From: Pseudomonadota bacterium
Lineage (GTDB): Bacteria > Desulfobacterota > Desulfobulbia > Desulfobulbales > Desulfurivibrionaceae
Assembly (NCBI GenBank): GCA_018830485.1
Contig: JAHJRQ010000013.1
Coordinates: 62,001 to 126,000 of the forward strand
Reading direction: 5' to 3'
Length of the DNA: 64,000 bases
Of this stretch, positions 1 to 64,000 are shown piece by piece (positions within the stretch are counted from its first letter, which is position 1; each line of letters opens with the position of its first letter). The position numbers and the translations under genes are program-made. The notes beneath the pieces were generated by a model. The model made no database searches and was not told the DNA's origin. It saw only the letters and a program-made list of their open reading frames with translations.

Positions 1-1
1 G

Positions 2-337
2 GGATATTTCCGCACCGCCTTCCTGCTCGCCGCCCTCTTTGCACTTGGCTGGCGGATACTTTCCGAATATTTCCGCGCCGACTACCGGGGGGAGGGGAAA
101 TTTTCCGCCTACCAGCAAATGGCCCTGTGGGGCATGGGCTACTGCACGCTGCTGGCCCTGTATGGCAACAGCGGCGCAGGCAGCCGGACCGATCTGAATG
201 CCGGGCTCGCCTCGCTCTGGAACCCGGCCCCCCTGCTCTTTTTTCAGGCCCTCTGGCTGCTGCTTTTCATCTATACGGGATTCAGTTCGGTGACCGGCGC
301 CACGCTCACCTTCCATGTGCGGCGGGAAAAGATCTGA
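2..337 (+). CDS. Lgt-like integral membrane protein, 3' end only
   Basis: The reading frame is open from the first bases of the window and ends with TGA at 335-337, leaving the last 111 residues of a membrane protein. Visible features are hydrophobic segments (one around FRTAFLLAALFALGW, one around LLFFQALWLLLFIYTGF) and the stretch RILSEYFRADYRGEG, which resembles the conserved late loop of prolipoprotein diacylglyceryl transferases. By family knowledge, Lgt moves diacylglycerol from phosphatidylglycerol to the lipobox cysteine of prelipoproteins at the inner membrane. The tail is longer than that of a typical Lgt, so a distant Lgt-family member is as likely as the housekeeping enzyme. The start is outside the window. 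Confidence 0.45.
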   Translation, partial: GYFRTAFLLAALFALGWRILSEYFRADYRGEGKFSAYQQMALWGMGYCTLLALYGNSGAGSRTDLNAGLASLWNPAPLLFFQALWLLLFIYTGFSSVTGATLTFHVRREKI

Positions 338-401
338 CCGGCGACGATCTCTCCCCCAAGTGCCATCTCATAATCGAATCGGAATCATTTTTTATCCACG
401 C

Positions 402-430
402 CCTAATTTCTCCTGTGTAACCTCTTCTCA
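402..430 (+). promoter_or_regulatory. Possible weak Pho-box-like repeats upstream of the phosphite operon
   Basis: Three 7-mers, CCTAATT (402), CTGTGTA (413) and CTTCTCA (424), are spaced exactly 11 bp. They are poor matches to the much clearer repeats before pstS and the GAK cluster. The position, about 30 bp before ptxA, would suit a PhoB site, but the matches are close to chance. Confidence 0.25.
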
Positions 431-459
431 ACAAAGGAAGCCATCATAAGGAGGACACA

Positions 460-1263
460 ATGATCACGTTGGAACAGGTAAGCAAGGGATATCCGAATGG
501 GTTCGTGGCCTTAAAGCCGACCAGCCTCTGTTTTGAAAAAGGCAGCTTCACCGTCCTGCTCGGCCCCTCGGGAGCAGGAAAGTCCACGTTGTTGCGCTGT
601 ATCAATTTCCTCAACACCCCCTCCAGCGGCAGGGTCAGCGTGGAAGGGCTCGGGCTCTTGAACGGCAACCGGGTTCTCCTGCGAAGCCATCGCCGCCGGA
701 CCGCCATGATTTTTCAGCAGCATCAGCTCATTGATCGCTACAGTGCGCTCGACAACGTCCTGATCGGCAGAATCGGCAACTACAGCGCCCTGCGCACACT
801 TTTACCGCTGCCCCGGCGAGATCATCTGATCGCCCTGGAATCCCTTGACAGAGTCGGCCTTCTGCACAAAGCCACGGAACGGGTCGATAATCTGAGCGGC
901 GGCCAGCAGCAACGGGTCGGCATTGCCCGGGGCCTGGCCCAGCAGCCGACCATCATCCTGGCGGATGAACCCGTGGCCAGCCTTGACCCTGCCACCTCGG
1001 CACAGGTGCTCTCCCTTCTCCATTCGATCTGCAAGGAAGACGGCTTAACCGCGATTGTGAGCCTGCATCAAGTGGAATTGGCCAAAACCTATGCGGATCG
1101 AGTCATCGGTCTTGCCAACGGCGAAGTGGTGTTTGACGGCGACAGCCACGCCTTGACCCCGCAAATCCTTGAAACTATTTACCACAAGCCCCACACCCCA
1201 GCGGCCCAGCCCCTTTCGCCCATTCCGACCTGGCAGGCCGTGCAACCCCTTGCCGAAGCCTAA
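460..1263 (+). CDS. ptxA: Phosphite/phosphonate ABC transporter, ATP-binding subunit
   Basis: This 267-residue protein is the ATPase of a PhnC/PtxA-type importer. It shows a Walker A motif GPSGAGKST near residue 33, the ABC signature LSGGQQQRVGIARG, and Walker B with IILADEP. The start is preceded by an AAGGAGG ribosome binding site at 449-455. It is followed by a periplasmic binding protein, a permease and a phosphite dehydrogenase on the same strand. That last gene makes phosphite, and not an organophosphonate, the likeliest substrate; the ATPase sequence alone could not decide this. Length and motifs are normal for the family. Confidence 0.85.
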   Translation: MITLEQVSKGYPNGFVALKPTSLCFEKGSFTVLLGPSGAGKSTLLRCINFLNTPSSGRVSVEGLGLLNGNRVLLRSHRRRTAMIFQQHQLIDRYSALDNVLIGRIGNYSALRTLLPLPRRDHLIALESLDRVGLLHKATERVDNLSGGQQQRVGIARGLAQQPTIILADEPVASLDPATSAQVLSLLHSICKEDGLTAIVSLHQVELAKTYADRVIGLANGEVVFDGDSHALTPQILETIYHKPHTPAAQPLSPIPTWQAVQPLAEA

Positions 1264-1280
1264 CGGTCATTCGACCCTAA

Positions 1281-2174
<894 letters not shown>

Positions 2175-2188
2175 AGAGGGGAAAAGGC

Positions 2189-2986
2189 ATGCGGCAAGCA
2201 TACTCGGACATTCTGGTTGAGCAGCAACGCCAGTGGCGGAAGACTTTAGCGCTGAGCGCGGGCATTCTCGCGGTGATCTGCGGGTTTTCCATCTACACAG
2301 GGCTTTTTGATCCCCAGCGTCTGTACGAGGGCATTCCCTCCATTGTCAGCCTCATGGCAGAAGGGATGCCGCCGGATTTCAGCGCGGCAAAAACCTGGCT
2401 CAAACCCCTGTTCGACACCCTGGCAATGAGCATCGCCGGAACAGCAATCGCGGTTTTTTTCTCGGTGCCGCTCGGGTTGCTTGCCGCACGCAACACCACG
2501 CCGCATCCGGTCGTCTACCAGATGGCCCGCGCCATCCTCAACGGGCTGCGGTCGGTGCCGGAACTGATTTTGGGAATTCTCTTCGTGGCGGCCGTGGGTT
2601 TTGGCGCCTTGCCGGGCGTCCTTGCCCTGGGCCTCCATTCCATCGGCATGGTCGGCAAATTCATCTCCGAGGCGATCGAACATGTGGCGGAAGAACCTCT
2701 GGAAGCGACGCGTTCCGCCGGTGCCACCGCGCTCCAGGTCGTTACCCATGGGGTGCTGCCCCAGGTGCTCCCCCAGATAGCAGACGTCACGATCTATCGC
2801 TGGGAATACAATTTCCGGGCCTCCACGGTCATGGGCATGGTGGGCGCCGGCGGCATCGGCTTCGAGTTGATGGGCTCCCTTCGGCTCATGCAATACCAGG
2901 AGGTAACCGCCATTCTGCTGGTTATCCTTGCCGCGGTCACCATGGTCGACGGCATCGGCATCCATCTGCGCAAACGTTTCAAATAG
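2189..2986 (+). CDS. ptxC: Phosphite/phosphonate ABC transporter permease
   Basis: A 265-residue PhnE/PtxC-family inner-membrane permease with one N-terminal helix and several further hydrophobic segments. The coupling region that contacts the ATPase contains EATRSAGATALQVVTHGVLP, a typical EAA-loop variant of this family. It starts 14 bases after ptxB behind an AGAGGGG site, and stops 9 bases before ptxD, so the four genes are one operon. A single permease gene implies a homodimer. Nothing looks truncated. Confidence 0.85.
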   Translation: MRQAYSDILVEQQRQWRKTLALSAGILAVICGFSIYTGLFDPQRLYEGIPSIVSLMAEGMPPDFSAAKTWLKPLFDTLAMSIAGTAIAVFFSVPLGLLAARNTTPHPVVYQMARAILNGLRSVPELILGILFVAAVGFGALPGVLALGLHSIGMVGKFISEAIEHVAEEPLEATRSAGATALQVVTHGVLPQVLPQIADVTIYRWEYNFRASTVMGMVGAGGIGFELMGSLRLMQYQEVTAILLVILAAVTMVDGIGIHLRKRFK

Positions 2987-2995
2987 GAGAAGTTG

Positions 2996-4033
2996 ATGAA
3001 AGCAAAAGTTGTCATTACCCAGCAGGTCCACCAGGAAGTTCTTGATCTGCTTTCTTCTTCCTGCGAGGTGGTGGCCAATATGACCACGGAGCCGTGGCCG
3101 CCGGAACAGCTCCGCGCAATGTGCAAGGATGCAAAAGGCATCATGGTCTTCATGCCGGACAGCATCGACGGCGATTTTCTTGATGGCTGCCCGGAATTGG
3201 AAGTAGTGGGCGCCGCCCTGAAGGGCTACGACAATTTCGACGTGCAGGCCTGCACCGACCGGGGCATCTGGTTTACCAATGTCCCCGACCTGCTGACCAT
3301 CCCCACCGCCGAGCTGACCGTCGGGCTGATGATCGGGTTGTCGCGCCATATGCTTGAGGGAGATCGTTTTATTCGCAGCGATTGCTTTCAGGGCTGGCGG
3401 CCGCATATGTATGGAACCGGCCTGTCCGGCAGCACCGTCGGCATCGTCGGCATGGGGGCTGTGGGACAGGCAACCGCCCGTTGCCTGCAAGGATTTGCCG
3501 CCCGCCTTGTCTATTTCGATCAACAGCAGCTCCCGCCGATCAAGGAGCAGCGACTGAACGTGACCTTCATCCCCTTGGAAACACTGCTTGCGGAGAGCGA
3601 TTTCACCGTGGTCATCCTGCCATTGACGGAGGCAACGCATCGGATGATCGATGGAGAAGCGATTTCCCGGATGAAGGAAGGGTGTTTTCTCATCAACACC
3701 GGCCGGGGCTCGGTGGTGGATGAGGACGCGGTGGCAGAGGCGCTCGCAAGCGGCAGACTGGCAGGCTACGCCTCGGATGTATTTGCCATGGAGGATTGGG
3801 CCTGGCATGAAAGGCCGACGGCAATTCCCCGCAACCTGCTTGAAAACCGGAAACAGACCTTCCTGACCCCCCATCTCGGTTCCGCAGTCAATACGGTGCG
3901 GAGGCAAATCGCCATGGAGGCGGCAAAAAACATTCTGCAGGCCTTGGGCGGAAAAACCCCGCAGGGTGCGCTCAACCAGCCCGGGAGCACGCATGGGAGT
4001 TCCGTCATACCTGCGAAAGCCGGTATCCAGTAA
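2996..4033 (+). CDS. ptxD: Phosphite dehydrogenase (NAD-dependent)
   Basis: A 345-residue D-2-hydroxyacid dehydrogenase-family enzyme that oxidises phosphite to phosphate with NAD. Compared from memory with Pseudomonas stutzeri PtxD, the catalytic residues fall at nearly the same numbers: K76 in ALKGYDNFDV, R237 in NTGRGSVVDE, E266 in VFAMEDWA and H293 in LTPHLGSA. The PtxD-specific block MEDWAxxxRP is present. The Rossmann motif is GIVGMGAVGQA (149-159), and D175 follows the second strand, which suits NAD. ATG 2996 follows AGGAGA at 2985. The last residues (SVIPAKAGIQ) are encoded by an inserted repeat and are not part of the enzyme fold. The operon supplies phosphate from phosphite. Confidence 0.9.
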   Translation: MKAKVVITQQVHQEVLDLLSSSCEVVANMTTEPWPPEQLRAMCKDAKGIMVFMPDSIDGDFLDGCPELEVVGAALKGYDNFDVQACTDRGIWFTNVPDLLTIPTAELTVGLMIGLSRHMLEGDRFIRSDCFQGWRPHMYGTGLSGSTVGIVGMGAVGQATARCLQGFAARLVYFDQQQLPPIKEQRLNVTFIPLETLLAESDFTVVILPLTEATHRMIDGEAISRMKEGCFLINTGRGSVVDEDAVAEALASGRLAGYASDVFAMEDWAWHERPTAIPRNLLENRKQTFLTPHLGSAVNTVRRQIAMEAAKNILQALGGKTPQGALNQPGSTHGSSVIPAKAGIQ

Positions 4034-4050
4034 TTTCGGGTAATTTCGGG
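4003..4050. repeat. Palindromic VIPAKAGIQ-type repeat at the ptxD 3' end, then a 10-bp tandem
   Basis: Bases 4003-4030 read CGTCATACCTGCGAAAGCCG followed by GTATCCAG, a variant of the dispersed palindromic repeat whose translation is VIPAKAGIQ. It supplies the last codons of ptxD. Directly after it TAATTTCGGG occurs twice in tandem (4031-4050) and the first copy provides the ptxD stop codon. Confidence 0.7.
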
Positions 4051-4166
4051 AGGTTCTTAAAAAATTGGACACCGAGTTTCTTCGGTGTGACGAATTGTGC
4101 AAGATTCCTATATATAAACAGTGAAGCCTGCGACAGAAAAACAGGGTGAACGTGTCGGTACACGAC

Positions 4167-4200
4167 TTCTCCCTCTCGACCTCATGACCGAGAGGGAGAA
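4167..4200. terminator. Hairpin between convergent ptxD and response-regulator genes
   Basis: TTCTCCCTCTCG (4167-4178) pairs perfectly with CGAGAGGGAGAA (4189-4200), 12 bp with a 10-base loop. It sits between two converging operons and could end transcription from either side; there is no T tract on the plus strand. Smaller hairpins lie at 4068-4087 (ACACCGA/TCGGTGT) and 4151-4164. Confidence 0.5.
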
Positions 4201-4227
4201 CAAGCCCTCCCGCGGAAGGCACCGCCG

Positions 4228-4659
4228 TTACTTCTCGCCCGTTCCCAGCCACTCCATGGTGGTCGCAACCACATTTTTCACCGAATAGGGCTTGGCGAAA
4301 TAAGCATTGGCGCCCAACCCCATCCCCTTTTCAATATCCTCCGGAGTACCGAGCGCGGAAAGCATGATCACCGGGATTTCGGCCAGGTCACGGTCCGGGT
4401 GGGAGCGGATCATCCTGCAGACCTCGCGCCCGTCAATGCGGGGCAGCATGAGATCGAGGAGAACCAGGGCGGGCCGCAACTGCTCAAAAAGAGCAAAGGC
4501 CGTCAGGCCGTCATGGGCCACAGCCACCGGCACCATGTTTTTCCGCAGCGAATAACAGAGGAGATGGGCGATATCCTCGTCATCCTCGACCACCAGGACC
4601 ATGCCGGGTTCCTGGTGGATCACGCCTTCGCTCCATTGCATTGTCTGCATCGTCTGCAT
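4228..4659 (-). CDS. Single-domain response regulator
   Basis: A receiver-only protein of up to 143 residues. It has the acidic pair in VVEDDEDI, the phosphoacceptor region LVLLDLMLPRIDG and the switch lysine in YFAKPYS. No output domain follows. Three in-frame ATGs lie close together (4659, 4650, 4641) in a short ATGCAGACR repeat, and a fourth at 4602 begins right at the receiver domain; 4659 is chosen because a weak AAGAG site precedes it. It lies 31 bases downstream of the EAL-GGDEF gene on the same strand, and probably relays signals with the chemoreceptor and diguanylate protein of this operon. Confidence 0.8.
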   Translation of the reverse strand: MQTMQTMQWSEGVIHQEPGMVLVVEDDEDIAHLLCYSLRKNMVPVAVAHDGLTAFALFEQLRPALVLLDLMLPRIDGREVCRMIRSHPDRDLAEIPVIMLSALGTPEDIEKGMGLGANAYFAKPYSVKNVVATTMEWLGTGEK

Positions 4660-4690
4660 TGCCTGCAAACTCTTTTCTGAATTTTTCCGT

Positions 4691-6568
4691 TCATTCGGCC
4701 TTCGCGTCTTCCAGCACCATCTCCGAACGGACCTCCTCCCGACGGTTGCGAACAATGGACGAGCCTTTCTCCAGCTTGGCCGCCCTCTTGACCCCGGAGG
4801 CGAGAAAGGCCAGCTCAGCGTATGAATTGACCGGGCATTCCTCGGTGCTGACAATGCCGATGGACAGCGACAGCAGAGCGAACCTGCGCTGCTCCCCCTG
4901 CCGGTCCCGGGCATAATAATGCCCTTGGCTGAACTCCTGCCCGCCATGAAATTCGGGCAACAAATCCTGTAAACCGTCGATGATCCGGCGGCAGATCTGC
5001 TGGGAGGCATGGGGCCGGGTGATGACGATGAAATCATCCCCGCCGATATGGCCGACAAAGCGGAACCGGTCGTTGATTCCGGGCTGGACGATATCGACGA
5101 TGAGCCGGCCGATCCGCTGGATGACCAGGTCGCCCTTTTCAAAACCGTAATAATCGTTGTAGGGTTTGAAATCGTCGATATCGATGTAGCAGACGTCGAA
5201 GTTGACCTTGCGCTGCAGAAGAGTGGCCACGGTGCGCTGGATGAATTCGTTGCCCGGCAGGCCGGACAGGGGGTTTGCCCCCTTGGCCAACTGGATGCTT
5301 TTTTGGGTAATGGCCTCGAGCAGGGCGTTGATGGCCACGGTGCCGAGATATTTGCCGTTTTGGGCCACGCAGATATCGTCATACAGATGCCTGCCCCGGC
5401 GGGCCTTGATCCTCCGGACCACCTCCTCCATGGGCGTGGCCGCTTCAACCAGGAGAAAATCGTCCCCCAGCACATCCTTGACCGCCCGGTGGGCGGAGAG
5501 GGCAAAGCCGTAACCATGGGGGCCGACCATCTGTTTTTCCAGAAAATGCATCCGGTTCAACATGCCCAGCACCCGTTGTTCATCCACCACCGGAATCCCC
5601 TGCAACTTGACATCTTCCATGAACCGCTGGTGGGCGGTCATGAGAGACTGGCATGGAGAAAGCGGCTCGATGTACTTGACCGTGGCGCCGATGGTGCAGG
5701 TCTCCCCCGGGGCTTCCGGGCAGTACGAAACATCATCCCGGACAACCAGCGGGGCGAGACGCTGCCGGGAAAGGTCCGGCCCTGGCCGCTCCAGCAGAAA
5801 CCCCTGGAGCAGGTCGATATCGAACCGGGCAATGGCCTCCAACTCTTCCTGCCGCTCGATCCCCTCGGCGATCACGGTGATGCCGAGTTTGTGGCACACC
5901 GTGGCAATGGCGTCCACCAGATTATGCTTGAAGGAATCCCGGTCGACATTGGTGATGAAATGCCGGTCCACCTTGAGGTAATCCGGCTCGATGACCGAAA
6001 GCAGCTTCAACCCGCCGTAGCCCACGCCGAAGTCATCGATGGCGATCTTGTAGCCCCTTTTCCGGTAGTACTCAACCGACTTCTTGAACAGATCATGATT
6101 GCGGATCGCCTCCTGCTCGGTGATCTCCAGGATGATCCGCTCCTTGGCGATGCCGCATTCCTCGGCGAGCCGATCGGTGGCGCCGCCCCGGTGATCGGGA
6201 TGCATGAGGGTGGCCGGGCAGATATTTACATACAGATATGCGTTTCGCTCGGCAAACCCCAGCTCTCCGGCCCGGCAGAAGGCATTTTCCCGGCACATCA
6301 TGTCCAAGGTCGAGATGACCCCCTCGGCCTGGGCCCGCTGAAAAAGCTCTCCGATATCAAAGGGCAGGGTTCCGGCCTGCCGCAGCCTGGCCAAGGCCTC
6401 GTACCCGAAGATCTCTCCGGTGCGCCGGGAAAAAACAGGCTGGAACCAGGAGGTGAGCCCATTGTTATCAAGGAGATCAAGGATCTCTGCCCGCGAAATT
6501 CTGCCGGGCTGAAACCCTCCGCGCCCTTTCTCTTTTTCCAGCATGTAGACCTCCGCCGCCCGGCTCAT
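4691..6568 (-). CDS. EAL-CBS-GGDEF c-di-GMP signalling protein
   Basis: A 625-residue cytosolic protein with an unusual order: an EAL phosphodiesterase domain first (YEALARL near residue 48, EITEQEA, IDDFGVGYGGL, AEGIE), then a region resembling paired CBS domains (about 285-430), then a diguanylate cyclase domain (IDIDDFKPYNDYYG and the signature GGDDF near 540). EAL catalytic residues appear present, and the GGDDF variant keeps the acidic position, so both activities are possible. Its start codon overlaps the stop of the upstream chemoreceptor gene by 4 bases (ATGA), which implies coupled translation. It probably converts receptor or nucleotide signals into c-di-GMP changes. Confidence 0.85.
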   Translation of the reverse strand: MSRAAEVYMLEKEKGRGGFQPGRISRAEILDLLDNNGLTSWFQPVFSRRTGEIFGYEALARLRQAGTLPFDIGELFQRAQAEGVISTLDMMCRENAFCRAGELGFAERNAYLYVNICPATLMHPDHRGGATDRLAEECGIAKERIILEITEQEAIRNHDLFKKSVEYYRKRGYKIAIDDFGVGYGGLKLLSVIEPDYLKVDRHFITNVDRDSFKHNLVDAIATVCHKLGITVIAEGIERQEELEAIARFDIDLLQGFLLERPGPDLSRQRLAPLVVRDDVSYCPEAPGETCTIGATVKYIEPLSPCQSLMTAHQRFMEDVKLQGIPVVDEQRVLGMLNRMHFLEKQMVGPHGYGFALSAHRAVKDVLGDDFLLVEAATPMEEVVRRIKARRGRHLYDDICVAQNGKYLGTVAINALLEAITQKSIQLAKGANPLSGLPGNEFIQRTVATLLQRKVNFDVCYIDIDDFKPYNDYYGFEKGDLVIQRIGRLIVDIVQPGINDRFRFVGHIGGDDFIVITRPHASQQICRRIIDGLQDLLPEFHGGQEFSQGHYYARDRQGEQRRFALLSLSIGIVSTEECPVNSYAELAFLASGVKRAAKLEKGSSIVRNRREEVRSEMVLEDAKAE

Positions 6569-8139
6569 GCGGCCACCAGCCTGGGGACGAACTCAGCGAA
6601 TTCTTCCTCTGCCCAGTCCGCTTCCGCCACCGCTTCCTCTTTCCCGTTGATCAGGGCAACCAGCGCCCCGGAGATGCGGCGCAGCTCCACGGCCTGCGTC
6701 CTCAGTTCCGCCGCGGTCCTGGCCGCCTCTTCCGCCTCGGACGAAGCAGCCAGGCTCACCGTGTCGATTTCGCCCATGGCCGCGCTCACCTGCCGGATGC
6801 CGATAACCTGCTCGTCACTGGCCTGGGCGATACTCTGCACCTCCTCGTCCACCTTGGCAATACCCTGGTGGATCTCGATAAACGCCTTGTCCAGGGTTTC
6901 ACAGAGCACGCTGCCCTGCTTGACCTTCTCGATATTTTTCTGAATAATGTCGCCGGTTTCCTTTGCCGATGAGGCCACATTATGGGCCAGCCTCCGGATC
7001 TCGTCGGCAACCACGCCGAACCCGGCCCCGGCCTCACCGGCCCTGGCCGCCTCCACCGCGGCGTTGAGTGCCAGCAGGTTGGTTTGGAAGGCGATATCGT
7101 TGATGTTCTTGATAATCTTCATAACCTCGGAGGACTGTCCTTGCATCTCCTGCATGGCTTGCAGCATCATCGCCATCTGGGCTCCGCCTTGCCGCACCAC
7201 CTGTTGCATCTCCCTGGAAAGTGCGCTGGCCTGCCGGGCGCTCTCGTTGTTGGCCTGGGTCTGCCCGAGGAGCTGTTCGATGGAGGCGCCGGTCTCTTCC
7301 ACCCCGGCGGCCTGACGCCCCGCCCCTTCCGCCAGGCTCAGGCTTGAGGCGGACAACTGGGTGGACTCTTCATAGACCTGTTCCACCACCCCCTGCAAGC
7401 GCTCCTTGATCTGCAACAGGGGCTGCATCACCTTGCGGCCGAGGTAAAAGAGGATGAAAAGGAAAACCCCGAAAACACCGATACCGGCTGCGACAAGGGC
7501 GAGGAAGGAAAGTGTTTTCGCCTGCCGGAACAGAGACTCATGCTCGGTCCCCGCCGCGACAATGGCCTCTCCGGTCCCCACCCCTGTCTGTTTGGCAACA
7601 TGGTCGGCCAAGGTTCGGGACAGGGTGACCGCTTGCACGACCTGGTCGCCGGTGTACTGATCAGCGGCCCGTATGCCATCGGAATATTTCTCCTGGAACT
7701 CGATCATGCCCTGGCCGACGGTGAGCTGCCGTTTGAACTTGGCATATTCCCCGGAAATCCGCTGCAAGAGATCCAGGGCCGCGGGATCCAGGGCCAGGGC
7801 CTTTTGCCCGGCCGCCAGAATGGCGCTGATCCGGGCATCGCCCTTTACCAACTCCTGGGAATACTTGGCCCGCATATCCTGAAACTGGCCCCGGATCAAA
7901 AAATTCTTCCATTGCAGCATCTGCTCCAACAGTGCTGCCTGCAGCTCCCGGACCAGAAGCACGTTGTCGATGCCGTCCTCCCCGGCAAACTTGATGCCCT
8001 CGCTTGCCCGGCTCGCTCCGGAGATGAGGCGCTGCTGCGTATTTATTGATATAGTGTACAGTACACCCATTCCAACCCCTGCGGCCAGCATGATAAAGAC
8101 AAAGAAAAAACCAAGCTTGTTTTTCAGATTCCACCGCAC
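6565..8139 (-). CDS. Methyl-accepting chemotaxis protein
   Basis: A 524-residue transmembrane chemoreceptor. A first membrane helix (FFFVFIMLAAGVGMGVLYTI) is followed by a periplasmic sensing region of about 170 residues, a second helix (FLALVAAGIGVFGVFLFILF), and a cytoplasmic signalling domain with the conserved hairpin NDIAFQTNLLALNAAVEAAR. The sensory domain looks like a four-helix bundle, but I cannot name a ligand. It heads an operon with a c-di-GMP enzyme and a receiver protein. Its position between the phosphite and phosphate operons makes phosphorus taxis a reasonable guess, not a demonstrated role. Confidence 0.88.
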   Translation of the reverse strand: MRWNLKNKLGFFFVFIMLAAGVGMGVLYTISINTQQRLISGASRASEGIKFAGEDGIDNVLLVRELQAALLEQMLQWKNFLIRGQFQDMRAKYSQELVKGDARISAILAAGQKALALDPAALDLLQRISGEYAKFKRQLTVGQGMIEFQEKYSDGIRAADQYTGDQVVQAVTLSRTLADHVAKQTGVGTGEAIVAAGTEHESLFRQAKTLSFLALVAAGIGVFGVFLFILFYLGRKVMQPLLQIKERLQGVVEQVYEESTQLSASSLSLAEGAGRQAAGVEETGASIEQLLGQTQANNESARQASALSREMQQVVRQGGAQMAMMLQAMQEMQGQSSEVMKIIKNINDIAFQTNLLALNAAVEAARAGEAGAGFGVVADEIRRLAHNVASSAKETGDIIQKNIEKVKQGSVLCETLDKAFIEIHQGIAKVDEEVQSIAQASDEQVIGIRQVSAAMGEIDTVSLAASSEAEEAARTAAELRTQAVELRRISGALVALINGKEEAVAEADWAEEEFAEFVPRLVAA

Positions 8140-8310
8140 GACATGTTCCCCCCATGAAGATTAAGACACCAGGGTCCAGCCTTTACCTGCCTGTCAATAA
8201 AACCCTGGATCGGAGTCTCGCCCGCTCGCTTACCTCCGGCTTCCGCCCAATTAACGAAATGTCGCATTTTTTTTGCGATTGCGTCAGTGCATACCTTATG
8301 CGCTTCTCTG

Positions 8311-8370
8311 CATAGCTAGTCCGGAAACAATGTTTCCTGGCATAGCTAGTCCGGAAACAATGTTTCCTGC
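8311..8370. repeat. 30-bp tandem duplication with inner palindrome
   Basis: The unit beginning CATAGCTAGTCCGGAAACAA is present twice (8311-8340, 8341-8370), identical except for the last base. Each copy contains the odd-centred palindrome GGAAACAATGTTTCC (8323-8337 and 8353-8367), which could be a protein binding site or a hairpin. It lies upstream of the chemoreceptor operon and downstream of the small gene on the minus strand. Confidence 0.75.
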
Positions 8371-8375
8371 GGGAT

Positions 8376-8456
8376 GCTATCAGCGGCAAGCTATCAGCGT
8401 TCAGCAAAAAACTTTATCAACTAAGCACGTTAAGCTAAAAGCTGATAGCTGATAGC
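8376..8456. repeat. REP-like inverted repeat of GCTATCAGC units
   Basis: GCTATCAGC occurs at 8376 and 8390, and the inverse GCTGATAGC occurs twice, overlapping, at 8441-8456. The two groups can pair into a long stem-loop. It lies directly after the stop of the 8466-8726 gene in its own reading direction, so it may also stabilise or end that transcript. Confidence 0.6.
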
Positions 8457-8465
8457 TTACCGCGT

Positions 8466-8726
8466 TCACCTGAAAAGACGAGTTTCCGGATGAACACTAG
8501 TTAAGTGCAATTTGCCGATTTCGGCGGGGATACTGCCTTCCGGCGCCTGGCCTCCATTTTCAAAAGAAACGAGATAGGCAGGGCACACGGTATGCCGGCC
8601 GCTTTGGCAATAGCTTTCCAGCTCGCGCAGACTGGGGACGTAGGGTGTGTTTTTGGCGGAACAACTGGCAACGGTCCAGATTTGCCGGCTGTGGCTGTAA
8701 CGAAGAAGATGTTTGCAGGGCATGGC
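8466..8726 (-). CDS. Small cysteine-containing conserved hypothetical protein
   Basis: An 86-residue protein starting MPCKHLL. ATG at 8726 is chosen because GGAGG lies 8 bases upstream. The pattern C-x-H near the start, then a Cys about 18 residues on, PSLRELESYC and HTVCPAYL is one I associate with small proteins of sulfate- and metal-reducing bacteria of unknown function; the cysteines could bind a metal. It stands alone between the chemoreceptor operon and the pst promoter. I cannot assign a role. Confidence 0.6.
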   Translation of the reverse strand, partial: AMPCKHLLRYSHSRQIWTVASCSAKNTPYVPSLRELESYCQSGRHTVCPAYLVSFENGGQAPEGSIPAEIGKLHLTSVHPETRLFR

Positions 8727-9188
8727 AATAGCCTCCATATGCGGTTGTGATGATTGTGTTTCCTTATACGAGCACAATACCGCACGATTGTTAGGGGATG
8801 ATTACGGAAAGGTTACCTTTTCGCTAAAAAACACCCCCTGTCGATGCTCTGGCTGGGGGGGGCAAGGAGTGAGCCGTTTTGCACAACATACCGCGGAATT
8901 ATTCGCTTTCCGTTCCCTCTTCATTATTTTCAGGATAAGGGCCTGCCGCTGTGGGTGGGAGGCAGGGCGGCTTACACCGCTTCCGGGGAGGTGCTGCGTC
9001 TGGAACTTACGCAGTGTTATAAACATTGGCCCCATTCAAGGAAACGGCGGGAATCAACGGCCAAACCTGAAATACCGGGCGAAAATGGCACGGAGAGACT
9101 ACCGGGCAGAGCTTAGAACGCGGTCATGCTTCGGAAAAAAAGTTGACAAGAAGATGAGGCGCCCGGAGATGAGGATTTGATCCTGGGA
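8727..9188. other. Intergenic region before pstS with no gene seen
   Basis: About 460 bases without a convincing reading frame on either strand. It contains a C5/G5 imperfect inverted repeat around 8832-8865 and nothing else I recognise before the pstS promoter repeats. Confidence 0.5.
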
Positions 9189-9253
9189 CGGTTCACCTCC
9201 TGTTCATCTTCTAATGAAATCCTAATAAAATTCTAACAATCAAGGGTCATAGT
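9189..9253 (+). promoter_or_regulatory. Pho-box array and -10 element of the pst operon
   Basis: Five 7-mers start every 11 bases: CGGTTCA (9189), CTGTTCA (9200), CTAATGA (9211), CTAATAA (9222) and CTAACAA (9233), separated by 4-base spacers that are AT-rich in the last three units. An 11-bp period of 7-bp sites with 4-bp spacers is the known geometry of PhoB binding sites, and CTGTTCA is close to the enterobacterial CTGTCAT unit. CATAGT at 9248-9253 can serve as the -10 hexamer, 8 bases after the last repeat. The same design precedes the GAK cluster. Confidence 0.75.
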
Positions 9254-9328
9254 GTGGTCCAGATGTACCGAGCTGTCACACACACCGGTAAAATCACTTC
9301 TGTAACCTCACTTTTAAGGAGAGACACC

Positions 9329-10324
9329 ATGACGATGCACAAAGGTTTTTTGAACAGTGTCACAAAGACTGCGCTGGCCGGCTGCCTGGTAGCCGTTGCC
9401 GCCACCACTGCTTTTGCCGAAAATGTTACAGTGGACCCGAAAATTCCCGCCTACCAAAAGGTGAGCGGCGTTTCCGGCAACCTCGACAGCATCGGCTCCG
9501 ACACCCTGAACAATCTCTTGACCTTCTGGGCCGAAGGATTCCGCAAGGAATATCCCAACGTCCGCATCCAGATCGAGGGCAAGGGCTCAAGCACCGCCCC
9601 GCCCGCGCTTATTTCCGGCACCGCCCAGCTCGGTCCCATGTCCCGGCCGATGAAGTCCGAGGAGATCGACGCCTTTACCAAGAAATACGGCTACGCCCCC
9701 ACCAGAATCGACGTTGCCCTCGACTCCCTGGCTGTTTACGTCAACAAGGACAATCCGATCAAAGAGCTGAGCCTGCAGGAGGTTGACGCGATCTTCTCCA
9801 AAAACCGCAAAGGCGGGCTGAGCGAGGAAATCACCACCTGGGGCCAGGTGGGCCTCACCGGTACCTGGCAGCAGGCTCCCATGAGCCTCTATGGCCGAAA
9901 CTCCGCCTCCGGCACCTATGGATACTTCAAGGAAAACGCCCTGTTCAAGGGAGACTTCAAGGATACCGTCAAGGAGCAGCCCGGCTCCGCCTCGGTGGTC
10001 ATGGGCATCACCGAGGATAAGAACGGCATCGGCTACTCCGGCATCGGCTACAAGACTTCCGGGGTCAAGGCCATCGCCCTGAGCAAGAAGAAGGGAGAAA
10101 AGGGACAGGAAGCCAATTTTGAAAACGTATTGAGCGGCAGCTATCCGCTCTCCAGAACCCTAATGATCTATGTGGCCAAGGAGCCGAACAAGCCCCTGCC
10201 CGCCCAGACCACCGAATTCCTCAAATACATCCTCTCCAAGGCGGGCCAGGAAATCGTCATAAAAGACGGCTTCCTGCCCCTGCCCGCCAAGTTGGTGGAA
10301 AAAGAGCTGGCCAAGCTCAAGTAG
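9329..10324 (+). CDS. pstS: Phosphate-binding periplasmic protein PstS
   Basis: A 331-residue high-affinity phosphate-binding protein. It has a signal peptide (hydrophobic [15 protein letters not shown]) and the family blocks [27 protein letters not shown], and [14 protein letters not shown], which form the phosphate-coordinating loops. ATG 9329 follows AAGGAGA at 9317. It captures periplasmic phosphate for PstCAB. A strong Pho-box array lies upstream and two hairpins lie between it and pstC, consistent with more pstS than permease being made. Confidence 0.93.
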
Positions 10325-10414
10325 TGACGAACTCGCAACAATGCGAAAAAATCCACTGGTCTTCAATACAAGATCAAAAAGCTACAGCCGCAAAGCGGCG
10401 AAGCGATAACCCCT

Positions 10415-10446
10415 TGTAATCGCGACTTTTCTTGCGATTGCAACAA
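10415..10446 (+). other. Hairpin downstream of pstS
   Basis: CTTGTAATCGC pairs imperfectly with GCGATTGCAACAAG around a loop GACTTTTCTT. It could protect the 3' end of a pstS-only transcript. Confidence 0.4.
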
Positions 10447-10491
10447 GTAGCCCCCTCCCGGCGCAAGCCGGACATGAGTTCACCTCCCCCT

Positions 10492-10535
10492 GCCCCCGTG
10501 AAGGCCACCGTATGCAAAACGGCCTTCACGGGGGC
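10492..10535 (+). terminator. Strong hairpin between pstS and pstC
   Basis: GCCCCCGTGAAGGCC (10492-10506) and GGCCTTCACGGGGGC (10521-10535) form a perfect 15-bp stem with a 14-base loop. The following TTCTCC is not a full T tract, so it probably attenuates or stabilises and does not terminate completely. It lies 50 bases before the pstC start. Confidence 0.6.
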
Positions 10536-10585
10536 TTCTCCAGTAGAAGCCATTTAATGCAGGATCCAGAACCACAAGGAACCCC

Positions 10586-12808
10586 ATGCAGAAACTCGAC
10601 AAACAATTCATCAAAAAGGTCCGCCGCCAGGATCGGTTCGCCACCCGGGCCATCACCGTGGGCGGGATGCTGGTCATCGCCAGCGTCATCGCCATCCTGG
10701 TGCTGATCGTTCGGGTGACCCTGCCGCTGTTTCAGTCGGCCGACGCCGAGGTCTCCCACCGGTTTGCCGTGCAGTCCGGCACAGCCCCTGTCCTTGCCGT
10801 GGGTATGGACGATACCCAGGAGGTGGGTTTTACCCTGGACACCACAGGGTTTTTCTCCTTCTACGATCTCGCCTCGGGCAAACCCTTTTTCTCCGCCCCG
10901 GCCTCCACCCGAAAGGCCAAGGTGCAATCCGTCGAGAGCAACAAGAACAACGTCTTTGCCTTGCTGTGGGAAGACAACAGCGTCACCGTTTCCCAGGTGG
11001 ATTTCCGTCTCCTGTACGACGAATCCGGCCAACGGACCGTGCAGCCGGAGATCAGTCAACTGGGCGAATACCCTGCCCGTCGCTATCCGTCCCAGGTCAA
11101 GAGCATGATGGTCCGCGCCCATGAAGACCGGCTGACCCAGGTGGCGCTGCTCGCTGACAACCGGTTCCAGATAGATCACGAGGTCGTCACCGCCAATATC
11201 CTGGGCGATGAAAAAAAAGAGGCTTTTTCCTTTCTGCTCAAAGAAGAGCTGCCGGGCACAATCACCGCCTTCACCCTGGATGAGCAAGGCAAGGCACTCT
11301 TTGCCGGCACCGATACCGGCAGCCTCCTGCGCTGGGATCTGGGGGAAAACGCGAGCGCAGAGCGGACCGACAACGTGGTCGCCGTGTCTGGCAACAAAGG
11401 GGTCACCGCCCTGGCCATGGTGTTCGGCGACATCTCCGTGGCGGTGGGCGACGCCCAGGGCGGCCTTGCCACCTGGAGCCGGATATGGGAGGGCGAGGGA
11501 GACGACCGGGTTCGGCGGCTCCGTAAAATCCATGTCCTGACCAGCCACCAGTCCCCGGTGGAGCGCATCATCCCCTCCCGCCGCTCCAAATCCCTGGTCA
11601 GCCTCGGCGCCGACGGCAAAACCCATTTCGACCATATGACCAGCGAAAAACACCTGCTGAATCTCGAACCCGCCCTGACCATGGCTGGCATCTCCGGCCA
11701 GGGCAATGGCCTGATCGGCCTTGATTCGCGCAACAATCTTACCGTCTGGAGCGTCCATGCCCCCCACCCGGAAACCAGCCTGAAAACCCTGTTCGGCAAA
11801 GTCTGGTACGAGAGCTACGACAAGCCGGAATATGTCTGGCAGTCCTCCTCCGCCTCCGACGATTTTGAACCGAAACTCAGCCTGGTGCCGCTGCTCTTCG
11901 GCACCATCAAGGGCACCCTGTACGCCATGATCTTTGCCGTGCCGCTGGCCATCTTCGGCGCGGTCTACACCAGCCAGTTCAGCACCGCCGGCTTTAAAAA
12001 GACGGTCAAACCGGTGGTGGAGATCATGGCCTCGATCCCCTCTGTGGTCATCGGCTTTCTCATCGCCCTCTGGCTGGCGCCCATCGTGGAAAAAGCCATT
12101 CTCGCCGTGATCCTGGGGGTGCTGCTCCTGCCGCTGGTCTTCATTACGATCATGGTTGTCCTCAAGCCTTTTTACAAAACGCCCACCCTGCAAAATTTCT
12201 GCAGCGGCTATGAATTCGTGCTGGTGCTGCCGGCCATCCTCCTGGCCGCGGCCCTGGCCATGGGAATCTCGCCAACGGTGGAGCAACTGATGTTTGCCGG
12301 CGACTTCAAGCAATGGCTCTACAACGATCTCGGGTTGCGCTATGACCAGCGCAACTGCATCATCATTGCCTTCGGCCTGGGCATCGCGGTGATCCCCATC
12401 ATCTTTTCCATCACCGAGGATGCAATCTCCAACATTCCCCCCAGCCTGACCGCCGCCTCCCTGGCCTTGGGCGCCAGCCGCTGGCAGACGATCTGGCGGG
12501 TGGTCCTCCCCTCGGCCAGCCCCGGCATCTTTGCCGCGATCATGATCGGCTTCGGCCGGGCAGTAGGGGAAACCATGATCGTGCTCATGGCCACCGGCAA
12601 CACCCCCATCCTCGACTGGTCCATCTTCAACGGCATGCGGACCCTGTCCGCCAACATCGCCGTGGAGATCCCGGAAGCGCCCATGGGCGGCACCCTCTAC
12701 CGGGTGCTCTTTCTCTGCGCCTCCATGCTCTTCGCCCTGACCTTTGTGGTGAACACCGGGGCGGAGCTGATCCGCGAACGGCTGCGGAAGAAATATGGAC
12801 GGTATTAA
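10586..12808 (+). CDS. pstC: Phosphate ABC transporter permease PstC, long form
   Basis: A 740-residue permease, more than twice the length of E. coli PstC. One N-terminal helix (residues about 30-55) is followed by some 370 residues of soluble, beta-rich sequence that reads like WD40-type repeats (for example ITAFTLDEQGKALFAGTDTG), and then the normal permease domain from about 430 with EDAISNIPPSLTAASLALGA as the coupling loop. Long PstC proteins of this kind are known in other proteobacteria. The soluble insertion would lie between helix 1 and the rest, probably in the periplasm. It imports phosphate with PstA, PstB and PstS. Start ATG 10586 follows AAGGA. Confidence 0.9.
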   Translation: MQKLDKQFIKKVRRQDRFATRAITVGGMLVIASVIAILVLIVRVTLPLFQSADAEVSHRFAVQSGTAPVLAVGMDDTQEVGFTLDTTGFFSFYDLASGKPFFSAPASTRKAKVQSVESNKNNVFALLWEDNSVTVSQVDFRLLYDESGQRTVQPEISQLGEYPARRYPSQVKSMMVRAHEDRLTQVALLADNRFQIDHEVVTANILGDEKKEAFSFLLKEELPGTITAFTLDEQGKALFAGTDTGSLLRWDLGENASAERTDNVVAVSGNKGVTALAMVFGDISVAVGDAQGGLATWSRIWEGEGDDRVRRLRKIHVLTSHQSPVERIIPSRRSKSLVSLGADGKTHFDHMTSEKHLLNLEPALTMAGISGQGNGLIGLDSRNNLTVWSVHAPHPETSLKTLFGKVWYESYDKPEYVWQSSSASDDFEPKLSLVPLLFGTIKGTLYAMIFAVPLAIFGAVYTSQFSTAGFKKTVKPVVEIMASIPSVVIGFLIALWLAPIVEKAILAVILGVLLLPLVFITIMVVLKPFYKTPTLQNFCSGYEFVLVLPAILLAAALAMGISPTVEQLMFAGDFKQWLYNDLGLRYDQRNCIIIAFGLGIAVIPIIFSITEDAISNIPPSLTAASLALGASRWQTIWRVVLPSASPGIFAAIMIGFGRAVGETMIVLMATGNTPILDWSIFNGMRTLSANIAVEIPEAPMGGTLYRVLFLCASMLFALTFVVNTGAELIRERLRKKYGRY

Positions 12809-12883
12809 AAAAATGATCGCCACATGTCAGTCCTCGGCAGCAGTGCCGATAACTCCACGAAAGATGTTATTTAATCTGGTTTT

Positions 12884-12908
12884 GGAATCCGTCTTCGCGA
12901 GAATGACG
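12884..12908. repeat. Second copy of the VIPAKAGIQ-type palindromic repeat
   Basis: GGAATCCGTCTTCGCGAGAA followed by TGACG is a diverged copy, in opposite orientation, of the repeat at the ptxD 3' end. It lies in the 192-base gap between pstC and pstA. The sequence after it (12960-12985) contains a short direct repeat TTTCGTGG/TTCGTGG. Confidence 0.55.
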
Positions 12909-13000
12909 ATTCAGATATGTGATTGCCGGAGCAATACATAATCCTTTTTAGTGTTTTTCGTGGGTTTCGTGGCAAAATTCTGTTGTTTGGAGAAAATATC

Positions 13001-14593
13001 ATGACCAAAAAATTCTTGCGGCAGGGAGAGCCATTCGTCTGGGCCACGGGCCTGGCTCTTTCCCTGATCCTCTTCCTGACCCTGATCCTCTTCTATGTCG
13101 TTATGGCCAACGGCCTCGCGGTTTTCTGGCCGAAAAAGGTCGCCCTGGCGACCCTGCAGGATGGCCGGTTCATGCTTGGGGAAATTGTTCAGGAAGAAAT
13201 CATCCCCCACACCGATAACAAACGGCTCCAGTTCAAGATCGGCAACCGGGATCTCTACGGCCTTGACTTCAAATGGGTGGACGCCTCGGAAATCACCAGT
13301 CTCACCTACCCAAAAGATGTCCATGTGCTTGAGCGCTTGGAATACGGCAATTTTTACGGATACCTGAGCGCATTGGAGGTCAAGGGGATCGCGCCGCCCG
13401 CCTCCGGGTCCAACAGTCTGGCCCTGACCATTGATGCCCTCGAAGACCGGAAAGTTGAGGTGCATCTTTTGGGCAAGAAGATAGCCAACCTCAACCGGCG
13501 GGTGGAGAAAATCGACCACCACCTGGCCACGGCCCGCTACAATAAGGAAGAAAACACCCCGGCCCTGGCCGCCTTGCAGGGGGAGAAGCAGGGACTCAAA
13601 ACCGAGTTCGAGGCATTGGTTTCCATACTCGGAGAAAAATCCGCGGCCCTGGCCACCAATCAGGCGATCTTCACCGACGCCAATGGCAGGACCAAGGCCA
13701 TAGCCCTGCCCAACATCGTCCGCTCCTACCAGCCGAACAATATGTCGTTCTTCGCCAAATGCGGTTATTACCTGGAGCGGCTGCGGGAACTTCTCTTTGA
13801 CGAACCCAGGGAATCAAACACCGAGGGCGGACTGTTCCCGGCCATCTTCGGCACCGTCATGCTGATCTTTCTCATGAGTATCCTCTCCTTTCCACTGGGG
13901 GTGCTGGCCGGCATCTATCTGCGCGAATACGCCAGGGAGGGCTGGCTGGTGAAGATGGTCCGCATCGCGGTGAACAATCTGGCCGGTATCCCTTCCATCG
14001 TCTACGGCATCTTCGGCCTGGGTTTCTTCGTCTACGGGATCGGCGGCACCATCGACCAGCTCTTTTACCCGGAGCGGCTACCCGCCCCGACCTTCGGCAC
14101 CGGCGGCATCCTCTGGACCAGCCTTACCCTTGGGCTGCTCACCGTGCCGGTGGTGATCGTGGCCACGGAAGAAGCATTGGGCTCCATCCCCCCCGGCATC
14201 CGGGAAGGTTCCCAGGCCCTGGCCGCCACCAAGCTCCAGACCCTGACCCGGATCCTGCTGCCCATGGCCTCGCCGGGCATCCTCACCGGCTTTATCCTGG
14301 CCATGGCCAGGGCTGCGGGCGAGGTGGCGCCGCTGATGCTCACCGGAGTGGTCAAGCTGGCTCCGGCGTTGCCCCTGGACGGGGTTTTCCCCTATCTGCA
14401 CCTGGACCGGAAATTCATGCACCTGGGCTTCCACATTTACGACATCGGTTTCCAGTCCCCCAATGTGGAGGCGGCCAAGCCCATGGTGTATGTGACCACC
14501 ATGCTGCTGATCCTGATCGTGCTCGCCATGACCAGCACTGCCATCCATCTGCGTAACAAGATGCGGCAACGCCACTCCGTGGTCGATGTGTAG
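13001..14593 (+). CDS. pstA: Phosphate ABC transporter permease PstA, long form
   Basis: A 530-residue permease. The first helix (about 15-38) is followed by roughly 240 extra residues that include a charged heptad-like stretch around 160-215 likely to form a coiled coil, then the standard permease domain with EEALGSIPPGIREGSQALAA as the ATPase-contact loop. The paired enlargement of PstC and PstA suggests their insertions touch each other or PstS. ATG 13001 follows TTTGGAGA; an upstream in-frame start at 12923 lacks a site. It works with PstC in phosphate import. Confidence 0.9.
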   Translation: MTKKFLRQGEPFVWATGLALSLILFLTLILFYVVMANGLAVFWPKKVALATLQDGRFMLGEIVQEEIIPHTDNKRLQFKIGNRDLYGLDFKWVDASEITSLTYPKDVHVLERLEYGNFYGYLSALEVKGIAPPASGSNSLALTIDALEDRKVEVHLLGKKIANLNRRVEKIDHHLATARYNKEENTPALAALQGEKQGLKTEFEALVSILGEKSAALATNQAIFTDANGRTKAIALPNIVRSYQPNNMSFFAKCGYYLERLRELLFDEPRESNTEGGLFPAIFGTVMLIFLMSILSFPLGVLAGIYLREYAREGWLVKMVRIAVNNLAGIPSIVYGIFGLGFFVYGIGGTIDQLFYPERLPAPTFGTGGILWTSLTLGLLTVPVVIVATEEALGSIPPGIREGSQALAATKLQTLTRILLPMASPGILTGFILAMARAAGEVAPLMLTGVVKLAPALPLDGVFPYLHLDRKFMHLGFHIYDIGFQSPNVEAAKPMVYVTTMLLILIVLAMTSTAIHLRNKMRQRHSVVDV

Positions 14594-14752
14594 GAGATTG
14601 CGGAATGGGTACCACGATTCCAAATTACCCGAGCCCGTAATCAGTTACTGACAGCGCCACTTGCCACAGTCAAAAACCTCCGCCCCCGAGGGGAGGGGAG
14701 TAAAAATGGCACCCATTTTCAATTGTGCAAGAGGCTCTAACAAGGAGAGAAC

Positions 14753-15541
14753 ATGTCAACAACCGACACCGCCATACTCCGTATCGACAACCCGCAGGTC
14801 GCGATCGAGGAGTTGAATCTTTTCTACGGGGAGAGCCAGGCGCTCAAGGACCTGACCTTCGGGATTCCTGGCCAGCAGGTGACCGCCCTGATCGGCCCCT
14901 CGGGCTGCGGCAAATCCACCCTGATCCGCTGCATCAACCGGATGAACGACCTGGTTGACGGACTGCGTATCGAGGGAGCCATCACAATCAACGGGGAGAA
15001 CATCAACGATCCCAGCCTGGATGTGATTGAACTCCGGCGCAAGGTCGGCATGGTCTTCCAGAAATGGAACCCTTTCCCCAAGTCCATCTACGAAAACATC
15101 GTCTACGGGCTCAGGATCGCGGGCATCCAGGACAAATCCGTGCTCGACGAGGCCGCGGAAAAATGTCTGAAACGGGCCGCCCTCTGGGACGAGGTCAAGG
15201 ACCGGCTGCACCAGTCGGCCATGGGCCTTTCCGGCGGTCAGATGCAGCGGCTCTGCATCGCCCGGGCCATTGCCGTGAACCCTGAGATCATCCTCATGGA
15301 CGAGCCCTGCTCAGCCCTGGACCCCCGCTCCACAGGGAGGATAGAAGATCTCATCCGCGAGCTGCGGGGCGAGTACACCATAATCATCGTCACCCACAAC
15401 ATGCAGCAGGCGGCGAGGATCTCCGACTACACCGCCTACATGTATCTCGGGGAGCTCATCGAATACGGGCCGACCCAGAGGCTGTTCACCATGCCGGAGA
15501 AAAAGGAAACAGAGGATTACATCACCGGCCGGTTCGGCTGA
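14753..15541 (+). CDS. pstB: Phosphate ABC transporter ATPase PstB
   Basis: A 262-residue ATPase with all PstB hallmarks: Walker [20 protein letters not shown], the PstB-specific [16 protein letters not shown], signature [14 protein letters not shown] and Walker [15 protein letters not shown]. An AAGGAGAG site precedes the ATG. It powers phosphate uptake and, in characterised bacteria, also takes part with PhoU in telling the PhoR kinase whether phosphate is sufficient. Confidence 0.95.
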
Positions 15542-15550
15542 TCGCTGCCA

Positions 15551-15687
15551 CCATCCAGCAGCACCGCCCCTGCTTCGCAGTCTCGCTATGCTCGTTTAGC
15601 TGTCATCGGCCTGCTCATGTGCAACAGCACACTTCGCAGACCTCTTCCGCGCATCTGCGGCAGCAGCGAAGCGGCTCTGCTGGACGG
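15551..15687. repeat. Long imperfect inverted repeat between pstB and phoU
   Basis: Arms CCATCCAGCAGCACCGC (15551-15567) and GCGGCTCTGCTGGACGG (15671-15687) pair at 14 of 17 positions. Inside them GCTTCGC/GCGAAGC and CGCAGA/TCTGCG (15635-15659) also pair. The whole stretch can fold on itself and holds no reading frame. It may be a processed repeat element, a small RNA or an mRNA stability structure. Confidence 0.5.
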
Positions 15688-15785
15688 TTAAAAGGTTAGG
15701 GGTTCTTCCCACTGCACCGGAGAGGCTGCCGAAACCGGGTCCTCCGCTTAATGCTGTGGTTTCATGCACAATAAGGAGCACTTCC

Positions 15786-16469
15786 ATGGCTAAAAACATC
15801 CAGATTGAAATAGAAAAACTCAAAAACGAGATCGTCTATCTCGGCACGGCAGTGCAGGAAAATCTGCAGAAAGCGGTCAAGGCGCTGTGGGAGAAAAATC
15901 CCGATCTGGCCCGCCATGTGATCGAGACCGACAAGGCCGAGATAGACACCATGGAGATCAGCGTGGAAGAGGAATGCCTGCGCCTCCTGGCCCTGCACCA
16001 GCCCGTGGCCGGCGACCTGCGCTTCATCGTCACCGTGCTCAAGATCGACAACGACCTGGAACGCATCGGCGACCTGGCTGCCAAGATCGCGGACAAGGTC
16101 ATCCTGCTCCACAACATCGACCCGGTCAAGTTTACCTCCGATGCCATGCAAATTCCCGAGATGTTCAACGCCATGTTTGCAAAAACCATCTCAATGTTCC
16201 AGAATACCATGGATGCCTTTGTCAATGAGGATACCGACCTGGCTTACAAGGTGTGCCTGGAGGACGACGAGGTGGATCGGGCCAAGGGAGCCATCCGCAG
16301 GGAGATGGAGGAGATCATCATGCATGATCCGGCCCAGCAGGTCTATCTGGCCAAGCTGATCGGCGTGGCCCGGAGCATGGAGCGCATCGCCGACCACTGC
16401 ACTAATATCTGCGAAGACATTATTTATATGGCGCAGGGCAAGATTGTCCGCCATCATATAACACCATAG
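15786..16469 (+). CDS. phoU: Phosphate signalling protein PhoU
   Basis: A 227-residue, all-helical, two-repeat PhoU. Both metal-binding-type motifs are visible: NDLERIGDLAAKIAD in the first repeat and RSMERIADHCTNICED in the second. ATG 15786 follows AAGGAG. In characterised systems PhoU restrains phosphate import and represses PhoR signalling when phosphate is ample. It lies between pstB and phoB as is usual. A second, atypical PhoU domain occurs at 21795-23444. Confidence 0.93.
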   Translation: MAKNIQIEIEKLKNEIVYLGTAVQENLQKAVKALWEKNPDLARHVIETDKAEIDTMEISVEEECLRLLALHQPVAGDLRFIVTVLKIDNDLERIGDLAAKIADKVILLHNIDPVKFTSDAMQIPEMFNAMFAKTISMFQNTMDAFVNEDTDLAYKVCLEDDEVDRAKGAIRREMEEIIMHDPAQQVYLAKLIGVARSMERIADHCTNICEDIIYMAQGKIVRHHITP

Positions 16470-16512
16470 CCCTGCGGGAAATGCCGCCGCTACGCTGCCG
16501 AGGAGAGTGCGA

Positions 16513-17214
16513 ATGGCCAGAGAAACCATCCTTGTCGTGGAAGACGATGAAAATATCCAGCAGTTGGTGGGCTACAACCTGGCCAAGGCCGGGTTCCATG
16601 TAATCTACGCCGACAACGGCGAGCAGGCGCTCAACCAGATCAAGCGGGAAAAGCCGGGGCTGATCGTCCTCGATCTCATGCTCCCGGGCTTGAGCGGCTT
16701 CGAGATCTGCAAGCTGGTGCGCAAGGATCCCAAGACCAAAAATCTGCCCATTGTCATGCTCACCGCCAAAAGCGAGGAAAACGACATGGCCGCGGGCCTG
16801 GATCTCGGGGCGGACGATTACATCACCAAGCCCTTCAGCCCAAAAATCCTCGTCTCCCGGATCAAGGCTGCCCTGCGCCGCAAGGAGGGGGGCAGCGAAG
16901 AGGGGGGGAGCGGCAAGAAAACCGGCCCCATAACCATCCACGGTATCACCATCGACCCCAACCGCTACGAGGTTCTGGTGGGCGATGAGCCCATTTCCCT
17001 GACCGTCACCGAATTTTCCATCCTGGAGCTTCTCACCCGGCGGCCGGGATGGGTCTTCAACCGGCAGCAGATCATCGACGGGGTCCGGGGCTACGACTAC
17101 GTCATCACCCCCCGCGCCGTGGACGTGCAGGTATTCGGGCTCAGGAAAAAGCTGGGCGAGGCAGGCAAGTACATCGAAACCGTTCGCGGCATCGGCTACC
17201 GCATGCAGGGTTGA
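16513..17214 (+). CDS. phoB: Phosphate regulon response regulator PhoB
   Basis: A 233-residue OmpR/PhoB-type regulator. The receiver has the acidic pair in VVEDDENI, phosphoacceptor D54 in LIVLDLML and the switch lysine in YITKPFS. A winged-helix domain ends with the typical VETVRGIGYRM. ATG 16513 is preferred over GTG 16507 because AGGAGAG lies upstream. It would bind the 11-bp repeat arrays before pstS and the GAK cluster. No phoR kinase gene is adjacent; one must be supplied from elsewhere or by another kinase. Confidence 0.88.
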   Translation: MARETILVVEDDENIQQLVGYNLAKAGFHVIYADNGEQALNQIKREKPGLIVLDLMLPGLSGFEICKLVRKDPKTKNLPIVMLTAKSEENDMAAGLDLGADDYITKPFSPKILVSRIKAALRRKEGGSEEGGSGKKTGPITIHGITIDPNRYEVLVGDEPISLTVTEFSILELLTRRPGWVFNRQQIIDGVRGYDYVITPRAVDVQVFGLRKKLGEAGKYIETVRGIGYRMQG

Positions 17215-17249
17215 TTTGATTGGAAAAAATTGGCTGAAAATTCCCGCCG

Positions 17250-18890
17250 TTAATACACGACAACCCGCCCAGGCAACCCTCCCCCGCCCCCCTCATATGC
17301 AGCCGCACGCCTATAGCTTTGCCCTGACGGGCCACCGGCATCGAGGGCAAGCCGGTCAGCGTTGCGCTCACTTGCAAACCGCACCAGAACATCCCATAAT
17401 TCCCTGGCTGGCTCCGGAGCAGACAGTCCAATCCAGCGGCCGAAATATTCCCGCTGGTGGAACGCCGGCGCTTTCTGCAGGGCGATGGTATACACATCCT
17501 CCGGCTCCGGCGTTGCGGGCCCCCAATAGGCGGATTCCGGCATAGCCGCCTTTACCCGCGCCAGATCCTCGCCGGTGACCTGCAACCGGTACAGGCTGGT
17601 AAAACCAGGCGTCCCGGCAGGCTCGCGCTCCACCGGAAAGGCATCAAAAACATCCTGCCGGGTCAGGTTCCCACGGCGCCACTCCTTGCGCACCGCATGC
17701 AAACCGACAAAGGCCGCATCGACCTCCAGGATCTCCACGGCGGCGCGGGCGGCGAGCATAGCCATCTCTCCCGAGCTTTGGTCGGCGGAGAGGCGAGTAA
17801 AACCCTCGGAGAGAGCGCCTTGATAATCGTGCAAAATCTTCCGCACCTCCCTGTCTGTGGCTTCATCCACCGGCGTTTCCCCCTCGCGGTTTGGGATGAG
17901 GGAAAAAGCACTGTGCCGGATGCATCTTTTTTGCAGATCATATTCGATGTCGAACCTGCCGATATTCTCGGCATTGGCGCCGGCATGGACAATTGCCGTA
18001 TCCTTCACCCGAAGAGGTTCCGACATGACGGCATGGGTGTGGCCGCCCAAAATCAGGTCGATGCCCTGGGTCTCCCTTGCCAGACGGGCATCTTCTTCTA
18101 CCCCAAGATGGCTGACCAGAACAAGGAGATCGACTTCCCCCCGGTGTTGTGCGATAATATCGCGGGCGATATCGACAAAATTAAAATCCGAGCGCAATTC
18201 CGGCATCCCGGGATAAAAATCCCCGTCATACTGTTCGTCCTTTTCATTCCAGGGCTTGGAGACCAGAGCGAAAAACCCGATCTTCACCTGGCCCACCCGC
18301 AAGACGGCATAATCGGTCCAGCCCGGCTGTCTTCCTGATTGGCCGCCGGCATTGCCTGCGGTCATTTTCGTGTTGGAAGCAAGAACGATTGCAGAGGGGT
18401 CGCGGCTGAAGGCCATCAACTCATCAATCCCCCAGGCAAAATCGTGGTTGCCGATGGTCCGAACATCGTATTGCATCGCCTTTACTATTTCCCTGGTTGC
18501 CGCCCCATGGGAAATCTCCTCGGCAATGGAGCCCTTTTCGTAGTCGTCCCCCGCGTTGGTGAGGATCGTATAAGGATTCTCCCTTCTCACCTGCTCGAAA
18601 TACCCGCGCAATCTCGCAACCGGACTTGAGCCGCCACTGACGGGATTATAGTGGGCATGAACGTCGGCGACATGGACAAAAGAAATCTTCTGTGTTGTGG
18701 CCAAGATATCCCCGGCCAGCCAGCGCGTTCGGCCCTGCCCAAAACCACCCCCTGCCCCCCCAGAAACGGATGCCGCTCCGCCGAGGGATATCGCCCCGGA
18801 GGGAAGCAGGACAAAACTAAAAATGGCGACAGCCGCAAGGACATTCACTCTCCCTTTCAGATTCAGCCTGAAAGCCGACAAAAATTTCAT
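17250..18890 (-). CDS. Secreted 5'-nucleotidase-like metallophosphatase
   Basis: About 546 residues of the UshA/5'-nucleotidase family. The N-terminal hydrophobic segment (VNVLAAVAIFSFVLLPSGAIS) is a signal peptide or anchor. Metal-site motifs are DVHAH, NAGDDYEKG, IGNHDFAWG, LVSHLGVEED and GGHTHAVM, followed by the C-terminal 5'-nucleotidase domain. It would release phosphate from nucleotides or similar esters in the periplasm. It converges on phoB with a 35-base gap. The start is uncertain: ATG at 18890 gives a clean signal peptide, GTG at 18917 is possible, and neither has a strong ribosome site. No clear Pho repeats precede it. Confidence 0.8.
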   Translation of the reverse strand: MKFLSAFRLNLKGRVNVLAAVAIFSFVLLPSGAISLGGAASVSGGAGGGFGQGRTRWLAGDILATTQKISFVHVADVHAHYNPVSGGSSPVARLRGYFEQVRRENPYTILTNAGDDYEKGSIAEEISHGAATREIVKAMQYDVRTIGNHDFAWGIDELMAFSRDPSAIVLASNTKMTAGNAGGQSGRQPGWTDYAVLRVGQVKIGFFALVSKPWNEKDEQYDGDFYPGMPELRSDFNFVDIARDIIAQHRGEVDLLVLVSHLGVEEDARLARETQGIDLILGGHTHAVMSEPLRVKDTAIVHAGANAENIGRFDIEYDLQKRCIRHSAFSLIPNREGETPVDEATDREVRKILHDYQGALSEGFTRLSADQSSGEMAMLAARAAVEILEVDAAFVGLHAVRKEWRRGNLTRQDVFDAFPVEREPAGTPGFTSLYRLQVTGEDLARVKAAMPESAYWGPATPEPEDVYTIALQKAPAFHQREYFGRWIGLSAPEPARELWDVLVRFASERNADRLALDAGGPSGQSYRRAAAYEGGGGGLPGRVVVY

Positions 18891-19089
18891 TTTATTGAAA
18901 ATAATACTGTTCACCACATGGTCAGATTAGTAATTGCATAGCACTGTTCCTGATTAGGTATTAATGAATGATTGTTATAAACGGGTTAAAAGCAGATAAT
19001 ATTTTCATGAGTTTGATTTTTTAAATAATTTATTACAGTTTCCTTACAGGAATCAAATATTCAGCCTGTATTGTATATACTAATAGCTC

Positions 19090-19395
19090 ATGTTCATCTT
19101 TCATTTTGACACAAAGCAGAAAAACAGGGTGATCGCCACCTTCAGCAGCAAGGACTGGAAGCCCGCTGAAAAGGGTTGGCGGACAATCCGCTCCCACCTC
19201 CGGCAGATCGCCACGACATGTATTTCCGCCTGCGCGGAACCAACCTCGGCGGCGTCATGGACCGAGAAACCGACGGCGAGTGCAACCCGCTGAAGGACGA
19301 GCTTCAGGGAGCGAACAACCGGGACAAAGACCTCCGCCGATCTCTGGCTTTATTCAAATCCGCTCTTTGTCCGGTTTCCCGCTGACCGCTGTTTC
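19090..19395 (+). pseudogene. Frameshifted C-terminal remnant of a secreted protein
   Basis: Three overlapping frames together read like one decayed protein. Frame one gives RVIATFSSKDWKPAEKGW; a shift near 19170 gives ADNPLPPPADRHDMYFRLRG and then TNLGG, a Gly/Asn-rich stretch and CNPLKDE; a second shift near 19330 gives ADLWLYSNPLFVRFPAD. The blocks MYFRLRGTN and DLW.YSNP resemble the end of a family I associate with secreted phosphoesterase-like proteins, but I cannot name it firmly. The 5' part is missing. Its place beside a phosphatase gene fits loss of a once-active phosphorus-scavenging gene. Confidence 0.5.
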
Positions 19396-19399
19396 CTTG

Positions 19400-19443
19400 C
19401 CGAACTCTCTCCCCCCGCCGTCATGGCCGCGGAGAGAGTTCGG
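19400..19443. terminator. Hairpin before the GAK promoter
   Basis: CCGAACTCTCTCC (19400-19412) and GGAGAGAGTTCGG (19431-19443) form a perfect 13-bp stem with an 18-base loop. It probably ended the transcript of the decayed gene upstream. No T tract follows. Confidence 0.45.
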
Positions 19444-19504
19444 CTCCGAAGAAGAAATGCACAGCGGGCGCCGGCTCTTTGCCATCCGATCGCTTGTCGA
19501 AATC

Positions 19505-19570
19505 CTAACTAAAAACTAACGATAAACTAATGAAAAACTAACTATTCACTAGCCGCAAACATGGTATTCT
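19505..19570 (+). promoter_or_regulatory. Pho-box array and -10 element of the GAK cluster
   Basis: Five 7-mers start every 11 bases: CTAACTA (19505), CTAACGA (19516), CTAATGA (19527), CTAACTA (19538) and the degenerate CTAGCCG (19549). The first three 4-base spacers are AAAA, TAAA and AAAA. TATTCT at 19565-19570 lies 9 bases after the last repeat and can act as the -10 hexamer. The units match those before pstS (CTAATGA, CTAATAA, CTAACAA), including one identical 7-mer. This points to direct control by PhoB. Confidence 0.75.
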
Positions 19571-19632
19571 CTAAAGAGATTCGGCGCATTGAGCGCCTTG
19601 CCATCATCCACTCACAACAGGGGGAACACGAC

Positions 19633-20181
19633 ATGTCCGGCAAAGAAATGAAATTTGAGAAAGTGATGCCCTTCAAGAATTCCGCTGATTTTTTTCGCGT
19701 ACTGGCCCAGATGATCGAACACGGCAACACTGATGAGTTGAAGGAATTCGACCCCACCTTTGACGACCTCAAGAAGATGAAGCTCGAACTGAAACGAGAG
19801 GGCGACCAGCTCCATCTGAAGGCCAAGGTCAAGACCGTTTCTCCCGCCTCGGTTTGCGGCGAGGGGAGCGGCGAAGAGTTGGAAGCCGGCGGCAAGCCCA
19901 AATACAAAACGGTGAAGAAACGGATGGAGAAGTGCTTCAAATCCATGGGCGTCTCGCTCAAGAAGGGGATCATGCCCGAGAAGGGTGAGGTGGATTTGTT
20001 CATTGCCGATTCGGAGCTCATGGTGGGGTATCCGAACAAAGGCGATGAGCACTATGACGAGTACGCCAAGCTCTGCGTCCAGCTCAACGTGGCTTATGAG
20101 AATGCGGACCTCGCGGCCATGCAGGAAAAATACGCCGAACTCAAGGCGATGGAGAAGCTCTGCCATGATCAGTACAAATAA
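19633..20181 (+). CDS. GAK system XXXCH-type protein
   Basis: A 182-residue charged, lysine-rich protein without membrane segments. The C-terminus carries Cys177-His178 in AMEKLCHDQYK, the feature for which the XXXCH family is named. ATG at 19633 is chosen because GGGGGAA precedes it; an upstream ATG at 19561 lies inside the promoter. It is the first gene after the Pho-box array. No enzymatic motif is visible. A conserved terminal motif in a small protein encoded with ligase and kinase genes suggests a carrier or modification substrate, which is inference only. Confidence 0.75.
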   Translation: MSGKEMKFEKVMPFKNSADFFRVLAQMIEHGNTDELKEFDPTFDDLKKMKLELKREGDQLHLKAKVKTVSPASVCGEGSGEELEAGGKPKYKTVKKRMEKCFKSMGVSLKKGIMPEKGEVDLFIADSELMVGYPNKGDEHYDEYAKLCVQLNVAYENADLAAMQEKYAELKAMEKLCHDQYK

Positions 20182-20284
20182 TGCCATGGCCAAAACATTC
20201 GCATGCCTTCGCAAGTGAAACCCGCCCAGGCCCTGCCTATTATCGCGGCGCCGACACAGCCAAAATACGGAGCAGACCGCGTCC

Positions 20285-21451
20285 ATGAAACTGGTCAAAC
20301 CAAAACATAAATCGGAAGTGGTGCCCCACGCCCTGCCCGATATGATTCCGGAGGAGATTACGGAAAGCGATGAGCAAGGTTTTTTCGCCATCACCTCGAC
20401 AAAGCTGACCCCCGAGCAAATCCGGCTGGTGCTGACCCCGGAGAAGACCTACCCAAGGCAGCAGGGGGTCATGGCGCTCCATTGGCACCCCGAATTCGTG
20501 CCCATGGAGCTGATTGAGCAGCGAATCAACACCACCTTCCCCAACCGGAAGGAAGAGCTGATCATCCCCACCCAGCACAACATGCTGATGAGTTACGGGG
20601 ATTACAGCGGAGTAGAGGTGGACTGTTATTCCCGGGGATTCAACCGCAAGGTGCAACTGCTGCTGCATTTCGAGAAAAGCAGGCTTGACCGTGCCGGGAT
20701 TCTCAAGGCGCAATTGGCCCATACCCGGCAGTACCGGGCCTCCCAGCTCTTCGATTTCATCCACACCATCACCAGTCCGGCGGAGGAGCGGCTCGACGAG
20801 GCTGCCGGAGAAACCGGGGCCGATGCCGAGTTGGTCGGCTTTATCCGCATCTATGTGCGCAAACTCAACGAGCTCCTGGACCGCCACATGGACCAGGTGC
20901 CGCAGGATAGTATCAAGAACAAACTGTTGCGCGACTTCTTCGACACCCTGCGCCCGGAGTACGGCGACACGGTGATCAACCGTTCCCAGGCATTTCTGAA
21001 AGCGGTCAAGGAGATCGTCAAACGGAATTTTTCCCCCAAGTATTTCTACCGCACCTCGGAGATCATCGAGGAAGCCCGCGGCCTGGGGGCGGGGGTGGTC
21101 ATTCCCCATCCGGAGCAGTTCTGGCCGATCCTGTTGGCCGACTATGACGTGGACGGCTATGAGGTCTGGAACCCACAATCTCGCGAATACACCGATTTTC
21201 TCATCTCCGTGCTCAACCGGAAGAACCGGGAAGCAGGCCCGTCAAAAAAACGCCTGCTGGTTTTCATGGGAGACGACACCCACATGAGCGAAAAGACCAG
21301 GCCGCAGCACGAACGCGATCACCTCAAGGTTTCCCGGGAGATCGGGGTGCAACCGCCCTGGAGCGACTTGGTCATCCGCAAAAAACTGGTGGTGGCGCAC
21401 ATGGACAAACACGATGTGCTGGAAGAGTACAAGGCCAGACTGGCAGGATGA
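20285..21451 (+). CDS. PHP-like putative metal-dependent hydrolase in the GAK cluster
   Basis: A 388-residue soluble protein. Candidate metal ligands are spread as in PHP-domain phosphoesterases: H66 and H68 in ALHWHPE, H98 in IIPTQHNML, H128 in LLLHFE, H273 in VIPHPEQFW, and D330/D331/H333 in FMGDDTHMS. The context VDGYEVWNP between the last two resembles the glutamate-bearing strand of PHP enzymes. The assignment is from motif pattern only and a related amidohydrolase fold is possible. It lies 103 bases after the XXXCH gene, preceded by GGAG, and 57 bases before the amphi-Trp gene. It could hydrolyse a phosphoester produced or used by the cluster. Confidence 0.55.
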   Translation: MKLVKPKHKSEVVPHALPDMIPEEITESDEQGFFAITSTKLTPEQIRLVLTPEKTYPRQQGVMALHWHPEFVPMELIEQRINTTFPNRKEELIIPTQHNMLMSYGDYSGVEVDCYSRGFNRKVQLLLHFEKSRLDRAGILKAQLAHTRQYRASQLFDFIHTITSPAEERLDEAAGETGADAELVGFIRIYVRKLNELLDRHMDQVPQDSIKNKLLRDFFDTLRPEYGDTVINRSQAFLKAVKEIVKRNFSPKYFYRTSEIIEEARGLGAGVVIPHPEQFWPILLADYDVDGYEVWNPQSREYTDFLISVLNRKNREAGPSKKRLLVFMGDDTHMSEKTRPQHERDHLKVSREIGVQPPWSDLVIRKKLVVAHMDKHDVLEEYKARLAG

Positions 21452-21508
21452 CCGACAACCGCAACGGTTCCATTTTTTTCGATGTAACAATCCATTCGAG
21501 GTATGAAT

Positions 21509-21781
21509 ATGTCCACCAAAAAATTTGACTACGAATCATTGCAGGACGCCCACTCCATCAAAACCTACCTGGTCTCCCTGATCGATTCCATCGAGAAGGG
21601 GCGAATCATCCTCAAGTCCAACGGCGAGGAGATGGCCATGCGGGTGGATGATCTGATGAAATTTTCAGTGCAGGCAAAAAAGAAGGACGGGCAAAACAAG
21701 CTGTCCATAAAATTATCCTGGTCGGAGATCAAACCGGTCATCAAGGAGGAGCGCGCTTCCTCCATGAGCATCGGCTCGTGA
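21509..21781 (+). CDS. GAK system amphi-Trp domain protein
   Basis: A 90-residue protein. The core reads KGRIILKSNGEEM and ends with an amphipathic strand LSIKLSWSEIK containing the single tryptophan, the pattern that names the amphi-Trp family. ATG 21509 is preferred to 21503 because GAGG at 21498-21501 is 7 bases upstream. It is followed after 13 bases by the PhoU-kinase gene. No catalytic residues are visible, so a binding or carrier role is more likely than an enzymatic one. Confidence 0.75.
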   Translation: MSTKKFDYESLQDAHSIKTYLVSLIDSIEKGRIILKSNGEEMAMRVDDLMKFSVQAKKKDGQNKLSIKLSWSEIKPVIKEERASSMSIGS

Positions 21782-21794
21782 TGATCCCTCAGCC

Positions 21795-23444
21795 ATGCTG
21801 ACCACCGCGCTCAAGGAAAATCTCAGTTTCATGGTTGTCGAAGTGGCGCGTCAGCTCGACGAGACCTTCGATTTTCTGGCAAACGGCGAGGCCTCCGCCT
21901 TCCGGAAAATCAACAGCCGGGACGACTACATCGACAACCTTAAAACAGTGATCGAGAACTGCTGCTTCACCACCCTGAGCGAAACTAAGGCCATCACTCA
22001 ACAGGAGCGGGACAGTATTCAGGCAACCCACACCATCTGCGTCAATCTGGAACGCATCGGCGACTTTTGCGTCAGCGCGGCGGACCAGCTCCACTACCTC
22101 AACAATCATGCCATTCTCCAACATTTCGATTATCAGCAGATCTTCGACATCCTTGCCGAGCACCTGCAGGCGGTGATCCCGGTACTCAAGGAAGGCGACA
22201 TGGGCAAGGCCCTTGCCATCTGCCGTGCCGAAAACCAGATCGATGCCATCTACAAGGAGAACTTCGACAAAATCATGGAAGCGCTCCGGAGCGGCAAGGA
22301 GATCGAAAACCTGATCACCGTGCTCTTCATCTTCCGCTACCTGGAGCGGATGGGCGACTCGCTCCTCAATATCGGCGAAGCCTTGCTTCTTTCCATCCTG
22401 GGAGAAAAGATCAAGATCGAACAATTCCAAGCCCTGGAGGAAACCCTCACCAAATCTGGGTTGCGCGCCAGTCTGGCCGAGGTGGAATTTTCCTCCATCC
22501 TGGGCAGCCGTTCCGGCTGCCGGATCCGCAAGGTTAAGAGCCATGACGGGCAGCCGCTGATCGCCCCCCAGACGCAGAGCAGCATCTTCAAGGAGGGCAA
22601 CAAGGAAAAAATCCTGGCGGAAAAGAATAACCTGGAACGCTGGAGCGAGATCTTCCCCGGCCTGACCCCCAGACTATTCAGCCATCAGGAATCGGAGGAG
22701 ACCGCCTCCCTGCTGGTGGAATTTCTCCCCGGACGAACCTTCGAGGCCATTCTTCTCAAGGGCGATCCCGCCGAACTGGAAACGGTATGCGCGCTGCTGC
22801 ACGCCACGGCCCTGGATATCTGGCAACGGACCCGAAAAGAGGTTCCGGTCAAGGCCAACTTCATCGCGCAGATCATGGCCCGCATGCACAGCGTGCTCAG
22901 CGTGCATCCCGATTTCCTCCGGGTCCGCCAGGACATCGGTTCCTCGGAGGTCATGCCCACCGACGAGCTGCTGGCCAAGTGCCGCCAGATCGAAGAGAAA
23001 CTTGCCGCCCCCTTCTCGGTCTTTATCCACGGCGACTTCAACGTCAACAACATTATCTATAACGGCGCCGCGAAGCGCATTCAGTTCATCGACCTCTATC
23101 GCTCCCGCGAGGGGGACTACATCCAGGATGTGTCGGTGTTCATCGTCTCCAACTTCCGACAGCCGGTCTTTAAAACGCACCTGCGTGACCGGCTCAACTG
23201 GATCACCCGTGATATGTATCAGATGGCGCGTGAATTTGCCGTCGAACAGGGCGATGAAACCTTCGAAGTACGCATGGCCTTGGCACTGGCCCGCTCCTTT
23301 TACACCTCCACCCGTTTTGAGTGGAATAACGATTTTTCCCATGAAATGTTTCTGCGCTCCCACTTTCTACTGGAAAAAGTGCTGGCGCATCAGGACAAGC
23401 CTTGGCACACCTTTTCCCTGCCTACCGGCATCATGTACTACTGA
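21795..23444 (+). CDS. PhoU domain fused to an APH-like small-molecule kinase
   Basis: A 549-residue two-part protein. Residues 1 to about 220 are helical and PhoU-like, with NLERIGDFCVSAADQL and FRYLERMGDSLLNIGEAL in the positions of the two PhoU metal motifs. Residues about 230-549 resemble aminoglycoside/choline kinases: H412-G-D-F-N-V-N-N is the catalytic loop and D433 in QFIDLYRS is the metal-binding aspartate. Both key kinase residues are present, so it should bind ATP and phosphorylate a small molecule. The PhoU half suggests the activity is linked to phosphate status or the PstB/PhoR complex. It lies inside the Pho-controlled GAK cluster. I know of no characterised homologue. Confidence 0.78.
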   Translation: MLTTALKENLSFMVVEVARQLDETFDFLANGEASAFRKINSRDDYIDNLKTVIENCCFTTLSETKAITQQERDSIQATHTICVNLERIGDFCVSAADQLHYLNNHAILQHFDYQQIFDILAEHLQAVIPVLKEGDMGKALAICRAENQIDAIYKENFDKIMEALRSGKEIENLITVLFIFRYLERMGDSLLNIGEALLLSILGEKIKIEQFQALEETLTKSGLRASLAEVEFSSILGSRSGCRIRKVKSHDGQPLIAPQTQSSIFKEGNKEKILAEKNNLERWSEIFPGLTPRLFSHQESEETASLLVEFLPGRTFEAILLKGDPAELETVCALLHATALDIWQRTRKEVPVKANFIAQIMARMHSVLSVHPDFLRVRQDIGSSEVMPTDELLAKCRQIEEKLAAPFSVFIHGDFNVNNIIYNGAAKRIQFIDLYRSREGDYIQDVSVFIVSNFRQPVFKTHLRDRLNWITRDMYQMAREFAVEQGDETFEVRMALALARSFYTSTRFEWNNDFSHEMFLRSHFLLEKVLAHQDKPWHTFSLPTGIMYY

Positions 23445-23466
23445 TATCCTGAAAAGAGGTCTTACC

Positions 23467-24342
23467 TTGAAGAAAATAGGTGTGGTTGGTATTGTCGGCG
23501 GCTGGTCCTCCGAGAAACTCGCCGATGCGGTGGCGGAACGCACAGGTTTCCGCCTGCTGGTGGATCCGGGTGCGGTGCGACTCGACCTGCCCTCGGGCCG
23601 GGTGCTTTCCGGCGAGGTGGAGCTCAACTCCCTAGACGGCCTGATCATCAAAAAGATCGGCACGGACTACTCCCCGGATCTGCTCGACCGGCTGGAGGTC
23701 TTCCGCTTCCTGGCCAGCCGGGGGATGCCGGTCTTTTCCAACCCGCTGAACATCATCCGGGTGCTGGACCGCCTCACCTGCACCATCACCCTGCAACTCG
23801 CCGGGATCCCGATGCCGCCGCTGACCATCACCGAGGATATCGACGCGGCGCTAGAGGCGGTTACACAGTATGGCGAGGCGGTTTTCAAACCCCTCTACTC
23901 CACCAAGGCGCGGGGCATGATCGTGCTGCGGCCCGACAGGGAAACCCGGGCGATCATCGAGAAATACAAAGCCGCGCACCGGATCATGTACATCCAGAAG
24001 AAGATCGAGCTGAACGGCCGTGATCTGGGAGTAGTGTTCCTGGGCGGCCAGTACCTCACCACCTACGCCCGCACCTGCCGTAACGACTCCTGGAACACCA
24101 CCACCGCTTCCGGCGGCAAGTACCAGCCCCACGAGCCGCCGGAAGAGATCGTCGCCCTGGCGCATACAGCCCAAGCCCCATTCGGCCTCGACTTCACCTG
24201 CGTTGATGTGGTGGAGACCGCCGAGGGTCCGCAGGTGTTCGAGGTCTCCGCCTTCGGGGGTTTCCGCGGCATTCAGGAAGCCTGCGGCATTGACGCGGCC
24301 AAACATTATGCGGACTATGTCTGCGGGAGGATTGGGGCATGA
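23467..24342 (+). CDS. GAK system ATP-grasp enzyme
   Basis: A 291-residue RimK-like ATP-grasp protein. The start is TTG at 23467 with AGAGG at 23455, and no ATG gives a complete N-terminus (KKIGVVGIVGGWSSEKLADA). ATP-binding features are VFKPLYSTKARGM, the hinge MYIQKKIEL, and late acidic/asparagine residues in FGLDFTCVDVVE and FEVSAFGGFRG. Such enzymes join a carboxylate to an amine or thiol through an acyl phosphate. It could ligate an amino acid or cofactor to one of the small proteins of the cluster. It overlaps the next gene by 4 bases. Confidence 0.78.
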   Translation: MKKIGVVGIVGGWSSEKLADAVAERTGFRLLVDPGAVRLDLPSGRVLSGEVELNSLDGLIIKKIGTDYSPDLLDRLEVFRFLASRGMPVFSNPLNIIRVLDRLTCTITLQLAGIPMPPLTITEDIDAALEAVTQYGEAVFKPLYSTKARGMIVLRPDRETRAIIEKYKAAHRIMYIQKKIELNGRDLGVVFLGGQYLTTYARTCRNDSWNTTTASGGKYQPHEPPEEIVALAHTAQAPFGLDFTCVDVVETAEGPQVFEVSAFGGFRGIQEACGIDAAKHYADYVCGRIGA

Positions 24343-25427
24343 AGGGAAACGCCACGGAACGTCATGAAATGGTCCAGCGCCTCCGCATGGAGTTTCCGCC
24401 TGTTCACCAGCTTGTTCTCGCCTTTGACGACTGCCGGATCGGGGTTCGGACCAATTCCATCGCCCTGACCGATACCCTGCGGGAGTACTTCAGCGATTTT
24501 CTCTCGGACACCCCGGTCTGGGACATGCTGCTCACCGCCCATGAGGCAAAACCGCCGGAGCTTCCCCATGCCTTCACGGCCAAGGAGCCGGACCCGGGCA
24601 AGAACAAGATCAAGGAAGAGTTTGTCGATCTGGCCGACGGCCGCGTGGTGCGCAAGAGGCTTACCGGCATGGTCTTCGTCTTCGGCGGCGACGACAACCT
24701 GGCCATCGGTCCTTGCCTGGACAACGCCAACCAGGTGATCAACTTCATCAACAACCGCTTCATCAGTTGGAAACTCCGAAAGGGCTGCCTGCTGGGCCAT
24801 GCCGCCGGCATCGGCCTCCACGGCTCCGGCCTGGCGCTGGCCGGTTTCTCGGGCATGGGCAAGTCAACACTGGCCCTGCACCTGATGAGCCGTGGCACGG
24901 ACTTCATCAGCAATGACCGGGTGCTGCTCAAGGATGATGGCGTCGGCCTCTTCTTGTACGGGGTGGCCAAGCTCCCCCGCATCAACCCCGGCACCGCGCT
25001 CAATAACCCCGACCTGGCGGGGGTCATCCCCCCCCAGGACCGGGAACGCTTTGCCGGTCTTGCCCAGGAGGCGCTCTGGAGCCTGGAACACAAATACGAC
25101 GTGTTCCTCGACCACTGCTTCGGACCCGGCCGTTTTACCCTGGCCGCCCCCATGGCGGGGCTGGTAATCCTCAACTGGCAGCGGGGGCAGGCCGCCACCG
25201 TGGCTCGGGAGGTTGATATCCGGCAGCGGCGGGATCTGCTTCCGGCCTTCATGAAATCAGCCGGTCTTTTCTTTCTGCCGGAACACGGCGAGGAGATCGA
25301 TCATTCCGAGGAGGCCTATCTGGAGCGCCTCGCAAAAACCCGGGTGTACGAGATCAGCGGCAGCATCGATTTCGACCGGGCCTGCGATGCCTGCCTAAAA
25401 ATCCTGGCCGAATGCCGCGGCCGCTGA
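24339..25427 (+). CDS. HprK-related kinase B (GAK system)
   Basis: A 362-residue protein with the HPr kinase fold in its second half. Walker A is GFSGMGKST (169-177), G153-H-A-A-G lies just before it, and FISNDRV (189-195) corresponds to the downstream acidic site of HPr kinase. The N-terminal 110 residues have no clear match. HPr kinases phosphorylate a serine of HPr; this branch lacks HPr nearby, so the substrate is unknown and may be one of the small cluster proteins. The ATGA overlap with the ATP-grasp gene shows tight coupling. Confidence 0.8.
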   Translation: MKGNATERHEMVQRLRMEFPPVHQLVLAFDDCRIGVRTNSIALTDTLREYFSDFLSDTPVWDMLLTAHEAKPPELPHAFTAKEPDPGKNKIKEEFVDLADGRVVRKRLTGMVFVFGGDDNLAIGPCLDNANQVINFINNRFISWKLRKGCLLGHAAGIGLHGSGLALAGFSGMGKSTLALHLMSRGTDFISNDRVLLKDDGVGLFLYGVAKLPRINPGTALNNPDLAGVIPPQDRERFAGLAQEALWSLEHKYDVFLDHCFGPGRFTLAAPMAGLVILNWQRGQAATVAREVDIRQRRDLLPAFMKSAGLFFLPEHGEEIDHSEEAYLERLAKTRVYEISGSIDFDRACDACLKILAECRGR

Positions 25428-25445
25428 CACACGAGGCATTATCGC

Positions 25446-26639
25446 ATGAAGATGAATGTATGCAGGGAGATAACCCTGCCGGACCCGGTCCGGGTGGAAC
25501 TCTACCGGCGCACCCCCGAACTGGGGCCGCGACTGCTTTTCTTCAGCGGCGGCAGCGCCCTGCGGGGCGTAAGCCGGGAACTGATCCGCTACACCCATAA
25601 CTCCTGCCACATCATGACCGCCGTCGATTCCGGCGGCAGTTCGGCCACCCTGCGGCAGGCTTTTTCCATGCCCTCCATCGGCGATATCCGGGCCAGGCTC
25701 ATGGATTTGGCCGACCAGAGCGTGCAGGGCAACCCGGAGATGTACCGCCTCTTTGCCTACCGCTTTCCCAAGGAGGCCGGGCAAGAGATGCTCCTCGCCG
25801 AACTGAAGGGCATGATTGGCGGTCGGCACCGGCTGGTGTCAGCCATCCCCGACCCCTTGCGCAAGATTGTTCGCCATCACCTGAAGATCTTCCTGTCTCG
25901 GATGCCGGAAAACTTCGACCTGCGGGGGGCCAGCATCGGGAATCTGGTACTCACCGCCGGGTATCTGGACAACGGCCGCCACCTCGACCCGGTGATCTTT
26001 CTCTTTTCGAAACTGGTCGAGGCGCGGGGCACGGTCCGGCCGGTGCTCAACCGCTATTTGCATCTGGGGGCGATGCTTGCCGACGGCCAGGTTGTGGTGG
26101 GCCAGCACCTGCTCACCGGCAAGGAGGTTCCGCCTCTTGACAAGAAAATCGCCCACCTCTTTCTGACCATGACAACCTCTCCCACCAGCAGGGGCGAGGT
26201 TTGGCCACGGGTGCGTGATAAGCTCCCCGAGCTGATTCTCTCCGCTCAACTGATCTGTTATCCCATGGGAAGTTTCTATTCCAGCCTCATCGCCAGCCTG
26301 TTGCCGGAGGGGGTGACCGAGGCCATCCAGAAAAATGTCTGCCCAAAGGTCTATATCCCCAGCATGGGAAGAGACCCGGAGGCAGTTGGCCTGAGCCTCA
26401 TGGACCAGATCGAAACCCTGCTGCGCTACCTGAAGAAAAACAACCCCGGCATTCCAACCCGTCAGGTATTGAATTGTGTTCTGGTTGACTCAAAAAATGG
26501 AATCTACTCCGGGGAAGTGGACGAAGAAAGGCTTATGGAATTGGACATTCAATTAATCGACTGTCCGCTGGTCAGTGAAGAAAGCGCCCCCTACTGCGAG
26601 CCTGGATTACTGGTCCCCCTGCTGCTCTCGCTATCGTAA
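25446..26639 (+). CDS. GAK system CofD-like protein
   Basis: A 397-residue protein of the CofD/YvcK superfamily. The family nucleotide-binding start LLFFSGGSALRGVSRELI and TAVDSGGSSATLRQAF are clear. CofD itself transfers a phospholactyl- or phosphoenolpyruvyl-type group from a dinucleotide in coenzyme F420 synthesis; no other F420 gene lies here, so this member has another substrate. It begins 18 bases after the kinase gene. Together with a kinase, an ATP-grasp enzyme and a hydrolase it suggests a phosphodiester-containing product. Confidence 0.8.
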   Translation: MKMNVCREITLPDPVRVELYRRTPELGPRLLFFSGGSALRGVSRELIRYTHNSCHIMTAVDSGGSSATLRQAFSMPSIGDIRARLMDLADQSVQGNPEMYRLFAYRFPKEAGQEMLLAELKGMIGGRHRLVSAIPDPLRKIVRHHLKIFLSRMPENFDLRGASIGNLVLTAGYLDNGRHLDPVIFLFSKLVEARGTVRPVLNRYLHLGAMLADGQVVVGQHLLTGKEVPPLDKKIAHLFLTMTTSPTSRGEVWPRVRDKLPELILSAQLICYPMGSFYSSLIASLLPEGVTEAIQKNVCPKVYIPSMGRDPEAVGLSLMDQIETLLRYLKKNNPGIPTRQVLNCVLVDSKNGIYSGEVDEERLMELDIQLIDCPLVSEESAPYCEPGLLVPLLLSLS

Positions 26640-26649
26640 ACAGACCATC

Positions 26650-26958
26650 ATGACCGAAGAGGAAAGAATGATTACGCCGCACGGCGGGCAAGAACCCGAC
26701 CAAAAAAGCCTGGAAAGCATTGTCGACGACCTGGCCATGCAATTCCGGGTTCCGCCGGAAACCATCAGACCGTTATTGCTCTGCGCTTACCAGGAGCTCA
26801 TGACAGAGGCGGTGGTCAAGGATTTCGTCTCCATCTTTGCCATGCGCATGGTGCGTGACCGATTTGAAGCGCAGGGGAATGGCGGCGAGTGGCACGGCAA
26901 ATACCGCAAACCGAACCCTTTTTCCCTGAAGCAGTCGACCAACAGGATACACATTTGA
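26650..26958 (+). CDS. Small DUF3562-like protein closing the GAK cluster
   Basis: About 102 residues starting MTEEERM at 26650. The middle, LAMQFRVPPETIRPLLLCAY to FAMRMVRDRFEA, resembles the DUF3562 pattern of small helical proteins, an assignment I hold loosely. It starts 10 bases after the CofD-like gene and ends before a hairpin at 27005, so it is probably the last gene of the operon. Nothing catalytic is visible. Confidence 0.55.
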   Translation: MTEEERMITPHGGQEPDQKSLESIVDDLAMQFRVPPETIRPLLLCAYQELMTEAVVKDFVSIFAMRMVRDRFEAQGNGGEWHGKYRKPNPFSLKQSTNRIHI

Positions 26959-27004
26959 TGTCAGATGTCGACGGTGTGCGCTGCATCGGCTACCTCATGC
27001 AGGG

Positions 27005-27046
27005 CCAGCAGGGTGTTGAAAAACTCGTTTTTCGATGCCCTGCTGG
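27005..27046. terminator. Hairpin after the GAK cluster
   Basis: CCAGCAGGG (27005-27013) pairs with CCCTGCTGG (27038-27046); inside, GTTGAAAAACTCG and GTTTTTCGAT extend the stem. It lies 47 bases after the last GAK gene and ahead of the convergent adenine deaminase gene. The rest of the 202-base gap holds nothing I recognise. Confidence 0.55.
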
Positions 27047-27160
27047 CGATCCAAGGATGGATCGCCAATTTCGAGAGCTTTAAGCGCTAATTCGTTGAAA
27101 TTGCGAGATCGGACAAAATCCACCTCCTGCTGAGGCAGAATCGTTGATTCCCAGGGGATC

Positions 27161-28786
27161 TCAGACAAAGAGATCGGTCAATGCGAATCCTTTCCCGTCA
27201 AAAAGGCCCAAGTCGGTAATCTTCAAGGCGGGGATCACTGGCAGGGCCAGGAAGGCCATGGTCATGAAGGGGGTATGCAGGATGCAGCCGTTTTGCTTGA
27301 CCCGCTGCTCGATTACACTGTAATTCCTCGCCATCTCCTCGCAACTGTCCAAGCCCATGAGGCCTGCCACCGGCAGCGCCATGAGCCTTTCCTCCTCGCC
27401 CTGCACAAAACAGATGCCGCCACCGCTTTCCGCAAGCAGATGCACGGCCCGGGCCAGATCCGCGTCGTTGCTGCCGATGGCGATGAGGTTGTGGGAGTCG
27501 TGGGCGATGGAAGAGGCCATGGCCCCGTGCTTCAAGCCGAATCCCCGGACAAAGCCGATGGCCGGAGGCGCCGGCGCATAGCGGTTCAGGACCAGAATCT
27601 TCAGCAGGTCGGTGGCCGGGTCCGGTTCGACCAGGGCGCTGCCCACCGGGACAGTATATTCCCCGGCCCCGGTAACGATCTGGCCGTCCGTCACCTCGAT
27701 GACTTTGAGCCGCGCTCCCCTCGCCTCCACCCGCAGTTGCCCGGCCGTTAGCGGAGCGGGGTTGAAATGGTTGATCGCCCGCGGCTGGACCGCCTCAAAA
27801 AGCGGTTCCCCCTTGTCGCTGACCATCTTCTCGCCATTGATCCATACAGCGCGCACCTCCATGCGCTCAAGGTCGTCAACCACGATGAAGTCCGCCGGAT
27901 CACCCTGTTGCAGCAACCCGACATCGAGCCGGTAATGGCGCACCGGATTGACGCAACCGCATTGCAGGAGATCAAAGATATCATGCCCCAGCCTGAGCCC
28001 CTCTTTGATCAGCAGATTGATATGGCCCCGGGCCAGGTCCGCGGGCTTGATATCGTCGGTGCAGAGCATGCATTGATCGGAATGACTGGTGATGAGCGGA
28101 TGCAGCACTTCGAAATCACGGGCGCTTGAGCCCTGGCGCAGCATGATTTTCATGCCCAGACCCAATTTCTCGTAGCACTCCTCCAATGTGCCCGATTCAT
28201 GATCCGTGGAAATTCCGGCCTTGACATATGCAGCCAACGCATCCCCGCGCAAGCCGGGGCCGTGGCCGTCCACCCTTTTGCCCATCTTCGCGGCGGCGGA
28301 GAGCTTGGCCATGACCTCCGGGTCCCGGTTGATGACCCCGGGGAAATTCATCATCTCGGCAAGAAAATGGATATCGTTGCGCTTGAGCAACGCTGCCACG
28401 TCCCGGGCCGATAACGCGGCGCCGGAATTTTCAAAAACGGTGGCTGGCACGCAGGAGGGCGCGCCGAAATAAAACTTGAGCGGCGCCTGCCGGCCATTGG
28501 CGATCATAAAATCGATGCCGGCAATGCCGAGGACATTGGCGATCTCATGGGGATCGGCCACCACCGCCACCGTGCCGTGGCAAACCGCTTTTGCCGCAAA
28601 GGCGGCCGGGGTCAGCATGGAGCTTTCGATATGGATGTGGGAGTCGATCAGGCCGGGCAGGATAAAGGGGCCTTCGACCGCAGGGTCGGGAAGAATATCA
28701 ACGATTCGGCCCTGAGCGATTATAAGGGTCCCGGGAAATTGTTTACGGGCCACAGGGTCAACAATGATTCCGGATCTCTTTTCCAT
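27161..28786 (-). CDS. ade: Adenine deaminase
   Basis: A 541-residue amidohydrolase that converts adenine to hypoxanthine and ammonia in purine salvage. The metal-binding motif PGLIDSHIHIESSMLTP and the adenine-deaminase-type VADPHEIANVLGI are present, as are GHGPGL and STDHESG. ATG 28786 follows AGGAGAG by 3 bases. The length is normal for Ade. It is monocistronic. With the 5'-nucleotidase-like enzyme it could salvage adenine compounds taken apart for phosphate, an inference from proximity. Confidence 0.9.
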   Translation of the reverse strand: MEKRSGIIVDPVARKQFPGTLIIAQGRIVDILPDPAVEGPFILPGLIDSHIHIESSMLTPAAFAAKAVCHGTVAVVADPHEIANVLGIAGIDFMIANGRQAPLKFYFGAPSCVPATVFENSGAALSARDVAALLKRNDIHFLAEMMNFPGVINRDPEVMAKLSAAAKMGKRVDGHGPGLRGDALAAYVKAGISTDHESGTLEECYEKLGLGMKIMLRQGSSARDFEVLHPLITSHSDQCMLCTDDIKPADLARGHINLLIKEGLRLGHDIFDLLQCGCVNPVRHYRLDVGLLQQGDPADFIVVDDLERMEVRAVWINGEKMVSDKGEPLFEAVQPRAINHFNPAPLTAGQLRVEARGARLKVIEVTDGQIVTGAGEYTVPVGSALVEPDPATDLLKILVLNRYAPAPPAIGFVRGFGLKHGAMASSIAHDSHNLIAIGSNDADLARAVHLLAESGGGICFVQGEEERLMALPVAGLMGLDSCEEMARNYSVIEQRVKQNGCILHTPFMTMAFLALPVIPALKITDLGLFDGKGFALTDLFV

Positions 28787-28897
28787 CAACTCTCCTGAAA
28801 ACGACAGAGGCGGGGAGAAGAAAGACCCGGGAGACCAGCCCTCATGCCGGACAACCTGACCGGGCCTCCCGAGCCTTTTCTAAATCACTCGGCTCGC

Positions 28898-29383
28898 TTA
28901 TTCGCGAACCCAGTTGAGGCGGATGCTTTTTTCTCCATCGCCGTAGGCGAAATCAAGCTCCCCCTGATAGGCATTATTCAAGGCCTCGCCGATCCGCCGG
29001 GCCAGATGGATGCCTGTGGTGGTTACAATGGTGCGCTCCTTTTCCTCAGTAATTGCCATGAGCCGCTCCATGGGATGCGCTTTTTTCTCCTGGGCTTCCA
29101 GGTTACGGATCAGATTCGTGATCTCCTCATGATGGGTTGCGAAAAATCCCCCCCGGATCTCCAGGGTGCCGGCAGGAAAATTATCCTTGATGCGCTGACA
29201 GGCCGGGCACACAATGGCATGGGCATTCACCGCCGGTTCCCACCACGCCCAGCGCCCCTCCAGGAACACGGCGTTGCATTGGCTGCACACCGTGGGCTCC
29301 GGCAATTTCCGCCGCTCATGATAGGTGTCATGCCGCTTTTCCTGAATCAGCCGGTCTCTTCTTCCAAATTGGCCTTTGTCCAT
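28898..29383 (-). CDS. BCAM0308-family protein
   Basis: A 161-residue soluble protein. A basic start (GQFGRRDRLIQEKRHDTY) is followed by PTVCSQCNAVFLEGRW and VCPACQRIKDNFPAG, two CxxC pairs that can form a zinc ribbon, and then a helical C-terminal part. ATG 29383 is supported by AAGGAGAG upstream; the longer upstream frame has no site. This matches the BCAM0308 family as I recall it, whose role is unknown but whose zinc ribbon suggests RNA or protein binding. Divergent from the next gene. Confidence 0.7.
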   Translation of the reverse strand: MDKGQFGRRDRLIQEKRHDTYHERRKLPEPTVCSQCNAVFLEGRWAWWEPAVNAHAIVCPACQRIKDNFPAGTLEIRGGFFATHHEEITNLIRNLEAQEKKAHPMERLMAITEEKERTIVTTTGIHLARRIGEALNNAYQGELDFAYGDGEKSIRLNWVRE

Positions 29384-29677
29384 GAGGTTTCTCTCCTTGT
29401 CCTTTGGTTCAGCTTCAGGCAGCACACTTCCTGCACGGGTAGACCAGCCAAGCCGCATTGCCGCAATGGTCATCCCCATGGTTAAATTATACATCCAGCA
29501 GGAGGGGAAAACACAAGAACCAAATCCGTTTTTTTCCGCACCTCCTCCTTCGCCATGCAGGACAAGCAACTTGAGCCATCCTCTTTTTTCAAAAAAATAT
29601 CCCCTTGACATTCCATTTCGCAATGACCGATCATCCTACTACATGATGAATACTTTTTCTGGTTAGGAGGAACACCA

Positions 29678-30166
29678 ATGAACATGACGGAAATCAAGGA
29701 AAAAGCAAAACAGTTGGGCATACAGGCCGGCAAGATGAAGAAGGTGGACCTGATTCGGGCCATCCAGAGCAAGGAGGGAAATTTCCCCTGCTTTGAAACG
29801 GCAAAGGATTACTGCAATCAATTATCCTGCGCCTGGCGGAATGCCTGCTTGCCGGCACAGGGGCTTGAAAAAAAATACGAACAGACCAAGAATCTGTACC
29901 TCAAAAAGATGCGAACCGAGGTGCAAACCCTCGCCGGCACGCTTGCCGACCTTAAAAAGAAATCGCACAAGGCGATGGGCGCCGGCAAAATCGAGGCCCT
30001 TGCCGAAATCCACAAACTTGAAAAGAAGATCGAGGAACTCAAGAAAAATGCACGCGGACTTGCGGCTGCAAGCGAGGATGCCTGGCAGATCACCAAGCAG
30101 GGGGTCGATAAGGCTTGGGATGAATTGCGCACCTCAGCCAAGAAGGCCATGGCGAAATTCAGTTGA
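29678..30166 (+). CDS. SAP-domain-like protein with helical tail
   Basis: A 162-residue protein. Residues 3-35 (IKEKAKQLGI and KMKKVDLIRAIQ) match the SAP/Rho-N helix-extension-helix used for nucleic-acid binding, followed by FPCF and CNQLSCAWRNACL with several cysteines. The C-terminal 100 residues are lysine- and alanine-rich helices, likely coiled coil. A perfect AGGAGG lies 7 bases before ATG 29678. The 294-base region upstream, between divergent genes, shows nothing else. Function unknown; DNA or RNA association is likely. Confidence 0.65.
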   Translation: MNMTEIKEKAKQLGIQAGKMKKVDLIRAIQSKEGNFPCFETAKDYCNQLSCAWRNACLPAQGLEKKYEQTKNLYLKKMRTEVQTLAGTLADLKKKSHKAMGAGKIEALAEIHKLEKKIEELKKNARGLAAASEDAWQITKQGVDKAWDELRTSAKKAMAKFS

Positions 30167-30223
30167 AAGGGTGTCGTCTTGGCTGCGGCACACCGTCCGG
30201 TTGGGTGATCGCTCCGGGATAAT

Positions 30224-30892
30224 TCACGGGGAAATGGCGAAATCCCAGCCCATCTCAACTGCCAGCCACTGCGGAAGAAGCATGAGAGAGCTGGCAAAAT
30301 CCATGCCAGCCGCCTCGATATGATCCCGCATGACCAAAGAAAACGGGCCTGCCGCCGCCACCACGGATTTGAGCACCACCGGAGCATCATCGTGCGATTC
30401 CGGATCGTTCGCAGACCAGCATGATCGAGGAGGCGACGAGACGAAATGCGCTCGGCACACCACCGGCCGCACGGGATAAACGCAGCAGACGCCATCCACC
30501 ACCAGGGGGCAGCAATGCTCGTAAGCGGAAAGATCCGCCTGCCCGCCGGTGGCGCCCGACGGCCTGCCCGGCCTGGAATTGTCCCACTCATGCCATTGTT
30601 TGGTGCGCAGCCGCAGAGCGTCAATCTGCCCGGCGGACAATTCCCGCTTGATGTATTGCACCAAGGCCTGGGCCTCGACAATATTGGTCAGGATATGATA
30701 CCGGCAGCAATGGCAACACCCCGACCCGCAACTTGAAACAACGCCGTCTTCGCTGCGCAGCCGAGCCAATTCGCAGGCAGTGACGGCATCCACGGAAGAA
30801 TACACGCCGTTGGCAAAACTCTCTGCCGAGGCAAGTGGAACACCACCCCCGAACTCCTTGGGGCTCACCCTGCATGTGCTGTCTTCAATCAA
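30224..30892 (-). CDS. YkgJ-family cysteine cluster protein
   Basis: A 222-residue protein with the pattern of YkgJ-type metal-binding proteins: SCGSGCCHCCRYHI (five close cysteines) and, about 65 residues on, CCPLVVDGVCCVYPVRPVVC. These cysteines probably hold zinc or an iron-sulfur cluster. No membrane segment is seen. It stands alone, converging on the SAP-domain gene with a 57-base gap. The biochemical role of the family is not settled. Confidence 0.75.
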   Translation of the reverse strand: MIEDSTCRVSPKEFGGGVPLASAESFANGVYSSVDAVTACELARLRSEDGVVSSCGSGCCHCCRYHILTNIVEAQALVQYIKRELSAGQIDALRLRTKQWHEWDNSRPGRPSGATGGQADLSAYEHCCPLVVDGVCCVYPVRPVVCRAHFVSSPPRSCWSANDPESHDDAPVVLKSVVAAAGPFSLVMRDHIEAAGMDFASSLMLLPQWLAVEMGWDFAISP

Positions 30893-31139
30893 TCGGGGCC
30901 TTCTCCTTTTTGGGCCGAAAAATTTCGGCGGACAACGAGCAGAGGGGCACCTTACTGCAAGATGCAGGGAAAGGCACTGCTTAATTCCGGATCATCATCG
31001 AGGCTTCTCTGCAAAAAACGAGCCACCGCCTCTCTCCCCCGCCCCGTTTCACTACGCCTTACTGCGGTGCGAAGCGATCCTTGGCCTTGGTCTTTACCGC
31101 CAGCAGAAAATCGGCCGTCTTCTCCTGCATGAAAAGGGG

Positions 31140-31264
31140 TGCTTGCTGGGGCCAACCCAGAAAATGCTGCCGGAGATGATGTGGGTGGTGCTCACCGGCA
31201 TGCCGAAATGGCGGTCACACAGAGGACGATGGACGATCAACCGATACCCGCCCCATACCGCCAA
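31140..31264 (-). pseudogene. Decayed fragment of a PiT-type phosphate permease
   Basis: Read on the minus strand, 31213 to about 31160 encodes HFGMPVSTTHIISGSIFWVG. GxPVSTTHxxxG is the signature of PiT inorganic phosphate transporters. Upstream in a neighbouring frame SSIVLCVTAI resembles the preceding transmembrane helix, and downstream the frame soon stops, so only a frameshifted scrap remains. The rest of the 30893-31276 gap holds no intact gene. It suggests a low-affinity phosphate permease was lost here. Confidence 0.5.
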
Positions 31265-31276
31265 AATAGTCAGTTA

Positions 31277-31295
31277 CCCCCGGCAAGGCCGGGGG
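31277..31295 (-). terminator. GC-rich hairpin after the VWA-OmpA gene
   Basis: CCCCCGGC pairs with GCCGGGGG (31277-31295) around a 3-base loop, 16 bases beyond the stop of the VWA-OmpA gene on the minus strand. A short T-containing stretch follows in that direction (AACTGACTATTTT). It probably terminates that gene. Confidence 0.6.
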
Positions 31296-31310
31296 ATTGC
31301 CTTAACGAAA

Positions 31311-33344
31311 TTACTCCGTATACTGGAGATTGATGATCACCGTCCGGTTGAGCGATCTCCCCTCGGGCAGGCTGTTGTCGTAGGGCGGATTATTGGGGCC
31401 GTTGCCCGCATGGGTTATCTGGGCCTCCCCGGCTATTCCGCTCTGTACGGTGGAATCGTACACCGCTTTTGCCCTCCGTCCGGACAATTCAATGTTGTAT
31501 TTTTCCTTGCCGATGATGTCGGTGTGCCCGGCGATATCCATGGCAGCCCCCTTGAGCTCCGCAACCCGAGCGAGCACCCGGTTGACGATGATCTGGTTGC
31601 GATCCTTCAGATCGGCCCGGTCGAAGTCAAAGAGGATCAATCCATATTTCTCCACCACCTTGTTCCCGATCTTCTGGGCGGTGCGCTCCTCCCGTCGGCT
31701 AAAATTGATCGCGATCGGAGCGGAGGCGGTGCTGAACACGTTGCCTTCCTTGTCTTTCACCTCAAGATCGGCGCTGACCTGCCCCAGCTGGACAAGGGTA
31801 CCCAATCCCAGCGTTTCCAGGGCAAAGGCCACCTCCGCCGGCGGAGCGCCCGCGCCCTCCCTGGTCGCCAGCACCTTGTCGGCGCCCAGCAGCCTCAGTT
31901 GCCAGCGCACGATCTCGGTTTCCCCCTGCAGGGTGGGAGCGAACCGCAACTCCTTGGTATCGGCTTGCTCCTGCACATAGGTGCTCTTGATGGTGTCCAG
32001 GATGGCGGGATGATCGGAGAGAATCTCAACCCGCTGATTTTCAACAACGCCTTCCGGCACCCGGCTGGTGCTGGGCGCGGCAGGAAGGTTCCGGGCCTTG
32101 ATCTCCATCCGTGACAGATCAATACCCCACACGGACTCAAAATAGGCGAAAACCGCTTCGGCCCGGTCCTTTGCCAGTCCGATCTTCCCTTTTTCCACGC
32201 CGCTGTCGGAGTTGCAGCCCACCAGGGTTATCCGGGCATCGGGGTTGGCTTGCAACCGTTTGCCGATGACGTTCAGGACCTGATGGTGTTTCTCCATCGT
32301 GCCCTTCAGCTTCTCTTCGGAAAAGTTTGCGGTCTCCGCCGAAGCCAGGGCGACGTATCTTTCTGGGATACGGCTTTTTCCGGTGTCGAAATAGACATGG
32401 TTCAGCATGGGAGAGCTGTCCACCACGGTAATCTCCTCGATATTCACCGCACCAGGCGCGCTGACCAAGGTTCCGGCTGGAGGGGCAAGGAACCGGTAGG
32501 TGACCAGGTAACGGTGGAAGATGGTGGTGGAGAATCTCTTGAGAATGGGCAGAAAATCATTGGCCGAGGTGGCCTTGCGGATCATGCCGTTATGGCCCTG
32601 GGCAAATGAGGTCAGGAATAGGTCCAGGCCGGGTTTGTCCATGTAATCCACGGCATAGGCGGAGAAATTCTTCACACCCTTGGCCGCCACGCTCACCTGA
32701 TCACTTTTCAGCGTGCTATTGATGTCTTCGCCGTCGGAAAAAACGAGCATGAACTTCTGGCTGTCCGCGGGCATCTGGCGAATAATCTCCAGCCCCTTGT
32801 GCATGCTGTCATAGAGATAGGTGCCATCTGTGGTGGCAGGAAAAAAACTGCCCCGCAAAAATTCGCTCAAGGCCGGAATCTCGCTTGCCTGGAAGGTCCG
32901 GGTGGAGACCCTGGGTTGTTTCGTCCCCGGATCGACAAAGGTGACAACATGGACAGTGTCAATGGGCCGGACCAGGGAAAGAAAGCTGTCCATGGCGGCA
33001 AGCAGCGGCTCCACCGCCTTGCGCTGCTCCATGGAATAGGAGTTGTCCACCACCAGCACGATATTGAGGCCGATGTTCCGTTGCTCCTGGACATCCTCCA
33101 CCGAAATGATCTTCGCGGTTTTCAACCCTTGCTTGATGGAAAAATCCTCTTTCTGCAAGCCCAAAATAGCATCCCCGGACTTGTCCTGCACCGAGACCAG
33201 AACCTTGCCCTGCTCAAGCGGCTGAAAGCTCAGCTTCGCCTGCTGGCGGAGAGTCTGCACCTCAAGGGCGTCAAGGGCCAGCCCCACGCCCACCCATGAA
33301 AATACGGCCAGCAACAAACAAAAAAAACCAACGATTTTTTTCAT
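31311..33344 (-). CDS. Secreted VWA-domain protein with two OmpA-like domains
   Basis: A 677-residue protein with a signal peptide (MKKIVGFFCLLLAVFSWVG). A von Willebrand A domain (about 80-270) has the metal motif DNSYS and later FSDGED. Two OmpA-type peptidoglycan-binding domains follow: one from NHVYFDTGKS (about 335-450) and one at the C-terminus with LILFDFDRADL, AGHTDIIGKEKYN and RSLNRTVII. ATG 33344 follows AGGAGG; the longer upstream start lacks a site. It is probably anchored to the cell wall in the periplasm. Two OmpA domains in one protein is uncommon. Confidence 0.8.
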   Translation of the reverse strand: MKKIVGFFCLLLAVFSWVGVGLALDALEVQTLRQQAKLSFQPLEQGKVLVSVQDKSGDAILGLQKEDFSIKQGLKTAKIISVEDVQEQRNIGLNIVLVVDNSYSMEQRKAVEPLLAAMDSFLSLVRPIDTVHVVTFVDPGTKQPRVSTRTFQASEIPALSEFLRGSFFPATTDGTYLYDSMHKGLEIIRQMPADSQKFMLVFSDGEDINSTLKSDQVSVAAKGVKNFSAYAVDYMDKPGLDLFLTSFAQGHNGMIRKATSANDFLPILKRFSTTIFHRYLVTYRFLAPPAGTLVSAPGAVNIEEITVVDSSPMLNHVYFDTGKSRIPERYVALASAETANFSEEKLKGTMEKHHQVLNVIGKRLQANPDARITLVGCNSDSGVEKGKIGLAKDRAEAVFAYFESVWGIDLSRMEIKARNLPAAPSTSRVPEGVVENQRVEILSDHPAILDTIKSTYVQEQADTKELRFAPTLQGETEIVRWQLRLLGADKVLATREGAGAPPAEVAFALETLGLGTLVQLGQVSADLEVKDKEGNVFSTASAPIAINFSRREERTAQKIGNKVVEKYGLILFDFDRADLKDRNQIIVNRVLARVAELKGAAMDIAGHTDIIGKEKYNIELSGRRAKAVYDSTVQSGIAGEAQITHAGNGPNNPPYDNSLPEGRSLNRTVIINLQYTE

Positions 33345-33430
33345 ACTCTTCCTCCTGTGGCGGATGCGGCAGTGCATCATACGGCAAGGGTATCGCAAAC
33401 TGTTTCTATATAAAAGGGGGGTGAATCAAC

Positions 33431-34090
33431 TTATTCCGGAGGAGTGTCGGAAAGCCCTCTGCCGATGGCATACTTGATCAGATCGGCAACGCGTTTAATG
33501 TTGAGCTTTTTCATCATGTTGGCCCGATGGTGCTCCACGGTCCGTTTGCTGATATCGAGCTTGTCGGCGATGTCCCGGCTCGTTACCCCCTCGGCCACCA
33601 GTTGCAGGATCTGCTTTTCCCTCGGGGTCAGGATCTCGCCGAACCCATCGCCGCGGCGGCTGCAGGAGGCGATGACGTCCTCGGGAAATTCTCCGGCCAG
33701 ATTGGGGGAAATGTATAATTCGCCCTGACGGACCCTGGCGATGGCGGGCAGCAGCTCGGTGTCGGAATCCTCCTTGAGCAGATAGCCGTCCGCCCCGGAG
33801 GCAAAGGAAGAACAGAGGTACTGCTCGCCCTTGTGCATGGTCAGCATGAGCACCCGAATCGCAGGACAGATCTTGCGCACCTCGCGGATCGCCTCGATCC
33901 CTCGCAGGTTGGGCATGGAGATGTCGAGAATGACAAGATCGGCCGGGATGGTTTTCAACAGCGCGATGAGCTCAAGGCCGTCGGCCGCCTCGCCGACCAC
34001 CTTGAGCGCGGGATCCTGTTCAATCATTTTCTTGACCCCATGCCGGATCAGGGCATGATCATCAGCCAGCACTATACGACAGACACCCAT
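33431..34090 (-). CDS. NarL/FixJ-family response regulator
   Basis: A 219-residue transcription factor. The receiver domain has DDHALIRHG, the phosphoacceptor in LVILDISMPNL and a lysine in YLLKEDSD. A LuxR-type helix-turn-helix follows (LTPREKQILQLVAEG and KTL-like SKRTVEHHRANMMKKL). It lies 86 bases upstream of the VWA-OmpA gene in the same orientation, possibly in one transcript. No kinase is adjacent, so its partner is unknown. Confidence 0.88.
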   Translation of the reverse strand: MGVCRIVLADDHALIRHGVKKMIEQDPALKVVGEAADGLELIALLKTIPADLVILDISMPNLRGIEAIREVRKICPAIRVLMLTMHKGEQYLCSSFASGADGYLLKEDSDTELLPAIARVRQGELYISPNLAGEFPEDVIASCSRRGDGFGEILTPREKQILQLVAEGVTSRDIADKLDISKRTVEHHRANMMKKLNIKRVADLIKYAIGRGLSDTPPE

Positions 34091-34208
34091 GGCAACACCT
34101 CATTGTTCTCCGGAGTCACGGGACAAAACCACCATATATTCCACTGGTTATATACCGTAGTTGCACTTCGGCCGCAGTAAAAATTGAGGCCCGCGACCCG
34201 ACGTTTTT

Positions 34209-35075
34209 TTAGTTTTTACAGACAAGCGCTTCCGGCTTGGGAGCAAAAGCATTGTACGCCAGACTGATCCCCAGGGCAAAGACGGTGGTGCCCACCCCGA
34301 TCACGGCGCCGATGATGATCGGCGCGATCAGGGCCAGCCGGATCAGCACCGTGGCCACGGCATAGCCGGAATTGCGGAAGGAGACTTGATACTGCGCACT
34401 GTAGCGCAGCGAAATGAGCACCACCAGCACATCGCTGAAAACAAGCAGGGTATAAAAGGAAGCAAAGGCGTTTTCCGGCAGCCCATGGGCGAAATAGCCC
34501 CAGAGGTCATTGAGGCAGATACCCACGAAAGAAACCAGCAACAGCAGGGCGATCATCTTTTTGGCAAGAATGAAGTGGCTGCGGATTTTCTCATCCCCGG
34601 TGATCGGGTGGGAGCGCTGGGTCTTGTAAAAAAAACCCAGGACAACAAAGATACACAGAGCGCCAACCGCCGAGGCGATGATGTTTCCCAGGGTTGGGGC
34701 AATCTCGGCCCAGAGCAGCGGTTCGCTGTAATGGGAAAATTCCTTGAAGGTATCCCGCAGGAGAATCAGGGAAAGGATTTCAAACTGTTTGCCCACTGAT
34801 TTGGAGACCGAGTGGGACAGGCTGAGAATAAGGCTCACCACCTCCAGGGCCAGCAAGAGGTTGAATGCCTGCTCAATGGCGGAAAGATGGGAAAGGGAAA
34901 CATGCGAGGCAAACGGCTCGGGCACAAGATGCCTCCGGTTCAACTCGATGAGGACAATGGCGAAAACAAAGAAACTTACCAGCACCGTGGCAAAAAACTT
35001 CATGCCCTGCTTGCTTTCCAGGTGCAGCTCGATCCAGTCAAAAAGAAAGCCGGCCCGTACCATGATGAATTCCAT
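34209..35075 (-). CDS. Multi-pass membrane protein of unknown function
   Basis: About 288 residues with six or seven hydrophobic segments, for example FFATVLVSFFVFAIVLIEL, IIASAVGALCIFVVLGFFY and LIAPIIIGAVIGVGTTVFAL. No transport or enzymatic motif is recognised. The ATG at 35075 is chosen over GTG 35087, with only a weak GGA site. It lies upstream of the NarL-type regulator on the same strand with a 118-base gap. The 300 bases upstream of it hold nothing else. Confidence 0.6.
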   Translation of the reverse strand: MEFIMVRAGFLFDWIELHLESKQGMKFFATVLVSFFVFAIVLIELNRRHLVPEPFASHVSLSHLSAIEQAFNLLLALEVVSLILSLSHSVSKSVGKQFEILSLILLRDTFKEFSHYSEPLLWAEIAPTLGNIIASAVGALCIFVVLGFFYKTQRSHPITGDEKIRSHFILAKKMIALLLLVSFVGICLNDLWGYFAHGLPENAFASFYTLLVFSDVLVVLISLRYSAQYQVSFRNSGYAVATVLIRLALIAPIIIGAVIGVGTTVFALGISLAYNAFAPKPEALVCKN

Positions 35076-35387
35076 ACTGTCCGCCACCGTCCGAGGGAAT
35101 AGAAAGAAGTACTTCCTCTATTTTTACTAATCTGGATTGTCTTGCGGCACAAGTTTTTAAGCGTTGTTACGCAATAATCCCCGTCTCCGTTTCCCGTCCG
35201 CCGCAACGGCCATGGATGGCGCCATTGTCCGGCAACAGCTCCCTGCATAGCCTCCATTCCCTTGCCTTGCCGCCATTGCTCCCCGGGACGATAAAATTCT
35301 TTGACTTCCGTCGACCGGATGAGCAATCATGAAAACAGGCGCTGTTCGAGTGCAGTCCATTCCATCCCGTGCGGCTCGGAGGTGATC

Positions 35388-36050
35388 ATGAGCGCGGAAA
35401 CAATACAGGGCATGCTCCGCACCATCGAAGACGAATGCCGTTTTACCGGGGGGCTGACCGGCCGCTACACCCTGCGCCAAGAAATCTTTGACGCCATGGC
35501 CACGGTACGGCGCGAGGACTTCGTCCCGAACGAACTCAAGCCCTACGCTTACGACAACAATCCCCTGCCCATAGGCAACGGCCAGACCATCTCCCAGCCC
35601 TTTATCGTCGCACTGATGACCGACCTGCTGGAGCCGGACCCCGACGACACCATCCTGGAAATCGGCACCGGCTCCGGCTATCAGGCCGCGGTTCTCTCCC
35701 AATTGGTCAAGCGGGTATACAGCCTGGAGATCGTTCCCCAACTGGCGCGGCAAGCTGCCGACCGCTTGCGGCACTTGGGGTACGATGCGGTGGAGGTCAT
35801 CGCCGCAGACGGTTCTTCCGGACTGCCGGAGCATGCCCCCTATGACGGAATCATCGTCACCGCCGCGGCGCCCCGCATACCACAAGCCCTGATCGAGCAG
35901 CTCTCCCCCTTCGGCAGGCTGGTGATTCCGGTGGGCCGCCCCCATCTGCCCCAGGATCTGTTGCTGGTGGAGAAATCCGGCAAGAGGGTCAGCAGCCGGA
36001 GCATCCTCTCCGTGGCCTTTGTCCCCTTCACCGGTCATGGGCAAGCCTGA
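35388..36050 (+). CDS. pcm: Protein-L-isoaspartate O-methyltransferase
   Basis: A 220-residue repair enzyme that methylates isoaspartyl residues in damaged proteins using S-adenosylmethionine. The family start VRREDFVP, the substrate loop PLPIGNGQTISQPFIVALM and the cofactor motif ILEIGTGSGYQAAVL are clear, followed by YDGIIVTAAAPRIP. ATG 35388 has GGAGGTGA just upstream. It is followed after 63 bases by the DUF1566 gene and may share its transcript. Confidence 0.92.
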   Translation: MSAETIQGMLRTIEDECRFTGGLTGRYTLRQEIFDAMATVRREDFVPNELKPYAYDNNPLPIGNGQTISQPFIVALMTDLLEPDPDDTILEIGTGSGYQAAVLSQLVKRVYSLEIVPQLARQAADRLRHLGYDAVEVIAADGSSGLPEHAPYDGIIVTAAAPRIPQALIEQLSPFGRLVIPVGRPHLPQDLLLVEKSGKRVSSRSILSVAFVPFTGHGQA

Positions 36051-36113
36051 GGAAGAGGACCGACGGTTGCCCCAGAAATCTCGCCAAGCCCCCCTGCTCC
36101 AGCGGAACACCCC

Positions 36114-37136
36114 ATGAAAACAGGGATATTGCAAACCGGGCAAACCCTTTGCTACGATGAAGAGGGCGGCGCTATCCCCTGCCCCGGCAGCGGCCAGGAC
36201 GGGGAATTCCGCCTGGGCCTGCCATGGCCGAGTCCACGATTTTCCCTGGAAAATGATACCGTTCTCGACCACCTCACCGGACTCGCCTGGGCCAGGGACG
36301 CCAACCTGAACGAATTCCCCCTGACCTGGCAGGAATCCCTCGCCTTCATCGCCGGAATGAATCGCCACAAATGGGCCGGCCATGATGACTGGCGGCTGCC
36401 CAACCGCCGGGAGCTCCGCTCGCTCATGAGCTATGAGGCGAAAAAGCCCTCATTACCCGAGGAGCATCCCTTCACCAACATCTTCCAGGGCTGGTACTGG
36501 ACTTCCACCACGGCGGCCATCCACCCGGCCTATGCCTGGTGGATCCACCTCGAAGGCGCCCGCATGTTTTACGGGCGCAAGGATCAGTATGCCCTGTTCT
36601 GGCCGGTTCGCGGCGCCGGACACAACCTTTTGCCAAGAACCGGGCAGATAACCTGCCATGACGCCCTGGGGCGGGAGATTCCCTGCCCGAACTCGGGGCA
36701 GGACGGCGAACACCGGCATGGCCTCGCCTGGCCGCAGCCGCGCTTTACCGATCTCGGCGAAACGGTCCTCGACAATCTGACCCTCCTCATCTGGCTCAAG
36801 GATGGAGACGTGGGCGGAAAGCCCATGACCTGGCGCCAGGCCCTGAATCTCATAGGCGAGATCAACCGGGGCAGCCTGCACGGCAGCAACGACTGGCGGC
36901 TCCCCGACATAAACGCCCTTGAATCGCTGGTGGACTGCTCGCAGGCAGAACCGGCCCTGCCGGACGGCCACCCGTTCCTCCGGGTGCGCGAGGCCTACTG
37001 GTCTGCCACCACCAGCTTTTTTGAAACGGACTGGGCCTGGGCTCTGTATCTTCACAAGGGCGCCTTGGGGGTCGGCCACAAAAAGGGGGAATCGTTTTCT
37101 GCGTGGCCTGTCAGGGTTTCCGGCGAAAAGGCGTGA
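36114..37136 (+). CDS. Duplicated DUF1566 (Lcl_C) protein
   Basis: A 340-residue protein made of two similar halves, each about 165 residues. Each half has the order CPxSGQDGE, a LAWPxPRF strand, DNLTxLxW, the hallmark DWRLPNRRELRSLM or DWRLPDINALESLV, HPF, a YW(T/S)(S/A)TT block and a closing WPVR. No signal peptide is present. DUF1566 domains are C-type-lectin-like folds related to formylglycine-generating enzymes, usually of unknown binding role. Its stop is 2 bases from the stop of the convergent dctM. Confidence 0.78.
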   Translation: MKTGILQTGQTLCYDEEGGAIPCPGSGQDGEFRLGLPWPSPRFSLENDTVLDHLTGLAWARDANLNEFPLTWQESLAFIAGMNRHKWAGHDDWRLPNRRELRSLMSYEAKKPSLPEEHPFTNIFQGWYWTSTTAAIHPAYAWWIHLEGARMFYGRKDQYALFWPVRGAGHNLLPRTGQITCHDALGREIPCPNSGQDGEHRHGLAWPQPRFTDLGETVLDNLTLLIWLKDGDVGGKPMTWRQALNLIGEINRGSLHGSNDWRLPDINALESLVDCSQAEPALPDGHPFLRVREAYWSATTSFFETDWAWALYLHKGALGVGHKKGESFSAWPVRVSGEKA

Positions 37137-37138
37137 CG

Positions 37139-38404
37139 CTATCCGAACAGTTCGACCAAAAAAAGGCTCAGCAGCGGGAAATAGGTGATGATTCCCAGGG
37201 CGACGAACAATATCCCCAAAAACGGCAGGGTGGCGGTGTACAGTTGGGCAATGGGCCGCTCAAAACGATAACTGGCCAGAAAAAGACCGAGCCCCACCGG
37301 CGGGGTGCAGTAACCGATCTGCAGGTTGGCCAGAAAGATGATGCCGAGATGGGTGAGATCAACCCCGTACCCCAGGGCAATGGGCACGATGAGCGGCACC
37401 ACCAGGACCAGGGCGGAAAAAATATCGAGCAGGGCGCCGACAACGAGCAGAAAAAGATTGAGCAGCAACAAAAAGGTATACTTGCTTGAGATATGCTCCC
37501 GGATAAAATCAAAGAGCCGGGCCGGAATCTCCTGATCGATGAGAAAGCTGGTGGAGGCCATGGAGGCGGCGAGCACCACGAAGATCCCCCCGAAGAGAGC
37601 CATGCTCCGCACCACGAGGGCAGGAAGCCGCGCCGGGGTGATATCCCGGTGCACGCACATCTCCACGAGCAAAACGTACAGGGCGGTCACCGCCGCCGCC
37701 TCGCCCACGACAAAAAAACCGCCGTAAATCCCTCCCAACACAATGACCGGCAAGGGAAGCTCCCAGGCCGCGGCGCGCAAGGCCCGCCGCATCTCCCCCG
37801 CCGGCAAAGGCTTACGGGAGCCACGGGTGGCGGCGCCTTTTTTGATGCTGTAGACGCCCAACAGAAGCAGCATCAACAGACCTGGCAGAATCCCGGCCAG
37901 AAAGAGGTGGTCGATCCGGGTCTCGGCTATGACCCCGTAAAGAATAAGAGGCAGGCTGGGGGGAAAGAGCAAGCCCAGGCTGCCGGAGGTGGTGATCAAT
38001 CCCAGGGAAAACTGCTCGGGGTAGCGGCCCTTGAGCATGGCCGGAAAAAGCAGGCCGCCCAGGGCAAAGATGGTCACCCCGGAGGCGCCGGTAAAGGCGG
38101 TGAAAACCGAACACACCACCAGGGCGATCACGGCCAGCCCGCCGGGAAGCCAACCCAGCAGCACGTTGGACAGGTCCAGCAACCGCACCGGCGCCTTGCT
38201 TTCGGAAAGTACGGTCCCGGCGAGAATAAAGAGGGGCAGGGAGAGCAGCATGGGGGTCTCGGCCAACCGGGACATTTCGATGACCACAACCGAGGGATCA
38301 ATGCCTGCACCATAAAAGGAGAGCAGGGCCAAAGCGGCCATTACCACAAAAAGAGGGCTGCCCAATATGGCCAAAACCAGGGTTATCAGTTGCAGGAATT
38401 GCAT
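37139..38404 (-). CDS. dctM: TRAP transporter large permease
   Basis: A 421-residue DctM-family protein with about twelve hydrophobic segments. It shows the family features LPLFILAGTVLSES, TAFTGASGVTIFALGGLLFP and PPSLPLILYG. It carries out sodium- or proton-driven uptake of an organic acid delivered by the binding protein. It is the last gene of the dctPQM operon, 8 bases after dctQ. The substrate cannot be read from sequence. Confidence 0.9.
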   Translation of the reverse strand: MQFLQLITLVLAILGSPLFVVMAALALLSFYGAGIDPSVVVIEMSRLAETPMLLSLPLFILAGTVLSESKAPVRLLDLSNVLLGWLPGGLAVIALVVCSVFTAFTGASGVTIFALGGLLFPAMLKGRYPEQFSLGLITTSGSLGLLFPPSLPLILYGVIAETRIDHLFLAGILPGLLMLLLLGVYSIKKGAATRGSRKPLPAGEMRRALRAAAWELPLPVIVLGGIYGGFFVVGEAAAVTALYVLLVEMCVHRDITPARLPALVVRSMALFGGIFVVLAASMASTSFLIDQEIPARLFDFIREHISSKYTFLLLLNLFLLVVGALLDIFSALVLVVPLIVPIALGYGVDLTHLGIIFLANLQIGYCTPPVGLGLFLASYRFERPIAQLYTATLPFLGILFVALGIITYFPLLSLFLVELFG

Positions 38405-38412
38405 ATCAGGAT

Positions 38413-38955
38413 CTAGGCCGGTTCCTCGAAAGATCGGATATCTTTTCCGGCCAGGGCGGCGCGAAAGCTCTGCACGCCGCCGAGCAGAAAACGGAGGGTG
38501 ATGGCTCCAAAGGCCAGGGGAAAAATCAGATTGAGCTGCCAGGAGGCAAGCCCGGCCATTGCCTGGCCATTGCCATACAGCGCCTCCTGACGGACAAAAG
38601 CAATGGCCATCCAGGTAAGCACCACACAGACCCCGGCGGCAAAGAAAGACCTGAATACCCGCAGCCAGCGAAAAATCGGCTTGGGCACAAGGTGGGAAGC
38701 AAGATCAATGGAAATATGTTTGTCCATCTTGGTGGCCACCACGGCCCCGAGAAGCCCGGCCCAGAGCACCATGACCCGCAGAAGCGGATCGGCCCAGGAC
38801 AACCCCCCGCCCCATACATCGCGCAATACGATCTGCAGACAGGCCAGACCGATCATGGCGGCGATCAGCAGCAATAGAACCGCCTCCTCAAGCCGCTCCA
38901 GCAATCGGCCTGCCTGCCGGATGCCTCCGGAAAGCCGACCCAGAGGCTCGCTCAT
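38413..38955 (-). CDS. dctQ: TRAP transporter small permease
   Basis: A 180-residue protein with four hydrophobic helices, including VLLLLIAAMIGLACLQIVLRD and GLLGAVVATKMDKHISID, typical of DctQ. It pairs with DctM in the membrane. The start overlaps the dctP stop by 4 bases (ATGA), which fixes it. Nothing unusual is seen. Confidence 0.88.
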   Translation of the reverse strand: MSEPLGRLSGGIRQAGRLLERLEEAVLLLLIAAMIGLACLQIVLRDVWGGGLSWADPLLRVMVLWAGLLGAVVATKMDKHISIDLASHLVPKPIFRWLRVFRSFFAAGVCVVLTWMAIAFVRQEALYGNGQAMAGLASWQLNLIFPLAFGAITLRFLLGGVQSFRAALAGKDIRSFEEPA

Positions 38956-39989
38956 TTGGCCGCACTCCCAGCGGGAGATTTCGCCCGAAAATCGGCAAGC
39001 AGCCGGGTCGCCACCGCGTAGATCTCCTTGGAAAAAGCGGTGCCCACCAGACGCGGCACGGTTTTTTGGTCACGCACCGCCAGCAACTGTTGCAGGGTTT
39101 CCTTCTCTGCCGCCACCAACTGGATGCCGTTTTTTTTCAGGGTCGCCAAGGCCTCTTCATTGCTGCGCCGGGTATCGACCAACAAGCCGGCAAAATGCTT
39201 TTTCGCGGCATCCTCCATCAAGGCTGCATGGTGGGGCGGGAGCCTGGCAAAGGCGCTCTTGGAAAAAACCAACCCGCCGTAGGCGTAACCAAAGGGGGTA
39301 TCGGTGATGTATTTTGTCCGGGTAAACCACTGGAGGACGATGGAGCCGTAAAAGCCGTTGAACACCGTGTTGATCATGCCGGTTTGCAGGGAGGAGAGCA
39401 CATCCGGGATGGAGAGGGGAATGGGGGTGACGCCCATGTCCTCGAGAAAGCCGCGGCTCAAGGGATCATTCTCCGGCGCCCAGCACTTGCTCGCCCGCAA
39501 CCGGGCCACGGTGGTCACCGGTTCGCTGGACATGGTGTAGACAAAACCGACCTCGGTCATGGCCAGCAGAACCAGATCCTTTTCTTGAAAGGCCTTTTGG
39601 AACAGCGGGAACAGCCCCTCGGCAACCCTGTCCACCTCGGCGTAGGACCGGAAGAAAAAGGGGATGGCCATGATCCGGAAATCCGGCACCGTCTCGCTGA
39701 TACCGGTCATGGTAAAGCCGCCGCCCTGGAGCTGGCCGATGCGCATCTTGCGGTACATGGCCCGGTCGTCGCCCATTACCCCGCCCATGTATAGCTTGAA
39801 GCCGATCTCGCCATTGCTCTTGGCAGTCACCTCGTCCTGAAATTCCTGGAAGCGCTTTGCCCAGACGCTGCCATCCGGGGCAAGGGTGGCGATCTTGAAG
39901 AGATAGCGGGGCGCGGCCTCTGCCCCAGAAGGAGCCATGAGCGCCATGCAGACGATGCCGAAGCAGATTATGCGCAACAGACGATGCAT
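38952..39989 (-). CDS. dctP: TRAP transporter solute-binding protein
   Basis: A 345-residue periplasmic binding protein with a signal peptide (IICFGIVCMALMAPSGAEAA) and the DctP start LFKIATLAPDGSVWAKRFQE. The arginine region and GYAYGGLVFSKSAF are as expected. ATG 39989 follows GAGGAGGAA. It has a TatT-type partner gene 230 bases upstream, so it belongs to the TPR-associated TRAP type, in which a trimeric TatT may pass a hydrophobic or lipid-like ligand to DctP; that function is from published work on a spirochaete system. Confidence 0.88.
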   Translation of the reverse strand: MHRLLRIICFGIVCMALMAPSGAEAAPRYLFKIATLAPDGSVWAKRFQEFQDEVTAKSNGEIGFKLYMGGVMGDDRAMYRKMRIGQLQGGGFTMTGISETVPDFRIMAIPFFFRSYAEVDRVAEGLFPLFQKAFQEKDLVLLAMTEVGFVYTMSSEPVTTVARLRASKCWAPENDPLSRGFLEDMGVTPIPLSIPDVLSSLQTGMINTVFNGFYGSIVLQWFTRTKYITDTPFGYAYGGLVFSKSAFARLPPHHAALMEDAAKKHFAGLLVDTRRSNEEALATLKKNGIQLVAAEKETLQQLLAVRDQKTVPRLVGTAFSKEIYAVATRLLADFRAKSPAGSAAK

Positions 39990-40022
39990 ACCTTGATTCC
40001 TCCTCGGGGCAACCCTGGTTGT

Positions 40023-40224
40023 TTCAACCGGCTCCTAAACCGTTATTCCGAAAAACTCCATCACCCTGGCTGGCAAGAACGGCATAATAAGCCGTAACAA
40101 AATGACAGTGATCACTTCAAACGGCTCCTAAGCCGTTATTCCGAAAAATCCCATCTGCTGGACGGCAAGAACGGCATAATGAGCCGTAACAAAATGATAG
40201 CGATCATTTCAAACGGCTCCTAAA
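40023..40224. repeat. Tandem repeat of about 92 bp between dctP and tatT
   Basis: Two full copies (40023 and 40116) and the first 17 bases of a third (40208) begin TTCAACCGGCTCC or TTCAAACGGCTCC. Each contains short palindromes such as ACGGCTCCTAAGCCGT. Copies differ at about 15% of positions. The partial copy runs into the tatT stop codon. Confidence 0.75.
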
Positions 40225-41110
40225 AAAATTCATCCGCCTGGGCCAGCAGCTTCCGAGCCCGCCGCTGGGCCAGAACATTGGGCAGGGTCAGATCCGGAGC
40301 TAAAGCAAGGTCAAAGGCCAGCGCCTCTTCCAGGAGACGGACGTAGAGCTCTTGGTCAAAGGTCTGCCGGGCGTAGTGTTCGGCATAGGCCACCAGAGTC
40401 GGAAGAAAGCGCCGATCGCCCAGGGCCAGGGCCTTCTCAAAATGGCCCCGGCTCACTTCCGGCCTGCCGCCCAGCATGGCCGGGCGGGAGCCATAATAGA
40501 TGCCGAGAAAAAGATGGGCGCCGCCGTGATAAAAACCCTCGTCCAGGGCCAACACCCGCAGCATCAACTGCTCAACCTTGGGCAGATCCGCGACCGCCAT
40601 GGGCGCCCCCTTGCTGAAACCGATCCAGGTGGCCCAGCCGTAACCACCCCAGAACAGTTTTTCCACCTCGCGGGAACCAACGGATTGCAAGGCCTCGCTG
40701 AAACCGGCAAGCGGCATCTGATTCGCGCCGCCAAGGCCTGGTTGCGTGCCCAGCAGGCGCAGCCCATACTCCCTGGCCCTTTCCCCCAAAACCGGCGCCC
40801 GCTCCGGACGGCCGCATTCGGGCATGATGCTCGCGTAAGCCGTATAGGCCTGGGTGCCATGCAGCAGCAACCCGGTATTGCCGGGATCGGAAACCAGCAG
40901 ACTGTCAAGCATCAGCAGGTATGAGGCCGCGCCATCACAGACCAGCTCCAGATCCGCCTGGCGGTTGAGATTCTTCACCACCGGCCCGACCATGGGGGGT
41001 ATCAGCAGCGAGGCGCACCCCTGGGACAACACCGCGATCATGGCCAGCAGAACGGTGAGCCCCCATGTTCTCTTGAAAAAAAAGCCCCGTTGATCAATGC
41101 TTTTCTGCAT
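40220..41110 (-). CDS. TRAP-associated TatT-family lipoprotein
   Basis: A 296-residue protein with a lipoprotein signal (LLAMIAVLSQGC) and helical TPR-like repeats, including DLELVCDGAASYLLMLDSLL and EVSRGHFEKALALGD. It matches the TatT component family of TPR-associated TRAP transporters. In the known system TatT forms a periplasmic trimer with a pore that binds the DctP protein. AGGGGAG precedes ATG 41110. It lies upstream of dctPQM in the same orientation, separated by the tandem repeats. Confidence 0.8.
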   Translation of the reverse strand: MQKSIDQRGFFFKRTWGLTVLLAMIAVLSQGCASLLIPPMVGPVVKNLNRQADLELVCDGAASYLLMLDSLLVSDPGNTGLLLHGTQAYTAYASIMPECGRPERAPVLGERAREYGLRLLGTQPGLGGANQMPLAGFSEALQSVGSREVEKLFWGGYGWATWIGFSKGAPMAVADLPKVEQLMLRVLALDEGFYHGGAHLFLGIYYGSRPAMLGGRPEVSRGHFEKALALGDRRFLPTLVAYAEHYARQTFDQELYVRLLEEALAFDLALAPDLTLPNVLAQRRARKLLAQADEFF

Positions 41111-41281
41111 GGCTCCCCTGATCCCTGTTGACGAAGCGCCTGCCGCCCGGGCATTTCGCCCTCTTTCGTCGAGTATACCACACCCTTTTGTCCCCGGGAT
41201 ACAGGCAAGCGAACCCGGCGCAAAAAAAATGCCCCGGCAAAAAATTTACCAAGGCATGGGGCGGGCTCACTTTTTCCCGGT

Positions 41282-41710
41282 TCAGGAAATAGCCACCAGT
41301 TCCAGATCAAAAATGAGGTCCTTGCCAGCCAGGGGCGGGTTGGCATCAAGAACGACAACCTCCTCCGTTACCGCCACAACCGTGACCACAACCAGTTCGC
41401 CATTGGGGCCGCCCATCTGCAGTTTCTGGTCCACTTCCGGGTTGAGATCCGGGGGAACCTGAGTGCGGGGCACCTCGATAACCAGCTCCTCATTCTTTTC
41501 GCCATAGGCTTTATGGAAGGGAATGGTGACCTTTTTCTTGTCGCCGATGGTCATCCCCAAAACAGCCTCCTCAAAGCCCACGATCACCTGGCCGCCGCCG
41601 AGGGTGAAACCCAGGGGATCGCGCCCGGCGGAGGAATCGAAAACCGTCCCATCCTCCAGCGTGCCGGTATAATGGATCTTGACGCTATCTCCTTTTTTAG
41701 CCTCTGACAT
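41282..41710 (-). CDS. SlyD-like FKBP-type peptidyl-prolyl isomerase
   Basis: A 142-residue isomerase. The FKBP start VKIHYTGTLEDGTVFDSS and VIVGFEEAVLGMTIGDKK flank an inserted flap (residues about 70-115) as in SlyD. It lacks the His/Cys-rich tail of E. coli SlyD. AAGGAGCA precedes the ATG. It assists protein folding in the cytoplasm. Neighbours give no further hint. Confidence 0.88.
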   Translation of the reverse strand: MSEAKKGDSVKIHYTGTLEDGTVFDSSAGRDPLGFTLGGGQVIVGFEEAVLGMTIGDKKKVTIPFHKAYGEKNEELVIEVPRTQVPPDLNPEVDQKLQMGGPNGELVVVTVVAVTEEVVVLDANPPLAGKDLIFDLELVAIS

Positions 41711-41933
41711 ATCGTGCTCCTTGTGGTCTTCTCCCTGGAAGGGATTTTATCTCCATACAATTAGGTCATTTATCACGAAGCACAACACAGCGCCGCGCCT
41801 TTTTCTCGATTGATGCTTGCTTAAGGCCCCTGTTTGGCTTTAAGCTGGGGCCTTACTCCTGATTCCCCCATAACAAAAAACCAGTGCGGCAGTGGAGCGG
41901 CACACGCAACGCCCCGCCGAGGAAGGATGTGCC

Positions 41934-42161
41934 ATGTTCGAATGGATTCTCACCGGGCTCAGTATTCTGGGAACCCTTTTCAACCTGCAGAAACATGTGG
42001 CAGGCTGGATAATCTGGACCATCGCCAATATCGGCTGGATTGTCAGCTTTTCCCACAAGGGCATGCCGGCCGAAGCGTTTCTTTTCTCGGTCTATCTGGT
42101 GCTGTCCGTTTACGGCATCTTCAAATGGTGGACCCCACGGCCCCAGGAAGACAAAGACTGA
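41934..42161 (+). CDS. Small PnuC-like membrane protein
   Basis: A 75-residue protein with three hydrophobic segments. WIIWTIANIGWIVSFSHKG resembles the conserved part of PnuC nicotinamide riboside transporters, and the length is about a third of PnuC. GGAAGGA lies 6 bases before ATG 41934. It could be a mini-PnuC that works as an oligomer or an unrelated small membrane protein. Confidence 0.6.
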   Translation: MFEWILTGLSILGTLFNLQKHVAGWIIWTIANIGWIVSFSHKGMPAEAFLFSVYLVLSVYGIFKWWTPRPQEDKD

Positions 42162-42171
42162 AAACCCCGGC

Positions 42172-43062
42172 TCACGCGCCCAGTTGGATGGAATCCTCCA
42201 CGCCGAGGGCCTGGTAGATATCCAGAGCCTGGCGGGAATGGTTCAGGGTGTAAAAATGAATGCCCCGCACCTCGTTGTCCAACAGATCGCGGACCTGCTC
42301 GGTGGCCCAGTGCACCCCAACCTTTTCCACCTGCTCATCGCTTCTGGCCCGATCCAGCGCACGCAGCAAGGCGGCCGGAATCCTGGCCCCGGCGGCAAGC
42401 TCGGCCATGCGCACCATGCCGCTCTTGGTGGTGATGGGCATGAGCCCGGCAATGATGGGCACCGTTATGCCGGCCAGGGCGCAACGTTCGCGAAAATCAT
42501 AGAAATCGCGATTGTCGAAAAAGAGTTGGGTCACGATATAGTCCGCGCCGGCATCAACCTTGGCCTTGAGATAGTCCATCTCCAGCAGCCGGTTGGGGGT
42601 GGCGGGATGTCCCTCCGGAAAGCCGGCGACGCCGACGCCCATGTGCGGGAAGTTCTTTTTGATGAAGGCGACCAGATCGGCGGCATAGGCAAAGCCGTCC
42701 GGGGGATGAACGAAATCGGTCTGCCCCTTGGGAGGATCGCCGCGCAAGGCCAGGATATTCTCCACCCCGCTTGCGGCATAATTGCGGAGTATCTCCCCGG
42801 TTTCCGCCCGGTTTGAGCCAACGCAGGTGAGGTGGGAGACAACGGTGAGGTTGGTTTCCTGCTGGATCCTGACGATCAGCTTGTGGGTGCGATCCCGGGT
42901 CGAGCCGCCCGCCCCGTACGTCACGCTGACATAGGCGGGCTTCAGGGGCATCAGGTCGGAGATGTTGGCAAAAAGATTTTCCCAGCCCGGCTCATCCTTG
43001 GGCGGGAAAAATTCAAAACTGAAGGAAAACCTGTTATTGTCGAGAATGTCCTTTACCAGCAT
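42172..43062 (-). CDS. metF: 5,10-methylenetetrahydrofolate reductase
   Basis: A 296-residue flavoenzyme that makes 5-methyltetrahydrofolate for methionine synthesis. Catalytic glutamate is in FSFEFFPPKD, and VSVTYGAGGSTRDRT, LTCVGSNR, ALRGDPP and DYIVTQLFFDN are all typical. Length is normal. In acetogenic or sulfate-reducing bacteria MetF may also serve the methyl branch of the Wood-Ljungdahl pathway, but no such gene lies here. Convergent with the PnuC-like gene, 10 bases apart. Confidence 0.93.
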   Translation of the reverse strand: MLVKDILDNNRFSFSFEFFPPKDEPGWENLFANISDLMPLKPAYVSVTYGAGGSTRDRTHKLIVRIQQETNLTVVSHLTCVGSNRAETGEILRNYAASGVENILALRGDPPKGQTDFVHPPDGFAYAADLVAFIKKNFPHMGVGVAGFPEGHPATPNRLLEMDYLKAKVDAGADYIVTQLFFDNRDFYDFRERCALAGITVPIIAGLMPITTKSGMVRMAELAAGARIPAALLRALDRARSDEQVEKVGVHWATEQVRDLLDNEVRGIHFYTLNHSRQALDIYQALGVEDSIQLGA

Positions 43063-43170
43063 AGTATCTCTAACCCGTTGTTTTGGTGAAAAATTTCAGA
43101 CATCAAAAGAAACACCTATCTACCAAATTTACCATCCGATTGCTCGAAAAATCCATGCCCGGCAGGAAAA

Positions 43171-43206
43171 AAATACGCGGCCAACGGCAAATACGCGGCC
43201 AACAGT
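43171..43206. repeat. 18-bp tandem duplication
   Basis: AAATACGCGGCCAACGGC (43171-43188) is repeated as AAATACGCGGCCAACAGT (43189-43206) upstream of metF on its 5' side and of the pentapeptide gene. No other feature is seen in the 43063-43239 gap. Confidence 0.65.
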
Positions 43207-43239
43207 TCCCCTCCGGACTCAAGGAAGCCGCATCTTGAC

Positions 43240-43267
43240 TTGACAAAGTCCGGCCCTGGGTTGTAAT
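43240..43267 (+). promoter_or_regulatory. Possible sigma-70 promoter of the pentapeptide-repeat gene
   Basis: TTGACA (43240-43245), 16 bases, then TGTAAT (43262-43267, four of six matches). It lies about 150 bases before the gene start. Confidence 0.35.
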
Positions 43268-43419
43268 CAGAATCTGGCTGGGTAAGCAATCACAGGGCGC
43301 CCTGCAATCACTTACGGTTTCGGGCACAGCGTGGCTCACGGCTCCACCTCCGAATCAGTTATCTGGCCCAGCAAGCACACATTGCGCCATCATGAAGATG
43401 GCCGGGGGATCACACAACG

Positions 43420-45336
43420 TTGGCACATTTAAACAGAAAAACACCTGCGGCCGCCCTGTTGTTCTGCTCTCTCTGCTTGACTGCCACACCCCGACAAGCC
43501 GCGGCCTACAACGAAAAAGACCTTGAGACCCTGAAAAACACCAACCGCTGTGTGGAATGCGATCTCTCCGGCGCTGATCTGCGCCGGGCAAAGCTTGCCG
43601 GCGCCCTTCTTGAACGGGCCAATCTCTCCAGGGCAAATCTGGAAAAGGCCGACCTGGAAGGCGCAAACCTCAAGGCGGTTGATCTCACCGGGGCAAACCT
43701 GACCGACGCCAGCCTGGAGGAAGCTGACCTCTACAAGGCGGACCTCACCGGCGCTTTTCTCAAGGGGGCCAACCTTAAAAACGCCTCCCTGGCCAACAGC
43801 AGCCATGAGCGGGCAATCCTTGAGGGCGGCACCTACACCCCCCCGGAAAATGCCCGGAAGGAACCGGAAAAGCCACTGCCGCCACCGGTTGCCGTGCCCC
43901 CTCCGCTCCAGAGCAAGAGTGAACCGGCCACGCCCGTTTCCCCTCTCCATGCAAACATCGAGGCGCAGACACCTCCTCCGCGGCCCGTCCCGGCCAAACC
44001 GGCAGCAGCTCCCCAACCGGAACCACCCCCCGCGGCGAATCCCGCCCCGATTTCGGCAAAACTTCCGCCCCCGCAGGCGAAAACTCCGCGGACAGATTCA
44101 CCACGATCGGCACCCGCCGTCCTGCCGGAACCGTCACCGGAAACACCCGCGGCGAAACCCTTTGCCCCCCCTGCCCCGCAACCTGCGCCAGCGATGGCCC
44201 CGCAAAAACCGGTGGTTCCGGTGCCCCTCCCCCAGGGCGCCAGCCCCGAGATTGAACGCCTGACAGCACAAAACGGTTGCCCGGGCTGCAACCTGGCCGG
44301 CGCCGACCTGGCCGGCCTCAACCTGAATCGGGCCAATCTGGCCGGCGCCAACCTCAGCGGCGCCAACCTGCAAGGCGCCAGCCTCAAGACCGCGGACCTG
44401 GCAGAGGCACAGCTCACTCGGGCCAATCTCACCGGAGCCAACCTGGCCGGAGCCGATCTCTACAAGGCAGACCTCACGGGGGCAATTCTCACCGGGGCGG
44501 ATTTTGAAGGGGCGTACCTGATGGGGACGATTCTGAAAAAAGAACGGCAGAAGGGCACCAAAGAGGATATCGATGCATTCCTCGCCCAATACCGTGACAC
44601 AACCCTTCCCGCGCCCAAGAGAAAAGACCCGCGGGAACGGGATCTGAAACAGGGAGAAACCCTGTGGGCGTCCTCTTTTCCGGCGATGCAGACAACGACG
44701 GCCATGGGCACTCCCGAGCAGGAAAATGAAATCGCCGGGGCCGGCGTCGCCACGACACCCAGCCCGCTCCCGGCCAAGGGCGAGGAAGAGATCTCCGCCG
44801 CGTCCGCCCCCCTGCCCGGGGCGCCGGCCGCTGACCCGGTCTCTCCGGCTGTTGCCGAGGCAGCGCCGGCAAAGGCCATGCCCGCCGCGGCAAGCGTCGC
44901 CGCCCCGCCCGTCGCTCTCCCCGCTCCTCCGGCTCCGCCAAGCCCTCCGGTCCTGACCGCGATACCCGAACCGATACCGCCGCCGGAACCCGCCAAGCTC
45001 ACTGATCTCGAGAAGCTCCTGCAACACAACCGCTGCGTGGAATGCAACCTTGCCGGCCAGGACCTTTCCGGGAAGAAACTGGAAGGGGCATTTCTTGAGC
45101 GCAGTAATCTCTCCGGGGCGAACCTGCGCGGCGCCGATCTGGAAGGAGCCAACCTCAAAGGCGCCAATCTTTCCGGAGCCAATCTGGAAAATGCCAACCT
45201 GGAAGGGGCTGATTTGTACAAGGCAGACCTGAGCAACGCCAATCTCAAAGGGGCAAAACTCAAGGATGCGGTTGGGCTGAAGCAGCTAAACGCCCAACCG
45301 CCGGAATCTTCGGACACGGGTTTTTTCTCAAAATAA
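43420..45336 (+). CDS. Secreted three-module pentapeptide-repeat protein
   Basis: A 638-residue protein with a hydrophobic signal ([20 protein letters not shown]). Three blocks of A(D/N)LxG-type pentapeptides form right-handed beta-helices, each opened by a CxxC: C44/C47 in [10 protein letters not shown], about C287/C290 in [10 protein letters not shown], about C538/C541 in [10 protein letters not shown]. Two long Pro/Ala-rich linkers (about 140-275 and 390-525) join them. Each block ends with EADLYKADL or a close variant, showing duplication. The start is TTG at 43420 with a distant GGGGGA; a nearby better start was not found. Likely a periplasmic or surface scaffold; the cysteines could bind metal or form disulfides. 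Confidence 0.78.
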
Positions 45337-45402
45337 CGTTGCCGGAGCATTCCTGGACAGGCGCACCAGCCGCTGCCGGAACCGGACATTTCGCATTGCC
45401 CG

Positions 45403-48234
45403 TCAGTGATACCTCTCGGCAATAGCGTCGTGCTCCTCCATCTGCTTCAATATCTCGCCCCGCACGGCTTCGTGCAATTGCAAGGCTGCCTGCCAGTCTT
45501 CTCCCTGCGCCGATACCGGCGCGCCGATCCGGACCTGCAGTTTGCTGAAACGCGGCCATAACATTTCCCCCGGCAGCAGGGCACGGGTTCCGGCAAGGGT
45601 AATCGGCACCACGGGCATGCCGACCCGGGCGGCAACCACAAAGGCCCCCAGCCGGAACGGCAGTAATCCCGGCTCGCTTCGGAAAGTGCCTTCGGGAAAG
45701 AAAACCAGCGAATCACCGGCGCGGGCCCGCGCCTCCAGTCCCCGGGTGTCTTCAGCGCCGCGCGCTCTGTCGAAGCGCTCGACAAAGGTACAGGCAAGCC
45801 TGCGCAAGGGAATTCCTGCGAACGGTTTGCGCAGCAGCTCCTGCTTGGCCACATAAGCAAACCGGGGCGGCAGCACCGCGGTGAGGATCAAGGCATCCAG
45901 ATAGCTGGCATGATTGACCGCGACGATCACCGGATCGCGCCCGGCGAGCTGAGACAACCCTTCCACTCGCGGCATCAATCCGGTCACGGTCAAAACAAGA
46001 CGCGCGCTTGCCCTGGCGGTGCGGCGACGCAGCCCGAGCGTGGGCAAAACCACGATCATGCCCCAGGCAAAGGGCACGACACAGGCGAAAACCATCCACG
46101 CCCACACGCTCCAGATCCATCCGACACCGAGACTGAGCCGGTGCTGGGCTGCAGCCGCAACCCCTGTGTGCGCCAAGCGCAACCATTGCCGCCACGGCGC
46201 GCGCCGGGCCGAAAACAACTCTCCGCGTTCGTACAGCTCGCGACAGGCGGCACGCCGGATCTTGCCGCTGGAAGTCTTGAGCACCGTGCGCGGCGCCGCC
46301 AGCACGATATCGTCCACCGGCATGCCGATCAAATCCATGGCGAGACGGTTGATCTCGGCCTCTATGCCTCCACGCGTTTTTAACTCCGCCTCTTCGCGTA
46401 TCTCGGCCAGCACCACCAGCCTCTCCGTGCCGGTACCCGGGTCTGTGGCCGGAAACACCGTGACACCGCCCCGGCGCACCCCGGGCAACTGGTTCACCGC
46501 CTCCTCCAGTTCCTGCGGATGAATGTTGTGCCCGCCGCGAATGATGACATCCTTCTCCCGTCCGGTGAGAAACAACTCTCCCTCTGCAAGATAGCCAAGA
46601 TCCCCGGTGTTGAGCCATTCCCCTTCCATGAGACGTTGTGTCGCTTCGGGATTGCGGAAATAGCCGCTGGTCGAGGATGGCCCCTGAAACTGCACGCGTC
46701 CCTGGGTGCGTTCGGGAAGTGCCCGGCCATTGGCGTCAGCAATTCGGATGGCATGGCCGGACAAGGCTCTGCCGCAGGAAACGATACGCTGGACATGGGT
46801 ATCGTCATCCATTGCGGGCCGGGCGATTCCAAGGCGTGAGAGCACACGACGATCCACCCGGTCGATCCGCGGTCCGCGATGCAGCGGCGGGAAAGCGAGA
46901 CCGACCGAAGATTCCGCCAGGCCGTAGACCGGGGTCATGCCCTCGGGATTAAATCCGTATGGAAGCAGACGCGAGCCAAACCGTTCGATGGTGGAAGCGC
47001 TTACCGGCTCGGCCCCATTGTAGGCGAGCCGCCAGCAACTCAAGTCCAGGCCGTCGAGGTCGCGCGCATCGAGCTTGTTGGCGCACAGCTCATACGCAAA
47101 GTTGGGCGCCGCCGAAACCGTACCCCGATGGAGATGAATCCTCCTCAGCCACACTGCGGGTCGGGCAAGAAACGCCAGCGGCGACATCAGCACCAGGCGA
47201 AAGCCGATGTACAGACTGCCCATGCAGGCGCCGATCAGCCCCATATCGTAGTACAGGGGCAACCAGGAGATGAAAATATCCTGCGCTGTTACGCCCGAGG
47301 CTTGCTCCATCGCTTTGAGGTTGGCCATCAGGTTGGCATGGGTCAGCACCACCCCCTTGGGGTTGCCGGTGCTGCCGGAGGTGTATTGCAGAAAAGCCAT
47401 GTCCTGCGGGCGGACTTTCGGCAATATCGGCGCCGCGCCGTGGCGCGACAGCTCGGCAACGGTGGTGACGCCGCGCAGCGAAACGCATTGCGCGCGCAGC
47501 AGGTGGCCGAGCGGCCTGGCCCTCGCATCGGTAACAAGGATAACGGTTTCGGCATTGGCAACGATCCCGGCGATGCGGCGCATGTGATCCTCGATCTGCG
47601 ACGGGCGAGCCGGCGGGTACAATGGCACAGGCACGCACCCGGCATACAGCGCGCCGTAAAACGCGGTGAGAAATTCCCGCCCGGTTGGCAGCATGACGGC
47701 AATCCGGTCACCAATCACTGCCCCGTGCGCCAGCAACCCTGCCGCCAACGCCTGGGCCTCGGTTTGCAACATACGATAGGTGATTTCCTCCGTGCGCTCC
47801 CCTTCGACATAGAGCGTGATATGCACCCGATCGCCGTGGCTGTCTGCATGCCAGTCCAGCAAACCGGTCAAGGTGGCAAGTGTTTGCGGCGGAGGCTGGA
47901 ATCCTGTTGCTTGCCCGGATGGTGTTTCAAGCGGAACCGAGGCTTCGGCAAAAGCCTTGCTTCCCAGCAGCCGCAGCAGATCGCGCACCGTCTCGGCCTC
48001 GGCGAATGCCGCTTCCGCCAACCGCACCCCCATTTCGCGGTCAACGCGCACAAGCAACTCTACCCGCGCCAGGCTGTCGAGCCCGAAATCGCTCTCCAAC
48101 CCATGGTCCAGCGTCAGGTGATCCACTTCGCTTGCCCGCGGCCGCAATTCATGGGCAAGCTCACGCACGATTTGCAACAATCGCGCGCCGTCGGAAGTGG
48201 GTGCGGGTTGGAGTGGGGAAGATGAATGATCCAT
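45403..48234 (-). CDS. ACP - fatty acyl ligase - PlsC acyltransferase fusion
   Basis: A 943-residue fusion. Residues about 15-95 are an acyl carrier domain with the phosphopantetheine serine S54 in DFGLDSLARVEL. About 120-660 is an adenylating acyl ligase (LQYTSGSTGNPKGVVLTHAN and the late TGDLGYLAEGELFLTGREKD). About 690-940 is a PlsC-type acyltransferase with VNHASYLDAL (HX4D) and FFPEGTFRSEPG. It would activate a fatty acid, load it on its own carrier and transfer it to a lysolipid. E. coli Aas joins the same two enzymes in reverse order. AAGGAG precedes the start. Last gene of the lipid operon. Confidence 0.85.
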   Translation of the reverse strand: MDHSSSPLQPAPTSDGARLLQIVRELAHELRPRASEVDHLTLDHGLESDFGLDSLARVELLVRVDREMGVRLAEAAFAEAETVRDLLRLLGSKAFAEASVPLETPSGQATGFQPPPQTLATLTGLLDWHADSHGDRVHITLYVEGERTEEITYRMLQTEAQALAAGLLAHGAVIGDRIAVMLPTGREFLTAFYGALYAGCVPVPLYPPARPSQIEDHMRRIAGIVANAETVILVTDARARPLGHLLRAQCVSLRGVTTVAELSRHGAAPILPKVRPQDMAFLQYTSGSTGNPKGVVLTHANLMANLKAMEQASGVTAQDIFISWLPLYYDMGLIGACMGSLYIGFRLVLMSPLAFLARPAVWLRRIHLHRGTVSAAPNFAYELCANKLDARDLDGLDLSCWRLAYNGAEPVSASTIERFGSRLLPYGFNPEGMTPVYGLAESSVGLAFPPLHRGPRIDRVDRRVLSRLGIARPAMDDDTHVQRIVSCGRALSGHAIRIADANGRALPERTQGRVQFQGPSSTSGYFRNPEATQRLMEGEWLNTGDLGYLAEGELFLTGREKDVIIRGGHNIHPQELEEAVNQLPGVRRGGVTVFPATDPGTGTERLVVLAEIREEAELKTRGGIEAEINRLAMDLIGMPVDDIVLAAPRTVLKTSSGKIRRAACRELYERGELFSARRAPWRQWLRLAHTGVAAAAQHRLSLGVGWIWSVWAWMVFACVVPFAWGMIVVLPTLGLRRRTARASARLVLTVTGLMPRVEGLSQLAGRDPVIVAVNHASYLDALILTAVLPPRFAYVAKQELLRKPFAGIPLRRLACTFVERFDRARGAEDTRGLEARARAGDSLVFFPEGTFRSEPGLLPFRLGAFVVAARVGMPVVPITLAGTRALLPGEMLWPRFSKLQVRIGAPVSAQGEDWQAALQLHEAVRGEILKQMEEHDAIAERYH

Positions 48235-48252
48235 GCGTGCGACCTCGCTCCT

Positions 48253-49581
48253 TTATCGTGTCATCTCAATCCGCCGCACGGGACGGGTCCGCTCCGAACG
48301 CAACGCCGCACGGCGGCCGCGCACCACCCGCACACCGGAAAGCAGAATCAGCCCAACCACAAAATAACTGCCGACAAGAAGCAGTGCCAGCCGATGGTCG
48401 CCGCCGGTGAGCCAGGTGGTGACCCCATAGGTGAGCGGCCCGGCGATTGAAGCGAGTTTTACCGCCAGCCCCCAGAATCCGAAAAATTCCGCCAGATGGG
48501 AAGGCGGCGCCAGCACGCCCACCAGCGCCCGCCCGGCGGACTGCGATGCGCCCAGGCAGAAGCCCGCGATATTTGCCGCCAGCCAGAACAGTCCCGGCGT
48601 GTGTGCTGCCCATGCGAGCACGATGGCCACAATCCAACCCGCCAGCGTCAAGGCGATGGCAGGCACATGGCCAATCCGATCCTGCAGATGACCGCACACC
48701 ATGGCGCCGACTGCCGCCGTGATGTTGACCACCAGCACCAGCAGGAGAATTTGCCGGGTGGTGAATTGCAGCGCCTGATCGGCATAGATGGCGGTCAAGG
48801 TGATCACCGCCATGATACCCGCCTGATAAAACAGGTTGCACAGGAGAAAACGATGCAGATCCGTGAATTGCCGAATCCTGCCCACGGTGTGCCATACCTT
48901 TGCCCATGCCGCCCGTAGCCGCACCTCTTTCCCCGCTTGGGGAACCGCACGCTCCCGGAGCAGAAGGAACATGGGCAGGCTGGCCAGGCTGAAAATCCCT
49001 GCGGTGATCAGCATGGTAACCGGCACGAAATCCGAGGCTGTCTGGCCCTGCGCCTCGGCCCAGGCGACATACATCAGACTCAGGCCGAGGGTGACCAAGC
49101 CGCCGAGGTATCCCAGACCCCAGCCCCAGCCGGACACCCTGCCCATGGCGCGCACCCGGGATATTTCCGGCAAAAAGGCCGCGATCAGATTTTCCCCGCT
49201 GCCGAAAAAGAAATTGGAAACGATCAGACACGCAATGGCAAACCACAGTGTTTCCGGCTGGGCAAAATAGAGCAATACCGTAAACAGCACACAGCCCGCG
49301 GTGCTCACGGCCAAAAGATTTTTTTTGGCGCCATGCAAATCGGCATAGGCCCCGACAACCGGGGCGGTGAGAACGACCAGCAAATAGGAAAACGAAAGCG
49401 CCGCGGTCCAGGCAAAGGTAGCCCAGAGCGCGTTGCCTGCGACCACTGCGACAAAATAGGCATTGAAGACAGCGGTGATGACCACGGTGGTGTAGCCGGA
49501 ATTGGCAAAATCGTACATCGCCCAGGCCCACACTTCGCACGGGCGGACATCAGCGTGCAGTATTGTTCGGGAAGAGGTCAT
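48253..49581 (-). CDS. UMF1-family MFS transporter
   Basis: A 442-residue protein with about twelve hydrophobic helices. AWAMYDFANSGYTTVVITAV is characteristic of the UMF1/Atg22-like branch of the major facilitator superfamily. ATG 49581 follows GAGG by 5 bases and overlaps the end of the ceramidase-like gene by 32 bases. It ends 18 bases before the acyltransferase fusion. By analogy with E. coli lplT-aas, in which a transporter feeds lysolipids to an acyltransferase, it may flip a lysolipid; this is inference, as UMF1 and LplT are different branches. Confidence 0.8.
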   Translation of the reverse strand: MTSSRTILHADVRPCEVWAWAMYDFANSGYTTVVITAVFNAYFVAVVAGNALWATFAWTAALSFSYLLVVLTAPVVGAYADLHGAKKNLLAVSTAGCVLFTVLLYFAQPETLWFAIACLIVSNFFFGSGENLIAAFLPEISRVRAMGRVSGWGWGLGYLGGLVTLGLSLMYVAWAEAQGQTASDFVPVTMLITAGIFSLASLPMFLLLRERAVPQAGKEVRLRAAWAKVWHTVGRIRQFTDLHRFLLCNLFYQAGIMAVITLTAIYADQALQFTTRQILLLVLVVNITAAVGAMVCGHLQDRIGHVPAIALTLAGWIVAIVLAWAAHTPGLFWLAANIAGFCLGASQSAGRALVGVLAPPSHLAEFFGFWGLAVKLASIAGPLTYGVTTWLTGGDHRLALLLVGSYFVVGLILLSGVRVVRGRRAALRSERTRPVRRIEMTR

Positions 49582-50374
49582 CCCAGCCTCGCACAATTTT
49601 TCGGTGTTTCAAGTGGCGCATGATCCGATATGCCGCCAGGGCTGCAACCAGATGCTTGGCCGTATGACCGCTGATCAGACCGTTGGTCAGCCTGAAAACC
49701 GGGCGATCGCTCGCATCGAGCAGCAACGCCAGCACATACAGGCCGATGACGATCACAATATCGCGGTCGCCGCTGTAGCGTGAAGGATACAGGATAAGCA
49801 GCAGAGGGATCAGCAGCATCGGCAGACACTGCATCAGCCCATAAAAACGCAGATCTCCGGCGCCGTTGGCTTCGCTTGCGCCCCAATAGGCAACGCTGCC
49901 CAGCCCGGCAACGACGAGCAGCGGCAAAAGACGCAGGCCGACGGCCGGGCTCGCGCGTTCGCACAGGATTGCTGCAAACCAGGCCATAAGCGCCAGGGCA
50001 ATCGCCGCCCTGTCCCAGACCAAGCGTTCATTGTCCGGGGCCAGGTGATACGCACCCGAACCGAAACCGACCAGAATGACGGCGGCAAAAAAAAGGGCAT
50101 AGGGGTGCGATTCGCGCGGCTCGATAAAGGCACGATCTGCGGACGAACCCCGTAAAAAAAGCATGCCGGCCACTCCTGCCAGCACGAACAACGCATTAGA
50201 AACAGTATTAAGAAAATTAGGCAGGCCGAGGAAAGATCGCTGGTCGACAAACCGGTGATATTCCAAAGGCTGCGGAATGGGCGGCAGCATCAGGGTGAAA
50301 ACACCCAGCGCCGCTGCCGGCACTAACAGGCCGAACACTTTCGCCCTTGAGGGAATGGCGCGCAACCCGCTCAT
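49550..50374 (-). CDS. Alkaline ceramidase-like membrane hydrolase
   Basis: A 274-residue, seven-helix membrane protein. The zinc hydrolase pattern of alkaline ceramidases is complete: S106-x3-H110-x10-D121 in GSGAYHLAPDNERLVWD and H237-x3-H241 in SGHTAKHL. NTVSNALFVLAG also fits. It would hydrolyse an amide-linked lipid such as ceramide to a free fatty acid and a long-chain base. The start overlaps the stop of the acyl-CoA ligase gene (ATGA), so the released fatty acid could be activated directly by that enzyme. Bacterial members are rare and not well characterised. Confidence 0.72.
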   Translation of the reverse strand: MSGLRAIPSRAKVFGLLVPAAALGVFTLMLPPIPQPLEYHRFVDQRSFLGLPNFLNTVSNALFVLAGVAGMLFLRGSSADRAFIEPRESHPYALFFAAVILVGFGSGAYHLAPDNERLVWDRAAIALALMAWFAAILCERASPAVGLRLLPLLVVAGLGSVAYWGASEANGAGDLRFYGLMQCLPMLLIPLLLILYPSRYSGDRDIVIVIGLYVLALLLDASDRPVFRLTNGLISGHTAKHLVAALAAYRIMRHLKHRKIVRGWDDLFPNNTAR

Positions 50375-52065
50375 GCCCGCTCCGCAACGGGCTCTTGCCC
50401 TTCCTTCAGCTTCCGGCGCAAGATCTTGCCGATGGGCGATTTTGGCAGCGAATCGCGGAATTCCACCTGTTTCGGGATCTTGTACCCGGCCAGGTTCGCC
50501 TTGCAATGGGCGATCACCGCTTGGGCGGAAAGAGCCGGGTCCTTCTTCACCAGATAGACCTTGACCGCCTCGCCGCTTTTTTCATCGGGCACCCCCACCA
50601 CCCCCGCCTCCTTGACCCCGGGCAGCAGCATCATCACTTCCTCGACCTCGTTGGGCCAAACCTTGAACCCCGACACCACGATCACATCCTTGCGGCGATC
50701 GATGAAACGGATGCTGCCGGTCTCGTCCATCAGGCAAATATCCCCGGTGGCAAGCCAACCGTCCGCGGAAAGAACCCGGGTTGTTTCTTCGGGCATGTTC
50801 CAGTATCCGCGCATCACCTGCGGCCCCTTGACGCAGAGTTCGCCTTCTTCCCCCGGAGGCAGTTCGTTTCCAGCCGCGTCGCGGATTTCCACACGGGTGG
50901 AAGGCAGCGGCATTCCCATGGCGCCGCTGAACGACTTGTTGCCAAGGGGATTGACACAGACAATGGGGGAAGCTTCGGTCAGCCCGTAGCCTTCGAGCAG
51001 AGGCACGCCCATCGCCTGCTGCCACCGTTCCGCCACGACGCGCTGCACCGACATGCCGCCGGCCACCGAAACCTTGAGCGCCCCCCCATTGGCTTGCCTT
51101 ACTTTTTTAAAATCCGGCGCGTTGAGCAGCATGGTAAACAGGGTGTTGACCCCGGTGATGACAGTAAAGCGGGCGGCGCACAACTCCTTAATAAATCCGG
51201 GAATATCGCGCGGATTGGTAATAAGGACATTGTTCGCGCCCCACTTCACGAAGGTAAGCAGATTGGCCGTGAGCGCAAAGATGTGATAGAGAGGCAGCGG
51301 CGTCACCACCACCTCCTCGCCTTCCTTGAGCGTGCCGCCTATCCAGGCCGAGGTCTGCTCGACATTGGCCACCAGATTGGCGTGGGACAGGACCGCGCCT
51401 TTGGCCACCCCGGTCGTGCCGCCGGTGTATTGCAGGAAGGCGATGTCCTCTGCCGCAACCGCCACGTCTTGCAGGCTGTGGCGCCGGCCGCGCATGAGCG
51501 CCTCGTTGAAACCCACGCTCCCGGGCAGATGCCAGGGCGCCACCATCCGCTTGATTCGTTTGACCGCAAAGTTGACCATCCATGCCTTGACCGGCGGAAA
51601 CAAATCGCCCACCTGGGTGGTGACGATATGCCGCACTAGAGTGGAATCCAGAACTTCCTCAAGCGTGTGCGCAAAATTTTCCAGGACCACGATGACGACC
51701 GCGCCGGAATCGACAAGCTGGCGCTGCAGCTCGCGCGCGGTGTAGAGCGGATTGACGTTGACCACCACCAGGCCGATGCGCAAGGCGCCGAACAGCGCCA
51801 CCGGGTATTGCAGCAGGTTGGGCAGCATGATGGCCACGCGCTCGCCCTTTTGCAACCCGAGGCGCTGCTGCAGATACGCGCCGAAGTCCCGGGAAAACCG
51901 ATCGATCTCGTCATAGCTCAAGGAAACCCCCATGTTGGTGAATGCAGGACACGTGCGAAATTTTTCGCAGCATTGTTCCAGCATCTCCTTGAGCGAAACG
52001 AAAGAGTGGACGTTGATTTCCGCGGGAACGCCTTGGGGATAATGCTTCAGCCAGATGGGGTCCAT
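50371..52065 (-). CDS. fadD: Long-chain acyl-CoA ligase
   Basis: A 564-residue adenylating enzyme that forms acyl-CoA from fatty acid, ATP and CoA. Motifs are LQYTGGTTGVAKGAVLSHAN, GYGLTEASP, TGDICLMDETGSIRFIDRRK and the C-terminal lysine region SLPKSPIGKILRRKL. First gene of a four-gene minus-strand operon with ceramidase-like, MFS and acyltransferase genes. Length and motifs are those of FadD. Confidence 0.9.
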   Translation of the reverse strand: MDPIWLKHYPQGVPAEINVHSFVSLKEMLEQCCEKFRTCPAFTNMGVSLSYDEIDRFSRDFGAYLQQRLGLQKGERVAIMLPNLLQYPVALFGALRIGLVVVNVNPLYTARELQRQLVDSGAVVIVVLENFAHTLEEVLDSTLVRHIVTTQVGDLFPPVKAWMVNFAVKRIKRMVAPWHLPGSVGFNEALMRGRRHSLQDVAVAAEDIAFLQYTGGTTGVAKGAVLSHANLVANVEQTSAWIGGTLKEGEEVVVTPLPLYHIFALTANLLTFVKWGANNVLITNPRDIPGFIKELCAARFTVITGVNTLFTMLLNAPDFKKVRQANGGALKVSVAGGMSVQRVVAERWQQAMGVPLLEGYGLTEASPIVCVNPLGNKSFSGAMGMPLPSTRVEIRDAAGNELPPGEEGELCVKGPQVMRGYWNMPEETTRVLSADGWLATGDICLMDETGSIRFIDRRKDVIVVSGFKVWPNEVEEVMMLLPGVKEAGVVGVPDEKSGEAVKVYLVKKDPALSAQAVIAHCKANLAGYKIPKQVEFRDSLPKSPIGKILRRKLKEGQEPVAERA

Positions 52066-52186
52066 GGGATCCTCACTGCATGTTGGGGTTCATGGGACAA
52101 CACTCCGCCGCCCCTTCGCACCCTATGAAACAGTTCGGCAGGCAACACAATCAACACCGGCAGGCAAAACCCAGGGGGGAGTTTTT

Positions 52187-52639
52187 TTATGCTTTGCTCT
52201 TGTTGATCTTGATTTCTTTTTTTTGGGTTTTTGCCGTCTTAGGCAGGGTGATGGTGAGCACGCCCTTGTCGAACTTGGCCTCGATCTTGTCCTCGTGCAC
52301 CTCCACCGGCAGGCGGAACGACCGGTGAAACGCTCCGCTGTAGCGCTCCAGATAGTAGTGGTGTTCGTCTTTTTCCTCTTTTTCCTTTTTCTTCTCGCCC
52401 TCAATGGTCAACAGATTGCCGGAGAGACTCAGCTTGATGTCTTCCGGGTCAAGTCCCGGCAACTCGGCCTTGACGATCAGCTTGTCCTTGGTTTCCGAGA
52501 TGTCGGCCATCGGCGCCCACCCCTTGGCGAACATGGCGGGCAATGGCCAATCATCCAGAAACCGGTTCCACAGCCGGTCCATCTCGTTGCGCACGGTGCT
52601 GAGCTCTGAAAACGGCTTCCTCGGGATAAGTTCCTTCAT
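52187..52639 (-). CDS. Hsp20 family small heat-shock protein
   Basis: A 150-residue small chaperone. The alpha-crystallin domain runs from MADISETKDKLIVKAELPGL to GVLTITLPK, and the C-terminus ends in a lysine-rich tail with EIKINKSKA. ATG 52639 follows AGGAGG; a longer upstream frame has no site. It binds unfolding proteins in the cytoplasm. It stands alone between the lipid operon and signalling genes. Confidence 0.9.
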   Translation of the reverse strand: MKELIPRKPFSELSTVRNEMDRLWNRFLDDWPLPAMFAKGWAPMADISETKDKLIVKAELPGLDPEDIKLSLSGNLLTIEGEKKKEKEEKDEHHYYLERYSGAFHRSFRLPVEVHEDKIEAKFDKGVLTITLPKTAKTQKKEIKINKSKA

Positions 52640-52676
52640 ACCGCACCTCCTGTGGTCAAGTCCCCCCCGGACTTTG

Positions 52677-53096
52677 CTAAATTTTGACCTGGCCTCGCCC
52701 GTTGGTTCGTTTTTTTTTCTCAAGGATCCGGACAAGGACTTCCTCCAGATCTTCCATGGCAAAGGGTTTTTCGATGAACTCATGCACTCCGAGACGGAAG
52801 GCCTCGGAAATGACAGGCTCGGTCATGTAGGCAGTGATCAGGATTTTCTTGAACCGGGCATTGAGGCGCTGGGCCCGTTTCAAAAACTCAAGGCCGTCCA
52901 TGCCGGGCAGACGGTAATCGACGATGACGATATCGCAGGCGTTGCCCTTGATGATCTCCAGGGCATCCTCCCCTGTTTCCGCCGCCATGATGGTGCACGC
53001 CTCATTGGCGAAGAAGCGCTGCAAGGAATCCCTGATCAGCGGTTCATCCTCAACCAGCAGCACCTTCATCCCCTGCAATCGCGCGAAAAGATCCAT
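52677..53096 (-). CDS. Response regulator, receiver only
   Basis: A 139-residue receiver protein: VLLVEDEPLIRDSL, phosphoacceptor in IVIVDYRLPGMDG, and EFIEKPFAMED with the switch lysine. No output domain is present. GGAGGAGG precedes ATG 53096. It lies 19 bases downstream of the sensor kinase gene and is very likely its direct target. The output partner is not encoded here. Confidence 0.85.
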   Translation of the reverse strand: MDLFARLQGMKVLLVEDEPLIRDSLQRFFANEACTIMAAETGEDALEIIKGNACDIVIVDYRLPGMDGLEFLKRAQRLNARFKKILITAYMTEPVISEAFRLGVHEFIEKPFAMEDLEEVLVRILEKKKRTNGRGQVKI

Positions 53097-53115
53097 ACCG
53101 CCCTCCTCCGGGAGT

Positions 53116-54939
53116 TCAATCCTCCCGCTCCGGTTCAACCGCAAGGGCAATGACGAATTCCGCGCCGCCCCAAGCGCTTTCCTCCACGGTCAGTGTGCCG
53201 TGATGGTCCGTGATGATCCGCCGGCACAGACTGAGACCGATGCCGGTCCCGTCACTCTTGGTCGTGTAAAACGGGTCGAAAATCTTCTCCCGCAGACCTT
53301 CCTGGATACCCGGCCCAGAATCAGCCACCCGGATCACCACCGCTTTCTTTTCGAGAACGGTCCGCACCTCTATCTTCTTGTTCTCGGCCTGACGCAGGGC
53401 CTCTGCCGCATTGGTCAGCAGATTGAGCACAACCTGTTCAATCAGGCCGGCATCGACCCGGCAGCGCGGCAAATCGCAGGCCAGATCCTTCCGCAGTTCC
53501 ACCCTGTCCCTCCGTAAGGCAGCGGCGCAGAGAGCCAGAGCGTTTTCCACCGGCAGATTGACATCAACCATCGCCAGCCTCGGCTGCCCGGGCTTTGAAA
53601 AATCCATGACCCGCCGGATCACCGATTCTATCTTTCCGGAGGCAACCTTCATCTGGGCAAGAATCTCGCCCACCGTTTCCAGATTGGACCGGCGCTCATA
53701 CATCTTCACCAGGGTGTCGAGATAGATGTTGATGCCGGACAAGGGGTTGCGGATCTCATGGGCAATGCCCGCGGCCACGCGCCCCAGGGAAGACATCTTG
53801 TCCTGAACCCGGACAATCTCTTCCAGCTCGCGGTTTCGGGTGATGTCGACCATGCTGACCAACAGCGTTTCCCTGCCATTATACTCAATCCTGCTGGCCC
53901 GGCAGAACACCCATTTCATGGCCTGGGTTTCCTCGCCCTTCCGCTGTGGATAAAACCGGAAGTCAAGATCCACGGAGGCTGCTTCCCCGCGGCTGACCCT
54001 GCCATAGGCCGCCTCCACCTTCTCCCGGTCATCAGGGTGCACCCCGACAAAGGCGTTGGGCCGGAACCCGGCGGGAAGAGGCCCGAAGAGCCTCTTCTGC
54101 TCCGGGTTGCGATAGATGATCGCGTTGTCCTGAATCAGGAGAATCCCGGCCAGGGAATTTTCCACCAGCTCCCTGAACCTGTTTTCGGTAAAGGCCCGCT
54201 GCTTCTCAAGCTCCAAAAGATGCAGAGTCTGCCCCACATCCCGGGCGATTTCCGCAAAGAGCATCCGTTCTTCAAGATTGTGCCTGCGGGCCGCGGAGAA
54301 TGAAACGCTTAACAGGCCGTAAAACTGGTCACGGTGGCTCAGCCTGGCGGTGCAGCAAACCCTGGCCGCATCGCTTTCCGGAAGAAGACAGCCCGCGCAA
54401 CGGCTTGCCGAATCGCTCACCACCAATCGCTCTCCGGACAGGGCTTTTTTCGCGCACTCAGGAAAAACCCCCTGTTCCATGCCCTGGCGCACCCGGAAGA
54501 ACCGTTCGCCCAGGCCGCATTCGGCGCAACGGATCAGATCTCCCTCCCTGTCTATCAGGGCCAGCCAGGCACTGAAATAATGGCCCTCTTCCACCAGGAT
54601 CCGGCAGATGCCCTGGAGTAATTCGTCTCGGCCTTTTCTCTCGGCCAGCCGCAGATGTATCCTGCGCATGGTCCGCACAACCATGAGAAGGTTGGCCTCG
54701 CGCTCCCTGCTTTTTTTCCGCTGCACGAACCAGCGGAGCGCGAATACGCCGCCGAGCCCGCCGGACAGCAGCACGAGGCTGGTCTCCACCGGAAAATCAG
54801 CGTCCAGCCGCCCCGCAAGGAAGATGGCGGCAAGGGTAAACAACACAGCCCCTCCCAAAAAAGCCAGGATATTCAGGAGGCTTTTGCGCATCCGCCGGGA
54901 AAAGACTTCCGGGAGAGCCGGTTCAGTGCCCATCGGCAT
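53116..54939 (-). CDS. Membrane sensor histidine kinase (GAF-PAS-HisKA)
   Basis: About 607 residues. Two helices near the N-terminus (LLNILAFLGGAVLFTLAAIF and SLVLLSGGLGGVFALRW) are followed by a GAF-like domain with four cysteines (CAECGLG, CAGCLLPE), a PAS domain (AGILLIQDNAIIYRNPEQ), HisKA with phosphorylated His in GIAHEIRNPLSG and an ATPase domain with NLLTNAAEAL and DSGPGIQE. The start is uncertain between ATGs at 54939 and 54933; either overlaps the upstream kinase gene by 11-17 bases. It probably phosphorylates the downstream receiver. Confidence 0.85.
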   Translation of the reverse strand: MPMGTEPALPEVFSRRMRKSLLNILAFLGGAVLFTLAAIFLAGRLDADFPVETSLVLLSGGLGGVFALRWFVQRKKSREREANLLMVVRTMRRIHLRLAERKGRDELLQGICRILVEEGHYFSAWLALIDREGDLIRCAECGLGERFFRVRQGMEQGVFPECAKKALSGERLVVSDSASRCAGCLLPESDAARVCCTARLSHRDQFYGLLSVSFSAARRHNLEERMLFAEIARDVGQTLHLLELEKQRAFTENRFRELVENSLAGILLIQDNAIIYRNPEQKRLFGPLPAGFRPNAFVGVHPDDREKVEAAYGRVSRGEAASVDLDFRFYPQRKGEETQAMKWVFCRASRIEYNGRETLLVSMVDITRNRELEEIVRVQDKMSSLGRVAAGIAHEIRNPLSGINIYLDTLVKMYERRSNLETVGEILAQMKVASGKIESVIRRVMDFSKPGQPRLAMVDVNLPVENALALCAAALRRDRVELRKDLACDLPRCRVDAGLIEQVVLNLLTNAAEALRQAENKKIEVRTVLEKKAVVIRVADSGPGIQEGLREKIFDPFYTTKSDGTGIGLSLCRRIITDHHGTLTVEESAWGGAEFVIALAVEPERED

Positions 54940-57355
54940 CAAGCGTTCGCCGCACCACCTCTGCCAATCGAGCGGTGCTGAAGGGTTTGAGCAGGTACTC
55001 ATGCACCCCCAACTCCCGGGCTTCTTCCTCGGTGAGGATATCGCTGTAGCCCGTGGTCAGGACAACCGGAATGGCGGGGCGCAAGGCCAGGATCTTTTCG
55101 GCAAGCTGGGCTCCGGTCAACCCCGGCATGGTCAGGTCGGTAATGACCAGGTCAAAGGCGTCCGGGGCGGCAACAAACCGTGCCCAGGCCTCCCGGCTGT
55201 CGCCATGGGATTCAACCCGGTATCCCAAGGAGCCCAGCGCCTGCTTGCCCAATTCGGCCAGGGCAGGCTCATCATCCACGAAGAGGATGCGTTCCGTGCC
55301 GCGGGACATGGGCGAATCACCACAGCCCTCTCCAAGCTCCCCGGTCTCGGTGATGCAGGGGAAATAGAGATCAAAGACCGTTCCCTGCCCCGGCTGGCTG
55401 GCAACCTCAATGGCGCCCTTATGGCTTTTCACGATCCCGTGCACCACCGCAAGCCCCATCCCGGTTCCTTCCCCGGTTTGCTTGGTGGTGAAAAACGGTT
55501 CGAAGATCCGCCCCGCCACCTCCTGCTCCATGCCGTGACCGGTATCCCGCACCCCGAGATGCACATAGAGGCCGGGCCGAAGGTCCGGATTCCTTGCGGC
55601 GCGGGGCTCGTCAATTTCCTCGGGAGCAAGGGTAACCAGAAGGATTCCCCCCTTGCCGCGCATGGCCTGGGAGGCATTGACACAGAGGTTCATCAGCACC
55701 TGATGGATCTGCACCGGGTCAGCCAAGGCCCAACAGGGCTGGTCGCTTATTTCCTGCTTCATTTCGACGGTGCTGGGCAGGGAGGCCCTGAGCAGCTTCA
55801 TGGCCTCCTTGACTATGCCGCGCAGCTCAAGGGGTTCCCGCTTTGCCTCGCTGTGCCTGCTGAAGGTCAGGATCTGCGCCACCAAATCCCTGGCCCGCTT
55901 GCCTGCCCTGGTCACTTCCTCAAGCTTGGCATAGACGGGCATATTCTCTTGCAGATCCAGCATGGCCAGCTCCGTGTATCCCACGACCGCGGCAAGGATA
56001 TTATTGAAATCATGGGCAATGCCGCCGGCAAGGGTGCCGATGGCCTCCATCTTCTGGGCCTGCATGAGCTGGAACTCCAGTTTTTTCTGTTCGCTGATGT
56101 CCTTGGCAAAATGGGTAACGCCGCTTATCCGCCCCTGGTCGTCCATAACCGGGGTGGCGGTGAGCAGAAAGGTCTTGCCCGAATCCGGATGCACAATCTC
56201 CTGAATGTATGACTTGCGGTCTGGGGAAGCACAATGTGCCAAGCACCCCAGACAGGGTTCGGTGGCGCCCCGGAACACCTCGTAACAATACCTGCCAACC
56301 AGTTCCGCCTCTGTTTTGCGCAAAATCCGGCACGTCGCCTTGTTTACCCTGGTCAGGCGCAAAGAAGCATCCTGCATGGTAACGATGTCGTCCACCGCAT
56401 CGAAGGTCCGCTCCCACTCCCGCCGGGCCTCTCCCATCCGTTCCTCGGCGGAGTGGCGTTCCCGGATCTCCGCGCCGAGCTGCTCATTTTTCTGGGAAAG
56501 CTCCGCCGTGCGCGCCACCACCATTTTTTCCAGATGGTCACGATAACTCTCAAGCTTCTCTTCCGCGGCTTTGCGCGCGGTAATGTCCTGGATGATCACA
56601 ATGGCCGTTCGCTGGCCGGCATCGACAATGGGCAGCACGATCAGGGCAACCCGCCGCCCCTTCAGCAGCAGGACTGTTTCCTCGCCCAGGGCAACGGGAT
56701 GCTCGCCGAGTCCGGCAAAAGCATCTGCCACTTCCTGCCGCATGCTTTCCGCAAAAAATTCGAAAAAATCAGCGACCAGGATTTTTTCTTCCCGGGCCCC
56801 AAGGATGGCCGCGCCGGCAGCATTGACATACACAATCCGCCCCTCGCCGGTGCACTCGACAATCCCTTCGCTGATATTGCCAAGGACAACCTCGAAATGT
56901 TTCCGCGAACTCAGCAGTTCCTTGGTGATCTCTCGCTGGTAAATGCTTTCAAGCCCGACAATCCCTGAAGATACCAACTCTTCCTTGTTGCTGCGGGCGG
57001 CGAGCAACCGGGAGATGTGCTGCTCGATGTCTCGGAAAGGCCCCTTGGCGATGCAGGCATTGGCGCCGAACGAAGCGCAGTCGATGTTTTCTTCCGCGGC
57101 GATGGCGGAGAGGATGATGATACAGACGTTTTTCAGCTCCGGCATGGAGCGCACGATCCGGCACAGCTTGTCGCCGCTGATATGCGGCATCACCATATCC
57201 ACGAACATGACGTCCGGAACAAAGTCAACAAGCACGGCAAGGGCTGTCATGCTGTCAGGCGCGGTTTTGACCTCATAGCCTTTTTTGCCCAAAAAATTGC
57301 TCATGAGCCGGAGCATCAGCGGCTGGTTGTCCACTACCAGAATCTTTTCATTCAT
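54923..57355 (-). CDS. Hybrid histidine kinase (REC-PAS-PAS-HisKA-REC)
   Basis: An 810-residue cytosolic hybrid kinase. An N-terminal receiver (ILVVDNQPLMLRLM, VMFVDMVMPHISG) is followed by two PAS domains, the second with cysteines in CLGCLAHCASP, then HisKA (GGIAHDFNNILAAVVGYTEL), an ATPase domain (NLCVNASQAM, GTGMGLAVVHG) and a C-terminal receiver (LVITDLTMPGLTG). ATG 57355 is preferred to TTG 57367. The first receiver has asparagine after the usual acidic residue (VVDNQP), so it keeps only one of the acidic pair. It is overlapped by the next kinase gene and likely forms a phosphorelay with it. Confidence 0.85.
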   Translation of the reverse strand: MNEKILVVDNQPLMLRLMSNFLGKKGYEVKTAPDSMTALAVLVDFVPDVMFVDMVMPHISGDKLCRIVRSMPELKNVCIIILSAIAAEENIDCASFGANACIAKGPFRDIEQHISRLLAARSNKEELVSSGIVGLESIYQREITKELLSSRKHFEVVLGNISEGIVECTGEGRIVYVNAAGAAILGAREEKILVADFFEFFAESMRQEVADAFAGLGEHPVALGEETVLLLKGRRVALIVLPIVDAGQRTAIVIIQDITARKAAEEKLESYRDHLEKMVVARTAELSQKNEQLGAEIRERHSAEERMGEARREWERTFDAVDDIVTMQDASLRLTRVNKATCRILRKTEAELVGRYCYEVFRGATEPCLGCLAHCASPDRKSYIQEIVHPDSGKTFLLTATPVMDDQGRISGVTHFAKDISEQKKLEFQLMQAQKMEAIGTLAGGIAHDFNNILAAVVGYTELAMLDLQENMPVYAKLEEVTRAGKRARDLVAQILTFSRHSEAKREPLELRGIVKEAMKLLRASLPSTVEMKQEISDQPCWALADPVQIHQVLMNLCVNASQAMRGKGGILLVTLAPEEIDEPRAARNPDLRPGLYVHLGVRDTGHGMEQEVAGRIFEPFFTTKQTGEGTGMGLAVVHGIVKSHKGAIEVASQPGQGTVFDLYFPCITETGELGEGCGDSPMSRGTERILFVDDEPALAELGKQALGSLGYRVESHGDSREAWARFVAAPDAFDLVITDLTMPGLTGAQLAEKILALRPAIPVVLTTGYSDILTEEEARELGVHEYLLKPFSTARLAEVVRRTLDADGH

Positions 57356-57465
57356 GGTCGCCCCCAAAACCCTGCTGGCCGAGCGTTCTAGCCACCCGGC
57401 CCTGAGTACCCCCTTGGTTCACCGCCTTTTTTTTATTGTAGCACAGTCGCCCCGCCCGTGTGCGG

Positions 57466-58902
57466 TTAAAATGTCGACATCCCGCTCCACTCCTGAAAAC
57501 GGTACAGCGCGTAGCGAAACGGCGAGTTCTCGGAAAACTCCGAGAACTCGAGGGAATAGACCCCGCCGTCATTTCGCCACATCCGTTCGAAATACCCGGT
57601 TGCCGAGCGGATCACCTGCGAATCAGCAGGGGCCGTCACCTCAAGGCAGGACTCCAGATTCAGGTCGTCAAGATTGCGCCGGGTGATATTTGCCGAACCG
57701 CCGATGAGCACTGTCTCTTCGGGCAGGGAAATCATGGTCAGCTTGGAGTGAAACTGTTCGCCGTGCGTTCCATACCAGCGTACCTGGATTGCACCCCGGG
57801 ATTTCTCCACAAGTTCCTGGGCCACCGGCCGGTTGGGAATGCCGTTTTTGCTCCGGCCAAAGGCATCCTTGTTCGGGTCAAGGAGCAAACGCACCTCGGC
57901 TCCCCTGGCTGCGGCGGCAAGAAGCCCGGCGATCACCTCGCGATCGGAAAGATAGAACATGGCCATCCGCACCGAAGCCTTGTTCCCGCACCGGGCAAGG
58001 GCTGTCAGCAACCGCGCCTTGATCTTCCCTTCGGTGAGCAAGCGCAGATGCATCTCGCCGGATTGCGGGCGAACCGGTATCTCCCACCCGGGCACAGTCC
58101 CTCCGGAAAACCTCGCCACCGCGGCTTCCGACTCGACCACATCCTGAACCACCGGACCTTGGGCGACAATGGCGATATTGGAATGATAGGCGCTTGCGTC
58201 ATGGGGATTGGCGGAGGTAATGAGCGCTTCTTTTTCGCTGACCACAACCTTGCGGTGGTTTGCCTTGAAGTTGAGCAGGCTCAAATATCCCCGCAGGGTC
58301 ATGGCGGGCCCATCCTGGGCAAAGGGCGAGGGCAGCCAGCCATTCCCGCCGGCGCCGAACCATTGGCAAAAAAGCCGCCACCAGGCGGAATACATGAAGT
58401 TGGAATCACGCAGCTTGCCGGTATCCGTGTACATGATCCGCACCCCGCCGGCCCGCAGCCTCTGGAAATGCTCCGGTTCCTCAGCGCCATAGCTCCGGTT
58501 GATGGTGTCGGTGATGAGCACGATGTCCACCTGGGGGGAGCGCTGCTTTTTTTCAACCAGCCTGCGAGTCATTTCCTCGGCCAGGGCGGGGAAGCTCCCC
58601 CCCTTGGGCTGAACTCCGTTGAACAAAAAAAAGTCGAGCAGAATGAAACGCTCGGCCCCATCAATGATTTGATGGACCCGGTTGAAAATGGCTTGCTCGC
58701 GCACCGGCTGCCCGTTGCGTTGATAGGTGCAATCGGTCAGGAACTCGACGTGTGCCGCGGCGTGCGCCGCCCCTTCCAGCGAGACCCCTTTGGGAAGCGG
58801 TTTGTTCTGCCCGTAAATCATCAGGGACACCCAGACAACCGCCACAGCCCCGACGATCTTCAAAAAATTATCCCTCTTGACATTTCGCTTCACCGGCAAC
58901 AC
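57466..58902 (-). CDS. Phospholipase D / cardiolipin synthase-like protein
   Basis: A 478-residue protein with an N-terminal membrane helix (FLKIVGAVAVVWVSLMIYG) and two PLD catalytic motifs: NHRKVVVSEKEALITSANP near residue 220 and FHSKLTMISLPEETVLIGGS near residue 395, both with H and K. The aspartate of the classical HKD is less clear in the first. It may transfer phosphatidyl groups or cleave phospholipid. GTG at 58902 is the apparent start and lacks a strong ribosome site. It lies 101 bases downstream of the HD-GYP gene. Confidence 0.75.
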   Translation of the reverse strand: MLPVKRNVKRDNFLKIVGAVAVVWVSLMIYGQNKPLPKGVSLEGAAHAAAHVEFLTDCTYQRNGQPVREQAIFNRVHQIIDGAERFILLDFFLFNGVQPKGGSFPALAEEMTRRLVEKKQRSPQVDIVLITDTINRSYGAEEPEHFQRLRAGGVRIMYTDTGKLRDSNFMYSAWWRLFCQWFGAGGNGWLPSPFAQDGPAMTLRGYLSLLNFKANHRKVVVSEKEALITSANPHDASAYHSNIAIVAQGPVVQDVVESEAAVARFSGGTVPGWEIPVRPQSGEMHLRLLTEGKIKARLLTALARCGNKASVRMAMFYLSDREVIAGLLAAAARGAEVRLLLDPNKDAFGRSKNGIPNRPVAQELVEKSRGAIQVRWYGTHGEQFHSKLTMISLPEETVLIGGSANITRRNLDDLNLESCLEVTAPADSQVIRSATGYFERMWRNDGGVYSLEFSEFSENSPFRYALYRFQEWSGMSTF

Positions 58903-59003
58903 CCATGAAAAAATTGCACCGCGGACATGCGGCGCCGGTCACATCCCACCGGCGGAAAGGAACCCTGCTGCAGGTCGCCAACCAATGGGAAAAACACCAC
59001 CCC

Positions 59004-60485
59004 TCACACCGTTGCCAGAAAGATATCAACCAAGTTCGGATCAAACTGGGTGCCGGCCAGGGAATGGATATGCGCGGCAACCTTTTCCGGAGGCCAGGCC
59101 TCGCGGTACCGCCGGGCCGAGATCAGGGCGTCCCAGGTGTCGGCAATGGAGAAGATTCTGGCCGCCAGGGGAATCTGTTCGCCCTTCAAGCCCCGCGGAT
59201 AACCGGAGCCGTCCCACCATTCATGATGGCAATACGGGATATCCAGGGCCGGGCGCAGATAGTGGATGGGAGACAGCAGGTCAAAGGCAAAGGCAGGATG
59301 TTGCCGCATGATCTCCTGCTCCTCTTCGGTGAGCGGCCCGGCATTCATCAAAACGGAGTCGGGCACCGCCATCTTGCCTATATCGTGGAGCAGGGCGCCC
59401 CGGCGGACATGGTCAAGCTCATCCTCCCGGATGCCAAGGGCGCAGGCGACCCTCAGGGTAAGCTCCGCCACCCGCTGGGTGTGCCCCTCTGTTTCCGAAT
59501 CTCGCAACTCCAGGGCCTTTGCCCACCCCTCGATGGTGGTGTCGTAGGCCAGGGTTAATTCGATGTTCGACTCCTGGAGTTTGCGGAAGAGCGTCGCATT
59601 GTCAATGGCAATGGCCGCCTGGATGGCCAGGGCCTCAAAAAAGTCAGACCATTCCGGTTCGGCATCAAACCGCTGCCGGCAAAAAATCTCAAAAACGCCC
59701 TTCACCTGTCCTTTGGCAATCAAAGGGACGGCATAATAGGTTATGAACTTCTCATGTTGGAGCAGCTCGAGCCGGACAAAGGGGTTGGGAAGCTCGGTGA
59801 TGTCGGCAATATGGACAATCCGCCGCTCATAGGCGGCAATCCCGGCGCCTCCCTCGCCGAGCCGCACCCTGGATTTCCGGATGCCCATCCCCTCAAAACC
59901 CCAGTCCGCCCCATGGTCCAAGGTTTGGGTGTGGGGATTGAGCAGGAGTATGGCGCCCGCATCCATGCCAAGCTGCGAAACGGTCTGTTCCAGAAACAGT
60001 TTCATGGTCAGCCGCAGGTCGAGGCTCGCGGTAATCACCAGATCAATGCCGTGCAGGGTGGCCAGATGCTGAAGCCGAGCCTTGGCCCTCCCTTCCGCCT
60101 CCAGCCGGGCGACAATCTCCCGTTCAAGTTCCGTGTTCTTTTGGACAAGGGCGGTGTTTGTCCGGAGAATTTCCTTATCCGCGTCCCGGACCTTGGCAAT
60201 GGTGAGCCTGGACAACCCGATGACCAGAAAAACAAAAAGGGAGCCGCCGAGAAAAACCAGGCCGGTGACGATCTCCACCGGAAAAACAAGCTGCCTGACC
60301 TGAATGACGATAAAAAAGAAATAGCCGGCAATAAAAAAAAGGATCAGGGCGGTCAAGGCCTGCCATTTCCCTGCGAGGGAAATGGGAACCTGCCGCCAGG
60401 TCTGCACGCAGAGGCGCGCCGCAACACTCAAAAAAATTATCCCCGGGATAACCAGGATGGTGGACAGCAATTGACTCGGTGTCAT
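59004..60485 (-). CDS. Membrane GAF-HD-GYP c-di-GMP phosphodiesterase
   Basis: About 493 residues. Three N-terminal helices (LLSTILVIPGIIFLSVAA, ALTALILFFIAGYFFFIVI, IVTGLVFLGGSLFVFLVIG), a coiled coil, a GAF domain (about 150-290) and an HD-GYP domain with LLHDIGKMAVPD and HHEWWDGSGYPRGLKGE. The catalytic HD and GYP motifs are intact, so it should degrade c-di-GMP to GMP or pGpG. ATG at 60485 is chosen; ATG at 60539 is possible. It is the second c-di-GMP enzyme in the window besides the EAL-GGDEF protein. Confidence 0.87.
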   Translation of the reverse strand: MTPSQLLSTILVIPGIIFLSVAARLCVQTWRQVPISLAGKWQALTALILFFIAGYFFFIVIQVRQLVFPVEIVTGLVFLGGSLFVFLVIGLSRLTIAKVRDADKEILRTNTALVQKNTELEREIVARLEAEGRAKARLQHLATLHGIDLVITASLDLRLTMKLFLEQTVSQLGMDAGAILLLNPHTQTLDHGADWGFEGMGIRKSRVRLGEGGAGIAAYERRIVHIADITELPNPFVRLELLQHEKFITYYAVPLIAKGQVKGVFEIFCRQRFDAEPEWSDFFEALAIQAAIAIDNATLFRKLQESNIELTLAYDTTIEGWAKALELRDSETEGHTQRVAELTLRVACALGIREDELDHVRRGALLHDIGKMAVPDSVLMNAGPLTEEEQEIMRQHPAFAFDLLSPIHYLRPALDIPYCHHEWWDGSGYPRGLKGEQIPLAARIFSIADTWDALISARRYREAWPPEKVAAHIHSLAGTQFDPNLVDIFLATV

Positions 60486-60741
60486 GCAATTTCTCGACAG
60501 CTCCCGGATTTTTCCAGAGCTTTCTCTTTTTGGGTACATCCCCAGAACCTGCAGCCAGTGTACAGAATGGAGGTGATAAAGTCAAAATCTCCAGGCGTCT
60601 TCACCGTGCGCCATGCCGGTTAACCGAGGGGAATCGTTGCTTTTCACAATGATTTCCCCTACCATGGAAGTATTCTTCTGCACAGGGGATGGACCCTTCC
60701 GCCTTCACCGGAGGAACAACACAGGGGAACACAGCGCCGAC

Positions 60742-61470
60742 ATGGAACCGCAGCCTTTGCTCATCGAATACAGCTTCCGCTTGCAAGACAACAGCAAAGA
60801 ACTGTTTACCGTCCGCCTCGACCCCCAGACCCTGGAAACCCTGCCGGAAGCCAAGGCGGAGCCCTTGCCGCACTGGACAAAGCTCTCCTTTTCCCAATGC
60901 GCCAGTTGCCCGTTGACCGAAGCCTCCTCCCCCCATTGCCCGGCAGCGGTCAACATTGCCCCCATTGTCCGGCGGGGCGAAAAGCTTCTCTCCTTTGATG
61001 TGCTGGATCTTCAGGTTACAACCGCCGAAAGGGTGATTTCCCAAAAAACCACGGCGCAAAGGGCGCTGTGCTCCCTGATGGGGCTGGTCATTGCCGGAAG
61101 CGGCTGCCCACACACCGCCTTGTTCAAACCCATGGCCCGCTTTCATCTGCCCCTGGCCAACGAAGAAGAAACCATCTTCCGCGCCACGGCAACCTATATG
61201 CTGGCCCAATATTTTGTAAAAACCGGGGGAGGAGAAGCGGATTTCAACCTGGAAAGATTGCGGGATCTGTACCGCACCATCCAGGAGGTCAACCAGGCCA
61301 TGGCAACACGGGTGCGGAGCGGGTCAACAACAGACTCGTCCGTCAATGCCATCGTGCTGTTGGATATGTACGCCAAGGCCTTGCCCTATGTGATCAAGCA
61401 GTCGCTCGAAGAACTCCGCTACCTGTTCAAGCCGTTTTTGCACAGCTCGGATTCCCCGGAAAAAGCCTGA
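60742..61470 (+). CDS. Conserved hypothetical protein, possibly DUF6901
   Basis: A 242-residue soluble protein. CASCPL, CPAAVNIAPIV and GCPHTALFKPMARFHLPLAN are the recognisable parts; the spaced cysteines may bind metal. The C-terminal 100 residues are helical. I associate the pattern with DUF6901 but not firmly. ATG at 60742 begins the conserved part, with AGGGGA 14 bases upstream; a frame opening at 60613 adds 43 unconvincing residues. Its stop is 5 bases from the convergent M48 gene. Confidence 0.6.
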   Translation: MEPQPLLIEYSFRLQDNSKELFTVRLDPQTLETLPEAKAEPLPHWTKLSFSQCASCPLTEASSPHCPAAVNIAPIVRRGEKLLSFDVLDLQVTTAERVISQKTTAQRALCSLMGLVIAGSGCPHTALFKPMARFHLPLANEEETIFRATATYMLAQYFVKTGGGEADFNLERLRDLYRTIQEVNQAMATRVRSGSTTDSSVNAIVLLDMYAKALPYVIKQSLEELRYLFKPFLHSSDSPEKA

Positions 61471-61475
61471 CCTTT

Positions 61476-62783
61476 CTACCGGCGTCCCGCCCCTCCAAGC
61501 GCTCTGTATCTGGCAGCCGCCGATCTGCCCAGGTTGCCACGCGGATCAGCCCCCGCCACCTGGCCGTACAAGGCATGGGCTTTTGCCGGCTCTCCGGTCA
61601 ACTCATAGCTTTCGGCAAGAAAAAAGGCGCTGCCCAGGGTGGGCATGAGCTTCATGCTTTTTTGCAGATGCTCCTTGGCCAAGGCGGGATTGTTCTCGCG
61701 CAGATACAGGTAGCCGAGGCCGAAATGGCTTTCGTAATACTCGCCGTCCAACTGCACGGCCCGGCTTAAACTTTTTTTGGCTTGGTCCGGGCTGTTGTTT
61801 TTCAGATACGCCATGCCCAGGGCGCTCTGCAGCAGCGCCTGCTGCGGCGCTTTGCGCACCGCTTGCTCATAGAGTCCGATCGCCCCCGCCAGATCCTTGG
61901 CCTGCTCTTTCTCCCTGGCTTTGTCGTAATCGTTGTATGCCTCGCTGGTCTTCAGCAACGGGGCCATCGCCCGCTTGAAATCCCCCTCCCCGGAGCCATG
62001 CGTTTCATTGTTCAAGGCCCAACTGTAGTTGCTGTCGATGTACTCCTGGTTATCCCGCATCCGTTCCAGGGAAAAGGGATGGGTCCGGAACAACCCCTGG
62101 ACCCACCGGGATTCTCCCTCCCCGCTTTTTTGGGCCAAAAACTCCTGCAACTCAACCGCCCCCCTGGGGCTGTACCCCGCCTTCACCATGTAGTCGATGC
62201 CCAGCCGATCCGCCTCCCGCTCCTGATCCCGGCTGTATGAGCTCTCCAAAAGCGCTCCCGCCACCTGCCCTGCCTGCCGCGCCAATGCGCTGTAAGAAGT
62301 GCCGCTGCTCGAAATAGACAGAACCTGCAGGCCGATATTGAGCAGGACGCCGCGCTGCAGGTTCTGCACCGAATGCTTGGCCGTAACATGGCCAAGCTCA
62401 TGGCCCAGTACCGCGGCAAGCTGGGCCTCGTTTTCCAGGGCAACCAGCAACCCTCGGGTGATGGCGATATTGCCGCCGGGCATGGCAAAGGCATTGGGGC
62501 TGGAGTCGTTGACAACCTTGAAAACATAGGGCAGATCGGGCCGGTGGCTGACCGTGGCCAACCGCATCCCTGTTGCCGTGACATATTTTTCGAGCCCCGG
62601 GTCGTTGTATTCCCCCTGCATTCGTTGGACCGCCTCGGGAAAAGCCTTTTTGCCCAGAGCGATCTCTTCGTTTTCAGGCATGGAATACAGGGCCAGCTCG
62701 GATTTGCCGGTAACAGGATTGACTGCGCAGCCGGAGAGCATAACGGCAAGCAGCAGCACAAAAAACAGTGAACGGATACCCAT
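61476..62783 (-). CDS. M48-family lipoprotein metalloprotease with TPR repeats
   Basis: A 435-residue periplasmic protease. The lipobox is VMLSGC (signal MGIRSLFFVLLLAVMLSGC), so it is probably a lipoprotein. The zinc motif is GHELGHVTAKH, with a downstream glutamate in DQEREADRLG. The C-terminal 150 residues carry TPR-type helices (QALLQSALGMAYLKNNSPDQ). The layout matches BepA/YfgC, which guards outer-membrane protein assembly. ATG 62783 follows AGGAG; the longer frame is not needed. It lies downstream of an outer-membrane protein gene, which suits that role. Confidence 0.87.
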   Translation of the reverse strand: MGIRSLFFVLLLAVMLSGCAVNPVTGKSELALYSMPENEEIALGKKAFPEAVQRMQGEYNDPGLEKYVTATGMRLATVSHRPDLPYVFKVVNDSSPNAFAMPGGNIAITRGLLVALENEAQLAAVLGHELGHVTAKHSVQNLQRGVLLNIGLQVLSISSSGTSYSALARQAGQVAGALLESSYSRDQEREADRLGIDYMVKAGYSPRGAVELQEFLAQKSGEGESRWVQGLFRTHPFSLERMRDNQEYIDSNYSWALNNETHGSGEGDFKRAMAPLLKTSEAYNDYDKAREKEQAKDLAGAIGLYEQAVRKAPQQALLQSALGMAYLKNNSPDQAKKSLSRAVQLDGEYYESHFGLGYLYLRENNPALAKEHLQKSMKLMPTLGSAFFLAESYELTGEPAKAHALYGQVAGADPRGNLGRSAAARYRALGGAGRR

Positions 62784-62929
62784 GGCAAAACTCCTGTCAG
62801 ATTGTCCGCAGAGAACGATGCGCACAATACCTGACCAGTCTATTCAATTCATCGCCCGTGCGCAAGCGGGTTCACGGCATCTTTGCAGCAGGGTCAGGCC
62901 GCGGAAACAATCTGCCTTCCTTGGGAAAA

Positions 62930-62961
62930 ACCATAAAAAAAGGGTGGCCAGACGGCCACCC
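62930..62961 (-). terminator. Rho-independent terminator of the DUF3373 gene
   Basis: On the minus strand GGGTGGCC-GTCT-GGCCACCC (62942-62961) is an 8-bp GC-rich stem with a 4-base loop followed by a run of T (62941 down to 62934). This is a classic terminator, 29 bases beyond the gene stop. Confidence 0.9.
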
Positions 62962-62990
62962 TCGAAGAACAAACCACTCCTGCCCGCGCG

Positions 62991-64000
62991 TTAGAAGCGA
63001 ACGTCGAGCAAAAAGTACAGGTTGTCAAGCTCGGAGGAGGAGTCGCCAGGGGTTCCCATGTGCATCCCGCTCATCCCATGACTGTAGTCGGCATGGGTAT
63101 AACCCAACCGACCGAAAAGATTGTCATTAAACGGCTGAATGTAGTAGAAGTCATAGACATCCCCGCGCACAGCGAGCTTGTTGAACAGCTCGGCGCTGCC
63201 CCAGGTGAAGCTGAACCAGTGCTCACTGCCATGGTTGTACTCAAAGCCGATCTTGGGGTTGTTCCACGGCTTGTAGGGAATATTGTAGCGCAAACCGGCG
63301 TGCACGGCCCAACCGGAATGCTTGTCGGTATTGGCCCCGGTGTTCATCAATCCGTAGGTGTTGTCGTAAGCACCACCCGGGCTTCCAGCCACGGTAATCA
63401 CCTGCCCGCTGGGATCGGTCTTGTTGATCCCCGTGGAGAGGAAGATATCAAATCCGGAGTCCATAAGGTTATTGGCCTGGGCATGGATGCCGTACATGGT
63501 CATGTCGCCGATATCAACTTTCGCTGTGTTTGTCGTGCTATACAAATACGTCGGATCACCGTTCAGGTTCGAAGCCTGCAAAGCGCTCAGCACCAGGAGG
63601 CTGTCCCGCACCCCGGGAATCTCGGTTTCAAAAAACATGGCGTAGATGTTGGTGTCGTCATACATGCCGCCGCTATTATCCATATAACTCACTGCGGTAT
63701 TGGTATCCTGGTAGGCCTTGCCCCAGGCAAAACGGATGCCTGAATTCTTCCATCCCAGGTAGCGTTCAAGACCAACGGTCGCCACCACGCCGTCCGCCTC
63801 TCCGTCAAACAGAAGGGAGGGATAGGTGGACTGGCGGAGCCGGTTCTCCTTCAACTCGGAGGGCGGACCCTCGGAGGAGGGATGACGGCCGAAGGTCAGG
63901 GCCAACGGGATGGGCATGCCCTCGGGAATCCAGTCCACATAGGCGCGGTCCAGCTTCAAACCGCTGTCCCCGGGCAGATGGGCCGCATTGGAGTCATTGG
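62991..64000 (-). CDS. DUF3373-family outer-membrane protein, 5' end outside window
   Basis: The last 336 residues of a beta-barrel protein; the frame stays open to the window end. Alternating strands, aromatic girdles and the C-terminal phenylalanine (NLYFLLDVRF) mark an outer-membrane protein. Blocks LALTFGRHPSSEGPPSEL, GIRFAWGKAYQD and PKIGFEYNHGSEHWFSF match the DUF3373 family of putative porins as I recall it. The role is unknown; passive transport is likely. Ends at a strong terminator. Confidence 0.7.
   Translation of the reverse strand, partial: NDSNAAHLPGDSGLKLDRAYVDWIPEGMPIPLALTFGRHPSSEGPPSELKENRLRQSTYPSLLFDGEADGVVATVGLERYLGWKNSGIRFAWGKAYQDTNTAVSYMDNSGGMYDDTNIYAMFFETEIPGVRDSLLVLSALQASNLNGDPTYLYSTTNTAKVDIGDMTMYGIHAQANNLMDSGFDIFLSTGINKTDPSGQVITVAGSPGGAYDNTYGLMNTGANTDKHSGWAVHAGLRYNIPYKPWNNPKIGFEYNHGSEHWFSFTWGSAELFNKLAVRGDVYDFYYIQPFNDNLFGRLGYTHADYSHGMSGMHMGTPGDSSSELDNLYFLLDVRF

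Follow-up and report, generated by a model that had tools for sequence, protein, structure and literature searches.

In the window, that is, the whole 64,000-nucleotide stretch of Desulfobacterota DNA analyzed here, an eight-gene GAK cluster lies downstream of pst, phoU, and phoB. The features are listed by coordinates, strand, and identity.

9200–9243, +: Pho box upstream of pstS, CTGTTCATCTT CTAATGAAATC CTAATAAAATT CTAACAATCAA
9254–17214, +: pstS-pstC-pstA-pstB-phoU-phoB (NCBIfam), the upstream neighbors of GAK
17250–18917, −: UshA-like 5'-nucleotidase, between phoB and GAK, with its own box CTGTAAGGAAACTGTAATAAAT at 19049–19028
19494–19548, +: predicted PhoB-type promoter of GAK, four to five 11-bp direct repeats, TTGTCGAAATC CTAACTAAAAA CTAACGATAAA CTAATGAAAAA CTAACTATTCA
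19565–19570, +: likely −10 element of the GAK promoter, TATTCT, read from the sequence
19633–20181, +: XXXCH protein (TIGR04358, 94 bits, cut-off 40)
20285–21451, +: predicted PHP-family metal-dependent phosphoesterase with a helical insertion (AF2 model, structure match, invariant residues)
21503–21781, +: amphi-Trp protein (TIGR04354, 63 bits, cut-off 31)
21795–23444, +: fusion of a PhoU domain to an aminoglycoside-phosphotransferase (APH)-type kinase (Pfam PF01895 and PF01636)
23446–24342, +: GAK ATP-grasp ligase, RimK/LysX/MptN-like (TIGR04356, 453 bits, cut-off 300; RimK and LysX in the PDB)
24339–25427, +: HprK-related kinase B, HprKB (TIGR04355, 534 bits, cut-off 200)
25446–26639, +: GAK CofD-like protein, YvcK/GlmR-related (TIGR04357, 514 bits, cut-off 340)
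26650–26958, +: DUF3562/"Phosphatase-like_N"-like small protein (sub-threshold Pfam matches), the last gene of the operon

All eight genes of the cluster were confirmed on the same strand, as a preliminary description of this DNA had stated. Its further claims were likewise upheld: five of the genes belong to GAK families (scores above the curated NCBI cut-offs), the cluster follows pst-phoU-phoB (NCBIfam, with the nucleotidase gene in between), and a PhoU domain lies inside it (Pfam PF01895, 81 bits). The five families appear in the usual NCBIfam order. Because TIGR04355, TIGR04356, and TIGR04357 together exceed their curated cut-offs in a single cluster, we assign it to the GAK system; XXXCH (TIGR04358) and amphi-Trp (TIGR04354) are present alongside. 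The label "DUF3562-like" for the last gene fared less well, resting on a sub-threshold Pfam match (25.5 versus 26.3 bits). This gene is lineage-specific, occurring at a few loci: in the window, in its closest relatives, and as one weak match. No PADLOC model matched the GAK cluster at E ≤ 0.001, which led us to reject a role in anti-phage defense. A search of the PMC library for the GAK system, its TIGR accessions, and the names of its proteins retrieved no publication, and the passages retrieved from the Desulfotignum phosphite genome paper make no mention of the system.

Promoter and phosphate genes at GAK loci

Predicted PhoB-type 11-bp tandem boxes are common to the GAK and pstS promoters. 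The exact triple CTAAY-n6-CTAAY-n6-CTAAY occurs at only two sites in the 2.89-Mb genome, one before pstS and one before GAK; with up to one mismatch, the window contains 4 such sites versus 0.01 in shuffles. Being above chance and shared with pstS, the motif bears out the PhoB-type promoter predicted in the preliminary description. Pho-type boxes are also enriched before GAK operons elsewhere (9/37 versus 5/193 controls, P = 3e-5), as scored with a box model trained without GAK sequences. The published PhoB box of D. vulgaris (PMC3333781) was found in 5 of 57 regions, with 0.28 expected.

The same association recurs in gene neighborhoods. A GAK gene is present in 92 of 119 genomes of the Desulfovibrio family. 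Cultured carriers include Halodesulfovibrio spirochaetisodalis, Fundidesulfovibrio agrisoli, and Desulfocarbo indianensis. PstB lies within 11 kb of the GAK CofD gene in 15 of 78 GAK-bearing genomes (one Desulfovibrio family, 7 genera), where about 0.6 (0.61) would be expected and the maximum over 200,000 simulations was 7; the control gene purA scored 0/77 in the same proximity test on this family. An unbiased sample of the phylum placed GAK near pst in 3 of 25 cases versus 0.20 expected (P = 9e-4). Only PstB or NCBIfam-checked regulators were counted in these statistics, because NtrC-type regulators inflated the PhoB counts obtained with custom profiles. The operons found include the forms phoB-phoR-pstB-phoU-[whole GAK], pstB-phoU-HprKB-CofD, and phoB-pstB-phoU-CofD (loci L042, L046, L049, L117, L163–L165, and L166–L173). 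At least ten other lineages join GAK to phosphate-import genes in differing arrangements. In host-associated Desulfovibrio, the CofD gene precedes genes for a PhoU-like (DUF47) protein and a phosphate transporter of the Pit type; we rejected placement of this gene in a GAK cluster, as its neighbors are rnpA-yidC-jag-mnmE and RluA-DUF47-Pit.

These joins are not universal. At about three-quarters of GAK clusters, no pst gene lies within 10 kb and no box can be detected, with some flanks cut off at contig ends. Two loci of Desulfovibrio g156 (L120 and L122) contained no pst gene by profile search of the 20-kb loci, and there the ATP-grasp and HprKB genes lie apart from CofD. The notion that a PhoU-family gene accompanies every CofD gene was also rejected, since several loci, in Planctomycetota and elsewhere, have none; outside Desulfobacterota, some CofD loci lack any such gene in their vicinity.

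The preliminary description had linked GAK to phosphate starvation and proposed comparing neighborhoods across genomes, and that comparison shows pst/pho genes and Pho boxes to be enriched near GAK clusters. The box shared with pstS, the operon joins, the Pit form, and the box enrichment support this link well beyond the window. Given the pstS-type switch and the joins to phosphate import in at least ten other lineages, GAK very probably belongs to the phosphate-starvation response, as judged from genomic sequence.

Protein families of the cluster

Two parts of the cluster are near-universal in GAK yet absent from NCBI's list: among the 42 loci with an ATP-grasp gene, the PhoU-APH fusion is present in 39 and the PHP phosphoesterase in 38. 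The latter matched no Pfam or NCBIfam model. Its AF2 model (pLDDT 90.8) resembles RNase AM (9etk, VIA Z 15.5), 3o0f (15.5), and 2yb1, which has AMP and phosphate bound (14.5). The predicted fold, together with a complete set of metal ligands among the invariant residues His66, His68, His98, Glu111, His128, His275, Asp331, and His333, indicates a PHP phosphoesterase, in agreement with the "PHP-like hydrolase" of the preliminary description. The protein shares this fold and its metal ligands with RNase AM and other PHP phosphoesterases but is only ~17% identical to RNase AM and carries a helical insertion at residues 131–268. In the fusion protein, the PhoU domain is joined to an APH-type kinase domain (43 bits) whose active-site motif HGDFNxNN is intact, as its invariant residues show.

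HprKB aligns with HPr kinase/phosphorylase at the P-loop (GFSGMGKS), the preceding His (His154), and the DR motif, with ADDR of HprK replaced by SNDR. Unlike that enzyme, HprKB has an invariant Asn at the position of the catalytic-base Asp, so we do not class it as an HPr kinase/phosphorylase; it also has extra N- and C-terminal regions, and no HPr is encoded in the GAK cluster. The ATP-grasp ligase, in turn, has LysX among its relatives, an enzyme that acts on a carrier protein.

The name "CofD-like" is correct at the level of the superfamily (Pfam PF01933), which includes the 2-phospho-L-lactate transferase CofD of F420 biosynthesis, but misleading in detail. A PDB search matched YvcK over the whole protein (E = 4e-36) and returned only YvcK structures, with no CofD structure at E ≤ 1e-3. 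The next NCBIfam model, TIGR01826 (YvcK), scored 108 bits, below its curated cut-off of 196, placing the protein as a relative of YvcK/GlmR outside that family. YvcK contacts UDP-GlcNAc through Tyr265 and Arg301 and uses Asp40, Asp41, and Asn198 in catalysis (PMC5482804, PMC10128056). Asp40, the first Asp of DDGGSS, is kept in the GAK protein as Asp61, whereas the second is an invariant Ser (Ser62); Asn198 is mostly kept but is Ser in the window. Tyr265 and Arg301 do not align to like residues. Since these two contacts and the second Asp are not kept, ligand and activity may differ from those of YvcK.

The two small proteins, XXXCH and amphi-Trp, are both basic and related to each other: the N-terminal domain of XXXCH is amphi-Trp-like (hhalign E = 9e-9). 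Its C-terminal domain resembles the four-helix cytochrome c' (sequence E = 8e-4, fold Z 10.8) but lacks the CXXCH heme attachment, the first Cys being missing, so we do not regard it as a cytochrome c'. XXXCH probably starts at ATG 19633 rather than 19561, because homologues begin at MSGKEMK and 19561 overlaps the likely −10 region. No export signal was seen by eye in XXXCH, no relative of amphi-Trp was found among solved structures (best E = 0.03), and no conserved carrier-type acceptor residue was identified in either protein.

Proposed role and relation to known systems

Our best reading of GAK chemistry, held less firmly than its phosphate membership, is a PhoU-coupled modification or signaling module. 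PhoB would turn GAK on together with the Pst importer, and GAK would serve as a cytosolic accessory module of the Pho response. Its core may be the YvcK-like CofD protein, because this gene is retained alone or with HprKB when the remaining genes are lost. The minimal core would then be the HprK-like and YvcK-like proteins, or the latter alone, tied to PhoU/Pst or DUF47/Pit. Acting beside a protein of the PhoU family, be it PhoU itself, the PhoU-kinase fusion, or DUF47 next to Pit, the core might work as YvcK/GlmR does, either as a nucleotide- or sugar-nucleotide-binding regulator or as an accessory nucleotidyltransferase, and could couple the uptake and use of phosphate to the metabolite state inside the cell. 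XXXCH and amphi-Trp would be the targets or carriers, on which the two kinases (HprK-like and PhoU-APH), the PHP phosphoesterase, and the RimK-like ligase would attach and remove phosphoryl or amino-acid groups. We give this explanation as a whole (Pho accessory module, YvcK-like core, and modification of small proteins) an even chance.

In the synthesis model of the preliminary description, kinase, CofD-type transfer, and ATP-grasp extension would build or store a product of phosphodiester type, attached to a small carrier protein until the PHP hydrolase releases it. The enzyme classes fit, the PHP and APH motifs are intact, the ligase is close to carrier-using LysX, and the cluster encodes two related small basic proteins. 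We nonetheless consider this rather unlikely, given the YvcK-like nature of the supposed transferase, the persistence of a core (pstB-phoU-HprKB-CofD) without ligase, PHP, XXXCH, or amphi-Trp, and the lack of a typical acceptor residue. The YvcK resemblance could instead point to the envelope, with the GlmR-like protein rerouting sugar-nucleotide or hexosamine flow under phosphate shortage, as phosphate-free lipids replace phospholipids, and the other genes regulating it. GlmR steers carbon into peptidoglycan (PMC6171935), binds UDP-sugars, and has uridyltransferase activity (PMC10128056, PMC5482804), and D. alaskensis alters its envelope lipids at phosphate limitation (PMC5193443). However, the UDP-GlcNAc contacts are not kept and no recurring envelope genes were recognized in GAK neighborhoods, making this role unlikely.

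The closest folds of the PHP protein, RNase AM and 2yb1, and the neighboring UshA-like nucleotidase with its Pho box would suit phosphate scavenging from nucleotides or RNA, with PHP acting like RNase AM or a pAp phosphatase and the rest regulating turnover; minimal phosphate-linked forms without PHP and the low identity to RNase AM leave this very unlikely. A role unrelated to phosphate (general stress, envelope), with GAK merely placed in the Pho regulon of some lineages, would explain why most clusters do not adjoin pst and many have no box. Such coincidence appears decidedly unlikely for at least ten lineages with varied arrangements, a built-in PhoU domain, and a Pit-DUF47 form. Arsenate tolerance, or discrimination of arsenate from phosphate, is scarcely credible: a gene of the ArsC/LMW-phosphatase family adjoins GAK on differing sides, but at just 7 of 80 loci, and it may encode a protein phosphatase, since its ArsC score falls under the curated cut-off.

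Returning to the PhoU-coupled module, we tentatively propose, as a possibility that may well fail, a new phosphate-signaling pathway. In it, the YvcK-like protein and the HprK-like kinase would work directly with PhoU-family proteins, reading metabolites and reversibly modifying the two small basic proteins to control phosphate uptake or use. If true, bacteria would have, alongside PhoR-PhoB, a second tier of phosphate control, spread over Desulfobacterota and a few other phyla. The output of PhoU is a long-standing open question, and it becomes directly testable, for example in Desulfovibrio strains, because a conserved set of partners shares its operon. A pooled transposon fitness data set at limiting phosphate exists for D. 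alaskensis G20 (PMC5193443) and is relevant if G20 carries GAK.

Compared with the Pst-PhoU/PhoBR regulon, GAK shares the promoter motif and operons but brings in kinases, a ligase, a YvcK-like protein, and small basic proteins that the classical Pho regulon is not known to include. Relative to YvcK/GlmR of Firmicutes, the whole protein matches, whereas the genomic partners are PhoU-family proteins rather than YvcJ or WhiA. The GAK families had been named before, with no function found in the literature, and can now be placed, on genomic grounds, in the phosphate-starvation response. Whereas the NCBIfam GAK system comprises TIGR04354–TIGR04358, all five of which the window matches, our work adds the PHP phosphoesterase, the PhoU-APH fusion, and the probable link to phosphate.

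The phosphorus island and its shared promoter motif

All five named GAK families surpass the curated NCBI cut-offs in the window proteins, and the eight same-strand genes reported after pst-phoU-phoB in the preliminary description were borne out. With the neighboring pst/pho, phn, and UshA-like genes, the cluster forms a phosphorus island spanning ~26 kb.

460-4033, plus strand: phnC-phnD-phnE, then a 2-hydroxyacid-dehydrogenase-family gene, preceding the pst genes
5' of GAK, plus strand: pstS-pstC-pstA-pstB-phoU-phoB
17250-18917, minus strand: UshA-like 5'-nucleotidase, between phoB and GAK, divergent from GAK
19505-19548: four head-to-tail 11-bp units, 5' of XXXCH
19633-26958, plus strand: GAK cluster, comprising XXXCH, PHP-like, amphi-Trp, PhoU-APH (PhoU-kinase fusion), ATP-grasp, HprKB (HprK-related kinase B), CofD-like, and small DUF3562-like genes

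The dehydrogenase-type gene 3' of phnE occupies the ptxD position and, together with phnCDE, probably constitutes a phosphite (ptx-type) uptake/oxidation operon encoding a putative PtxD. Within 10586-14593 (plus strand), PstC (740 aa) and PstA (556 aa) contain long additional stretches relative to the ~270-300-residue family models.

A fifth, weaker unit lies at 19494 in the GAK promoter, and the same 11-bp repeat precedes pstS (CTGTTCATCTT CTAATGAAATC CTAATAAAATT CTAACAATCAA). The UshA-like gene is preceded by CTGTAAGGAAA CTGTAATAAAT, its own E. coli-like Pho box (19049-19028). Allowing at most one mismatch, CTAAY-n6-CTAAY-n6-CTAAY occurs four times in the window versus 0.01 in shuffles; across the whole 2.89-Mb genome, perfect matches are found only before pstS and GAK, and the reversed triple has none. 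The repeat spacing and AT-rich half-sites match those of PhoB/PhoP boxes, and the GAK repeats are predicted PhoB-type boxes. In D. vulgaris, too, the PhoB box consists of a related tandem repeat (PMC3333781).

Phosphate genes and Pho-type boxes at other GAK loci

Both pst/pho genes and Pho boxes, proposed earlier as a cross-genome check, proved enriched near GAK clusters. Among 25 GAK CofD-bearing genomes drawn evenly from the phylum, PstB lay within 12 kb of CofD in three (0.20 expected, P = 9e-4), and in a fourth, G130, phoU is accompanied by a pstB truncated by the end of the contig (L128). GAK CofD is present in 92/119 genomes of the Desulfovibrio family, with PstB within 11 kb in 15 of the 78 examined; same-genus genomes are non-independent in this count, which still leaves seven genera. 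The expected value was 0.61, 200,000 simulations never exceeded 7, and the control gene purA gave 0/77.

A weight matrix that combined the E. coli half-site with the window sites of pstS and the UshA-like gene, with GAK sequences excluded, scored at least 10 in 9/37 GAK upstream regions versus 5/193 controls (Fisher 3e-5), where four of the five control positives came from one AT-rich locus and three of the nine GAK positives are close relatives of the window. The published D. vulgaris box matched 5/57 GAK upstream regions, two from the same genome, versus 0.28 expected. Roughly three-quarters of GAK clusters have neither pst adjacency nor a recognizable box, a figure that includes flanks ending at contig edges and lineages to which the box models fail to carry over. 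Several loci derive from metagenome bins, which may be misnamed. Judged from these sequence comparisons, GAK very probably belongs to the phosphate response.

The GAK-pst/pho joins are operon-like and of varied arrangement.

Gene order at GAK loci (L-numbers) from other genomes
L164 (L163 and L165 similar): phoB-phoR-pstB-phoU-XXXCH-PHP-amphiTrp-PhoUAPH-grasp-HprKB-CofD
L042: pstSCAB-phoU-GAK
L046: pstSCA-GAK, phoB divergent
L049: phoB-pstB-phoU-GAK
L168, L169, L171, L172: pstB-phoU-HprKB-CofD only
L166, L167, L173: phoB-pstB-phoU-x-CofD
L117: pstSCAB-phoU-CofD

In 13 host-associated Desulfovibrio loci, CofD lies 5' of RluA-like, DUF47 (PhoU_div), and Pit (PHO4) genes. The genomes of L117, L167, L098, and L105 yielded no HprKB.

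Other variants were also observed. Host-associated Desulfovibrio (L096-L110, e.g., L105:9839-14038) hold a lone CofD within the rnpA-yidC-jag-mnmE region, immediately ahead of the RluA-like, DUF47, and Pit genes. Alkaliphile (Desulfonatronospira/-vibrio-type) clusters are missing HprKB from the stretch between ATP-grasp and CofD (L051, L052, L059, L060, L065-L069, L076), and a search elsewhere in the genome found none in most of them. Several Desulfovibrio-family genomes carry, besides the GAK CofD gene of a full cluster, a second one located apart from it (L175:16925-18061, minus strand; paralogues in G386, G428, G439, and G449). An ArsC/LMW-phosphatase family gene adjoins GAK clusters, on differing sides, in seven loci (L041:4260-4694, L055:3753-4214, L054:11661-12122, L052:718-1155, and three more).

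Components and proposed mechanism

No family model matched the PHP-like protein, but its earlier description as a PHP-like hydrolase is upheld by an AlphaFold2 model with a PHP fold (pLDDT 90.8; Z of 15.5 to RNase AM, 15.5 to 3o0f, and 14.5 to 2yb1) and by ligand residues H66, H68, H98, E111, H128, H275, D331, and H333, invariant across 35 sequences. The key residues of the APH motif HGDFNxNN in the PhoU-APH fusion are likewise invariant. Because PHP occurs in 38 and PhoU-APH in 39 of the 42 loci holding the ATP-grasp gene, both are members of the GAK system.

XXXCH comprises two domains: the N-half is a homologue of amphi-Trp (hhalign 95.7%, E = 9e-9), and the C-half forms a cytochrome c'-like bundle, with the first Cys of the haem motif lost. 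Conserved Lys residues occupy alternating positions along the XXXCH strands (K72, 74, 78, 87, 89, 91), a pattern that suggests an anionic ligand.

For the CofD-like family, the nearest proteins are YvcK structures (2ppv, 2hzb; E about 1e-35) rather than CofD. The family keeps the first Asp of the YvcK DDGGSS motif, whereas the second is an invariant Ser, and it lacks Y265 and R301, which bind UDP-GlcNAc in YvcK (PMC5482804); its ligand thus probably differs. Since GlmR/YvcK has uridyltransferase activity (PMC10128056), a role in nucleotidyl transfer or metabolite sensing is plausible. HprKB (24339-25427) keeps the P-loop and aligned His of HPr kinase, but ADDR is replaced by an invariant SNDR (residues 191-194). 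The HPr kinase residue replaced by Asn is the catalytic base, and the exchange suggests that the chemistry is altered or that the acceptor differs.

The sequences establish the co-regulation motif and the operon joins, as well as the enzyme classes with their motifs. In the mechanism we propose, PhoB would turn on GAK expression, and the YvcK-like protein, the sole constant part, would act beside a PhoU-family protein, linking metabolite state to phosphate uptake, while the small basic proteins would be modified by the kinases, phosphoesterase, and ligase. HPr kinases are sensitive to inorganic phosphate, which would fit a mechanism of this kind. We offer this signalling/modification mechanism tentatively, at even chances at best.

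By membership, the cluster falls within the named GAK system and so represents no new kind. The new elements, which a literature search found stated in no paper, are the functional assignment of GAK, its two added components (PHP and PhoU-APH), and its minimal core.
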